From assembly GCA_023101725.1 (NCBI GenBank), contig JALJCO010008684.1:262501-326500 (forward strand): a DNA stretch of 64,000 bases, written 5' to 3'. Source of the DNA: Atherinomorus stipes. Its lineage: Eukaryota; Chordata; Actinopteri; Atheriniformes; Atherinidae. Under the pieces are notes generated by a model. It had not been told where the DNA came from. It made no database searches and saw nothing but the letters and a program-made list of their open reading frames with translations. Of this stretch, positions 1 to 64,000 are shown piece by piece. Numbering within the stretch: position 1 is the stretch's first letter; each line of letters opens with the position of its first letter. A program made the translations under genes and the position numbers.

Positions 1-691
1 ACGGCCTACACCTTCTTCACTCCAGGAAACTTGCGACAGGCCCGAGACCTGGTCCGGGTGCTGGAGGAAGCCCGACAGGCCATCAACCCGAAACTGCTTC
101 AGCTTGTGGACTCAGGTCGTGGAGGAGGAGGCGGTAGGAAGGACTGATGCTTGTTCAAAGATTTATTTTTAGAAGAAAAGGTAATCTTAAACGATGAGTT
201 CTAATTGTTTTTATTCAGGTGGCAGAATGCGTTACCGTGGCAGCAACTCCAACAACCCTAACCTGATGTATCAGGATGAGTGTGACCGGCGCATGCGCTC
301 CGGCGGTGGCGGCAAAGACAGCCGCAGCGGTTTCGGTCGCGACAGCCGCAATAGTCGAGATGAAGACCGCTCCTCTTCCACCTACAGAGACCGGAGCCGG
401 GATCACAGAAACAGCTACAACTCGGGCTCGGACCAGTACCAGAGCTACAACAACGGTGGGGGGTACAATTCCCGCGGTGGAGCCCAGCCCTGCGGGGTCA
501 TCAAGGATCAGCCCAACCAATCACAAGCTCAGTTTCAGGCTCCTCTTCCTCCACCAACAGGGGGGCCGCAGCCTTTAATGGCACAACAGTTTGCCCCACC
601 ACAGCCCCCTCTAATGGGCTTCATGGGGCAACCACCTTACCCTTTTCCTTCTCCTCCTCCTCCTCCAGGCCAGCCACCTCCCCGGAAGTAA
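1..691 (+). CDS. ddx17: DDX17 (p72) DEAD-box RNA helicase, C-terminal exons (partial)
   Basis: This is the 3' end of an ATP-dependent RNA helicase that acts in nuclear RNA processing and transcription co-regulation. Coding exons are 1-133 (enters the window mid-gene) and 219-691, with an 85-bp GT/AG intron between. The first exon ends the helicase core (TAYTFFTPGNLRQARDL, then INPKLLQLVDSGRGGGG). The second encodes the low-complexity tail: the conserved block NNPNLMYQDECDRR, an Arg/Ser/Asp-rich stretch, a Gln/Pro region (PLMAQQFAPPQ, MGFMGQ) and a poly-Pro end with final RK. DDX5 and DDX17 share the first part; the PLMxQQF...GxMGQ...PPPPP...RK ending matches human DDX17 rather than DDX5, and the neighbours (GGA1, MICALL1 and C22orf23 of human 22q13.1) agree. 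Helicase motifs lie upstream of the window. Confidence 0.92.
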
Positions 692-1340
692 AGCGATGAT
701 AAACGAGTTAATTTGTACAACTGTGTGTGTCTAACTCTGTTTTTGCTGTTATCTCTGAGAAGAAGGGGTTTAAGCAGAAGAACAAGGGCTTGTGTTTTGA
801 TGTTTAACACACGAATCAAGAGAACTTGTTTAGACTGATAATCACTTTGCAGAAAAGCTGTGACAGATTAACTGTGGAGGGACACGTTTGTTTTGGTTTC
901 ATTGCAGTCAGATGTTACTACAGTTGATCCACTTAGTCTAAGCTGCCCAATGGGTCAAGATTTGGTCAAAACCGTTTTAGACTGAGGCTTTGGCGGTCTG
1001 AGGTTAGGACCACAGATCTACAACAACCAAAAAAGTTTCAATACTGATGTCACATTCCAGACACTTTCCTAAGATTTGTTCTTCGAAACCAATTTACTCT
1101 GTTTGACTTCAGTGTTTTATTTCTAACAATTTTAGCTTTAGAACCCACTTTTCTCCTTTTTCCAGATAAAGGGACTCTTGTACTAGATTTAGATATAGTT
1201 GGTCATGCATGCCTTTACATTACCTGTGAAACTTTTTAGTAAGCATTATTGATCAAACTGCAGTTTGTTTTATCTGTCAGTGTTCTTTTTACAGTGTTTT
1301 TCTTAAATAAATGAAGTAAGGCTACAGGCTGTGTTCTGGA
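692..1340 (+). other. ddx17: DDX17 3' UTR and polyadenylation signal
   Basis: The T-rich non-coding stretch after the DDX17 stop ends at a canonical AATAAA (1306-1311); cleavage is expected about 15-30 bases later. No credible ORF is present. The GGA1 message from the other strand ends about 10-40 bases further on. Confidence 0.7.
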
Positions 1341-1344
1341 AATT

Positions 1345-3893
1345 ATTCACTTAATGCATCAGGTAAATTTCTTTATTTGCTTCAAAGATATCTGTAGAGT
1401 ACATGCTCTATTTAGAGTCCAGCAGTTTTTACTGTACATGAGTGTTTTTATTGGCAAGATTTCATTCATATATACACACAGGGGCACAAATAAGATTTTC
1501 TATCTTCAGAAAAGCAGCTGTACAGGAATTTACACCATCACTGATGCGGTTGAACACTGGAGCCTGTTATTTCATGCCAGTCCGAGTTTGTGCAGGGAAA
1601 GTCTGATGCACCATAGTTGGGCAATGGTTACACAGATGGCACTGCATGCAGCTTCAGAAAGGGCATGTTATCAGGATAAGATTAAAGATTTAATGCTTTT
1701 CGTTTTGGTTGTAAGGATTGCCCTCATGCCTCACATATATTTCAGGTATTTTTCCCAACAGTGCTGGCAAAACTAAACTTTTAAACAGAAAGAAAATCCT
1801 CTGTCAAGAGCAAAGGGTAAAGGATCAGACATTTATAGGAATCTTCCAGAAAAAAACAGATTCAAATAATTTCTGGATAAAGCTATTAGTGACTGTAAAT
1901 CCTAGATACCGAGAGGATCCACATATTTCATGATGTGACGGCCTTCTCAATGCCTGGAACAGTATGAGCCAAATCTACATCATTTACAGGCTGCTTGAAT
2001 GATTCAAGTTAAGCTTTTATAATTGCTCTCTGCCCGTCCAAGAGGATAAAAGCATGACTGTATCTATAAGTAATTCATAGTATCAACAACAGCTTCATGT
2101 GCATCTTTATCATCAAATATTAATATGGGCTCATTTACCAAATTAAATGAAACTCATTAAACTAAATACATGCTCTCAAGTAAGCATACAGCTTAACCCA
2201 AACCATCCCCAATAACAATCACAGGAAACCCTCGATTTCAAGTTATAATTTAGCTGTAATTAAACAGACATTTCACAAGTTATTCAGATTCTCCCTTTCT
2301 GCCTCAGGCAGAGCCCATCACTCTAGTTTAATACAATTCCTTAAACTAATTTAAATGTCTGTGGATATTTGATTCTTTGACATCATTTGGTGTCATTTGT
2401 TTTCCATAAAGGCCATGAACATATGAAAGCAATACTCATTTATACATGTTATATACACAAAGCAAAAGAAAGTCAAATCCCAGGCACAAGTGGTAAAATG
2501 AAACCTAATGTATGGGATGTCTGCTCAGAACTTAACGCATCCCTCTTCGGGTTGGACGGAAAATGATGAGAAACAAGTGACTGAGAAGGAATGATTTCAT
2601 GTGCAAAGTAGAAACAAAGTAAGTGCATGTAAGTTCAAACTGCAAAACAAACCTGAATGAAACTATAAAAAATGTTTTGAAAACATACAAAAAGTGCAGA
2701 AAGATAGAAATTATCATTCAAGGGACAGAGATAAAGTATAAAGTGGCCTTCTTAGGCTTTTTGACATGTCACAGGAGAAGCGGCACAGGTGTAAATCAAG
2801 TTAATAACAGACTGAAATCCACGTGGCTGGTTCAGTTTCAGGGTTGGGGCATCCAGTATGCCAAAGATGTAATTGGCACCTGCACTTCTCCAGCTATGAC
2901 AAGCCGACACATCCACGGTGAAAAACCCAGCTGTTGCAGCTTAGACACAAACACACCATCTCCACGGCAGACTATCCAAAATATACGGAAATAAAACCTG
3001 AGCAGGGCTTAAAAACTGTGCATGACTTCGATGTGTGTGCTTCCTGGACAATTTGGTTACAGCATTTCACATCAACTTCCCACATTCTGAACCCATCTGA
3101 CTTGAAAGAAAACCACTTCTGTGGTTTCAAATTTGAGAGCTGACTGTATATTCACTTTCATGTTGTCTTGATGCATTTCATAACCCAACACCACCAGTCT
3201 GTATTTAAAACGGATGTTGTTTGCAAGTACAGCATGTCCCCGTTTGTGAAAATGTTCTCACAGTTCAGGAAATTAGTGCCAATTATAATTTAGGACAGAA
3301 ACCATTCCAAATCTTCTTTGTTTAGAACTTAAAAACACCACTTTCATTACTTAGTTGACTGACTTTGTTAGTGCAAATGGGTTAAAGGAAAATGATCTTT
3401 TGCAACTGTTCTGATAAATGTTTGACATGCAAACTGTGACAGCTCCAATGTGCGGCTAATTCTGCACACTTTTTAATCCCAAAGTAGGAATGTATACACT
3501 TGCTACCGAATGAGAAGCTTTCAAATAAACAAAGAAAGGAAAAAATGATTCACATGAAAATGGGACTTGCTTCGTGGGATGTACAATGGGGTAAAAAACA
3601 ACAACAACAACAACAACAAAAAAACAATCATCTCTTAAAAGGCTCAACTTGTTGGCTTCATATGAATGCACTGGATTGATTGTTGTAGGAGAACGTAGCA
3701 ACACCACTCAGCAACATGGACGTGATCAAATAAGGATAAGAAGGCACAAGGTAAACTGGTTTCCATAACTGCTCTCATGTCTGTATTTCCAGAAGAGTGT
3801 AAAGAGGCCGTCTCGTCTCAGACAGCACTACAGGACAACTCCAACCTAAATTTAAAGGAAGCAGCAGATCAGATGATGGGATCCTGGTCCTCC
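1345..3893 (-). other. gga1: GGA1 long 3' UTR
   Basis: Between the GGA1 stop codon (3894-3896) and the DDX17 3' end lies 2.5 kb without a recognisable gene. A minus-strand AATAAA (1377-1372) sits just before the DDX17 terminus, so I read the stretch as a long GGA1 3' UTR. It holds a (CAA)n run near 3598-3621. ORFs here (for example 1354-1776 on the plus strand) have no protein-like composition. Earlier poly(A) sites could shorten the UTR. Confidence 0.55.
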
Positions 3894-6800
3894 CTACAGG
3901 TTCCCCCAAGTGCTTGGAGGCGGGAACTGGTCCACATCACCGGATTCATCGTGAAACTTGTCCCCAAGGTTGAAAGTTAGTTTGTACCGCAAACGCACCT
4001 TCTCCTGAAATTAGAATAAAATTATTGGTTCAAATCTCAGCTTGCTGTGATCGTGCCCAATGGGGACACAGAATAATTATGAGCTTCAGTACCTTGTAAG
4101 GGTTAGCCAACAACAAAATCTGTGTGATAGCAGCTGGAGGCAGGATGGGATTAAAGGCTGGGAGCTCAGTAGTGGAGGGAGGCTGCAGCTTCACCTTCAT
4201 CACCTAAAAACACAAACACACTCATCAAAATCTGCTCAGTAACACATATCCACAGTTATTATACGGCTCTTTAGAATGCAGTAGAATGCTCCGTTGACTT
4301 AAGTGGGTTTTTTACAACGTTTTAGCGGTCATAAATTTGATATAATGACCACTAAAACAATATAATGACCGCTGTGAAGGGCAACAGATCTTTTCCCCTT
4401 TTTTTTAACCTGTGGTCTTACGGTTAATCGAATATTACTCCACAGTGCAAGTAGGCCACTCACTAATCTCAACGGGAAAAAATCAGCAACAAAAAAATGC
4501 GAGCGAGCACTTAGCAACACCTTGTGGTAGAAAAATGGATGACTTCCCAATTAATTTAAAGGAATAGTTCACCTTCAGAATGATTTAACTTTATTTTCCA
4601 CTTACCCTGATGGTGAGCAAGACTCTGGACCACTTTTTTAATAAGTCAAATGCAGCCGGGGATCAGGGCGACTTCTCGTTTCCCTCCAATGGAGTTCGCC
4701 AGGGTCCGAGCCAAAAAGGTCCATAAAAGTCCACAAAAAATTGTCAATATTCCTCCATACTGCTTGTCCCATGTAATCTAAGTGCCCTGAGTGGGTAGTG
4801 TCCAGAATTTACTTGAAACTACGCCATTTAGTATATTTTTAGAGTCTAAAAAGGAGTATTGTTTACGTCCAAGATGCGCGCACATGCGCGGTCACGAAAC
4901 TATGGAAGCCTCGGCGTTCAGAGCCTACTCTGCCAATAATGCAAGCGTAGAAGAAGAAATTCACTGTTTACATTGTGGTGAGAGCGCAAGAGCTCTAAAC
5001 AAACCGGGACAAACACAGGAGGGGTTGGATATTTATCTAAAAGAAAGAAAGAAAGAAAAAGAGAACGCGCGATCTCGTCTGCCGTGGCTTCCGTAGTTTC
5101 GTGAATGCGCATCGGCGTGCTTGCTGGGCATGCGATGTAGTCTTGTTTAGACTCTGAAAATATACTCAATGGCGTAGTTTCAAGTAAATTCTGGACACTA
5201 CCCACTCAGGGCACTTGGACTACATGGGACGAGCAGTATGGAGGAATATTGACCATTTTTTGTGGACTTTTATGGACCTTTTTGGCTCGGACCCTGGCAA
5301 ACTCCATTGGGGGGAAACGAGAAGTCGTCCTGATCTACGGCTGCATTTGACATATTAAAAAAGTGGTCCAGAGTCTTGCTCACCATCAGGGTAAGTGGAA
5401 AATAAAGTTAAATCATTCTGAGGGTGAACTATTCCTTTAAACATCTTTGGCGAGTTTGGGGATTTTGAATGCTGGGTCCAGGCTGAGTTCATGGATTAAC
5501 CCTCTCCAAAACGAAAAAGACAAAAAGACCAGAGGCGAGAGGCATATGGCTAACAGCAGAGGAGGAAATGTCCAGTTCAACATACAGAAATAGCCGGTGC
5601 TAGCCTAAGTTCCAGCCGCCATGACTCAACTAACAAATGTTGCTAAGCAACAAATGCCTCGACTGTGGGGAACTATTTCATTTTTAATGTAAAACATGAG
5701 AACGTTTTTTGGCCTTCTTAAAAAATAGAAGACTTTAATTTGAATTCTATTTTTTGCAAGTAGCCATATAATAAGCCCCAACAGACCCAGACGCTTCGAA
5801 TGGGGTCTGCATTCGCCTGTCGGTCCATATTTCCCAATAATGACCTGCGTTCCCTACATTATCCCTTACTCAAAGTGGTCAACAGTATGATATACAACCA
5901 TCTCAACTATGGATGTTCGATATTGTTTTTTTTTACCAATATCCAATATAACATCATCCAACTCTTAATTTCTGATATCAACAAATACCGATCTATGCAG
6001 ACAACTGTGAGGTTGTATCTCATATTTTGAGAGATCCAACTATATTCTGCTCTGAGACCAAAGATCCCAAAATAGCCTTAACTCAGCCGAGGAGTTCATT
6101 TTGGACATCTGGCTGCCAGATATCAGATACTACCAGGTATCAGCCAACATGTGGCTGATTATAATTTTTCTGACAACTTGGTAACTTAACCACCAACTTA
6201 AAACCAGACATATTATAAGCAGCATCAAAGCGAGTCCGTCTGTAGCAGCAGCAGCAGCACTGTAGTCACATGACTCTGAAAGGAATGCTGGGATATGAAG
6301 TTCTTCCACAATAACAGGGACTTTTCTCCATGCTGAACCGCTGCTAATCTCTCGCAAGATTTTAGTGATAATGAATATTGACCCGAAATAACGATACCGA
6401 TATTTTCCAATATCAGATTTTACTCTGATATCGGCAGATATCATGTTTATGCATTTATGATATTTTAATCATAAATGTGGATTTTGATCTGATATCGGAC
6501 AATAATATTGGTTTGCCAATAATTATCGGACATCGCAAGACAAAAAAAAACTTAAAATGAGCCTGGAGATCTTTATTTGGAGAGTCAAATGGATATTTAA
6601 AAAAAAAATAAAACTCTGTACTTACTTTTGGCACAGCTGCCTGGAAACGGATGTTGGTAACAGGAATGGGGGCCGAGGACAACATGGAGATGATCACCAC
6701 TAGCACATCAGGTCTTAATGGAGGACAGTCACGCGCAAAGGTGAACAAAACCCGGAGACTGTGTTTGTCGAACACAGTCACTGGTAACAAGCTGCCTGAA

Positions 6801-9800
6801 AATTAGCACATAATGTAAAAGAAAAACGAGAAAGAAAAATAAAAAATAAAGATTAAGATTGCTGCATAAATGCAGAAGGGTATTGTTAAATGAGGGAATA
6901 AAAGCAAAACCCTTTTCCTTAAACCAGCATCCGTGATTTGGTTCTGATTCTTGTACTTACTTGGTTTGACTGATTCCAGAGGCACTGTGACGTCAGCCAG
7001 AGAAATGCTGTCGTAGGGGTCAGCAGCTAAAGCGCTTTTCTCAGCAAGACTAAGATTGGAGAGGAGGACGGCATCAGGCTGCTCTGACTGAATCAGGCTA
7101 GCCATTGGCCCTGGGGCTGGGGCTGGAGCAGGAGCAGGAGGGGTGCAGGTGCTGGCTGCAGAGGGAGCAACCTTACAGTTGCTGCTGGATTTGGTCTGGA
7201 GATCTCGCAAAGTCATTCTAGACTGAGGCTGCAGCTTATCCCTGCATCAATAAGAGCCAAAAACCAAAAGCAATGTAGCTGCTTACAAAAAACAAAGCAT
7301 TTACAATATAAACCACTGCGTTTCAATGGAAATGATAAAGTCATGCCACCTCATGCTCACTCACCATTTGACCTGCTGACTCTCTGGAGGTAAAGACTGT
7401 TGTAACAATGTCTTGCCCAGCAAGTCCAGCTCTTCCATGGCTTTAGGAGCAGCAGAGGGCCCCCCTACTGGTGGAGCCTGTGGTGTCTGAGTCATAGCTG
7501 GTAGCAACACTGCAGCTGACACAGATGACTCTGCAGCATCTAAAGACTGAGAACAAACAGGGACTTCGTTAGGCAAGTCAAATGGATAGAGACTAACATG
7601 ATATATATATTAAAAGCATTTTCATTATTTAGTCTTTACTGCTCAGTAAAGTGTATTTTTTATCTTGATGCAAACATGCACATTATCTTACTTCGCACCT
7701 GAGGGATGTTGTTAGAGTCACAGTTTTCTGTTACATTCAGTCCTGAGAGATCAAATAAGAAACAAGATTTACATTTAATTCATCAAGTTCTCATTGGTTA
7801 TACAACAAAGCCAAATGAATCCTGGGTGGAAAATATATGTGGAGAGGTGAAATTAATCTACTAACCCAGAGACATGAGCTCATCATCCAGAAGGTTCAAG
7901 CCCACATTCTGAGTCAGAGCCTGCAGGCCAGAAAACTCAGAGTTGGACGGTTCTGTCTTGGCTGCAACATTAAGCCCACTCAAGTCTACAAGTGCTGAAT
8001 TTTCTGAGTCTGAAAAAAAAAAAAAAAAAAAAGAATAAGGTGTAAGAATGGATGTAAACACTGACGGATGATAAGTTACATGTACATGTAAAAATCACAT
8101 AACTGGAGTCTTAAAGAGTGATGGGGAAAAGAGTTTGACACCTACCTGCATGTGAGGGCATGGTTACGCCATCATTAGTCACCTCCTCACCCTTTACAAG
8201 CTGCCTGTACAGATTGATGACCTGCGTCAAGCTGTCGTTTGCCTGCAGGATATCCGCTGTAAGGAGAAAACTAGTCAGCAACACCGCAGTGGCTTCAAAT
8301 CCTGCACTAGCAAATCCTCTGTACACTAACTTACCTAAAGCTTCATCATTGTCCTCTGTGTCACTCGCCAGTCTGAATAGTGTAGGCCGCATCTTTTCAC
8401 AGCGCTGATAAAGATCCTGTCATCACAGACATGTTAATTCAAACCACTGAGAGCTATCAAAGTCTTTTAATGAGACCATACTTTGCTTTTAGAGCCTCTT
8501 TCTTTTTTAGTTTTATTACACTAGTTCAAAATTACACAGCTCAAAATTCACACCACAGAGTTATTCTGACTCATTTATGGACAGAAAACACTGTCCCTGA
8601 GCTGCGTGGCACACTTTAAGTAACCCAAGCTTTTCTTTACTTGTTAACATCTTGATGGAACCAGGGATGTCACGATCACAAATGTTCTTGGTATGTTTTT
8701 TCTCAGAGAAATAATCACAATTATTATATCTTAACTCCAAACACCATAAATGTGTTATATCACATGAACACACCTCACAAATCTTTAAATTTTAGTTAGA
8801 TTTGTCAAAAGTGATGCGTTAATGCAAACAGATTGAATTAACTTAATTAATTTAATTTGTTTTTACACATTACACAACAACAAGGTTATTACTCATGCGG
8901 TATTCAAAATCTGAATTTGGTATCATCTTGGTCAGCAGATTCTGGGTTTGTGGGTACCTTATCACAGTGGTGAACAGAATCCACCAAAACCCCCTTTATC
9001 CTCCATACTTGTGACCCACTAAATGTATCAAATAACTTTGTTTTCATTATGTGCACGAGTTGTGCTGATCTGCCGTCATGGTTCAGACATGATCTTTGAT
9101 GTAAAGTGACGATATTGCAGAATCTTCAATTAAATAATCATGGCATTAATACTGCAGTTAATCGTGAAAGTAAATAATCGCAACATCCCTAGATGCAACA
9201 CATTTGTTAAAGGGAAAATGTATAAGCACTGCTATGAAAACCATGTGGTGAAACTCAAATTTCCCCCTCTGAAAAAGATAAATGCAGGGAGGAAAGAAAA
9301 TCAACTCTTCTCCTTCATGTAAAATCTAACTATGGATCAAATCCCACCAACCACTGCTGCTCAGGCTACATGTATTGTACTTTAAAGATGTTTTAAAAGC
9401 TGGCATTAATTAATAAAAACAAAACAAACAAACAAAAAAAAACCACACAAGTTAAGCTTGTATTATCTAATCTGTCTGATTTGGGTCTCCTTGTCTCCTC
9501 CCTGACACTGACCTGGAAATCATCTCAATACAGCTATAAGCGATACACTAGAATATCCTCTGGGGAAGTCTTTTCAGCTGTGAGGTCTAAAAACAGCCCA
9601 TGAAACATTAATCTCAATGTTGAATTTAAGTGATGTACCCTGCCTGGTTTGAAAAAAATAATAGGTCACACACTAGCATACTTTGAGTGATTTCACCAGA
9701 CACTGGCTTTGGCAACTTTTGATGAGCTCATCATGATATTCTCCTCAAGGTCGAGACTCGGTGGTCAAAGCTTGTATGAAAATGCTCCCTGAACCACTTG

Positions 9801-12800
9801 TTCACACTTATGACCTGATGAATCATGGCATTGTCATCTTAAAATACATTCACTGATTTTTTTTTTTCTTTTTAAGTATATTCAAGCAGTCAAACAACCT
9901 CATTTTATGAGCACATAATGCTGCTGAACCTTGACCCGAACAACTGAAGCTACCTAGGATCATAACGCTGAGCACACAGGCTAATACAAAAAGCCCTGGC
10001 CAAGAATCCAGCACGCCTTACCCTGACGTGTCCATCACTCTGGAACAAAGCAAGTCTGGACTCGCCAAACCACATGACATTTTTCAGTTTCTCCAAAGTT
10101 CAATCTTAATGCTTCCTAGCAAATTATAGACATTTAATTGTTTAGTAGTTTAAAAGAACCTCCTTGGTTGTTTTAAACGTGGCTTGAGGCAGACTGAAAC
10201 TCTGACCTATCTCAAAAAAAGCAACATCTTCACCACTTCTTCTCGCATCTGTATGAAAGGAGGAGTCAAGATTGAGGAATGAGATAATAGGCCTGAGTGT
10301 ATTTGTACGAGTGTAGTATATCTAGGGGAGGGGCCTGCAACATGTGGCTCTTTGGACCTTCCACAATGGCTCTCAATAATTTCTGACAAAAAAACAAAGA
10401 ACCAACTAAGATTTCTAAATATTGGTTCATACAAAATATTTGTAGGTTTTAGCAGTTTCTTCCTGGAATAATTGTGTTGAATTTCCACAAAATGATGACA
10501 CTAAAAGAACCAGCAATATATTTTTAATCCATTTCTTTTTCTGAATCAAAATTAGTTTTTTTTTTCCCCACATAATTTTTTAAGAAAATTATTGAAAAAC
10601 AATTTTTGAAGAAAATGTATCAACTCTCTTTTTGCAAGGTTTTTTTGTTTAAATTAAAAAAAAAAAAATTGATTCCTTTAAAATGACAGCAAATTTTCTA
10701 TAGTAAGTATTTATCAAAGACGATAAGTTGCCTTTTTTCAAAAGGCCATGGAACAATTGTGGCTCTAAACAACATTTATTTTGGATTGTAAAGGTTGCAA
10801 ACCCCTGACCTACGGGGCCAAGCAGAGAAAAACAGACAGACGTTGTAAAAGGTTTGACAGCGGAAATTATATCTATGACATTTAAAGGATCACAACCTGG
10901 GTGGACATCATGGTCAAGTAGCAGCCAGATAGCTACACGGGGCCAAAAACCTTTTTTGGAGACATTTTAATTGCAAAATGATGTAAATCCAAATATGTAG
11001 GGACTACAATGATATAAACTGTCATACAACTATAAAATTTGGCAGCGTGTATCCTGATACATAGAGGGAGGTAGGGGAAAAGGTTCTGAGCCTTGCTGCA
11101 AGTCTATTTGAAGTCATCAGCCCCCAACATCCCACAAAAGACAAAAACAGTCATGTTCACCTGACAATTTTCAGAGAAATTTATGTTTTTCAGATAAAGA
11201 TTTAAAGTATATTTACCTATTTTGAACACTAACTAATTCAGAAAACCACAAGTGCACTGCTTGTTTGCTTTGGGAAGACAAGAAAGAGAATGTAGTCTGA
11301 CCATGCCAGTATAACAAGTAGTTTTTTTTACAATAGGGGAGGGGCTGCATTGTTTGGAGCCAGTCTGTAGCTGGTAGAAAGGTCATATTTGGCTCAAATG
11401 GGAGCTTATGAATTAAGGAAGTTTCCTATAAACACATATTAGGCATAGACGTTCTCCATAAAGTGCTGAAAAAATAAAAAGGTTTTTGAAAATTGTCAGG
11501 CGAACATGACTTTTGTCTTTTTGGGGACGATACCTTGAAAAAGACTTGCAACAAGACTCAGAATTTTTTTTCCTGCCTCCCCCTATAGCCACTTTCAGAC
11601 TTGCATCGCAGAACAAGAGCGGTACAGTCCATTCACCCTTTAACCGGATTAGTCTTTTCAAACATGCCACTGCCTTGCAGTCTTATCGCGTCCCGGGAAC
11701 TTTCAGACATCAGGAAATGTTGCGGAAAAGTCAGCACAGCCACGCTCTCCCTTCAACTCCATCCAGAACATTTTCTTGTGCGTTCAGCCAAAACGACATG
11801 CCACAACATTTCTGCTCTTACGATATGGAAACCAACCGGTACATGTACGCTACATCTCCGAGGTAAAAGACCGGAACGCATGTCTGAATGCAAGCGTTAT
11901 AAAAGAAAAAGTCCGCACTATTAACGCTTTCCAGCACAAGTCTAAAGGGGGCTTATGTGTCACGATACACTTGGCATGCAACAATATAAAAATTTCATGT
12001 CACGGTTATTGTGACCAAAATGATCACGGTTATCTATTTATCACGGTATTGGTGAAATCTGATCAAATTGTTCAAAATGTTCTTATACACACTAAAATCT
12101 TTTCACCAAGTTTCAATTTAAAAAAAAAAATAGTAACAAGCACAATAGACTTTCTGTTGGCAAAACATGTAGACATCAAACATATAAATGTGCATTAAAG
12201 AAGCATCTTATGACTACAAGAGGGTTCCCTGCTTTATGCAATATTGTAGATAAGAACTAAGAATACTTTTCTTCACATTCAGTGCTCAAGAATTGATCTA
12301 GTCTGACAGATTTCAGAAGAACTGGTCCAGAAAGGAAACTTTAACTGTTTCATTACCTTAGTAGAAATCACATGTTCATATCACAGCAACACTAACATAT
12401 TAAATGAGGCTGAAACATTAAAATAATAACATAAGTAAATGAATAAATAAATAAAAAAGTTTCCATCCAGCATCCTTGGAAAAATCCAGAATACATCTAG
12501 ACTATAGACTTTGTCCTTTTTGAATGAAAAAAAATCTCCAGAGCTTCCATGCGGTGCCTTCCACCATGTTTTCAGAGACCAAACATGCAAACTGTGTGTG
12601 AGGAACTGCTGCTGCTTTTCCTGGCTATGCGCAGCATCACTGTGAGTTTTTCAAAACACGATAATCACGGTTTTACAATAATTGAAATCTGAAAAGGTAA
12701 TACTAATTGTCAAGGAATTATATCCCGATTTATCTTTTTATCGATTATTGTTACATCCCTACAACACACTGCCAAATTTTATAACTGTGCGACTGTTGCT

Positions 12801-15800
12801 GCCATTTTAGTCCCTAAATATTTGGATTTACATCATTTTGCATTTAAATGTCCTCCAAAAAGATTTTTGGCCCCCTGAAGCCATCCAGCAGCTACTTGAC
12901 CAGGTTGTTATCCTTTAAGGTCCTAGATATCATTTCCGGTGTCAAAACTTTTATAACTTTTATTTAAAAAAATAAAAAAAAAAAAAGAGGCAGTTTTGCC
13001 CCCTGGGTAGTAACTACTGTGCATACCAGCGCAAAATGCGGCCAGAAAAAATATCAAAACCAGGATGGTTTTAAAATTTTACAGGCACACGCTCTTAAGA
13101 CGGAGTTTGGGTTGTCCCTTCAGGGCTACCGTGTGGCAAGGTAACAAAAATTGAATTATCAATGCCTAAAAATAAATAAATTGCCCTTCGTGTTGCAAAC
13201 TGAAACTTTAAGAGGATACATCAAAGAGTTTAGTCTGAAAAGTCTGAGCTTCAGTTAGACCTACACTCGCTGAAGAATTGAGGTTGAGGGAGCTCACTGG
13301 GCTTAAAAAAAAAAAAAAAAAGACAGGGTTACAAAGAATGTTTCTAGATAAATAAGACGTGCCAAAGCTGCAGCATCAGAGGAAAACCATCATTTGTGGG
13401 AATGCAATACCCTGAGCCCGTAAATGAGTAGAAAATAGCTTCTTTAAAATGTGTTGAGTTGTACAAACCTTAATGAGCTCCTGGTTGCTATGGGAGCAGC
13501 TCTCCTTGCTGTAACCCTCCAGCAGCTGGCTCAGCAGGCTCACACTCTCCTTTACTTCCTGGATGGCATTTACTCGCTTTGATACTTTCTCCACTCGCTT
13601 TTGATCCTGGGAAAAGAGCGGCAGTTATCTCATCATGGCAACACTGACAACAACATGAGGGTAATAACGACCGTTATTTCTTATGGTAATACATAACACA
13701 AAAAAGTCTGCAGTCATTTTCATCTCGAATCTATTCAAGATATCACATATTCAGCATAAAGTCCCCTCCAATACTATGACTTTTAAAATAATCCGTTTGA
13801 TTTTTAGTTATGAATATGTTGGGATGTTCAGCTCTCTACACCAATATGGACAAAACAGGGGTCATGTTGTACAAATGGAAACCTAAGATAAACATGTATG
13901 CTAAGTGTGTGTGTGTAGCACTGACTCACCTCTTGAACCATTTCCTTAATGAGCTTGTTTGCTGCCCTTAAATCATCAGGGTGGGTGCTGTTCAATAAGC
14001 GAGACAACATCTACAACAACAGGAAGAGACAGAAGAGGGGAGGAATGGAAAGAGGAAGAGAATTTTGTAAACCTGTGCTCCCTTAATGATTTTCCCAGGA
14101 GTTCACTTCACATGATTTGATGGATCTTTCCATAACATATAAATTTGTTCAGCAATAAACACAAATTTCCCACTAAAAGACAATAAAGATTACAGATTTG
14201 TAGGTCAGTCCCATTACAAGACTATTCATTTCTGCTTTTCAGTTGTTGGCACACAAACCTTGGATTTCTCCTCATCCTCAAAGATGGCACTTTTGGCTCT
14301 GGGTGGAGGGGGTGGAAGGGGCTTGTCTTCAGGAAGCACAGGATCTTGCTTGACAATTCCTGGAAACAACAAGAACATGCAATAACCTTACATTAAAAAA
14401 TTAATCCTAAACAGTGTGCAGATGATGAAAAAATTGGGGGGGGAGGGGGACAACAACCTCTTACTCGGTATTTTCCAAGGCTATTCTTGGCACTTTCTAA
14501 ATTAATTTTAGCATTTCAATGAGCAAGAACTTCTTTTTTTCCTCATAAAAATACACTAAAAGACAGAGGGAAACAGATGTGCATTATAAAAAAAACTTAC
14601 GCTAGCATCATAATTTATGAAAACCGCTAAATTGTTGTTGAAACTGCATTTCACACATGATTCAGCTTCTCATGACTCAGGACATGAGTTGATGTTTGTT
14701 CTAAAAGGAGAACTGATACAACCTACCTAGATGGTACAAATACCAGCATAATGGAGAACTAAAACACACATTATCAGTTAAATAAAGGAACTAAAAACTT
14801 TTGTAAACTATTGCATGGTGAATAAATGCATATAAAAAAAACATGCAACTCATTATAAAAGAATAACCAAATTACATAATCTCAAAGTCCCCGAGTTACG
14901 CATCATTCTGTCAGATTATATGTAGGCGCTTACCCTGTTTTTTCAGCATGTGATAAGCTTCTGCTATTTTGGTCTCATCTGGAAACCTCACAGTCCAGCT
15001 GTACATTATTTCCAAAACCTTCTTTTTCACTGTGTCTGGAGCCCGGGTTCCTAAATACTACAGAGATTAAAAAGCTCTATCAAGGACAGCCTCATAAGAG
15101 CTTTAGGAATCTTGCACATTTAAGAAAAAGTTGCTGTTTTCAATTGTTAAATTATTTGAAAAAGAATATTTTAAATCGGTATAAAGTTGCAGCTAAACAG
15201 GTAAATAAAGATATAAAACAGTTATTACCTTGGGTGAGACCACCTTGATAAGCTCATTGAGAAAGCGAAACTTTCCCACTTCGCCATGAAATCTTTTCCC
15301 ACAGTTCTTCATACATGTCTGTAGAACCTGGGGGTTTATCAAGTCCGTATTTTTAAATACACATTCACTGAAAATGACAAGCAACCTATAAAGCACCACT
15401 CTGTGGACATTTCAGCTTGTTTCCACATAACGCACAGTGGTCACAGGTTTTAGAAACGGTGTTCGTGTCCGTACAAGTCTTACCGTCAGCGCTTGCATCG
15501 CCTCCCACTCCTGAGGAGACTGGACTTTGTGGGCCAGAAGTCTGGTTGCAAGCTGAGGCCTAATAAATAACAAACAGCATCCGCTGTGTCAGTGATGGGG
15601 TATAAATAGGGATTCAGATCAATATTAAAACAAAATACACAAAATAATTAAGAAAAAAAAAGTACAAACTATTAAAGTTACATGGAAGCAAAAATGGCAG
15701 AATCAAACAGCAGCTGGTATGACATCACTCTCTCCAGTTTAGTATGAACTGATGGGATACATGTATTAGGGCTGGACAATTAATCGAATTTTAATCGTGA

Positions 15801-17646
15801 TTTCAATTTTGCCTTTTCACAATCACAAAAACACTGTAATCGAAGAAAAACAATTAATCTTGAAGTGAACAGACTGGTGGAGTTATAGGAAGCAAACTGC
15901 AGGGAGTATAGAACAGGAATGCATGTAGACTTAGTATTCAATTTTATTGCTATTATTATTTTGAATAATATTCTTATTTTACTCCTTTACTTGTTTCTAA
16001 TTTATTTTCGGTTTAATTTTTTAAAAAGTTATATTTCAAGTTGAGTTATGTGGTTCAATAAACACTTTTTATAAAATCAATGAATAATCGTGTATATTAA
16101 TCGTGATTTCAATATCAGTCAAAATAATCGTGATTATAATTTTTTCCATAATCGTCCAGCCCTAACATGTATCATAGTTTACTGTCTCACCCATCTGGTT
16201 GACTGTCCAGCTGATCACAAAACCCCTTGATACTGTCCCAGTCAGTCTCCTTGTTTAGAGGATTGGTGGCCTTGTCTGTGTGCAAGAAAAACATGTCATA
16301 CTAAAATGCTGGAAATGCTCTTTACCAGTGGTTCCCAACCTCTTTTTGGGAACAAACTACCAACAAGCTGTGGACCCCCTTTGCTGCTTTTTGAAACCAT
16401 GCTTTGTTTTACGATTTCATTTGCAAGGTCCTCGCCACATGATGCATTCTGGCCTGTCCTTTGATGAAATCATGATGTAACCAAACCAAAATACACCTCA
16501 ACTCATCTCTGTGTGGACTAGGTGAGCATCGATACAAAAAATCCACGGCTCTGTTTGGATTAATAGTTTAGGGTCACATTGTGATTTTTTTTCGATCCAA
16601 AAAAGACATTTTTATGCCTTTTTTTAAAAAAAAACGTGTCTTTCTCCACGACATGCTTACCATCAATTTCACACTGAACATAAAAACATAGTTCCAATTG
16701 CCAGATCTGAATGTTGGTGGAGGAGCTTTGATTTCAAGTATAGCTGAGGCAGCATATTGCAACAAGCAACTTCTCATAGTTTGCCTCAATAGCTTGAGTG
16801 AATGCAAGTGGGAAGCACTCAGTGGATCTGCACTCCACAACGCAGCCCATGCAGAGTAGTCAAACACAGATCCACTGAGTTTTCAAGACAGAGCTCATCT
16901 CAAAAAACAAGTTGTACACACCTGTATTGAACGGTTTGACATACAAAATTGTATACATAATTGTAATCACACTGGCTCTAAACAGTCAAAACTTTGAGGA
17001 CCCCTGGGGAGGGGGGAGACACCAGGTTGGAAACCTCTGCTCTGTATTTTTAGTAAGTAGATGAAGCAGTTGACATGAGAAGTTAAAGGCTTCGGATGTG
17101 TGATGCTTGACAGCAGCTGTGAAATCTAATGTCTTCTACTATACAGACAATAAACTCTGGTTTGAAGAGGACAAGTTGTGAAACGTGTGCGTTTACAGTC
17201 CCCCACGGTTCCAGGGGTTGGGTTTGCTTATGCTGAGCTGGTTTTACATGGTCTTCAAGGTAGCTCCTTGATTTAGTTAGCATTCAGCTTCGTGTTATTT
17301 AGTGTTTATAAGTCACGTTTGAGTTTGATCATAAATTTCAAACTGTCAACAATGGACAAAGAGCTTAAGTTAAAGCACAGCAAGGTTACACAGCGCGAGA
17401 CAATCAGTTTGTTCCTCATTACTGAATGCACTTTTGATTTGATGACATTTCTGACTCCTAGAAATCCGTTCCCTGTGGAAAAATGTGTTACTGACAACGG
17501 AAAATTCAGTAATAGTTTATATATAATTATCTCTCGGTCATTTTTCAGCAGTCGCCTCACTTCAAAACTTGATCTGGGAATGTGATATTCGATGACTTAC
17601 TGATGCGAGACTGCAGACTAGCCTCATCTGAAGGCGCCGCCGCCAT
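3894..17646 (-). CDS. gga1: GGA1, Golgi-localized gamma-ear ARF-binding clathrin adaptor
   Basis: Monomeric adaptor at the trans-Golgi network: it binds ARF-GTP, DxxLL cargo tails and clathrin. I placed 17 coding exons (minus order): 17646-17601, 16275-16191, 15559-15484, 15327-15229, 15057-14934, 14359-14259, 14010-13930, 13606-13469, 8416-8335, 8256-8146, 8009-7866, 7742-7699, 7546-7365, 7241-6961, 6795-6626, 4203-4093, 4004-3894. Phases agree and give 661 residues (human 639). VHS domain about 10-145 (CGKRFHGEVGKFRFLNELIK), GAT about 170-310 (DLRAANKLIKEMVQE; RPTLFRLASDTEDNDEAL), hinge about 311-530 (NLLDDELMSLG; LDLLGKTLLQQSLPPESQQ), gamma-ear about 531-661, ending VDQFPPPSTWGNL. The start is MAAAPSDEASLQSRI. 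GGA1 rather than GGA2/3 from hinge similarity and neighbours. Human Ser355, just before LLDDELM, is Asn353 here, and the human WNSF hinge motif is missing. Intron 8 (5 kb) and intron 15 (2.4 kb) are full of transposons. Confidence 0.93.
4555..5441. mobile_element. 887-bp long-inverted-repeat (foldback) DNA transposon, TTAA-type, non-autonomous
   Basis: The two halves are reverse complements over about 350 bp each (about 4555-4912 and 5085-5441), roughly 95% identical by eye, around a 170-bp centre. Both ends read TTTAAAGGAATAGTTCACC inward, flanked by TTTAAA/TTAA, as for piggyBac-like TTAA insertions. No transposase is encoded. ORFs from the two arms share the peptide start MGSVQNLLETTP, which is just the repeat translated twice. 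It sits in GGA1 intron 15. Confidence 0.85.
5910..6536. mobile_element. hAT-like MITE in GGA1 intron 15
   Basis: The left end TGGATGTTCGATATTG and right end ATTATCGGACATCGC are imperfect inverted repeats. The interior is rich in GATATC-type motifs (CCGATATTTTCCAATATCAG, then TCTGATATCGG), typical of fish hAT MITEs whose ends read GGGATGTCCGATA. Boundaries are approximate and I could not fix a clean target duplication. Confidence 0.55.
8662..9191. mobile_element. 530-bp hAT-like MITE in GGA1 intron 8
   Basis: The ends are CAGGGATGTCACGATC and (reverse complement) TAGGGATGTTGCGATT. It is flanked by GATGGAAC (8654-8661) and GATGCAAC (9192-9199), an 8-bp target duplication with one mismatch. The interior carries the phrase GAATCCACCAAAA, which recurs near 56.2 kb. 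Confidence 0.75.
10840..12975. repeat. 2.1-kb inverted-repeat composite in GGA1 intron 8
   Basis: The stretch 10842-11050 reappears reverse-complemented at about 12765-12965. Shared runs include GGATTTACATCATTTTGCA, TTATAAAATTTGGCAG and GGCCAAAAA. Inside is a second, smaller inverted pair (about 11130-11185 and 11480-11530, sharing CTGACAATTTTC and CATGACTTTTGTC-like sequence) and a hAT-like piece (about 11955-12765, CACGGTTATTG motifs, ending TTACATCCCTA). Arms are diverged, so this is an old element or several nested ones. No transposase was recognised. The remaining intron around it is AT-rich with no other signal. Confidence 0.6.
15767..16164. mobile_element. 398-bp hAT-like MITE in GGA1 intron 2
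   Basis: The inverted ends are TAGGGCTGGACAATTAATCG and TAGGGCTGGACGATTATGG. It is flanked by a perfect 8-bp duplication ACATGTAT (15759-15766 and 16165-16172). The interior is A/T-rich with repeated AATCGTGATT. It ends 26 bp from the donor of GGA1 coding exon 2 (16191). Confidence 0.9.
16326..17039. mobile_element. 714-bp hAT-like (Charlie-type end) element in GGA1 intron 1
   Basis: The ends are CAGTGGTTCCCAACCT and (reverse complement) CAGAGGTTTCCAACCTGG. It is flanked by CTCTTTAC and CTCTGTAT, a decayed 8-bp duplication. The inner ends read GTGGACCCCC and GGGGTCCTCAAAG, the usual arrangement in vertebrate hAT-Charlie non-autonomous copies. No transposase remains. Confidence 0.7.
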
Positions 17647-18502
17647 CTTTCGGGAATTCTTAATAATCTGGCGACTATCGCGTGACATTTGTAACATCTC
17701 GCGTGAACTGGAACTGGAGCTGCGGCGAGCTACGCAGCTCCCCCAGATGGAGTGAAAGAGGAACAACAGGGTGGTTTGGAGAGAGGTAGCAGGCAAGCAG
17801 CCAATGCTTCAGCCAACTCAGATGGCTTAGCAACGAGGACGGGACAGCTTTATTCAGTATCATCGGACCGGGATTTATTTTTTACCATTTTAATTAAGAT
17901 GAATTAAGGACACCAAGAAAAGCGGGCCCTTTCACAGACTCTTTATCCAGCGTTTTAACCGTTGCAGTCCTTGGAGCAACAAACAAAATCTCGTTGTGGT
18001 CCACTTCAAGGAGGAAACTGTCACCTCTGTTTCGATCGTATCTGCATCATCGCCTGAAACTGCCTTCTCCGTCCATACTGCGTACGAAAAAGAAGAAAAC
18101 CCGCAAACTTTGAGCTCGCAGTAGCTCACCATTGCCGCTTAGCTAACACGGCTACGTGAAGAACTTAGTTGGAAAGCCCCCGTTATCAACTCTGGATATC
18201 AGCCCGTTTCCACTTCATATGCCGCCGTGTCCGTGTTCATAACTCCATACAGGAAATGAAGTTCAAAGTGGTTTTTGTAGTTGCAAAATTAAGCCAACGT
18301 CTTGCTGGTGTGTAAGCCATGCTAGTGCTTTTAACTTGAACCCCATGAATGTACCGTATCGTCTCATCGGGTGTTGCCTGGCTCTTCACACTGCACCACC
18401 AACACCCTGCTGCTTGTGTCCTCACACGTTTAGGACAAAAAAGAACAGCGATTTTATTAGACATTTTTTTAACCTTTCACAGAGTTATTTGACAAAAGAA
18501 TA
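17647..18502. promoter_or_regulatory. Head-to-head promoter interval of GGA1 and MICALL1
   Basis: Only 856 bp separate the GGA1 start codon (minus) from the MICALL1 start codon (plus). The part next to GGA1 (about 17620-17740) has many CpGs, as expected of a vertebrate CpG-type promoter. Both 5' UTRs and both promoters must lie here unless upstream non-coding exons exist. I cannot place TATA boxes or start sites with confidence. Confidence 0.7.
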
Positions 18503-21500
18503 ATGGGATCCCTGAAAGCTCTCCAGGAGTGGTGTCGGATACAGTGTGAGAATTACAAAGATGTGGAAATAAGGGACATGTCAACGTCCTTTCGGGACGG
18601 CATGGCATTTTGTGCCATTATACATCGTTACAGACCAGAACTTATGTAAGTAACCCTAAGTATAACAATAAAGTTGTTTAAATTTTGTATTCAGTTACAG
18701 TAATCACTTGCATGATTAAACATTGATGGTATAGCTAATGCAATCTGAACTAATCTGTGAATTAATCTGGATGCCAGATTATTCTGAGGCATCTAAGAGG
18801 GACTGGTTTTTGTGGTTCATGTGAACGGATTTCTTTTCTTTTTTGACCATGCTTGCATTAGAATCTGTATTTTAACAACACACTAAATATGCTTTTTAAA
18901 GAAAAAGTATAATTGGTTAGATAACTTGACATGTTTAATTTTTAATCTCATATGATTTACAAGTGTTTGTGCGTGGCTTTAATCATTCTTAAAATAATTT
19001 CTTATAGTCAATATTAATGCTGTAGTGCGAAATACCACTGTAGTGTAATAAACTCAGTCTGACAAGCCATGCCTGTCATCACACCCTCACTATGCATTTT
19101 GCAGCTACACAGGGGCTACCCAAGATACCACAAAACACAATAACATGTGTTTGATTTATTACAAGGGACAAGGAAATGATGACTTGATATTGTTTTAGTT
19201 TAGATGAAAGGTGGAACTTTCCAGTGGCACTATTTGACGGTCTCAGTACCCTTTATATAAGAAGACCATCCTAAATTTCAGTTTTAAATCCTTTTCCTTT
19301 ATTATCTGGCTTGAAACACAGCTGCACAGTATATCATTTAAGTATCAATATTCCAATTAGCAAACGCCCAATAGTCAAATGACAGGGCATGTCATGTCAA
19401 GTAAAGCAAATCATTTGAAAACATGGTATAAGTTGTTTTTTTCTGTTGTTGTCACCACTTGAACCCATTACCAGGCTGCATCAATATGATTTTCTATTTT
19501 GATTTAAATCTGCATCACAAAACTCTATTTCAAGTGTAGTTGTTGTCAAACTTATTTTAGTTCAGGAGCCACATACAGTCAAATTTTATCTCCAGTGTGC
19601 CAGACCAGTAAAATAGTAGTATAATAACCTATAAATAATGAAAACTCCTATTTTTTTCCCCTTTGTTTTAGTGCAAAAAAAAAGTATATTGTCAAAATGT
19701 TTACCTATGATGGACTTACCTTTTAAGAAAACATTATGAACAAGCTAACTGGGAATTTCTTGAGCAAAAAAGTGCAGTTTCACCAACAGTTTATCATTAT
19801 CATGTGTAACATAACTTAGGGATCACAATGGATCTGGAAAATCACAAAACATTTAATCACAGGTATCTGGTGCAGTAAACTACAGTATTTCACATTATGA
19901 ACAGAGTAACTTGTCAAGACCTGGATGTTATCTTTAATGTTCATACCTGCATATTGCCACATCTGTTTTGTAAGCTCGACAGCTGAATGGACTTGTGTCA
20001 TAATACAAATTGAAGCCACTCTCTTTCATTGCATTGCTGTAGTTTTGATTTTAAGCACACAAAATTCTAGCATCAAAGGTAATCTCTCCTTTTAAAGAAA
20101 TCTATATTCTATTTTCCCACCCAGAAAATTCCTCCTGAAGTTTATAGTGATGTTATTTGTAAATCAAGCTGTACAAATCATTTAATGCTGAAATTGTATT
20201 ACAAAGCATTTTAAAGTATTTTTTTATTATTTTCTTTATTTCTGCCTTGGTTGAAAGGTTCCATTATTTGCAGTGATGATATATTACACATAAGTCTGAC
20301 CTCAGTGTGACCTATAGAGTGGATATTGCAAGCCCTGTCTGTGTAGCATAATGTAGCTCTCTTGGCAGAGCGTGTTGTTGACGCCATCAGGATTTCCTGC
20401 TAAAACATGTCAACGGCCCTCATTGTAGTAAATGCTTTGTGTTAACCATCTGTAGATGGTGTGTCATGTCGATGTCCTGGGTGACAAAGAAAATGTGGCA
20501 GGATGATTTCATATGGTAAACAACTTGCTCCTGAGTAAGTTGGACTGTGGATGAATCAGACAAACGTTTGCTTGAGCAGAAACTGAGTAGCCAGTGAAGT
20601 TAAAATATTTATATATATATATAAATCACTACAGTAAAGCTTAAGCCTTAAAACTCCAAGTCACTTTTGACTATTTTCTTTTGTTTTTTTATGTAAAAAT
20701 GCATGTAGAGCCTCAACCCTCCACATTAAGCACAGTCAGCATGCAGACATCATTTTTTCAGGACTGCCTCAGTTGAGAGTTAATGGGGCTAAAATGATTT
20801 AGAAATGAATCTATCAATAGATATGACCCCTTTTAAAAGCCAACTAAAAACCAAAACAGAATTTATTACTTTGTAGAAATAACACAGATCAACAAGGACC
20901 AAGCCTTTTCTCATCTGCATATCGTTCTGTCAACTTTTGGCTTTCAGGAGAAAAAATATTGGCATTGAAACAAACACGCAACAGAAACTATTTGCATGTT
21001 TACACTTTTTCCTCCTGGAATCTTTATGCTATTTATAGTTATTAAGCTTTACCTACTAACGTCACAAAATAAACTTCAACTAAGCTCATTTTTGGCTTAA
21101 TTCCAGATGGAGGACCATTCTTTTTTTTCTTTTCTGACACGCATAGAACTGTCTCGTCACTTTTTGATCTTTGGCTGCTCCTAATTGGACCTTACTGTCA
21201 ATTAAAGCTGTCTAATTGGTCAAAAGTTTGGCAAGAAGTGGCTTCATCATATTTTATGGGTTGAAAAAAACTAGGTCTCAGAAACAGAAGTGAGATTTTT
21301 TTCTCAGATATTTTTTACCACCACATTGTTACAAAATAATTAGGGCTGCCACGATAAGTCGATCGTGATTATGTTGACTATCGATATAGTCGGCGACTAA
21401 TTTCATAATCGACTAATTGTTTATTGTTTTTTAAACTTTGTTTTTTCTCCCAGAATTGCCACTGTACCTTATTCTGCTGTTCTGTCCTTGAAGTTTGGCG

Positions 21501-24500
21501 TGGTCGTAGCTATTGGGGTCAGCTTTTCTTTAATTGTATATTGACATAAACGTTTGGGCACATTTTCCCATTAGATTCAAAGAGAAAGTGTCCAGACTTT
21601 TGACTGATACTTTGAATATGCTACAGTTTTCGTATGATCTGATTAGTTGACGAATTGCCAAAATAATTGGTGACTAGTTGATTATCAAAATAATAATTTT
21701 TGGCAGCCCTAGAAATAATCATGCTATCATGGATCACTCATTGTGGATTTACAGTATAGAGTCTGATTGATTACCACATTTTGTGGCTGGATGGACAGTG
21801 ACCCGCGTGGACATACGTCTGATAAATTGTGATCTATGGAAGTTTTCCAAAGTTACACATTACCGCTGCTGAGAAATTGTCATCTATGTTAGCACTAGAA
21901 GTTGGGGCTGCTGGTGATATATCAGAGTTATATGGGGTGAATCACAAGAGCGGTCAAATGTTTAATGTGCCATTTTTGCGCCTTGTTGTTTCAGTTTGTG
22001 TCCAAGCATGCCCCACTGTTCAACTTTCTGTCTAGTTGCACTTGACCGGCCAAACTCACTCTGATCCAGACAGACAGCTCATCAGGCTAATCTGCAGCTG
22101 AGACCTCCGCCTGTCAAACTGGATTTAGCTCCAACGCAGAGCCGGGCCATTGTAGTGCAGCCCTGTACTCCGCAGCCAATGTACTCCTCATCAAAATACA
22201 TGGCAGTGATGCAGAGGAGCGATGTTAGCACAGCAAGTGGCCTCATCAGAATTCCTTTAGCCTCTGTCAACTTTCACTCCGCTTGCTAAAGAGGGAGTAG
22301 TTGTGGTGGACTTGTGGAACAGAAAACTGCAACCTACACTGTATTTAGATAAAAATGTGAATACTCACACTTCTCTGTTCCCTCCCTGCATAGAAAATGT
22401 ATAAATCTATCTATAAAATGCGTTTGCGATCAAACAAGCTCCTCTTCTAAAAAGCATTTTACGCATAAAGGGTTGTTAATTCCAGTTCTTTCAAGTCTGA
22501 CTGAAACCAATTTAGTAGATGTACTGGTTCACCCTGGCTTTTATCACGTGGATTTTAAACAGCTGACACACATATACTCTGAGACGCATCGTTTCTCAGC
22601 GGTACTCTTTCCCAAAATAAACCTGGAGTGAGTATCCTGGATTAGGTTCACAGTTCCAGTCACACACTTCATCATATTTTGTCAGTGAAGGTCGGCTCCG
22701 TTTGAGAATCTGAGCCTCCACCGACAGTTCTGGGAGTATTTTATTTGAGGTTCATCATTTCAGCATGCTACATTGGTGACGTTGTCATGGTGTGGACTTA
22801 GTTTGACAGGATCTTGATATTAGAGTTGCTGCTCGCTGCGTTTGTGGCCATGGGAACTAGATTAGAGAGAACAGAGGTCACTTTGTGTAGCTCCAACACG
22901 GAGCCCATTCACAGGATTTTGCCTTCTTGAAAGCTCTGCATGGTTGCCACACGCCCTCATCAAGGTTACAGTGTTGTTTTTTTTCCCCCAGCCTAGTGTT
23001 GTCCACTCCTCAGCACATATTTAGTTGCTCATACAACCACACTTTCATCCCACAGCTCCTCAGATATTTTCCAGTTTTACTGCAGGAAGTTTACTAGCGG
23101 GAGGCTGGTTTTAGTTCCTCACTCCAGGCATTTCAGAGCTGAGCCTTGTAATTATCAGCCCAACTCCCGTTTGGCCCTGCTGCTTCTTTTCTTTTGTTGT
23201 TACTATTTTCTTACATCAGACAACGCTCAGTTGTACAGTATGGTAATTGTCTGTAGGTGGGAAACATTACAGCTTTGCATCCTCTTAAGTGAGATTATGT
23301 CAGGAAACATGTTCAAAGTTAAACTGTTTAACTATACTGGTTACCTGCAGATGTGGCCTTACCTCACATGTTTTTATTTATTTTTTTCTCTTTTCAGAGA
23401 CTTTGACTCACTTTCTAAGGAAAATGTCTACGAGAACAACCGACTGGTGAGTTACAAATCACATCACCAGCTGAATGTTTTGAATCCATGTTGCTGTCAT
23501 AGTCTGGAAAGGTTTGCTCTTAATGGGGGCGGGGGATGACCTCATTTATATCTCTCACTCAGCTGTTGGCACCTGTTACATCTGTGACCTTATCAGTGTA
23601 TGCAGTCATGATGTGACGTTGCATTTGACAGCCTGTGCAACAAAGTGTTGTGTAACTCTGGAGTCTGACGAGGCCCCTGAATGGGAAGGAGAAAGTCAGA
23701 ATACTCAGAGTCAGGAAAAAAGAAAATCTTGACACGGGGCTGTGAAGAGAGCATTAGGGGAGTGTTTCATGGGCAGATGTGTTGAATTTGTGATCGTTTG
23801 GCCCCTGATCTTCCACGGTTGACAGAAGTCTAAGAAGTTGAAAATCTCACTTTCAGTTTGAGCCCAGCTTTTCTTGTGTTTTTTTCCTTGCCGTTTATTT
23901 TATAATAGAGCTCTCAACAGAAACCAGGCAGCTTATTGTCTGTAAATATTTTTTTCTCTTTCTACCAAACATATGTTAAACAGGTCTTATCTGGAGTGTA
24001 TTTAAATATGATTATCAAGCCTAATTCCTTAGTTTTATAAGGCTTGTAATGTATTCATGATCTTCAGCATGCTGTTTTCAGTTTTTAAATCCTGTTCTAA
24101 TAAATAAAGTTGATTATCTAGTTGCAAACCAATGTGGTCCTACACTTTTACCTTCTAGTCCAGCTCTGCTAAGGTTCCTGTGTGTGGGAATACAGCCAGT
24201 CTATACTACGCTGTAGAGGTGTGGATTGATCCAGGTGCATGCATGATTGGCTTTTCTGCAGCTAAAATGATTTGAGCTATACTCAGCAGCAGAGGGACCC
24301 GTGAGGCCCTCATGAACTGGTGACGATGAAAAAATTGGCGTCACGAAGGCCTCACTGCTCAGCTGGGCACATGTTCGCAATCCTTCCTACATTACTGTTG
24401 AAGACTTCAGTTTACAGCTAAATTTGTTCTTTTATGCACATTTCTGCTAAATTGTAAAGGTTGCAAATGAAATTTCAATATTTCAACATCAAAATATGTT

Positions 24501-27500
24501 TAGACTGAGCTCATCAGGTTTTTATACATTTAAACATTTAGATTTAAATACAGTAAAGTTATTCATTTTGATTAGACATTAGAAAATGTATGTTCTAGTC
24601 CAGGGTCACAAACTCCAGTCCTCTGGCTACTGTCCTTCAGGTTTTAGATGTTTCTCTGCTGTAACACACCTGACTCAAATTAATGGGTGATTAAGAGACT
24701 TGTGCAACTCATGACAGCCTGGAGAACCATTTCATTTGAAAAAGGTGTGTTGAAGCAGGGAAACTTCCAAAATCTGCAGGTAGCACCGTACCAAAGAGTG
24801 TAAAGAAAACAAAATGGACGTAGTATCCAGTTACATCTGCAGAGCTAAAAGTGAAGCCAGTTAGGCGTTACCAACCGTCACCATTTTGCCATCTCATGTG
24901 TGTCGTCACTCCCAGAAAATACTAAAATGGGCAAAGACTGGGCTGCTCTGAGCCGGGCAAATGATTGACAGCCAAGCTAAATGCTAACCAAGCTAATCCG
25001 AAGTGAACAGGAATGAACCAAGATAGACAGTTTAAAGGTAAGACACGCTCAGACTTGCTGTTAACCAGCTAAAAACCACAGTTGCGCAACTGTGATACAG
25101 GCTGAGGCGTTCTTGGGAGCAAGCAAGGAGCTAACTGTTAGCCTCCATGGCTAAAATCAGCAACCAGTCTGTCTCCTGTTAATCAAAAGGACAAACCCCT
25201 AATTATGTGTAATTTCAAGATTGGAGAGAATCACTGTGTTGAAAACAGTATTTTGTGAGTAGTACTATGCGTTGAATTTTGACTAAGGTGTGGCTACCCT
25301 TTGCTTATGTGCAGCTTTTGTTGGCAGGGCTATTGCAGGGTCGCATAGCTGCCAGGTTGGTTATGTAATGTTATCCATGTACTAATTTCTTAAGTGAATC
25401 TTATTGTTTTTTTTCCTTAAAGGGACAAATATTGTAATGATCGGGGATAATTCTGGGATTGTGAATCTGCTGGTTGGTCAGCTAGCTTTGAGCACATTTT
25501 CATTTGAACTCAAGGAAACCCTCAGATTAGAAGTTGGGTTAAAAATAAAATACCACAATGGGTTGTAACATCTAAAATAGTCCACATTAGTAACTCAAAT
25601 TGTGCTGAGTCAAAATTTGATCTTTGTACAAGAAAGGTTATCTGATTATTGTGTGTGCAGATTATGATTTTATTTAAATTTTTTTTTGTATGCATGTAAG
25701 ATCATTGCTGTGTGGTTCTCAGCTACATACTGGCTTATTTTCTTGTTTATTAATGTTTTCTGTTTGTTCTTTGTTTCATCGTAGGCATTTGAAGTGGCAG
25801 AGACGCAGCTGGGGATTCCAGCCCTGCTGGACCCAGAAGACATGGTGTCTATGAAAGTTCCTGACCGGCTTAGCATTATCACATACGTGTCCCAGTATTA
25901 CAATTTTTTTCAACAACAAGTCACAAGGTGTGTTAACTTAATACACCAGGATTTCATATGAGATTAAGAAGCTTATGGGTGCTGACTCTCTTTACCTTTT
26001 GTTATTCAGCAAACCCCCCTGTATGAAGAGGCTGAGTTCAGTGAGTCATAATGAGCTAGCTCAGAAAAGGCCTCCGACTCCTTTAGAAGACAAAGTGGTT
26101 GAAACTGAGGTAAGTAGAGCAACATGTACTTATACATGTTTTTTTATTCCCCTGAGGCCTGGTGGACTTTAGGTTACACTAAACTTGATAAGCTCTGCAT
26201 GTACAGGAGCTGCATGGTCGCATGTTGTTGATATTTTCAGGATATGATGGACTTTTTAAGGAAAAGCGCAGTAAAAGCTTTTGAACTGTGGTCTTAGTCT
26301 GAGTATGTCGTTGTACATTAAAGTTTTCCATGATAAACCAGTTACTGCATGAGCTATTTTAGGGAATTAAGTGCATAAACCTGCACAAGCCTGCCTTAAT
26401 GAATACAAAGAAAAATCCCCACCTGTGGGATTTTTAACGGCTCCATCCTTGTGTGGGCATTGTGTTGCTCAGCAGGGGAAAAGTAAAGCCGTAAGAAGAA
26501 CAAGTCTCCAAAGATAGCCTCTGTATCCTGTCTCTCTTTTCTCTCGCATGCCTTCAACCTCTTTCCTCCGTCCCGAACTGGCATCCTCCTCATCACCCCT
26601 TCCCTCACCCCTACCTCCCCCCTCTTCAGATGGAAATTCATTCCACTCCCTCCTCTTCCTGTTCTTCATCCTCACATCTGGTCCCCCCTCCACTCTCTGG
26701 TCCTGAGCCTAGGCAGTAGTGTGGGGGTGGGGGGTGGGGTTAGCAGGTGAAAGGAAAAACTGTTAGGTCAGTCTTTTTTAATCATCGCTTGTACATAATA
26801 AACTAACAGTGATATTATTCTAATACTTTGTGTGCCAAGTGTTGCTACTTCTGAGCCCTTTATATAACCCGTAACACAACTTTGAACACTTTATATCAAT
26901 CATGCCTGTAGACATCACAGCAAAAAAATACACCAGAATACCAGAGCCACTAACCGCAGCTGTTTGTTGTTTTATTAATTAATATTATGACACTTTTTTT
27001 GTATTAATCAAATTTTTTTTAAAGATGAAAATGAAACTTTAATCCATATGAATCAATAAGCTGTAGCTGTTAGAAGCTAAACAGAATGAACAATCCACTT
27101 CCTCAAATCCTGACTCCGTGTATGATCTCCCCCTCCCCCATTACTCTCCATCTTGCCCCTTCCCCTGATGTCTCCTGCCTGTCCCCGCCCTGTGAACAAC
27201 CTCCCGGTCGCTTGCACTAGCCAATCCAGCCACCGCAGACAGGTGCGGAGGCGGCGGCGGTGGTCAACCTTCGCTCTCTGAGCAGCACCTGCGCTGCCTG
27301 CCAGAAACACGTCCATCTGGTGCAGAGGTTTCTGGTGGACGGCAAGCTCTACCATCGCAACTGTTTCAGGTGACAACAGCATCACTAATGACTCATGTTA
27401 CCCGTTAGACTTTAATAACTTGATGTCAGCTGGTTACAGGATGTGAGGTATAATACCACTAGGGCTGTGCGATATACTGATATAATATCGCGATATGATA

Positions 27501-30500
27501 TTTACACATATTGTTATATTGCAGTATTAGTTGTGCAAATTTTTTTGCTGTATTTTTGTAATGACCCAGCTGCACCTCCACTGACTACAGGGTCACCTGA
27601 TTATTTAATAAGGGTGGGAAAAAATATCGATACACTGTAATATCGTGATATTTTAATATACCTACTATATCTATATTTAGAAACATGGTATCGATCTATT
27701 TTGCTAATGAAATCTCGCTAAATATCGTTTTGTTACGAAATCTCATGAGATTTCACAAAATACGAAGATTTTGTAACAGAACGATGAAATCACGCGGTAT
27801 TTCATGAAATCTCATGAGATTTTGTAACAAAACGATATCTAGCAAGATTTCATTAGTAAAATAGATTATACTTTTAAATGTAGATATGAAATCAGCATAT
27901 AAAAATATCGCAATATTGCAGTGTATATTCAGTGTATCAATATTTTTTTCCCCACCGCTATTATTCAAACTGTCTGGAAGACAATCCTCCCCCCTCCCTC
28001 CCCCTCCCTTTTACAAAGATATCATAAAAAACCAGCCAACTATCTTTAATTACTTTGATTTAACAAACATTTCCAACCAGTTCTGTGTCAGTTCCATCAC
28101 TACAGTGGAGCGATACCTTTACGCTAAACATGTTTCAATACTAAAAAACAGATGTTTGATATGAAATTAAACCTTTAGACAAATTAGGGTAAAAATACAA
28201 TATATATTGTATATTGTCATCTAAAATGAATAAATATATCGTGATATGATATTTGGTCCATATCACCCAGCCCTAAATACTACTGAAAACATTTGTTTTG
28301 GTCCAGGATGGATTTTGTGATTTTGTCAGAGAATTGCAGTATTGAGCATTTACTGTAAAATTTGGCTGAAACAAACAGAAAAACAAAAACAAGAAACTGT
28401 AGATTTAAGACATGAATTATGAATCAGGGTTCTTGCGGGGTCATAAAGAGTCTAAAAATGTCTAAAATTCTGAACTTTAAATATAAGGCCTTAAAAAGGG
28501 CCATTTTTTCATCCAATGTCTTAAATTTGATCTACAAGTCTTAATTTTTTTTTTCATTTTATTCATTCCCTAAGAGCATTGGCCATGTAGAATTGGCTGA
28601 ATGAAATATCAGAAGTCGATTCTGTCCGTCTTTCTGAAAAGTTCAGATAGCTACGTGGGATATTTTCAATTTCTTTTTTTTTTTTTTTTTTTTATTAAAA
28701 TACAATTAAATGCATTTTATCTTGAGTACCGCTTGGGTTAGCAATATTAGTGTCTGTGTCGATTATTTGATTCAGTCATCCTCTTTGTGGCTATTATTGT
28801 TATGTGATTAATCAAGATTGATTAATTACAAACCCTTTTTTTTTAACGAGTTCCACCCCTATTTTAAATTTCTGGCATTATTTGAATGTTTCTAATTGTG
28901 CATCATGTTGCTCTTAAACTTGATTTATAAAGGTCTTAAAAGGTCTTTAAATAATTTAACTTGCTGAACCCTGATGAATATGCATAAGCGAGAATATTGA
29001 TCTGATTTTCTTTCTGTGTTGTTGTTTCAGGTGTACAGAGTGTCGCAGCACTTTGCTTCCTGGATCCTACAAAGGAAGCGAGTCTGGGGCATTGGTCTGT
29101 ACGCATCATCTTACAAGGCATGCCTCAGCCAATCAGAACGGTCGGCCAGATCTTAGTAAGAGACCAGCGGCAGTTTATCCTGCCCGGGTTGGTCGCAGCA
29201 CAGTTCATCACACCGGACCCTCTGAGAGGGATCAGGGAAAGACTCCTCCTCCTGTAGGTCAAACAGATCCTGAAATCCCAACCAGCGACTCTGTCTCAGC
29301 CGCTCCTGGAATAACAATCAAAGCAGACTTTCCTGATAAAACCAAGGAGCTGGACAGCAGCAGAGAAACAGAGGAGAAATCACCTCCTTCCTCTCCTCCC
29401 AACCCCTTTGATGAAAGTGATGAAGAGAACGTAGAAGAAGAGGAAGAAGAAAAGGAAACGGAAGCGCCATCTCATTGCACGTCTAATGGAGAGCTCCCTT
29501 CTGCATCTCACGTTGAAGCATCCATTCGGCCGGTACCTGCCCCCAGAAAAGTGTCTGAACCCACGGCTCCACCACGCCCCGCCCCTCGAGCTCGGCTGCC
29601 CCCCACGGCAAACGGCCTCGCAGTCGGTATGTGTCTGTTTCAGGGTACGAATGACTTTAAAAGACGTTTGCTCATGGTGAATCTTTTTTTATTGAAACCA
29701 CAGATGAAAAGCTGAAGCCTCCAACTCCTCCCAAACCTCGAGAACGATCCCAGTCTCCTGCCAGGTACCTGGTTCTCTGTTACACACCTGTTCCCTTCTC
29801 TGTTACCGCTTCATACACCTTAATCATGTAACCAGTCTTTGTTGGAATTCTGAAAACCATTGTGTTGCGTCGCATACCGTCAGTTGCCCCTTTGTGTTTT
29901 GTGCATTTTGTTTTCCTCTGTGTGACCCCTCCATCACTATCTGTATCTCACTGTTCAGTGGAGCCCATAAACCTAAAGACCCACCTTGGCTTGCCCTGGT
30001 CCAATCAGAACCCAAGAAGAAGAAAGCTCCTCCCCCACCCCCACCTGGACTGGCAACGCCTCCAAAAGCAGGCTCTATGTCTTCTCTCCAAGGGGACGGC
30101 TCCAGACCCAGCACACCCCCGCAGCCAGCCAACCCGTTTGAGGATGACGATGATGATGAAAATAGCGAGGTAAATGAAGAAGAAGGGAGCGAAGGGGCGG
30201 TTCCAGCCACGGTGGCTGCTAGTCATCCATGGTACAACATCACTCGAGCGGCCGAAGCAGCAGCTGGAACAGCAGGTGCGGAAACTACAGGAAGCTCATC
30301 CCGCTCTGCCAGTCCTGGAAGTGCTAAGAGCAAGAAAAGACCAGCACCTCGTGCTCCACAGCCCCCTGCTGGGAAACAAGGTTGGTTTCAGACAGCAAAC
30401 ATTGGCCGGTCAGACATTTACACTTAACCATCACCAGATAATACATTCATTGTTCTACATTGGTAAAATCTGTTATTTTCTGTGGTCAGCTGCTTACTGG

Positions 30501-33500
30501 TTTTACCCAACAACAGTGTGAAACTGGTCCAAGCAGAGTGATCGCTGAGGTGGTCATCAAGAGATTTTTATGTTTTTTTTTTTAACTTCCAGAAAACATG
30601 CATTAGCTGCTACTAGATGTAACTAGAAGAAACAATAGTTTTTGATCAATTAGCTGAAAAATTCTCAATAAATAGAGATGAAATATTCAGGTTTGACTCC
30701 GTAACAAACTTAACAGGCTTCAAATGTTTATCTTTCGACAATGATGCAGCATGCAAGTTATGTAGAAGCATTGCATGACTTAGGTTATACCAAGGAAGAG
30801 GTGAGGCAAGTAATGTTTCCATCAAATACATTTCATGAAACTGGGAGAGCTGGAGCAGCACTATGGAAGCGATAACTTCATTTTGTTGCAGATTTGGATA
30901 ACTTCTTTTTTAAATAGCGTTGACTTACTAGGGGTATTTGGGTTTTTGCTCTGTTGTCTGATGACGGCCTGGCAGTGATGGGATTTCCCTCGATTTTGCA
31001 TTTAGTTGTGAAGAAGAAAATATGAATGGAAACACTTGGAAAAGAGAAGTTAGGATGCTGGACATACTAATATTTATTCAAGTGTTTGATATGTGATGTT
31101 TCACATCAGAAAAACTACTCATTCTATTTGAATACAACCACCAACAATGTAGCCTACTGTCAGGCTCTACTAACGCCATTCAGTCTTGTTTTCAAAAGAT
31201 CATTTCAGATTCATTTCATTTATCAACAGAAAGCTGATTATTGTGTCATTCGGCCTTTTGGTGCGCTTGAGTTGGTAAGATGTCAATTAGACATCACTGA
31301 ATTCTACTTAATAATTGCAGATTTTATTTTTTGGGGATATTTGATTCTTGTGGTTTATCAGTGTTCACCTGTTCTGACTCTTTCATAAGAAATGTTTGTG
31401 TAAGATCTAGTTAACTTATCCGTTAGCTTGTCTGTCTGGTATTTCTGCTTCTTCTTTTCTGCAAACATGTCCTGATGTTTAAAGAGATTAACAAAGTGAT
31501 CCCCAACTCCGGTCCTGAAGCCCACAGCCAGCAGACGTTCAATGTTTCCTTGCTGCGGAAGCACACCTTTTATTCACCTGCAGGATGGTGGGGCTTGAGG
31601 ACCACGGTTGGGGATCCCTACCGTAAAGGACAAGTGCAACTGCAACCTGTTGCATCAACTTCTAATTTATCATTCACTTTCTTGATTATCTATTAAGTTG
31701 TCTAACTGATAGGCCAGTCTGCAGATTTTGTTCAGTATTATTTTTGGACTTTTGTAAAGTTTTGAGGTTTATTATTGTAACAGGAATGAGTGAGTTTGAT
31801 GTAGAAGGTTATTAAACAAAAATAGCTGCTTTTCAATAAGCAGTAAACTAAAAAAAGAAATGAGGGGAGGTGTTCTGTGAATAGATGTAAAAAATAAACC
31901 TTCTCTTTTCCCTTGTCCTCTCCATTTTAATCCATCCCAACCTCTTTGATTTCCATTTTGTTTCTGCTTCCTTTGTTCTTTTATTTATTTATTTCTTACC
32001 AAACCTTTCTTCTTCAGCTCTCTCTCACTCTCAGCCCTCCTCCTGTTCTCCCTCTCCAGCTCTCAGTATCGAGAGTTTATCCTCTGGCTCAGACCACAGC
32101 TCGTCCCAGCTCCCTTGGGGCGGCAGTGCCAGCAGCGACCAGGAACAAAGCTTCACCAAAAGCGTCTCGGAGCCTTCCATCTGTTCACCCTGCGACAACT
32201 CGTCTTCCTCCTCAGCTGATCGTCTGCATCAAACCTCCCCAAACCCTTGTCCCTCCTCTGTTCCGTCAAATGTCAGCTCAGCCCCAGCCACCCCACAGAC
32301 CAGTCGCAACTCTGAGGCCAGAGGTACTGGAGCTCCACCCCCACGGCCCACTGCAACCCCCAGCCCACTGGCAACACAGCCACACAAAAAGGTGATAAAA
32401 TCATCTCCACACAAAAACTCGCACATTGTATGAATACATTATACCTCATAACTTTTTTTTCTCTCCCACTGTAGCGGATATGTAAAGAGAACCCCTTTAA
32501 CAGGAAGGCTTCCCCCTCACCTGCTAAATCTGAAACTAGACCTCCAAGAGGCCCTCGTCCGGCCAGACCCCCTGCACCCGGACATGGCTTCCCACTTATC
32601 AAACGCAAGGTAAAATATGGCTAAAAACTAGTATTGTATAGTATTCTGTAACAGTACGTGTATTTGTGTCGAACCATTCGGTCCACTACTCTCGGTTCGG
32701 CACGACCCTGTACTGAACTGTTGAGCACAGGATTAGTTTATTTAGCTATTTATTGTTTCATTAAGTTTTTGCTTGCCACCAGACATAACGGATCAGCGCA
32801 GCGCGCTCACCATCCTGTTTATAACAACTCATAACAACATGGATGTGAGATTGTTGAGCTACAGGAAGCTCCACCAACTCTCAAGTCCTCTGTCTTGGAG
32901 TACTTCGGTTTAGACGAAGAGGGACCTGAATAAAAGTCGACAAAACGAAATCAGTGTGCCGACATGGCAGAACTATGGTCGCAGTGTTTCCCCATCAGCT
33001 TCACAACATTCAGAGGGCGCAGGGGGGCGGGCGGGATAGGATGAATGCCATTAAGTGTGATAGCCGCTGTGTTGATAACCTATAACTACAAATCAGCTCT
33101 GCTGAATGATGCACTCATAAACTCTGTTACTGGTAACCTTCCAGTTACAACATTCCAGTGTTAATAATAATTAAATAATCACAAGCAGCTACACTCGTCA
33201 TGTCGTGTTTCCAAACTGATAAAAAAAAAAAAAAAATCAGAGGACTGAAAAACATAAAGGATTGTATATGCCCTGATAAAAACCGTTTCATTCCATGAAG
33301 TCCTGCTAAATATCCTTAAAGTTCAGATCTAAGATGACGTGCTGACAGTTAACGACGCTGTGAGCTGTGCGAGTTCCCGTGACATGCCCGTTGTCGGCGC
33401 AGCAGCAGGTGAAAAAGAGCACGAGTGTTTCCATCTTCAGCTTCTCGGTAGAGTTTAAAACTGATATCTATGTCCGAGTTTCAGCTGGTCGACGTGCTTT

Positions 33501-36500
33501 CAGACGTGCGCTCTGTCTGAGGCGCCATGCGCGCTCATCCTGTGGACGTGCGCGTGTCTGTGGGTGGTCGCATCACAGAAACTCTGAGAGCAGCTATGAC
33601 ATGTTGTCATGCAAACCTGATAACTAACATCAGACAGTTTAGTTTTTAATCAGAGAGCTCAATATAAACCTGTTCTAGAGGAAATGAGACCTGAAACCAC
33701 TTTGTGAGCTGGTGCTAGATAGAAAACTAGATCACAATAAATTAACCTGACTTTGTAAGCGGTGCTGGGTCTGGTAGGGAAAACACTGGCTCGGGTATGT
33801 ACTATGTACTCGGCTGTGATGTTAGATTTTAGTGAACTTGTTAATAAAACACAAGACAATTGATATGTAAATTTTTTCTCCATTACTGTACCGAGGACAA
33901 ACCGAACCGTGACCTGTGTACCGAGTTACACACGGAACTGAGATTTTTCTGTCCCATTACAGCCCTACTAAAAAACTTAATTAAACTGTGTATATGGGGA
34001 TGTACTCACATGGTCCAAACGTGTGCAGGTGCAGTCAGACCATTACATCCCAGTAGAAGACATCCATGTGGAGATGGTTCAGCTGGAGAAGCAGCTGGAT
34101 GAGATGGAGCAGAGGGGAGTGGAGCTGGAGAAGAAGCTGAGAGACAACCCGAAAGGTACCACACAGCTCGGCTTTTAATCATTTTAATATGAAATTATTT
34201 CACTTTTGTATTTTTCTATCGTAATCTGTCACTAATTAAAGAAAATCAGTTTCATTTATGCAAAGATATCAGATTATTTTAAACCATTTCTTTCTTGGGT
34301 GCTCAGATGAGGATGAGGAGCCCCTACTGGTGGACTGGTTCACTCTGATTCATGATAAACACCTTTTAGTCCGACGTGAAGCTGAGCTGGTCTACACGTA
34401 AGTTCTGTCTTTTTTCTCATTAGTGTTTTTTTTTATTATTAAATCCACCCAGAAAATAAGCTTTTGTAATGTTTTCTCACTGTAGGGCGAAGCAGCAGAA
34501 CCTGGAGGAGAGGCAAGCTGATGTGGAGTACGAGCTGAGGTGTCTTCTCAACAAACCAGGTGTTTACTCTGTAGTATTCTTCATCCTGTACTGCCACCAT
34601 TATTTCAGTTACATGCAAAATAACTGAAATAAATTTAACTATTTCTAAACAAAAAAATCATATGGTTTCTAGAATGCAGGTCCAGTGAGTCTGGCGCCTT
34701 TTGTCCATAGAAGTAAAAAAATGTTTTTCCTCTCCTGCTATTAAAACACCAGCCTAAACCTCAATTTATGGATTAAACACAGTTGTACACAATGTTTTAC
34801 ACGGTGCCTGTGCCAAATGAAAGTTATATGTATTTTAACCACTGCACCCACATCTGTGTGACATCACCTGAAGTGAGGTTTGAGTCTTCTCCAGAAGTTC
34901 AGCAGTAACTAAGAGGCCAGCAGAAACGCGGAATATAATATAGCCAAAGAGGAGCTCCCTTAAAAATATTCAAGTCCATGAAGATCATTCTCATAAGGAC
35001 TGATTAAATGTAAATGCGAGGTGGGATATTTACCAGAAGCAGAACCACATCATGATCCATTTCAGAGGTTGACATGGTTAGTTTAATTCTGGTTAGTTTA
35101 ACACTAGCAAGACTGTTTGCTTGTTTTCTATTTCACATTCATGCTCCAAATAAATGGTTTCTAAACCCCAGAACATTGAAGAACAATGATGTTACATTGG
35201 TTTAAATGCCAACTCACCCGATTTACTGTTCTCAGGTTAGCCTCACTCTGGTTCACAATTACCGTATTTTCCGGACTATAAGTTGCTCCAGAGTATATGT
35301 CACATCAGTCAAAAAAACGTGTCATGAATAGGAAAAAGATTACATATAGGTCGCACTGGACTATAAGTTGTATTTATTTAATCATTTAAAATAGAGTAAT
35401 TTTCTGATTTTTCATATCTTATTTTTTACAACTAAAAATTCCTCAATCATTCCGATTGCAAAGTTAATACCTGTAAATGATCTTAAACATCACAATTAAG
35501 AAGGATAAACATGTTTTTTGAGGATTTGTTCCACCACACAGGCAGTACAGACAGATATTCAAAATGAACTCCTCTCACTGAGATAAGGCTGTTTTTTTTT
35601 TATCTTTGCCCTCGGAACAGAATATGGTTGTCACAAGCCTAGAGCGCCTTCTTGTGACTTTAGACGGTACTGTTTACTCCTTGCCTCATGTCAGTCAATA
35701 TGAATTAACACTTGAAAATATGTTAAATTGCATCTATTTTATATATGAGTCACACTGGACTTAAAGTCACACGAGCAGCCAAGATATGAAAAAAATTGTA
35801 ACGTATCGTCTGGAAAATACAGTATTTTAAATAACCATCAATCATTGTATGTGGGTAATGATCAGCCCCAGCTCTGCACTCGAACAGGCAAGGAAGAGGG
35901 AGGATGGATGGATGGATGGATGATATTAAAATGTGCTTCTCAGAGCAATGCTGTAAAAAAAATTGGTTGCATCTCAGTTCTTGCTGGTGATCCCAAATTT
36001 AAAAAGTTCAGTTCACCACTGCAACCCACGCAGAAGGTTCATCTGGAGCCCTCAGATTCCTGAGCATCAACAAAGAGCTTGTGGTTAAAATATCTTATTA
36101 CTAATAACTTCTGTGAATGCACATTATTTTTTGTAAGCACGGTTGAGGTTGTCATGACACCCTCATTTTGTCTTTTAATCAGAGAAAGACTGGACTGATG
36201 AGGACAAGAATCGGGAACAGGAGCTAATGGCTGAGCTGGTTACCATCATCGAACAGCGTAACCAAATAGTTAACAACATGGACCAGGACCGGCAGAGGTA
36301 ATTAGTAACTGACAGTGATGGTGGTCTCAGTGGTGTAGAATACAGACTGATGTTTTCATTGTTCTGTAATAGGGAAGAAGAAGAAGACAAGCTTATGGAG
36401 GCCATGCTGAAGAAAAAAGGTACAATCATGTTTAATATAAAGCAAATTCAGTAATAACCTGGTTACGCAGAATTTCACTTATTCTTATTTTCCTTGAACT

Positions 36501-36676
36501 TTTGCTGTAAATTTTAATGCCATTATATTTTTCGTTTTTCAGACTTCCACAAGGATCCAGACAGTGATCACCAAAAGAAGAAAGGGGCAAAGTTTAAACC
36601 CATCAAGGTGCTCAAGAGGCTCAGCCATAAAGGAGAACCAGGAAAAAGCCACAGCCCTCGAAAAGAGAAAAGCTGA
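18503..36676 (+). CDS. micall1: MICALL1, MICAL-like 1 (endocytic recycling Rab effector)
   Basis: Scaffold of tubular recycling endosomes; the family binds EHD1 through NPF motifs and Rab8/Rab13/Rab35-class GTPases through its C-terminal domain. Sixteen coding exons: 18503-18645, 23398-23446, 25785-25927, 26010-26109, 27239-27369, 29031-29626, 29704-29764, 29959-30380, 32018-32391, 32475-32609, 34029-34155, 34307-34397, 34486-34559, 36183-36297, 36373-36419, 36543-36676. Phases agree and give 913 residues (human 863). CH domain 3-110 ([39 protein letters not shown]). LIM domain with all eight ligands: C163, C166, H184, C187, C190, C193, C212, H215. Pro/Ser/Glu-rich middle with NPF at 313, 466 and 679, two followed by acidic runs. 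Coiled-coil bMERB/DUF3585 domain about 730-870 ([54 protein letters not shown]), then a basic tail. Teleosts may keep two copies; I cannot tell a from b. Confidence 0.94.
18646..23397 (+). other. micall1: MICALL1 intron 1 (4.75 kb)
   Basis: This is the longest intron of the gene. It contains one clear MITE (21341-21711), a short AT microsatellite near 20608-20622 and otherwise AT-rich unique-looking sequence. I see no second gene. ORFs in it are short and not protein-like. Confidence 0.7.
21341..21711. mobile_element. 371-bp hAT-like MITE in MICALL1 intron 1
   Basis: The ends are TAGGGCTGCCACGATAAGTC and (reverse complement) TAGGGCTGCCAAAAATTATT. It is flanked by AAAATAAT and GAAATAAT (8-bp duplication, one mismatch). 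The subterminal ATAATCGACTAATTG and TGATTATCAAAATAAT blocks are partly inverted. Confidence 0.8.
24598..24795. repeat. Fish interspersed inverted repeat (CCAGTCCTC...CTGCAGG type) in MICALL1 intron 2
   Basis: The phrases AACTCCAGTCCTC, TAACACACCTGACTCAAAT and, inverted, AAAAGGTGTGTTGAAGCAGGG flank a short centre. The layout is that of a very common fish palindromic repeat whose ends read CCAGTCCTC and GAGGACTGG. The right end is degraded. The rest of intron 2 (23447-25784) shows nothing recognisable. Confidence 0.5.
26110..27238 (+). other. micall1: MICALL1 intron 4 with pyrimidine tract
   Basis: From about 26525 to 26705 the plus strand is strongly C/T-rich, ending in a strong acceptor-like tract CCCCCCTCTTCAG (26629). 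The following 87 bases are open and Ser/Pro-rich. This may be an optional exon (see findings). The rest is AT-rich and featureless. Confidence 0.5.
27460..28275. mobile_element. 816-bp hAT-like MITE in MICALL1 intron 5 (outer element)
   Basis: The ends are TAGGGCTGTGCGATATACTG and (reverse complement) TAGGGCTGGGTGATATGG, followed inward on both sides by ATATCGCGATATGATATTT-like sequence. It is flanked by AATACCAC (27452-27459) and AATACTAC (28276-28283), an 8-bp duplication with one mismatch. A second MITE lies inside. Confidence 0.85.
27609..27960. mobile_element. 352-bp hAT-like MITE nested inside another MITE
   Basis: The ends are TAAGGGTGGGAAAAAATATC and (reverse complement) TAGCGGTGGGGAAAAAAATA. 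It is flanked by TTATTTAA (27601-27608) and TTATTCAA (27961-27968), an 8-bp duplication with one mismatch. The interior is nearly palindromic, with ATGAAATCTCATGAGATTTC-type repeats. The host element is 27460-28275. Confidence 0.85.
28425..28973. mobile_element. 549-bp MITE in MICALL1 intron 5
   Basis: The ends are CAGGGTTCTTGCGGGGTC and (reverse complement) CAGGGTTCAGCAAGTT. Subterminal TCTTAAAT / AAGGTCTTAAAAGG blocks are inverted. ATGAAT precedes the left end and follows the right end. A long T run (about 28674-28694) lies inside. It ends 58 bp before the exon encoding the second half of the LIM domain. Confidence 0.7.
31497..31622. repeat. Short palindromic fish repeat in MICALL1 intron 8
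   Basis: GTGATCCCCAACTCCGGTCC at the left is mirrored by AGGACCACGGTTGGGGATCCC at the right, giving a 126-bp inverted-repeat unit. It belongs to the CCAACTCC...GGTTGGGGA class of fish hAT-derived repeats. The rest of intron 8 (30381-32017) shows nothing recognisable. Confidence 0.6.
32650..33967. mobile_element. Degraded hAT transposon in MICALL1 intron 10, with BED-finger remnant
   Basis: The right end reads (reverse complement) TAGGGCTGTAATGGGACAG. GGTTCGG / CCGAACC motifs lie near both ends (32690-32715 and 33890-33935). Near 32881-32995 the plus strand encodes, across a stop and a frame change, [15 protein letters not shown] followed by [17 protein letters not shown]. This resembles the BED zinc finger that opens hAT and ZBED transposases, with the second Cys of the CxxC lost. 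No catalytic domain follows. The left boundary is approximate. Confidence 0.5.
35260..35824. mobile_element. 565-bp MITE with TA target (ACCGTATTTTCCGGAC type) in MICALL1 intron 13
   Basis: The left end TACCGTATTTTCCGGACTAT and right end (reverse complement) TACTGTATTTTCCAGACGAT are inverted repeats. Internal phrases GGACTATAAGTTG and GGACTTAAAGTCAC repeat in the same class. The family is widespread in vertebrate genomes and inserts at TA. Confidence 0.75.
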
Positions 36677-37900
36677 GGACACGGCCAACTCAAAAGGACT
36701 TTCTGCTATTTTAACAAGACTAAGTATTTAAAATGATGAGAGACGAGAAAGATGTCAGGTCCAGAGGATGACTTCTCCTTTCACTGTCTCACGAGTCACT
36801 TGCAGCCATGAATTCAGTTTCAGTTATGACTGCTTCATAACAAGCATCGTTGGCGACTACTTTCAGCTGCCTTTGTGTGTTTTAAAGAGATACTCTAACA
36901 ACTTAAGTGCTTTATGAGCTTCAAGCTCTGAATATTCAAGCTTAAAACGTAGGGCGGGTTTTTGTTACACTGTACTGATTGGTTGTGTTTTTGCTCCTCT
37001 CTCTCAGCATTGCTAAGTAACTGTATCCTGAATGCTCTCATCGAGGGTCAGTAAAGGTCTGATGGCCCACTTCATCTCTAAATATACATGTTTTTAATGG
37101 TTTTACTCTAATCTTGCACTCCTTAAATACCCACCTCCCCTACTTCTTTTTCCCATGTCTGGTTTGAACCTGTGGTACTTGTAAAGGTTTTTGCTTTAAG
37201 TTGCAGCATTTATTCAATCAGCAACATATACCTGAACTCTTCTAGCTGCTATTTTGTGTTTTTTTTTTTGTTTTTTTCTTGTGCAGTTGTTATTTGTGTA
37301 CACATGAGAAAGAAACAGATGAAGGTGGATACAGTATTTATGATCTTTGTGAGTCAAAGTGTAAGAGGAAAAAAAATGTGGGGGCTAGATGAGTAAATTA
37401 TGGAAGTGTGTCTGGTAGTTTTTTTTATGATAGATCACACATGCCATAAATAGAAAAACAAAGCATATCAACTAGCAGAATAGAAGTTTAAAACAGTTTT
37501 AACCTATGGGAATGGGGTAAAGAGGAGCTATACAATCATTAATTTATACTTTATTATGCCTTTTCTGTTTGTTTTGCCTTAAAATTACTAGGAAAAACGC
37601 ATATTGATACTGTTTAGTGCCATTTATTTAATGTTGTACTGTATGTGGATGAATGCCACTGCAGCCCATGTAAAAGTCTGTATGTTTACTCTGTTCCCGT
37701 TCTGTCTTGTAGATAATGTATTTGCTCTCCATTGCAATGTTAGTGTTTCCGCTCTGTGCCTGTCATGTCCAGCTGAAACCAAGGGCTTTTGTAGCACATT
37801 TTCTCTCCGATAAACTGTCCTAAAACAGCAGCAGAGTGTATACTGAGTACTGACACTGGTAGGGAGCAGAATAAAACAAGTTCCTGCAACTTGATCACAT
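36677..37900 (+). other. micall1: MICALL1 3' UTR and polyadenylation signal
   Basis: This is a T-rich non-coding stretch after the MICALL1 stop. A canonical AATAAA lies at 37870-37875, so the message should end near 37890-37905. That is within or just beyond the expected 3' end of C22orf23 on the other strand. Confidence 0.65.
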
Positions 37901-38028
37901 TTCTCATTTTAATTGACATCCTTTCTCAGCACATCTGCCTCTAACATGGAAGCACAAAGCGCTCAGTGGGTCACACACTTCTTTGTTGAATATTCAAGTG
38001 AAGAGTTTGGAAAAGGTAACATGTCTGG

Positions 38029-40146
38029 TCAGAAGAAACTGTTTTCTGTTCCGCATTCTTCTTTTGCATCATGCTTATCGCTGCTAGCTTGGTCTAGAAT
38101 CTTCAGTTCTTGAAGTTTCTGTTGGAGCAAAGATGGCACAAGTTTAAGCATGTTTTGTTCCAGAGCGAGTGAAGAATCTGCATCAAATCTGAAATTAGCA
38201 GAATTTATGAAGCAAAATGTGTTGTTTACTGAGCTGTCTGGTTACCTGTGCTATCTCAGTGTTGATGATGTTGATGTATTTCCTCTCCTGACCCAGTGCC
38301 GCCATATCTGCTAGAAATTGTCTTCTTTCCTCTATTTCATTTAGAACTACATGAACAAAAAGACTATATTCAGAGCTGGAAGGTTTCGTGCTGCACAGAT
38401 TCTAACTTTTATACCTCCTCTGTCTCTGTGAACTTTACCTTCCTGATAGCGGTCCACCTCCTTTGACACTTCTGAGTCGGGACATGCTGGAGTTTTTTGA
38501 GGCAATACAATGGTGGAATCTTTTCCTGTTGCCATGATTTCCTGTAACCTCTTCTTCTCTTTCTCCAAGTCTCCTGAGAACACGTGTACAGGTGTGCACA
38601 CAGTTTGATGAATTACTACAGTAAAGATGTGACTTCAGATTAACAAAGGCTGACAGTTTAAGGTACGTACGTGAAGGACCGGGGCAGAACTTCTCCCTCT
38701 CGTAGCTGCTCCCAGACCGACAAGATTCAGCACTACGTTTGTGAGACTTGAAGGGTGGATGTTTCTGAATAGATTGACTTGAGTGAGAGGACTTAGCAGG
38801 ATTAGATGTCTGAGGAAAAGCTGAGGGGGGAAAGTCACACAAAATGTTGAGAAAATACTGTGTTGTTTCAACAGTAAAAAAAAAAAAATGCTGGCAACTG
38901 GAACAAAAATATAAGAAAAGCATCTTCTATCTCATAAACATACTTAAACACAATAATGAAATATCTGTTGTGTATGAAAAATACCATCAATCTGTCCCAC
39001 TTACTCTTTTGGCCTCTGTTTGTCTGTTTTTTGTGGAGATTTGTGAGCCGTGATTCCTCTTTCATCACTTAAAAAAAGAAAAAAAATCTTATGAAAAACA
39101 CTGTAGAAGCACATACAACAAATGAATGAATGAAGATATACATAAAATAAACTTTCCCCACATACATTTTCGAGACCAAAATGACCACTTTGAAAATATG
39201 GCATATTTATTTTATCAGTTTGTATCAGGATTTAAAAAAAAACCATTTAATATGTATAGATCTTTGAAAAAAAAGGTAGAGATTAGACTTATTTAAAGGC
39301 AAAGCAGAACTAGATAAATAAAGGTCTGACAAGTTTATTACATTACTGGGCAGACTAATCTAAAGTGAGCATACATCAGTAATGCAGCTTCATCTCTGGC
39401 TGTCTAAATAACAAATAGAAGAATTAAATCAGCAAATGTTCTGTGAGACGGTGGCTGCCTAAGGGTGGTTTCAGTTTAAAATCTCTAAACTGCAACCAAG
39501 AGAAGAAATGCTTACATTTGTATTGGACTAAAGCAACATTTTTAGTATATGATGGAGGAACCTGGATTTAACTGAAGCGAGATCAGAATGAAACTTCATT
39601 TCTGAAACTTCAAGCCTCCTCCATGTTCCACCCTCCACTGTCCCCAAAGCTTGGTAAAAAAAAAAAAAAAAAAATCCTTGAACACAAGGAAAACTGATCA
39701 TCTTCCACATTCTTTCCTCCAGTTACCTCCAGTGTCCAGGGTCAACTTAATGTCTAATATGAGTGGTGTTTCAACTCACCTCTCAGTAGGGCTGAATGAT
39801 ATGGACAAAATTTCATATCTCGATATTCATGCCAGCCATCTCAATATCGATACGATACGATATGACTACGGGTTCGTTGAAAACCAAGCACTTTGGTGGA
39901 AAGTGCAGTTTTGTTTGTGACTTCCAGAGCTTTATATGCAGGACAAGCGCAGGGGAAATCTTTATCTTTTATATAGTTGCTTTAGCGATATTAATATCTT
40001 GAATGTCCATATCTCGATATAGATACGATAACGATATATCTTTCAGCCCTACCTCTCAGCATGTCCTGCGTCTCCTTGCTGGACTGAATGGATCTGGGAT
40101 GATTCCACAGCCCTCCGCTGCTTGTATTCTGTAAGGAGGTCTCCAT
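38029..40146 (-). CDS. C22orf23 orthologue, UPF0193 (EVG1) family protein
   Basis: Small protein of unestablished biochemical role. Six coding exons (minus order): 40146-40053, 39067-39005, 38820-38671, 38573-38439, 38346-38246, 38118-38029. Phases agree and give 210 residues (human C22orf23 about 217). Recognised blocks: ETQDMLRVMMKEESRLTNLHKK (human version LLRVMMKESKLTNFQQR), RDLEKEKKRLQEIMATGKD (RDLEKEKQRLQNIFATGKD), EIEERRQFLADMAALGQE (EIQERKEFLADMEALGQG), then KLQELKILDQ. The protein is charged, with likely helical segments at the C-terminus and no membrane segment. The start codon follows an acceptor-like TTTGCAG, so an upstream non-coding exon is likely. A MITE sits exactly at the donor of the first coding exon (see findings). 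A minus ATTAAA (37913-37908) is the likely poly(A) signal. Human C22orf23 also neighbours MICALL1. Confidence 0.88.
39787..40051. mobile_element. 265-bp hAT-like MITE inserted at a C22orf23 splice donor
   Basis: The ends are TAGGGCTGAATGATATGG and (reverse complement) TAGGGCTGAAAGATATATCG. It is flanked by a perfect 8-bp duplication CCTCTCAG (39779-39786 and 40052-40059). On the minus strand the duplicated bases CTGAGAGG are the last seven bases of the coding exon plus the first base of the intron. Confidence 0.93.
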
Positions 40147-40384
40147 CTGCAAACTTTACAACAAAAAGGGACATTTGAGCCAGGCTCCAAATACTAAATC
40201 CAAATTCAACCACATGTTCTTCATTTTTCTTAGTCACTAAAGACAAATCCAGCTAAATTTTTGATGCTTTGAATGTAATAAATGTAAATAATAATAAATG
40301 TAATTATGAAATACAGATCTTACAGCAATAATAATAATAATAATGATAATAATAATAATAATGATAATGATTATAATAATGATG

Positions 40385-40422
<38 letters not shown>

Positions 40423-40740
40423 AGGAAGAAGAAGAAGAAGAAGAAGAAGAATAGGGTTTCATTTAATCTATCTTTTGTAACTTCTCAGGACACTAAAAGT
40501 TGTTAGCTAACAACCGGCTTCCGCCGCACGGCCACGAGGCATAATAAGATATATGCACACAAATTTACACCCCAAAACAAAATCAAACTTCTAAAGATGC
40601 ATCTACGTTTTGGCCTTGTCAACACAACATTGTCAAACCTCATTCAGGGGGCAAAAAACGACGTCTTTCTTCGTGGAAAGGAATACAACATCTTGTTGCC
40701 ATAACAACGACGTAACAACAGACGTTTCTGTGAAGTGTTG
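40147..40740 (-). promoter_or_regulatory. Putative upstream exon and promoter region of C22orf23, with X-box-like site
   Basis: CpG-containing sequence lies around 40503-40545 and 40655-40760. GTTGCCATAACAAC at 40695-40708 (minus GTTGTTATGGCAAC) matches the RFX X-box pattern with one perfect half-site and one mismatched half. Between the coding region and this point is a long AAT/GAA microsatellite. Confidence 0.35.
40326..40452. repeat. (AAT)n / (GAA)n compound microsatellite
   Basis: AAT/GAT triplets run from 40326 to about 40419, followed by a GAA run at about 40425-40450. ORFs across it encode only Asn/Lys runs and are not genes. Confidence 0.95.
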
Positions 40741-41069
40741 ACGTGTTACGTTAAGTTGCTGTTGTCATTTTTATTTCTATTTATTTCTATGTTTTTATCA
40801 GTATTTGTTTATTTACTTTTGTGCAAATTACTATATATTTAGTGTAAAATGCTTCATTTACTAAAAACTCAAGTACCTAATAGAGGAGGGGACGTTTGTC
40901 ATTAAGATTTGCATAATAACTTAGTCTACATGTTTAAAATGCATTCCTATTTTCCCAAACTGCACCAGAAATGTCCATTTCAATAGCAGTAACACAAGAC
41001 CAGCCATGTTATTAAGACTTTACAAATTGAACTGATTGTTTTTGTAGCTATAGAGAAATGACTGCAGAT

Positions 41070-41862
41070 AATCACAGAGCTTCAGTCTATACAACTAAAA
41101 CCCACCAACCAGGCCAGAGATCTGGGTGTAGTGATGGACTCAGACCTAAACTTTGAAAAAAACATTAAGGCGATCACTAAATCAGCGTACTATGACCCGA
41201 AGAACATCTCAAGGATAAAAGATCTGATGTCTCAGCAAAATCTGGGAAACGTAGTCCATGCATTCATTAGGAGTTGGTTTGATTATTCTAACAGCTGTCT
41301 AACTGATCTACCTAAAAATAAGTTAGACAGCTGCAGCTCATTCAGAAGTTTGTTGCCCGAGTTCCCACTAAGACCAGAAGACGGACCACATCAAACCAGT
41401 TCTGAGGTTTTTACAGTGGCTGCCTGTCTATCAGAGGATAAACTGGTCTATAAAGCTCTGAACGGTTTAGGACCAAACTACATAAGTGACCTCCTGATCC
41501 AGTATGAACCCACCAGACTCCTCAGATCATCTGGATCGGGACTTTTATCATTTCCCAGAACCAGACATGGAGAAGCTGCATTCAGCTTCTATGATCCACA
41601 TGTCTGGAGCCTCAGATCAGCTGACACACTCAGTTTATTTAAATCCAGGTGAAGGACCCACCTGTTCTCAGCTGCATTTAATAAGGTTTTTTTCAGGAGT
41701 CCATATCTACACAGCCTTTTTTCCCTGCTTTTGTCAAACTTTTTTTTGCATCTTTTCTTCTGCACCCCGTTGTAATGCTTTTAATGTTTGATGTAAAGCA
41801 CTTTGAATTGTTGCGTACATGAAATGTGCTATAGACCTACAAATAATCTTACCTTGCCTATG
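41070..41862 (+). mobile_element. L2-clade (Maui-type) LINE remnant, 3' end of ORF2 and 3' UTR
   Basis: The open stretch 41131-41652 matches the end of fish L2 reverse-transcriptase ORF2: GVVMDSDLNFEKNIKAITKS, LVYKALNGLGPNYISDLL, PRTRHGEAAFSFYDPHVW, RSADTLSLFKSR. Internal deletions and changes (a lost block around the second third) show it is dead. The 3' UTR follows, with TGTAAAGCACTTTGAATTG and GAAATGTGCTATA, as in fish L2. Confidence 0.85.
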
Positions 41863-41984
41863 GGATATGCAACTATGTGCAACCACTTTTCTATATCACT
41901 ATATTTTATGACACTTTTTATTTATCATTTTTGTATCATAGGCTAATCTTTACAGAGCTCTTTTTTTTTCTTTTGTTGTCGTTT

Positions 41985-42122
41985 TAATTGTTGTTATGGC
42001 TCTTATTTGATGGTAGATGTGTGAATTGATATCTGTTCATCACATTGTGACTGCAGCTGGGGTAAAAGCCCAAGGTGAATTTCTCCTAGTGGATTAATAA
42101 AGTTAATCTTCATCTTGAATCA
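41985..42122 (+). repeat. LINE/SINE-type 3' tail
   Basis: CATCACATTGTGACTGCAG leads to CTAGTGGATTAATAAAGTTA, the usual ending of fish L2-related elements (GGATTAATAAAGT plus short repeats). No coding part remains. Confidence 0.5.
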
Positions 42123-42959
42123 GTTTTACTTTGTTTTGCTTTGACATGTTTTTAAATCAGTCTCTGCTTATTTGCTTTTGTTTTTGTTTGCTTTTGTAAC
42201 TTTGCATTATCATGTTTATAACACTTTGGTTAACTGTGGTTTGAAATCTAAGCATAAATTGGTTACTTTGATAAGTGGTTAATTATCGTTCTGATGTACA
42301 CAGTACATCAGTTAAAAAAAGAAATATATATATAAAAAAAAACTGCCTGCAATTTATTTACAAAATGACCCTTGTTAACCTGGATATTTTTCTAAGTCAT
42401 ACTCCCGAAATATATGCAAATACAAATGATGTCATTACAAACACAACATTTCAGAGGCATACTAATTACAAATTTTCCCTGTATATGGTCATTTCATTGT
42501 GCTTATATTATAAAACTGTCACTCATTTGTGTTTTTTTCAGTGAAGACAAAAAAGCGATGACAACTCATGACCACCAGAGAGACAAGTTGTTTTTAACAA
42601 GCCACTTAAAAGAGACAACAGCCACAAAAATATACATTTTGCACTTCATTCCTCAAATATTCGAGTTTTATGCCTCACAAACAATTTCTACACAAAAACA
42701 GATTTATCTTCTTCTTCTTTTTCTTTTTCTTCTTCTTTTTTTACAGTGACAATTTAGACAAAAGAGAAGAAAACAAATATTGACTTGCAGCTATGGAGGT
42801 CCATCTTGACCAAAGGGGTTACAAAGAGGTTAATGCTACAGCATCTTGCAAGATATCATGTATATAACATTTCTGTGCAGCAATTTAAAAGAGAGGAGAT
42901 AAGTACCCCAGATGCTCATAGTGCTGAAGCTCTGCATAAACAAATTCACAATATAGTCC

Positions 42960-43260
42960 TTAAGTGTCTTTAGGAGAGCTATCATATGTCAAACTCCCAT
43001 AAAGGAGCTTTTCGGTGAAACCGGCTTTCCACGGCTTTAATAGTGGCTGTGTTGTATAATTGTCACTTAGAGAGAAGAAGTTTTTATCTGTGACCAGTTC
43101 GTCATCATGGGTCAGCAGCAGCCACAGCTCCATTATCTGTGTGAAGACAGCAGCCCCTCTTAAGCTGTGTTGACAGATAAACAGCAGCCAGAATATAATC
43201 ACCTTTCACACACAGGTCTTCTCAGAAGCTGCACGTTCTCACCAGGAATATACAGACTGA
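42960..43260 (-). other. Unidentified open stretch, possible terminal exon or decayed gene
   Basis: On the minus strand an acceptor-like TCTGTCAACACAG (about 43165) precedes an open reading of about 67 residues ending at a TAA near 42970: LRGAAVFTQIMELWLLLTHD, then LVTDKNFFSLSDNYTTQPLL, ending YDSSPKDT. The composition looks protein-like, unlike most intergenic ORFs here. Upstream, VSLYIPGENVQLLRRPV could be a preceding exon, but the gap between the two (38 bases) is too short for a normal intron. I do not recognise the family. Confidence 0.25.
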
Positions 43261-43888
43261 CCTGCGTAGATGAGAGGGTTTAACTATTAGCTGAAAAACA
43301 AAAGGGACTCACTAAATTCTACTTAAACCATTAAAACAATTATATATCTGATGTGTTTGTATGATTATGCTTTAGTTTTCTGACCTTGTTGTTGCATTCT
43401 TGACGTTAAATTTATGGTATAAATGCAGCTTTTTTTTTAAATGAAAAATGACACAAAATTACATTTAATTTGCTTTAGTTAAGGCTGCAAATGTTGAAGT
43501 AAAGTTTTGACTACATTTACACACATGCTGTTGAATTGGGGGCAAACTCATGCTTCATTAGATAGATAGAGAAAGAAAAGAAGAAAAAAAAAAAAAACTT
43601 CAGAAGAACAAAACCACATCAACAGAAATCATTAACATTCAGCTGTTTGACCACAGTCGTAATGGGTTAATCATTATGATGCTGCTATGATGTTTTATAG
43701 ACATTTTCTTTGTATTCACACACCTCATCTTTGTTACTATTATCATTTAGCTTTTTGTCTGAAAAAAGTCTGAAAAAGTTGTTTGATGTCATCAAGTCTT
43801 CATTAATAAATACATCAATAATGAATTTTATTTTTATTGCACTTTACATTAAAAGCAATCTCAGTGCTTTGGTTAAAAGAAAAAGTTA

Positions 43889-43908
43889 TACACACACACA
43901 CACACACA

Positions 43909-43956
<48 letters not shown>

Positions 43957-43962
43957 CATACA
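43889..43962. repeat. (CA)n-(TA)n microsatellite
   Basis: ACACAC repeats at about 43889-43939 pass into TATATA at about 43940-43960. Confidence 0.95.
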
Positions 43963-44639
43963 CAAAAAAGCTTTCTTAAAAAGGTGTGTGTGTCATTATG
44001 TAAGAGAGGCTGAAAAGTCCTTGATTTAGTCTTAGTTGTTTCATTTTTAGGTGTTTGTCTTCAGTGGATTGACATTTAGTGTAATTATGCTGCATGCAAA
44101 ATATAATCAGTTTAATTATATGCTTACTAATAACATTCATATTCTTTTCTTGCTCCATATGTTAAACAAATAAACAAAAAACCTGGCAATTAATCTTCAC
44201 GACTAATTGCTTTCCTGAATAATGGCTTCAGTCTTTGTACTTGTCATCATGAGCTATTTGTTTAAGTCTGGAAGCAGCTTATAGGCACATATTTTGATGT
44301 TTACATTGCGAAACAGGGATTCATTAGACAACCTGAACGATGAAAGTTTGGGATTTTGATCTTCACACAAATGTGACTCTACAGAATCAACTTAAGTTCA
44401 TATCTTCAAATGTGCCAGGAATTAGATGCCAGCAGGTTCAGCAATTTTTTATTAAAATTGTTTCTCTCTTAAGGCAGATATCTCAAAACAGGAAAACAGA
44501 GTTGAGGTGAGATGGTAGTTTATGAGCGATTAGAAATGCCCATACTTATAGGATAAAGAAATGGTTATGTTGAAGTAATTCACACTCATGCTCCTCCTCC
44601 TCCTAACGGTCCAAACCTACATGAAAAAGAGAGATTTGA

Positions 44640-44870
44640 AGTTAGACTAACAGCTGACAGAGATAGACAAGCGGAGGAGGGAGAGATAGCGAAGAACCTC
44701 AAAGAAACTTTACTTCCGATGGCCTATACACTCTGAGTGGACTGTAACTGGGAAGAGTGGTCCGTGAGCTGTTAGCTGAGGGTCGGGTAGTCATGTAATA
44801 TGAAATAAAACATAAAGAAAAGTGACGCTTCGTTGTTTTTGTTGCACCTGTTACCAAATCAAGAAGCTAG
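44640..44870 (+). promoter_or_regulatory. klf17: klf17 5' flank with paired GATA motifs
   Basis: Two AGATAG sites (44661-44666 and 44684-44689) lie about 190-210 bp before the start codon, with a CAGCTG E-box at 44651-44656. Motif matches this short are common by chance. The idea that they are used rests on the known early blood and hatching-gland expression of fish klf17. Confidence 0.3.
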
Positions 44871-47800
44871 ATGGCTGTTACCCAGGCTGTTCTCCCCTCC
44901 TTCAGCTCCTTCTCCAGCCTCTCTCACTCCACCAACAACATGAAGGTAAGCATTATTTTCACTTCAGACTTTTGATTCCTTTACTATGATGGAAAAACTA
45001 ACAAAACAAACAAACTATTTCAAAACATAAAGTTTATTTTGTAATATTAGAATTTTTCCCCAAATATTTACACAAAATGTTAACTAATTGCATAACTTGA
45101 AATGTATTTGTCATATGTTGATTTTGCATTGTAACACTTATATGTTAATTATTTCAAACTGTGATGATCACATCTAAACTGGTTTTTACTGGTTCCAACA
45201 GGTCAAGAAAGGTTAGAAGTCATATCTGAAATATTTTGCTTTTTTACAATAATGAAATATTTTACTGGTGAAGGATGCACTTTACAGTTTTGATTAAATC
45301 TTGTGCGTGTTACTGATAATTAAGTGCTCTCCTACTTTACTGGTCTGGACAGAAGTCTTAACCCTTTCAGGCATAATGTCCACTGCAGTGGGCACCTATT
45401 TATAAGCTGTCTGTTAAGGCGAGACACGACAGGCAAATAGGGTAAAAAATTTAACTAACTGGTATCACCATGAAACTTCCTGGTTTATTCCTCACATTAG
45501 GGTTATCATTTTTTGTATTGCAAGTTTTCTGAAATTTGATGTTTAAATATGCAAATTAGGTGTTATTTGGCCAAAAATGGACTAATTTGCATACAATTCT
45601 AGGGAAAAAATCTAAACACAGGATTAAGCCAGGTTAAAATTTTCTTTAGAATTTTGTTCACATATTAAAGTCAAAAGTTTTTACTGAGGGGATTTTTGAT
45701 ATCTATAGTTATCATTTTACAATTTAGAATATACTGTCAACAACCAGAAAAAACTATTTTTTGGGATATTTTTGGGATGAAATGTTCTATAAATCAGGCT
45801 GTGAATGAGATATCAAAAAATCCTTCTGTAAAAACTTTAAGAATACAGTCAGGAGCAAAACTTGAAAGTTTGGTTTCAGTAAGTGCTCCTGAAGTGGAGA
45901 TTCTTATTACCTGGAATAAGAGGAAAAAACTCGTTTTGAGAAAACAGCCTTTAAAGTTTTGGGTTGTAAAAGTCTCCACATTTTTGTCCTGTAACAATAT
46001 TGACAGACATCAGATCCAATCAGATTCATAAGCTGGAAATATCCAGTTTGGTTGAGATGACATCATTCAGGAAAAAATGACGTTTCCAACGTCACGAGAC
46101 ATGACAGGGTTCAGACGAGCACCATGGTGCTGCGCTCTGTTTAAAAACACCAACTTTAGCTGCAGTATGAGCCGATTTGGGTGCATCAGACAAAGTATAA
46201 TGAAATAAACTCCTAAAATGTTTATTTTTGACGTTTTTTTTTACACTAGTCTGAAAGAAAACATGTTGTAGGAGAGAAAGATACGAAAACCTCAAAATTG
46301 ACCAAGTGATGAAAAAACAGGGTTTTTACCTGTAGTGCCTCCCCTTAAAGCTGTTATAGTGTATGAATGCATGGAGATGATACGGTTGCAAATTAGTCAC
46401 TTCAGAGGATATTAGTGAGTCATCCAACTCACTGCCACTAACTGAAGAATAAATTAATATATCAAAAAAAAAAAAATCTAATATGTACGCATACATTCCA
46501 GTTACCAAATTTTCATTAGTGATGAGCAAGAAAAGAAAAAAATCAACCATATTTCTATAGAATAGATAAATATATTATGACAATAAATAAGAAAAAATGG
46601 ATTAGAAATAATAAAAGCTCACTGTACATGTCTGTAGAAGCAAGATATTGTATATATGGACATTGTGGCAATGGTTTTTTTTAAATTCATGCATTAGAAG
46701 GCTAAAGTAATTCTACATGTAGTTATTTTTCTGAATATTTAACTTTAAAAGGATAGATTTGCACTTAATCTAATTATGAAATCTTATTTGCTTATTTGGA
46801 CCATGAAAATTTTTTTGAGATTTTCTGGCCTTCATGTTTTAAAATGTGAGTAAAGACTGATAAACTTCCTTTCTGTTTCAAAAGCAACTTAAGATTAAAC
46901 TGAAAAAAATGAGGCTTCAGCATGTCTGTGATAAAAAAAAAAAGTTGTTTATTCGCTGGTTATGTTTATTTGACCACTTTGAAACATAAATGGAGCTACT
47001 GTATACAGAGCAACACTTGTTTTTCTTATCTTATTTTATTTTCATTTTATTTTTATTGCTGGGTATTTTGTATGTGCAGCACTTTGGAGACATGTTCTGA
47101 CTTAAATTTTCTTTATAAATAAAGTGGACTGAATAAAGATCTTTGATTTAGAAAACACTCAGTTTGGCTTAATTTTAATATAGATTGCTTTTGTTCTGAT
47201 GTTTCAGCTTAACTTTAGAATATCATTTTTTATTATCATTATTAAGTTAGTAGATTATTTAAAGGATGTGTATTTACATTTTTCTTTTTTTTTTTTTTAC
47301 CAGAACAACTAAGGATTTTTCATGCCAAACTTGAAAGCTTGTGACCGTTCCCCTTTTTATGGTCCTCACTCTCCAATGTTTTCCATCTAGGTGTGGAAGC
47401 CTGACGATGCATCTCCCCCTCTAGACTCCCCAAGCAACAAACTGTCCCCAAGTAGCTCTGAGCCGGTGCAGGCCTGCCAGCAAGTGACAGAGGAGCTCCT
47501 GGAGGATGAGAGTCAAACATCCTGGGACATTGAGTTCCTGCTGTCTGAATGGAGCAATTCTTCCCCTGACCTCAACCCCTCTCTGGACAGCCAACAACTT
47601 GCCCAGTCCGACCCAAACACGGCATACCAAGAGGTGAGCAACTTCAAGGACCAAACAGGGCAGGAGAGTCTGCATATGAACAGTGGTGGCCTCATGATTG
47701 AGCTCCTGACCCCTTCAGAGACCACAACAGCCCAACCAGAGCTCTACCAGCAGAGTTACAATAACGACCAACCAGGTCAGGGGTTATTTTCCAGTGTGCA

Positions 47801-48506
47801 TAATGTTAATCAGCTTGACTTCCCTCAAGGAGGAAATATGGAGAGGCACAATAGAGGAAGCTTTAATAAGGTCACATCATGGGACTTCAACCCCTACTAC
47901 CCCCAGCAGCAAGCCTCCATGGTGGCGATCCCCAACAGCAGGTTCTTCCCTCCGCAAGCTGTGACCCCTGACCCTCGACACTACGGCTACATGCCCCACT
48001 TTAACCCCAACACCAGCCTTTTCTGTGAATACTCTCCCAGTCAGGCTTCTGTTCATTTGCCCCATCACCAACAGCCCATGCTGGTCAGACCACAGCTGCC
48101 CCCTGGTGGGGTGGAGGGGAAACGTGGCAGGAGACCTACGGGGAAAAAAAGGCCTGCCATTCACAGCTGCGAATACCCCGGCTGCAGCAAAACCTACACC
48201 AAGAGTTCCCACCTCAAGGCTCACCTCCGCACACACACAGGTAAGACCACATAATAAATTAAGCATGAAATAATAATTGAATAAAATTCTTCAAAGAAAT
48301 TTCTTAATGATCATCTGCTTTATCCGACAGGAGAAAAACCTTACCACTGCTCATGGGAAGGTTGCAGCTGGAAATTTGCCCGCTCAGATGAACTGACGCG
48401 TCACTACCGCAAGCACACAGGTCAAAAACCCTACGAGTGTCTGCTGTGTCGTAGGGCCTTTTCCCGTTCAGATCACCTGGCTCTGCACATGAAAAGACAC
48501 ACCTGA
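44871..48506 (+). CDS. klf17: Kruppel-like transcription factor of the KLF1/2/4/17 group, probably Klf17 (Biklf)
   Basis: Sequence-specific nuclear transcription factor binding GC/CACCC boxes. Coding exons are 44871-44945, 47391-48240 and 48331-48506, with matching phases, giving 366 residues. The N-terminus [17 protein letters not shown] has the LPSFSTFA-type start shared by KLF1, KLF2, KLF4 and KLF17, followed by an acidic activation segment ([12 protein letters not shown]) and a Pro/Gln/Asn-rich middle. A basic stretch [12 protein letters not shown] precedes three C2H2 fingers: C285/C290/H303/H307, C315/C320/H333/H337, and C345/C348/H361/H365, with linkers TGEKPYH and TGQKPYE; the protein ends one residue after the last His. 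The finger order and spacing are canonical for KLFs. Klf17 is preferred over Klf2/Klf4 because the body is short, but klf1-type assignment is possible. Intron 1 (2.4 kb) holds an old repeat; intron 2 is 90 bp. Confidence 0.85.
45358..46350. repeat. Old interspersed repeat in klf17 intron 1
   Basis: The segment opens with AACCCTTTCAGGCATAATG, contains AT-rich text with GCAAATTAGGTGTTATTTGG / GACTAATTTGCATAC, and closes near GACATGACAGGGTT. It looks like a fish non-autonomous DNA element, but the ends do not pair cleanly. The flanking intron shows only A/T runs. Confidence 0.35.
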
Positions 48507-49575
48507 AGCTCACGCACACACAGATAACACACAAAAAAGCCGTATCTAAAGCCTGCATTCTTTTCTTTAAAGGACTGACTGATTTAATAGCTGAAAAAGT
48601 AAAGATAAGTTCATCACTATTCAGCAAAATAATACTGCACACGTGATTGCCTAAATAAATGCATCAGGATCAATCTCTCACATTCTTAAGTTGAGGACCT
48701 TTACTGGTATGACACCTCTGCTCTTAAACTTTACTGGTAGTGCCACATGCCCAATTCCAGTATTTACTGCTGAACAACAAGCTAAAGCAAAATCAATAAA
48801 TAAAAGCAAAAAAGTCCTTTTTGAGCCAAGGACAGAAAAAAAACTCTGAAGGTTTAAAACTCAGCCCTCTTAAAGTAAACTCTTTGTGAGGATCAGAAAA
48901 GATGCCTTTGCTGTAAATTTAGCTTAAAGCATTGACCAGCACTGTAGACACTGTGGCCTGAAAACAGCTAAACACTAAGACCTACAAAAAGGTGTGTGTA
49001 ATATGGGTTGTATAATGATGCACAACAGTATATCCAGAAGAAACTCACAGCTTACTGAACAAAGTTTACTTTGTAATGATGTGTAGCTACATCACTGCTG
49101 AGAGGATCTGATATCTATCTGTTCCCCTTAAAACATCACACGATTGTAAAATGAAATGTTACATTCACACACAATGAATTTAGCTTTTTTGTATTTGTTG
49201 ATAAGTTCTAACTTAAGACAAACAATCACGTTGGCTTTTTTATTTCTCTCTTTTCAAGCAGATTTAAAAGCTGTGAATATATTGCATCCTTTTCAGCTGC
49301 TTTGAATAATCTTAACTTTAGCAGCATATTTATTATTTTATTTTATATCAACAGGAGATTCTATATTATTGTAAAGGGTTTTTGTAATTTTGCAAGATGC
49401 CTTTAAGTCCTCTAAGTTTTGTTTTCAGGCTCATAACTTTGGTAATAAAGACGTATGATGCTGTAAACTTTCTCACGATGTGGCATGATTTTTCCCCACA
49501 AAGGACTCACTGTGTAGTCTGGTGTACCTTTGCTTCCAGACAAGTCTTTCTAAAAATAAAGTGTCATTTCAGCCT
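48507..49575 (+). other. klf17: klf17 3' UTR with several polyadenylation signals
   Basis: AATAAA hexamers lie at about 48654, 49444 and 49555-49560. The last is followed by GTGTCATTTCAG and then different-looking sequence, so the longest message probably ends near 49580. AT-rich with ATTTA-like elements (TATTTATTATTTTATTTTA near 49328), which often destabilise mRNA. Confidence 0.55.
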
Positions 49576-49983
49576 TTAGCCTTTAGGTGGTAGTCCTGGG
49601 TTATTTGTCCTCATGTTCGAGTTGGCGTGTGCATGCTGTTGGGATTTGAACCTGCTGTGTTTCTCATCCAAATGAGGTGAAATAAGGATGACGATCTGCT
49701 TACGTAACTTAGCACACACCAATGCTTCCTGATTATGTCATAATAGAGGTCACAATCATATTAGAGTGTTCTTTTTCTGTTCATCTTAAAAATGCAATAT
49801 AGCTTTGGAATTACAGAAACACATTTACTTATTAATGTTTGTAGCTCATCTTCTTTTATTCTCCTGCACAGATTTACAGGATCCAATATGATTGAAATGT
49901 TTAAGCCAAAGACATCTGTAGTTTATTTGGTCTGGGGTTTATTTAGTTTTGGGTTTATAATATTAGCCATGCATCTATAACAT

Positions 49984-50240
49984 CAGTGATTCCCAACCTG
50001 AGGTCCCTGCCTGGACCTCAAAGGTGGTCCCCCAAAGAGCCCAGGGGGTCCCCAAGACTTTGTTCAGAGCCAGAGTGATTTACATTAAAGCCATTCCACA
50101 CAGTTGAGGGGTATTTGCTTAAGTTTATTCTATTTTATTTTTAACCTTTTAAGTGTTAAATTCACATAGAATCAGCCATTTAGGGGTCCCAAAAACATTG
50201 ACGTTGCAACATGTCATAAAGGAAAAATTTCTGAGAAGTG
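49984..50240. mobile_element. hAT-like (Charlie-type end) fragment
   Basis: The left end CAGTGATTCCCAACCTGAGG resembles the element at 16326-17039, followed by GTCCCCCAAAGAGCCCAGG and GGGGTCCCCAAGAC. The right end is not clear. Confidence 0.5.
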
Positions 50241-50323
50241 CTGCAATGCAGATGACTGTCCTTATTTTGAAAACAAAGAAAGAAAGAAAGAAAAAGAAGT
50301 GAGGCTATATATTGGTATTTGCC

Positions 50324-51798
50324 TTAAAGGGGTTATGACAGCAAATTTCCCTTTTCTGTAGTTTTGGGGGTAGAATATGATCTGTTGTGCACTGATGAGG
50401 CCATGTGAATGTCAAGAGTGAATATCAAAGTCCCTGCTCATGAGCGGTTAGCTTTGTTTTTGGTTAAAAAAAACAAAACAAAAAACGGTCGAATCAGACA
50501 GCAGCGTTTCATTCAAGCGGCAACCTCCAGTGGCCAACTATGAGTCAAGCCGGAAAAAGTCATTTTTGTAGTTCTCTCTTGATCCGCTAGGGGCTGGCTG
50601 CTTGTTTGCACTCAGAAAAGCCCGGCATACACTGTGCGATTTTTGGCCGTTATTGAGCTGATTTTCCAGTCGTGCGACAAGTTTGGCTATCGGGCCGACT
50701 CTTGGCCAAATCGTGTGTCGTGCGTCGTGCAGTATACTAGAGGGTCACGAGAGGTGATTGGCACCTCACAATGAGCTCTCGATCAGAAATCGTGAGTCGC
50801 AAGAAAATCAAACCTGCTTGATATTTTAGTCGTGGCTCGTGAGTGAATCGCATGTTGAAGCGGCGCCACGACCCAACCGAGAACTGCTCCTCGGATATTT
50901 TCACATTTCGCATGCTTGAAACAAAAATGGAAGTAAACCAAAGGCAGTATGGCGACCCGGCTTGTCATTTGGATGGAGTTCTCGTTGTAAAAACCGACAG
51001 ACCGTACAGCCCACGTCTGCTCAGCTAATTCCTCTTCGACTTTTATTTTTGGCGAATTCTTCACAAAGACAAGCGCAAATCGCCAAGGGAGCGCAGTTTT
51101 TTGGTGATAGCATACTGTTGCTGCTGTTGTTATTGTCGTCTTCTTCTTCTCTGTTTTTCTTCTTCTTCTCCTACCAACTTCATTTATTGCGTTGCATGTC
51201 GGGATTGTTCAAGACCCCAACGTCTCTTTGCGGACGTACAGTGTGAGTAGCATCCGAGCATCGGTTCGTACAGTATGAGGACAGACATCGCAAGCCGTGA
51301 ACTTTTGAACTCTGCGACTGATTCGCACAGTTTGACTTGGGGCTGCGAGCAACGATTAAAAAAATAGCAGTGTATCCCAGGCTTAAGGTCTCAGTTTGTA
51401 GCAAAGTCGCACAATGTTGGTTTTTAGTCAGATAATAGCAAGTCTAAGTATGTCTTACCGCGCCGATTAGGGGGCTAATCTTAAATAACCACTGTCCTCC
51501 TCTCTGACAAACCTGGTCATAATGCGACTCCGCGGCAGGTAATCAGCTGTTTTCAGGTGGAGCTAAAGAGGCTAGCTTAGCAGCTAGCAGCCTCTCTAGT
51601 TCACGTCATTCGGGGGAAAAAATGCAAACCGCGTGCTGTGTGCTCTTGTGGCCGATTCTGGTGAGAAGAGAGAGCCCGCACTCAAAGATGAAGTTACTTT
51701 CACTTTCCAGAGTTTATGGCACGTTTTTACTGAGGTCCTGTTCCAATACACATGTTTTAACTTGAAAAAGTGGGATTTCCGGGTGATGACACCTTTAA
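50324..51798. mobile_element. 1.5-kb TTAA-ended element carrying a nested MITE
   Basis: The ends TTAAAGGGGTTATGACAGC and (reverse complement) TTAAAGGTGTCATCACCC are inverted repeats ending in TTAA. Sequence between about 50616 and 51386 forms a separate element with its own inverted ends (AAGCCCGGCATACACTG and, reverse complement, AAGCCTGGGATACACTG). The outer element without the insert would be about 700 bp. No transposase was seen. Confidence 0.6.
50616..51386. mobile_element. Nested MITE with AAGCCxGGxATACACTG ends
   Basis: Terminal inverted repeats of about 17 bp with two or three mismatches. CG-bearing motifs such as GTGCGATTTTTGGCCG at the left and CTGCGACTGATTCGCACAG at the right continue the partial symmetry. 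It is relatively GC-rich and CpG-rich for this region, suggesting a younger insertion. Confidence 0.6.
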
Positions 51799-52725
51799 CA
51801 GTCTATGGTTTCATACTACATAGGTCTGCTTTCTACATAATTCATATTCTCCAATTAGAGCACACTATCAGGCAAACAGCCTCCCCCTCCCTTCTGCTTC
51901 CCCCAACTGATGCACCAGCAAATCAAGCGAGTCTGTATTCCTGAACATGGGTGAATTCAAGTTAGGGTTTTTGATCAAACGGATTTGAAAAAAAAAAAAA
52001 AAAAAAAAACCTTCTGTAGTAACACTGAAGGAGGCAACCACAACTTTGTCATTTCCTGTAAGTTTATTTATTTTCTAAATGTTGTCTGATAAACATATGT
52101 TCACTGTCTGAAGAGCCCATGATGCTCACAGATAGCCTCTTAACAAACAAACTCCAACCACTAGCTACTGGTAGGCTGACACAGTTTTTCTAAATAAGGT
52201 TGCGGCTTTGTAGCCAATCAAAAATTAAGTCAATTTGGTCTCCGGGCAGACCGTGTCATTGGAGGGAAATCTTTGGAGTTCTGACATAATATGCAGCAAT
52301 AGCAACTTCATTAAATAGTTTATATTGCTATGTCATTAAACCTTTCACTTTGGTTTTATAAAAGAAAAGAGTGAGCCAGAAAGCATTATTTATGGTGAGA
52401 AGCAGCTGATGGCAGCATTAAACCAAGCATTGTTTTAACACAAGCAGGGAGTCCACAGCTTGTTGGAAGTTACATGAAGGGGGTTCTAAGGGAAATAGGT
52501 TAATCATAATGCCTTTAGCAATACAAATTTATGAATTATGACACAGTATTTATTGATGTGGTATTTCAGGAATGAGATCTATGTATGATATCTACATATT
52601 GTTAATGTGTGGCTAATCAGTGGCTGAATCCCAGTCACCAAGTTAATGTGACAGTATTGAATCAAAACAATATTTAACACAGTGAATTTTTTATGACTTA
52701 ATTATGGCTTACAGCTATTACTACA

Positions 52726-52727
52726 CA

Positions 52728-52791
<64 letters not shown>

Positions 52792-52802
52792 GTATATATA
52801 TG
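52726..52802. repeat. (TA)n microsatellite with ATACAT interruptions
   Basis: About 75 bp of alternating TA, interrupted by TACATA and TGTATA. Confidence 0.95.
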
Positions 52803-53137
52803 AATGGATAATTACACCGGCATTACCTGAAATGCAAAAATTTTGCTGTTTTGTTAGAAATGTCAGACTTCTATGCCATAAGCAGCTGAGATGAGGAGTA
52901 GGATTTTTAATGGTACTTTACTAAAGACTGATGGGAATGCCAACTAAACATACATAAACAAGTATATAAATAAAATAATAAAGGTTTTTCTGACATTTTC
53001 AAAATAGCATTTGGAGGAGACTAGAAAAAAAAACGTCTCAGTACTAGTGCATTAGATTTGCCCCAGAAGCTGGATACTGGAGTCGGAAATAACATCACCT
53101 GAGCTGATCCATTGCATTTGGCACAAGAGCTGGAGCT

Positions 53138-53189
<52 letters not shown>
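53138..53189. repeat. 52-base guanine homopolymer
   Basis: An uninterrupted run of 52 G on the plus strand. The poly-proline ORF on the opposite strand is a by-product. Confidence 0.95.
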
Positions 53190-53190
<1 letters not shown>

Positions 53191-54671
53191 GAAATGACTT
53201 CACATCAAACATAAATTTGATGTGATGTCTCTAATCAGTTACCAGCACGTATCTAATCGTCAGATGGGTATTATCTTGTGGCCTTTTTTGCTCTTTTTAA
53301 AAAAAACATATTTGGGGACAAAACATATGTTGCTGCAGGACTGACCTCCACTAAGTTGTTAAGTTGCCATACTAGCACAGCTGTGATTGTCATCTTAATC
53401 CTTATAATCCAGGACGGCATGGTGACGTTTGTGCAGAGAAAAGCACACATCAACACACATGCGTACAGCCAAATGTCACATGACTGAATGCTGGTAAGTA
53501 TAATTTTAGATGCATTCCTTTGCCATTATACTTTGATCTCCACAACAACTGTGCTCACATAAGATATTCCACATAAGCAGATAAATCCACATTACTTCAG
53601 ACATGCAAACGGTAGTCACAAGATGGGATCATTTTATTTTAGCCCAGCATTTTATGATGGCTGGTTTGGGAAACAGAGGCGAAATAAAGACAGAAAAGGA
53701 GCTCTGACCTGAAAAGCCCTGATAAGAGCAAACAAACTCTACATTCTGTGTTCCTATTGCCAAGTGTACACGGTCTTATCTTGCTAGAAAGGCTATTACG
53801 TAGGTATCATGCATGACCAAAGCATTATCATGCATGATCAAGAAATGAATTTTTGAGACATGAAATATTTCTATCCATCTGTCTCCTTTCTTAAAATAGT
53901 TAAGTGATGTATGAAAGCCAGTTTTTTTTCCCGTTTTTACACTACAATAATTGATTAATCTATTTGACTGAAAATTTTCTTTATGGATTCTTCCTCTAGC
54001 CAGTGTTCCCCCCCACCCACAAACAAATGACATAGTGTGATGGATGTTTACAGAGGACAGAGGTCGAATAAAATTCCCTCTCTTTCTTGTGATTCCCTCT
54101 AGATAAAGACAAATCTGTCAACTGAATTTTTTCCCCCAAGAGGGATAATTTCAGAGTAGTTTAATCTAGTTACTGTAAGTAGAGGGAAAAGCAGAGAAAA
54201 ATCTTGTAGAGATGAAACAGGGACATTACGGTATATAGTTAATGGGTCTTTTGCATCGATAAGTTTCCCTTTGTGACAATACAAGAGCCATAGTAATCTA
54301 GTTTTCTGTGCACCTGCTGTAAAGAAACATCTTACTATGATTTTCTTGCATGTTCACAAGATTGTTCTATCTGTATATACAGCAAAAATAAAAAAATAGT
54401 TTTCAGTGTTGTAATTTTCTGCACTGATTCTACAGAACACTAGTTTCACATTTGCGGTACTGCAAGATTTGGTATTGATATCAAGTAAATAAAAGGCTAG
54501 TATCGTCAATATTAATATCAACACCCAAAATATTTTAATGGAGCTGTCCAAATTAAAACATTCAAGGTGTTGTATCATGCTTTTCAAATTTTTGGAAAGC
54601 CAACTAGGCATATATAGGATAAACATGTTCCTCCCACCAGAATAGAAACTAATTTGGTGTTAAATATTAGG

Positions 54672-54926
54672 TTTTTTTTATTTATTTTTTTGATATACTT
54701 TGTTCATCCCAATTAGGAAATTCATTCTCTGCAATTTCACCCACCTCAGGTTGAACCTAAGAGCAGTGGGCTGCTATTTAAAGCGCCCTGGGAGCAGATG
54801 GTGGGGGGGTTAAGGTTCTTGCTCAAGGGTCCACAGTGGTTCACGTGAGTGCCGTGTCAGGGACTCGTACCCGGGTCTGCCGTGCTAAAGCCCGCGACAT
54901 TAACCACTACGCTATCCACTCCCGAT
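54672..54926 (-). mobile_element. tRNA-derived SINE with LINE-like tail
   Basis: Reading the minus strand, a tRNA-like head GGGAGTGGATAGCGTAGTGG contains an A box (TAGCGTAGTGG, plus 54904-54914) and a B box (GGGTACGAGTCCC, plus 54860-54872). A central body follows with TTGAGCAAGAACCTTAACCC and CTGCTCCCAGGGCGC, a phrase shared by many fish SINEs. It ends GGGATGAACAAAGTATATC plus an A-rich tail, resembling L2 3' ends. It is not a functional tRNA gene. Confidence 0.8.
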
Positions 54927-56735
54927 TATGTGCCTAATTTCCAACACTGAGGTAAAATGGCTGCATGAACCACCTAAACTCTCGCCCAATCGACATGTGT
55001 GTATGCCCTTTTTTATGATGTCACCCTGGAAATGTCACAGATCCTGAGGGGGTCGCAGATTATAGTGTAACACCGGTATTGTAACTCACGTGGATAGATA
55101 TTTGTAACCACTGATGGATGATTGGACTCCAATCGACAGAATAAAATGGATTACCCTGTTATGGAGCTGTATGCACTCGACTCAGAGACTAATATGGTGT
55201 CTGAAGTACATGTGGTACCACAGAGACCCCTGACAAAGTAAAGTAGGCCAACAAGTCATTAGCTAGGGGTTAGCATTGAGCTAGTGACATGGTTTTACTC
55301 ACCAGTGTTGTCCGTTTGTCCTTGAGGCGTTTTTATTGTGAGAATTGCCTCAGATCTTAGAAATAATCCCAAGAAAAATCACCTTACCACCTGAGATTCA
55401 TGAGGCTGTCAGAAGTGAAGTTCACACACAAAATTGAAGTTTTTTCTGTGCTCAGAAGACTAAACCTAGCCACTTCTGGCTAGTCGATCCACTGTTCAGT
55501 CCAACAATTAAACTCCCAAGCACAGCATCTTTTCCAACTTGCTGTCGTCTAGAGCTGAAAAATGTAAAAGAAAGAAAAAAAGAGAAGTTTTTCTTCTGAA
55601 CAAAACTTCTGTTAGTAGATGGCTGCCTGTCTCAGAGAAAGTCTACCGGCTGGCTGTTGGCTTCCTCCTCAGAGAGTGTGGACAGGCTAGGATTCTTGGG
55701 GCCAGATCTGCTAAGATTCAAAATTTGTGTGTAGTAATTTGTCGTTGCAATCTAGAATTCTGGTTAAAACCTTTTACCATGTTAACCACTAACATGGTTA
55801 AAAGTTCATAAAAAGCCATTTTTCGCGATAGAACACCTTTAATGCAAAGAGATCATTCTGTGGAACTGATGCATTCATTTTCTAATCTCATTAATGCATA
55901 AAAAACAGATATTACTCATACCATAAAACTTGGCATTATTTGAGAACCCAATTTTGGGCATACGTGGCTTGTCTCAGAGGTGATCTGAATCTACCAAAAC
56001 CCACATAGCCTCCTTTATTAAGTTTGTGATAGTTTTTAAGCTTAACATTTTATAATTTTATAATCAGGTGTCCATTAACAAAGTTATTACTGTTACCATT
56101 TTAAAAATTCAAACTACGCATAATCTCAGTAAAATAATTTTGGGCATGTGGCGCCTTATCACAGCAGTGAACTGAATCCACCAAAAACTGCTTTATCATC
56201 TGTATTTATGAAGATTCTGATATTCTATAAGCCTTGCATCTACGTGTCAATGTTATCACACTAGCGTTGATCAAAATTGATACAATCATTGGTAAAAATC
56301 AATTTGTATCAATCTATCCACCACTAACACTAAGGTGAGGTCAGATAACAGTGATGTTGGGCATGTATGTCCATTTAAAGTTCCACCTTTTTCTGTCAGA
56401 AGTGTTGCAGTAATTGTGCACAACTACTGCACTATCACTGGCTGAGCGATTTGTCCCGTGAATACGTCATGACGCACGGTGTCCAAACTTGGCATGTGGA
56501 AACGTCCTTGTTCCGGGCGTTCATTTATGCTCTGAAATCATTTCCCCTGGGCACACAGACGTGTCTCTGTGCGATTGAATAAGCAGACAAGTCGCTGGCA
56601 AGTGGCTGGCAAGTGGCTGACAGTCAGCAGAAAGGGGGAACTTTTTCATGCCTGCATCTGGGCCACGAGGAACAGGTTAAATGAAAAGCCACTTTCTATG
56701 TCAATGAAACCAGCAACTTTCTCCTCCTAACTGGC

Positions 56736-57418
56736 TGTTACATCCCAGCTCTGCTAGGGGTAAGGGACGCAAACAAAAGACTGGTTTCAAGATGGAAAAG
56801 GTGGAGTGAAGATGTTTTATTGTTCAGGGGTGAATTAAAGCATTAACAAAAACCAGGAAAACTGTAACTGAAAAGGAGATGGGGTTAGCGATGCTGCTCA
56901 AAGGAACAAATAAAAAGGCAGACAAAGCCTAACACTAAAAAGGGGAACCAAATGGGGGAAAAAACACAAACCTAGGCTATAAACCCAAAAGGGAACGAGC
57001 AGCACCATAAACTAAGACCCGAGAACCAAAACCCAACTCCAACAAAAGACCTAGCTATCCCAACTCCAAACTATCAGTGAAAATGACAAAGAAAAGGGGA
57101 TTCAGCAACTAAACCAATAACCAAACTAAAACACCTGGAGATCAAAACTAAAAGACAAAGTTAGTCAAACTAAAGTCACCAAAACATAAACTAAGGACAA
57201 CTGTTGCCAGGCCAAGCAGTTGCCAATGAATGAAGGTGTGCTGGGTTCTTTTGTAGCTGTATGCCAGCTGCTCCAGGTGAGACTGATCAGCAATCAGAGG
57301 GTGAGGGAGGATATGATGGTGGTGGTGGGGAGCCAGGCCAAGGAGAACAGAGGGATCAAGCAGGAGGATTTGCATGTAAAATGAAAGACAAAGGGTTAGT
57401 AACCAGGTGGCCGTAACA
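56736..57418 (-). mobile_element. Candidate solo LTR (683 bp)
   Basis: On the minus strand the segment begins TGTTACGGCC and ends GGGATGTAACA, giving TG...CA termini and a 6-bp inverted TGTTAC/GTAACA. Flanks CTGGC (56731-56735) and CTTGC (57419-57423) are a 5-bp duplication with one mismatch, as for LTR retrotransposons. A minus AATAAA (about 56816-56821) lies near the 3' part, as expected for an R-region poly(A) signal. No internal gag/pol sequence is adjacent. Confidence 0.6.
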
Positions 57419-57424
57419 CTTGCT

Positions 57425-60400
57425 CTTTTGTAGCCCATAAGAGTTTTTAACTATGAACAATTTTGAAGCGATTTTAGTTCTTTTCTTCCTGTTGATGCTC
57501 TTACACCTAGACAGCCATGCCAGGGTTTAGAATAACAATAATTTCAGATTCCTTGCTACCATGGTAAAAATTTTTGCACTGTTGAATAGCACAATGAATG
57601 AGACCATTTATAAACTATCTGTATTCTAATGATGTTATAGCACTGCAGTCCTCTATGCTGAGTTTTTATTTTGACTCAGTAAATTTTACACATCTGACAA
57701 AAGATTTTAAACAAATAATCCTGCAAATAAACTTGTTTAGTGCAGAAAGAATATGTTTCTTTTACTCTTTAATTCAGTATATCACAATAATTGTGTGTAA
57801 TTTTGTTTTAGTCAATTTGTTTGGAATTGCGTCACCTCATGATTTGAGGTCTTCGCCTGCTGTTCAGGGATTAAAGTAGTAAAAGCTGCTGAGTGCGAGT
57901 ACATTGCATCAAGGGATTGTGAGCCGATTAGAACTTGAGTGTTCACAAACAGCTGGCTACAGTCTGCTTGATGCACAGGCAGCCTACTGTATCTTTGCTT
58001 TCATGAAACAAATGAAGCTTACACAACACTGACATGATATAGTTCAGGGTCTTAACCTGAAGTCTTTTATAATTGCAAATCAATTGGAGGGCTCTACAAG
58101 TGATTTAAAAAAGGTAAATGAGCAGGGGTTGCAAATATGTCCTGATGATTAGCTTAGTAAATAACAGGATATTCAAACAAAAACTTGATAATATGCTCCC
58201 TTTTCAGACTGTGCCCAGTTTGGATCACAAACATCTCTGTAAAGTTTGAACCCTAAGCGCAAAGTTTTCCACATTTCCACACCAATGTAATCTTCCAGTT
58301 CATCAAGACAACCCCACATTATGATGCTGCCACCACCATTTTTGACTGTAGTCATGCTGTTAATGAGGTGATGTGCAATTCCTGGTTTCTTCCACACAAA
58401 CTTTTAGAAATAGTTGCTAAATAGTTGGGTCATTGTAATTTGAACAATTTTAGTCCTGGTTTAGGATGGAAGCTGAAAAAGGATGATAGAAAGCTAGAAT
58501 GATTGGGACGTCTTTACTTTTGGCCACTTGAGATACAAAAATGTTCTTGTACACTATCCTTATCCAAATCTATGCCTTGACATACTCCTGGTTCACAAGT
58601 CTACAACCAGACCTGTCAAGCATATGCCTTCGTTTTCAGTTTGACATACAGTATAGGGTAGATAAACTGAATAAACTGAGAGCCTATATGGAACAAATAT
58701 TTTATGTTTTGTAACTTGTATATATTCAAATGTTTATTTTGTTGTTTTTCTTTATAAAACATAAAACACATGCATGCTGTTCTTTGAGCATTTACTATTT
58801 AAGGTGATTACATACTGTAATGTCAGCAGAGTATCATTAAGTATTTTTATATAATTGCTTTTGCTCAATTATTCATTAATCTATACCACAGTGAATTCTG
58901 TTAGCCCTCCTTGGCTGAATTTGCTGAATGAGTAAATAGTTTTTGTGCATGTGCACTGACTGGATAAGACATTTAACAAAAAAAAAAAAATCAGGTGTGT
59001 AGTTTTGAAAAGAATATATGTTTTTTAATGTTACGGGTGCTTCAAAGTCATTACAGTTTTATTTCCCCATACTTATATTCACTTTAACTCAACATGAAAA
59101 CCTAAAGCAGATGATCTTTTTCCTGCATCTATAACATGAGCAGATGAATTCAGACAACATGCATTTATGAGAGGTGAGATTACTCATTCATCAACCAGAA
59201 CTCAGTCGCCAATCACCTGAATAAGAGTTTACCCATAAATGAAGACACAAACGGGTTACTGCTTTTATATTTTATACATTTCGGTTATATAATCCATGGT
59301 GCAGAACAGACTGGTTAAGCTTGCTCAAGGATGCTGTTGACTATTAGAGCATCAGCCATTCGGCACAGCAAGTGGGCGCATGGATGAGTCATTGGCTGTG
59401 CAGAGGCTCTGTCCTAAATATGATGTTTAAGAGACTAATCTGATTTATCAGCAGTCTGAAGGCAAATTATTTAATGACAATGGATTTCACACCAGATTAA
59501 TCTAATTTAGTTGTTATCGGTGCATGATTGTGGAGCGTGTCCAATCAGTTTGTTGAATGTAAAACTCTGCCAGACAGGACCCCATGTATCTAACAACAAC
59601 TTTTTTTAAAAAATGTGGAAGTTCTGGTTATTTATCGCTTAAAAATGTAGAATAACAATTGGTGCAGCACTTGCATTAATTCAATTAGACTTTAATGATA
59701 AATTAAATGAGACTTTTGTATCAATATTTTTGGAAACAAATTGATTTAAAGTGGTAATGATCCTTGTAATCTCCTGCTTGATCCTGCACTTCATCCAGAT
59801 GAAAAAGATTAAATCATCTCTACAACTATTGTGTAGACTGCCGTAACTGTTTTAAATACTGTCTAAATAATATGAACTAATTTTGGACCCTTTATTTTTC
59901 ATGTGACACCACCATCAGAGCCATAGGTTTGTCAAATGCTAGTACTGTATGTGACTAATCAAAAATCAATCCTATGATCTTCGCTGTGTTTGGCAGTAAT
60001 TGGCACAGAAACCCACTCCGAACATTATTGAACAAAGCTGTTCCTGCAGAGGTTCAATCTATATATTCCATGATGATGGTGTGCAATTGTTTGTGTATCA
60101 CAGTCATAAAAACAGCCCAATAAAGATGGTACTGTTACTAAATAGTCCAGAGAAGGATAACAGGAATGAAATAAAATGGACTGTCTTGTTTAAAGTAAAC
60201 TAATGAGACTGACACAGAGGCAAAGAGGTTGAAGGTGAAGTATTTGTCAGTGTAGGGAGGAACTATCACTGTCCAGCAGATCATTCATGGAACAATGTTC
60301 CTTTTTTTTCTGCCTTACTTCACCCGAGCTGAACCTCCAGCATTGCAATGTCCTCACATGCTTTCTCTCCGTGTATTACACAACAGCTTGTTTTTCCATT

Positions 60401-61140
60401 CACGCTGACATCCAGTGAAATTTGAGAGGATTCCTCTCAGTATATATACTTTTACACTCTTCATTTAGATGATTATGTAACGTACAAACAAACTCACAGG
60501 TGCAGGTTACAGTGAGGTAAGAAAGGTTAAAACATATTAAACATTAAAACACTACTGTACAATTTTTTGTGCATATTTTAAAAGACATACAAAAATATAC
60601 AAAGTAAAAACAGGGGCATTCAGCTCCAAATGACACGGATAAAAGAACCTTTAAGCGTTATTCACACAGGCCTTTGTAAACTGGTTGAACAAAATCTGTC
60701 GGGCGTGGTATCGTCACTAAATTCCCGAATAGATTTGATTTCATTCACAACAACCTGATTTAATCAGATTTTGATGAAATCCAGTTTGATTCAATATCAA
60801 TTCATATACTGTACAGAGATTTATGTGACAACATCAGTTTTTCTTGACTATTAAAGAAATTCTCAGATAACTATTTTCATAAAACACTGAGCCAGTTTAC
60901 ATGATGACAAAATCAGATTTCTGCAGTTATCAGATTACTGTGATAATCTGATATGACGCATCTACATGCACTTCTGAAACATAATATTTGAGAGATGGTT
61001 GTCTACGTTCACCAGTCCATTATTGGATTTAAATTTTGGAGTGTGTATGTGCATGGTGACATCGCTTCTGTTGTTTACAAAACATCTGAGCTGTGTCCGA
61101 ACGTCCACACTATTCCCTAACCCCTTGTACACTATGTGGG
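57425..61140. other. Intergenic, no gene recognised
   Basis: Apart from the Tc1 fragment, this stretch is AT-rich without splice-joined coding segments or clear mobile-element ends. Short ORFs lack family resemblance. The flanks 51.8-54.6 kb, 54.9-56.7 kb and 62.9-64 kb are similar, with scattered repeat fragments. Confidence 0.6.
58165..58420 (-). pseudogene. Tc1/mariner-like transposase remnant
   Basis: The minus-strand peptide VWKKPGIAHHLINSMTTVKN then GGGSIIMWGCL matches the central Tc1 transposase region around the second catalytic Asp (VWRKPGTAH...TVKHGGGSIMLWGC in the family). After GCL the frame diverges, and no DDE C-terminus or terminal repeats are visible nearby. It is dead. Confidence 0.65.
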
Positions 61141-61144
61141 ACTA

Positions 61145-61345
61145 CACTAGTGGTGGGTGGATTGATACAAATATCAATAATATTGGTACCAATGTTATTA
61201 ATATTGATTGATACTAGTATGATGATATCAATGCTTTAATGTAAAGCTTGAAAACTGTCATAATATTAATAAATAAGGAAGAAATAAGTGTTTTTTATAG
61301 ATTTGATTCACTGCTGTGACAAGGCCTCCATATTCCTCAAATGAG
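61145..61345. repeat. Dispersed repeat fragment (GTGGTGGxTxGATTGATACAA type)
   Basis: AGTGGTGGGTGGATTGATAC opens a stretch of TATCAATA motifs and TTCACTGCTGTGACAAGG. The reverse complement of about 56155-56330 has the same parts (GTGGTGGATAGATTGATACA; TTCACTGCTGTGATAAGG). Both are pieces of one unnamed family, also related to the interior of the MITE at 8662-9191. Confidence 0.5.
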
Positions 61346-61417
61346 CATCATTTGTCAAGATAACAAGATAATACTAAATTCAGACTTATAAAGTGGCACC
61401 AGTGATAAGTTTGTTTC

Positions 61418-61704
61418 TGGACACTTGACCCCAGCCGGTCGAGGCAGATGGCCGCCACCTGAGCTAGGTTCTGCCGGAGGTTCTTCCTCCCTGTTAAAAG
61501 GGTGTTTTCCTTCCCACTGTCGCCACCACTCTGTGCTTGCTCAGGATGGGGGATTGGACCGGATCAAGTCAAGATTCGATCCAATCTGTTGGTTTTCTTA
61601 GCTTCGGCTATCATGAATCTGACCTGAATTTTTCTCTGTTAAGCGCCCTGAGGTGACATTGTCATGAATGGACGTTATACAAATAAAGTTGAATTGAATT
61701 GAAT
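61418..61704 (+). mobile_element. Non-LTR retrotransposon 3' UTR (Rex1/L2-type) with TTGAA tail
   Basis: CCAGCCGGTCGAGGCAGATG, GTTCTGCCGGAGGTTCTTCC, CTGTTAAAAGGGTGTTTTCC, CCCTGAGGTGACATTGTCAT and the tandem TTGAATTGAATTGAA end are the standard 3' sequence of an abundant fish LINE. The ORF is absent (5' truncation). Confidence 0.8.
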
Positions 61705-61799
61705 GATAAAATTCTAAATGTGTAGTAAGGTTTAAACCTATTGCAAATTTCATACATAAAGAGGATGTTCCGTGGCATGCCCCAAATCCGCTTTTCTCA

Positions 61800-62935
61800 C
61801 TGCCAAATTTAGATTTTTATACGTTATAACATAACATAATGCTTTTATTGTAAAACTTTACACGTATCACATTATAACATAATGCTTTTATTATAAAACA
61901 TGAATGTGAAATGTAATAATGTGATAAGTTTTACATTTTTACAATGAAATATCACATCATCACAGGACATGTTTCACATTTTTACAATAAAAGTCTCACG
62001 TTATAACTTCACAATAAACTGTCATGTTGTAACGTGATACATGTGCGTCTTCACAATAAACTACCACGTTATAAGGACACACGTTTCACGTTTTTACAAT
62101 AAAAGGTTTCATGTTTTTATAATAAGCTATGATGTTATAACGTCATATGTATACAGTACATTTTCACAATAAACTATCATGTGATAACGGGATATATTTT
62201 ACGTTTTTACAATGAAAGGTTTCATGTTTTTACAATAAACTATTGTGTTATAACGTGATGCGTTTTTACAATAAACTATGATGTTAGAATGTGACACGTG
62301 TACGTTTTACAATAAACTATAATGTTATAACATGATACGTTTCCCGTTTTTACAATGAACTATCATGTTATAACGTGATACGTGTGCGTTTTCACAAGAA
62401 ACTATCAAATTATAACGGGATACGTTTCACGTTTTTACAATCAAAGGTTTCACATTTTGACAAACTATCAAGTTATAATGTGATACGTGTATGTTTTTAC
62501 AATAAACTATCATGACCATGATACGTTTCACTTTTTTCCAATAAACTATCATGTTATAACATGATACGTGTACGTTTTCACAATAAACTGTCATGTTATA
62601 ATGGGATGCATTTCACGTTTTGACAATAAACTATCATGTTATAACATAATGCGTGTACGTTTTCACAATAAACTATCATGTTATAACAGATGCATTTCAA
62701 GTTTTTATAATAAAAGGTTTCACGTTTTTACATTAAACACAGCCACTGTTGTATCATGTTATAACGTGATACATTTTATGTTTTTAAAATGAACTATCAC
62801 GTTATAACATAAGGTCCCAATTTTTCATTATTTCACGATTTGAAGACAAAACTATCATGTTATAATGTGGTATGTTTCACTTTTCTTTTCTTTTTTTTTT
62901 AAAGAACCATCATGTTATAACATGATAAGGTGCCA
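61800..62935. repeat. 1.1-kb degenerate tandem repeat (minisatellite) with alternating unit types
   Basis: More than 20 units of about 36-66 bp, each with TATCATGTTATAAC...GATACGT...TTTTACAATAAAC. Two unit types alternate: one with GTGATACGTGTACGTTTTC, the other with GATACGTTTCACGTTTTTAC, the latter often with an extra AAAGGTTTCATGTTTTTAC block. Units differ from each other by roughly 10-25%. Confidence 0.9.
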
Positions 62936-64000
62936 ATTTGTTATTTTATTCAGATAACAGCTCTACATGTCTGCACAATAATGAATGAAAAGATCAGAAT
63001 TTGGGATAATTTCTGCAAGAGAAGCTGATTTTGGGTATGTGTATTCTTACAGTTATGAACATAACTCACCAAAAAACATTTATTCTCCTTAATTATGATG
63101 TTTCTGATAGTTTTGCAGCTTTACATTTAGTTTTTTATCATTGTTCAGTGTCCACAAATAAATTTATTATGAGCGCTATTTTAAAAATCCGAATTTGGCA
63201 TCATCTCGACAAGAGAAGCTGATTTGGACAGAAGTGACACTCGCCCAGCATCCGGAAGTCACTTAAGAGTAGGGTCACTTGTCACAGGAAAAAGGGAAAC
63301 GTTTAAAAAAAAAGGCACATAAAAAATCAGTCTTAGTTTTATGAATTAATATCAATTACAGTTTCATTTATTTAAATTTATTTTATTCATCCAGGTCTTA
63401 AAATCTAACAAAATTATTCAAAAACAGTAGAGAGTAAAAACATTGAACACTCTGTTGGTCACTTTGTAGAAAATTTCAACAAATAGATTCAATGCTAAAA
63501 ATGTAAAAATAAACAGAACTCTTAAAACAGTGGTAAATGTCACAGTATTTGCTTGAACTCTTTGAAATGCAGTACTAGGAAATGTCTCATCAAATGGGAA
63601 AACTGCCATGCACTTTGGTACACTATGATTATGAAGGGATGGTACAAATGACTTGAAGACTGTTGTTCCCTGTGCAGTTTTTAAAAAAGACAAAAAACAT
63701 TTAACATCATAACAAAGTTTAACTCTGTCTTAGCACAAGGAATCCACCAGAATCAAATCTTTAGAAGTAAGGAATACTACACCATTTACAATGTAAAAAA
63801 AAAAAAAATGTAAAAAAGTCTGAGCCAGTAGGGGTTCTGGTGGTGGTTCTTATGGTAAATGTGAGTTCATTTAAGATTAGAAGGAGAGAGCATAAAATAA
63901 AAGTCAGACTGTAAATGGTTGGCTAAAAGTTATACTTGGTGATGATTTCCAAATAGGACAAGCAAACTGGAAAAGTCTGCAGTTCATTGAGAGCTACTAT

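Follow-up and report, generated by a model that had tools for sequence, protein, structure and literature searches.

Introns born from MITEs are known in tunicates. In maize, Ds1 reportedly acts as an intron, and Ds is said to be spliced from exon sequences and to have made an intron de novo, in the wording of the titles of Dennis 1988, Wessler 1991 and Giroux 1994. In introners, a DNA-transposon-like insertion takes its splice sites from the target-site duplication and from the element, and the introners of Aureococcus add 12 bp, or four residues, of which the element contributes 4 bp and the duplication 8 bp (both according to excerpts of PMC9860276). In the [D1,2] stwintrons of fungi, as outlined in an excerpt of PMC12403724, the insertion interrupts a resident donor after its first base. 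Finally, MITE amplification has been linked with alternative splicing in a plant, mulberry (PMC6593561); the title and the start of the abstract mention no donor shared between duplication and element.

Here, we analyzed a 265-bp MITE that straddles the boundary between exon 1 and intron 1 of a fish C22orf23/EVG1 gene (UPF0193). The gene lies in a 64-kb stretch of DNA, referred to below as the window, from which all coordinates are taken. Like maize Ds and Ds1, the MITE is a hAT element with 8-bp duplications. Compared by eye, its end TAGGGCTGAAA is one base apart from the published Ac/Ds end, C/TAGGGATGAAA, as the latter appears in an excerpt of PMC3260210, with agreement at 10 of 11 bases for one end and 9 of 11 for the opposite one; the MITE does not carry the C/TAGGGATGAAA end that defines the Ac/Ds group. 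Maize Ds was described in plant genes, whereas the fish MITE straddles a resident splice donor. As in introners, both splice sites are at the edges of the element (GTAGGG and TTCAG), as known here from sequence, and 12 nt would be added in both systems, reached as 4 + 8 in the excerpted description of the Aureococcus introners and as 5 + 8 − 1 in the MITE. In contrast to introners, no new intron position is needed at C22orf23. With the [D1,2] stwintron, as that structure is outlined, the MITE shares an insertion between donor bases 1 and 2. However, the inner intron of a stwintron splits the outer donor and its removal rejoins G and T, whereas the duplication of the MITE supplies two separate donors. 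A stwintron was rejected on this geometry: removal of the inner intron would leave CCCTACTGAGAG ahead of an intact far donor.

Among the matches listed in literature searches, titles and abstract starts yielded no fish or vertebrate case of such an insertion geometry, which is no proof of absence, and a literature search with the MITE end sequence gave, among the matches listed, no title on this element. Going by titles and excerpts, hAT element splicing, as in maize Ds, and duplication-borne splice sites, as in introners, are already known. The variant at C22orf23, as read from the sequence, consists of an insertion spanning a donor that a vertebrate gene already had, and it appears to leave two donors with the same exon end.

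Insertion site and host gene

The MITE, with ends TAGGGCTGAA...TTCAGCCCTA, occupies positions 39787..40051 (265 bp, minus strand), as delimited by its repeats and by alignment of its copies. It is flanked on the minus strand by two identical copies (8/8) of the octamer CTGAGAGG, the near copy at 40052..40059 and the far copy at 39779..39786. The minus-strand reading across both junctions is ...GACATGCTGAGAG|GTAGGGCTGAA...TTCAGCCCTACTGAGAG|GTGAGTTG. The last base of the 8-bp target is the first base of intron 1, and the original donor is intact on the far side. This far donor, GAG|GTGAGT, is resident and ancestral and is located at 39774..39782 on the minus strand, with the exon end at 39780. 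On the near side, the duplication copied the exon end CTGAGAG plus the donor G, and the first base of the element, T, completes the GT. The near donor, GAG|GTAGGG, is located at 40047..40055 on the minus strand, with the exon end at 40053; its G, which is intron base +1, is the final base of the near copy, and its TAGGG comes from the transposon end.

An earlier note on this DNA had claimed that the exon has identical last bases and an identical phase at both donors, and this is seen directly in the sequence. Use of the far donor adds 273 nt to the message, and translation meets an in-frame TAA after 20 added codons (39991..39993, minus strand, position counted on the sequence). The coordinates and counts given in the earlier note, including the 8-bp copies, the 265 bp, the 273 nt, the 20 codons followed by TAA and a protein of 210 residues, were reproduced base for base. 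The octamer CTGAGAGG occurs at five places on the two strands of the 64-kb window, these two included, which is approximately the chance expectation. The feature that exceeds chance is the place of the octamer at both edges of a repeated element, not its rarity.

The C22orf23/EVG1 gene is on the minus strand and comprises six coding exons. If the near donor is used, exon 1 runs from its ATG to CTGAGAG and spans 40053..40146, based on the spliced protein, Pfam and alignment. The edges of the downstream exons were taken from the longest enumerated splice chain: exon 2 at 39005..39067 (acceptor TTTTTTTAAG|TGATGAAA), exon 3 at 38671..38820, exon 4 at 38439..38573, exon 5 at 38246..38346 and exon 6 at 38029..38118, the last extending through the stop codon, whose end was counted on the sequence. 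Splicing from the near donor, 40053 to 39067, gives 210 residues, the longest product among the enumerated chains, which also include chains yielding 209, 207 and 206 residues. The spliced protein matched UPF0193 (PF05250) in Pfam over residues 6-199, with an E value of 2e-52 and 178.5 bits against a cut-off of 23.3 bits. Its nearest relative, the best among 120 listed of 147, was EVG1 of the rainbowfish Melanotaenia boesemani, at 80% identity. The isoform difference in Melanotaenia (X1 versus X2) is at the end of exon 2 and is unrelated to the exon 1 donors. The protein had no match among solved structures at an E value of 0.001. A UPF0193 protein of Sarotherodon galilaeus (P0008) carries the source name 'tribbles-like protein', which is probably a misannotation.

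To this protein we aligned 12 of the relatives listed, from fish to shark, for a total of 13 sequences. The residues across the CTGAGAG|TGATG junction were free of gaps in 12 of 12 relatives. Based on this gap-free alignment, the junction that the near donor would restore is read as the ancestral one, an argument that is independent of an empty site. The alignment also bears on whether exon 1 is bypassed, with transcription from another first exon and neither donor mattering. Exon 1 encodes G12, W14 and N15, which are invariant in all 13 sequences, and we consider such a bypass very improbable. A protein search of the fish's own 1.18-Gb assembly, in which all 15 candidates were scored, returned six matches, one per exon. 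All six are on the contig of the window, and a duplicate gene or a second haplotype in the assembly was rejected.

Several other features were observed in the window. Just upstream of the gene, at 41062-41649 (+), a 196-aa open frame had no Pfam match; we take it to resemble the last part of the reverse transcriptase of a fish LINE. A frame with a LIM-like stretch at 28978-29712 (+), also without a Pfam match, presumably resembles MICALL1, which we assume would fit the neighborhood of human C22orf23. The 287-aa open frame at 47391-48251 (+) matched a C2H2 zinc finger towards its end, but at 21.7 bits this was below the cut-off of 25.2. A long inverted repeat with 361-bp arms at 90.6% identity was found at 4555-5441, and a dense, self-similar, tandem-like block at 61911-62812.

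The MITE family in its own genome

A first look at the fish's own genome gave 1020 candidates for the element, of which 40 were scored, the window copy included. All 40 matched end to end at 97-100% identity and were full length, at 263-265 bp. The copy statistics that follow are based on these best-scored 40 of 1020 candidates, a sample that favors close relatives of the window copy. The other 39 copies were fetched with their flanks, and perfect 8-bp duplications were present in 36, which bears out the claim of the earlier note that the insertion is a MITE with a true target-site duplication. The duplications of the other copies differ in sequence, except within L021/L023 and L028/L038, two pairs whose members share flanks. 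The consensus was derived from 37 of the 39 copies, with a single member of either pair retained.

Because other copies of the family carry 8-bp duplications of different sequence, the repeat at C22orf23 is best read as a target duplication that is not older than the element. The same duplications speak against the possibility, which the earlier note had named as damaging to its reading, that the two 8-bp copies predate the insertion. A chance 8-bp repeat was likewise rejected, as other family copies show such repeats to be the element's own duplications. An assembly artefact or a chimeric join at the element might be suspected of repetitive DNA such as this; however, the duplication is perfect, as in 36 of the 39 other copies, and the six exons match on one contig only, so we regard an artefact as extremely improbable.

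Among the 36 perfect duplications, T was present at position 2 in 28 and A at position 7 in 27, a pattern resembling the target preference of hAT elements. The C22orf23 duplication has the T at position 2 but a G at position 7, which was found in 4 of 36. In addition to its 8-bp duplication, the element shares with hAT-type MITEs its short TAGGG-ended inverted repeats, uniform short length and many copies. The terminal inverted repeats have 17-nt arms at 94% identity, one base per arm belonging to the duplication. All 37 copies agree at the first 12 bases of the consensus, whose ends read TAGGG. At 4 of 265 sites, the window copy departs from this consensus of 37 other copies, and those 37 copies differ from it by 1.3% on average. 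The insertion looks young, its youth being read from a favorable sample of copies, the best-scored 40 of 1020.

Among the 39 other copies, none was recognized as lying in a host coding exon or acting as an intron when open frames in 200-bp flanks were inspected by eye, a weak test on a biased sample. One of these copies, L022, whose duplication also ends in AGG, was by eye without a convincing adjoining coding exon. Two MITE copies, L035 and L046, are apparently inside what we take, by eye, to be Tc1-like transposase frames. Separately, three more stretches with TAGGGCTG...CAGCCCTA ends, which we paired ourselves, are present in the same 64 kb, at 15767-16164, 21341-21711 and 27460-28275. Their 8-bp flanks match exactly or differ by a single base: ACATGTAT on both sides, AAAATAAT/GAAATAAT and AATACCAC/AATACTAC, respectively. 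Over its final 40 bp, the MITE matches the end of the 27460-28275 stretch at 87.5%.

Strength and accessibility of the two donors

Donors were evaluated using a scoring matrix and a U1 5′ end that are vertebrate values and may not fit this fish. On this matrix, the near donor scored 7.8 bits and the far donor 11.5 bits, a gap of 3.65 bits; the duplexes with the U1 5′ end were −9.8 and −10.8 kcal/mol, respectively. On the same values, the other four donors of the gene scored 6.8, 4.9, 7.5 and 7.3 bits, and −7.5, −2.9, −6.8 and −8.0 kcal/mol. When the 60 GT sites between 39080 and 40199 were ranked by bits, the far donor was first and the near donor second. The earlier note had described the near donor as the weaker consensus. 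This description is right with respect to the far donor but is incomplete, as the near donor outscores all four other donors of the gene. By these scores, the transposon-made donor would be the weaker of the pair, yet would compare well with the other donors of its gene, and the question would be one of competition.

The earlier note had also stated that the element landed exactly on the donor. The 8-bp target does end at intron base 1, but the luck that this wording implies was overstated. We modeled insertions with a target ending at −3 to +7, a total of ten registers. Registers +1 to +7, 7 of 10, keep a GT at the old exon end, and the three from −3 to −1 lose it. The modeled score of the near donor was 7.8 bits at +1, 6.3, 3.5 and 5.8 bits at +2, +3 and +4, and 11.5 bits at +5 to +7; only 4 of the 10 registers give a near donor at least as strong as the one here. 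Under this model, when an insertion spans a donor, survival of a near donor is predicted to be common rather than a rare coincidence.

The inserted stretch, folded alone, was more stable than all of 200 shuffles (z −3.3). The near GTAGGG is predicted to be part of a terminal stem, base-paired with CCCTAC in the opposite terminal repeat. The mean unpaired probabilities in the predicted fold were 0.27 for the near donor, 0.44 for the far donor and 0.43 for the donor of the rejoined empty site (CTGAGAGGTGAGTTG). In predicted folds of shorter transcripts, the near donor was unpaired at 0.32-0.49 before the far repeat was complete and at 0.24-0.27 after, with 0.24-0.25 immediately upon completion. 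The predicted fold leans to the far donor, and the effect on accessibility would be modest.

If the far GTGAGT were used almost exclusively, the 273 extra nt and the early stop would leave the gene effectively off on this haplotype, and the intact reading frame would merely reflect the youth of the insertion. Indeed, the far donor is 3.65 bits stronger, nearer to the acceptor and less paired in the predicted fold, and the element is little diverged. However, total silence is not expected, since the near donor scores above the other four donors of the gene, and the remainder of the gene reads open. We consider a near-null allele a possible but improbable outcome.

Splice routes and output of the gene

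A third splice route would remove the MITE as an intron of its own, before or after removal of intron 1 via the far donor. The other end of the element reads TTCAG|CCCTA, and a candidate CAG acceptor is present in its 3′ terminal repeat at 39792..39794 (minus strand). With the near donor, this acceptor would define a 261-nt intron from GTAGGG to TTCAG|CCCTA, 40052-39792. The in-frame remainder, the 12-nt CCCTACTGAGAG at 39780..39791 on the minus strand, would be gained by the mRNA, and the protein, at 214 aa, would gain ALLR between R31 and V32. The sequence contains both splice sites, and the reading frame is kept in the product. The 12 of 16 pyrimidines upstream of the candidate acceptor compare with 16, 13, 11, 11 and 11 of 16 at the gene's own acceptors, placing it within their range of 11-16, and TTCAG is invariant in 37 of 37 copies. 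The Aureococcus introners make a similar 12-bp, four-residue addition, as described in the excerpt of PMC9860276. Against this route, the acceptor is inside the predicted terminal stem, with a mean unpaired probability of 0.08, and ALLR would be placed at a junction where none of the 12 aligned relatives has a gap. On balance, we find removal of the MITE as its own intron quite unlikely.

The same arrangement can be considered for the family. Both MITE ends read TAGGGCTGAA, and a duplication ending in G provides a donor, G|TAGGG, and an opposite acceptor, CAG|CCCTA. By arithmetic, excision by splicing would add 5 + 8 − 1 = 12 nt, with 5 contributed by the element and 8 by the duplication, less the donor G, an addition that is in frame in either orientation. 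On the strand read, the duplication ends in G in 11 of the 39 sampled copies; it begins with C, the equivalent on the other strand, also in 11 of 39. After the shared-flank copies were left out, a hand count gave 10 of 37 for each. That this fish hAT MITE family is introner-capable, and that this made the allele at C22orf23, where a donor was hit, a tolerated or dose-lowering one, is a tentative and rather doubtful suggestion.

The earlier note had further claimed that the full-length protein is obtained only via the near donor. This holds among the three splice routes examined, of which only the two that use the near donor give a full-length protein. Our preferred reading, with a probability of roughly 0.55, is that the two donors compete, the near donor accounting for all full-length protein and the far donor diverting much of the transcript pool into messages with an early stop, such that output is reduced, not abolished. 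Specifically, the spliceosome would face two competing donors at the end of exon 1, and splicing from the near one would produce the ancestral mRNA. The far donor, being stronger, nearer to the acceptor and outside the MITE stem, would take its large share, and these transcripts would probably be degraded by nonsense-mediated decay. The net effect of the young insertion would most likely be to lower the output of an otherwise intact gene. Other weightings of the two donors are conceivable, from almost exclusive use of the far donor to dominance of the near donor via exon definition.

Under competition between the donors, normal protein probably depends on a splice signal half made by a transposon. 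That the insertion 'saved the gene' is best treated as a reasonable hypothesis rather than a finding, and the 'tunable' splicing suggested in the earlier note is conjectural as well. The locus represents a clean natural example of how a target-site duplication could, through two donors with the same exon end, lessen the effect of a transposon landing on a splice site. If the ends of the family act as splice sites, a vertebrate genome with approximately 1000 candidate copies would allow a direct test of intron gain driven by transposons, in an animal from which RNA is easily obtained.
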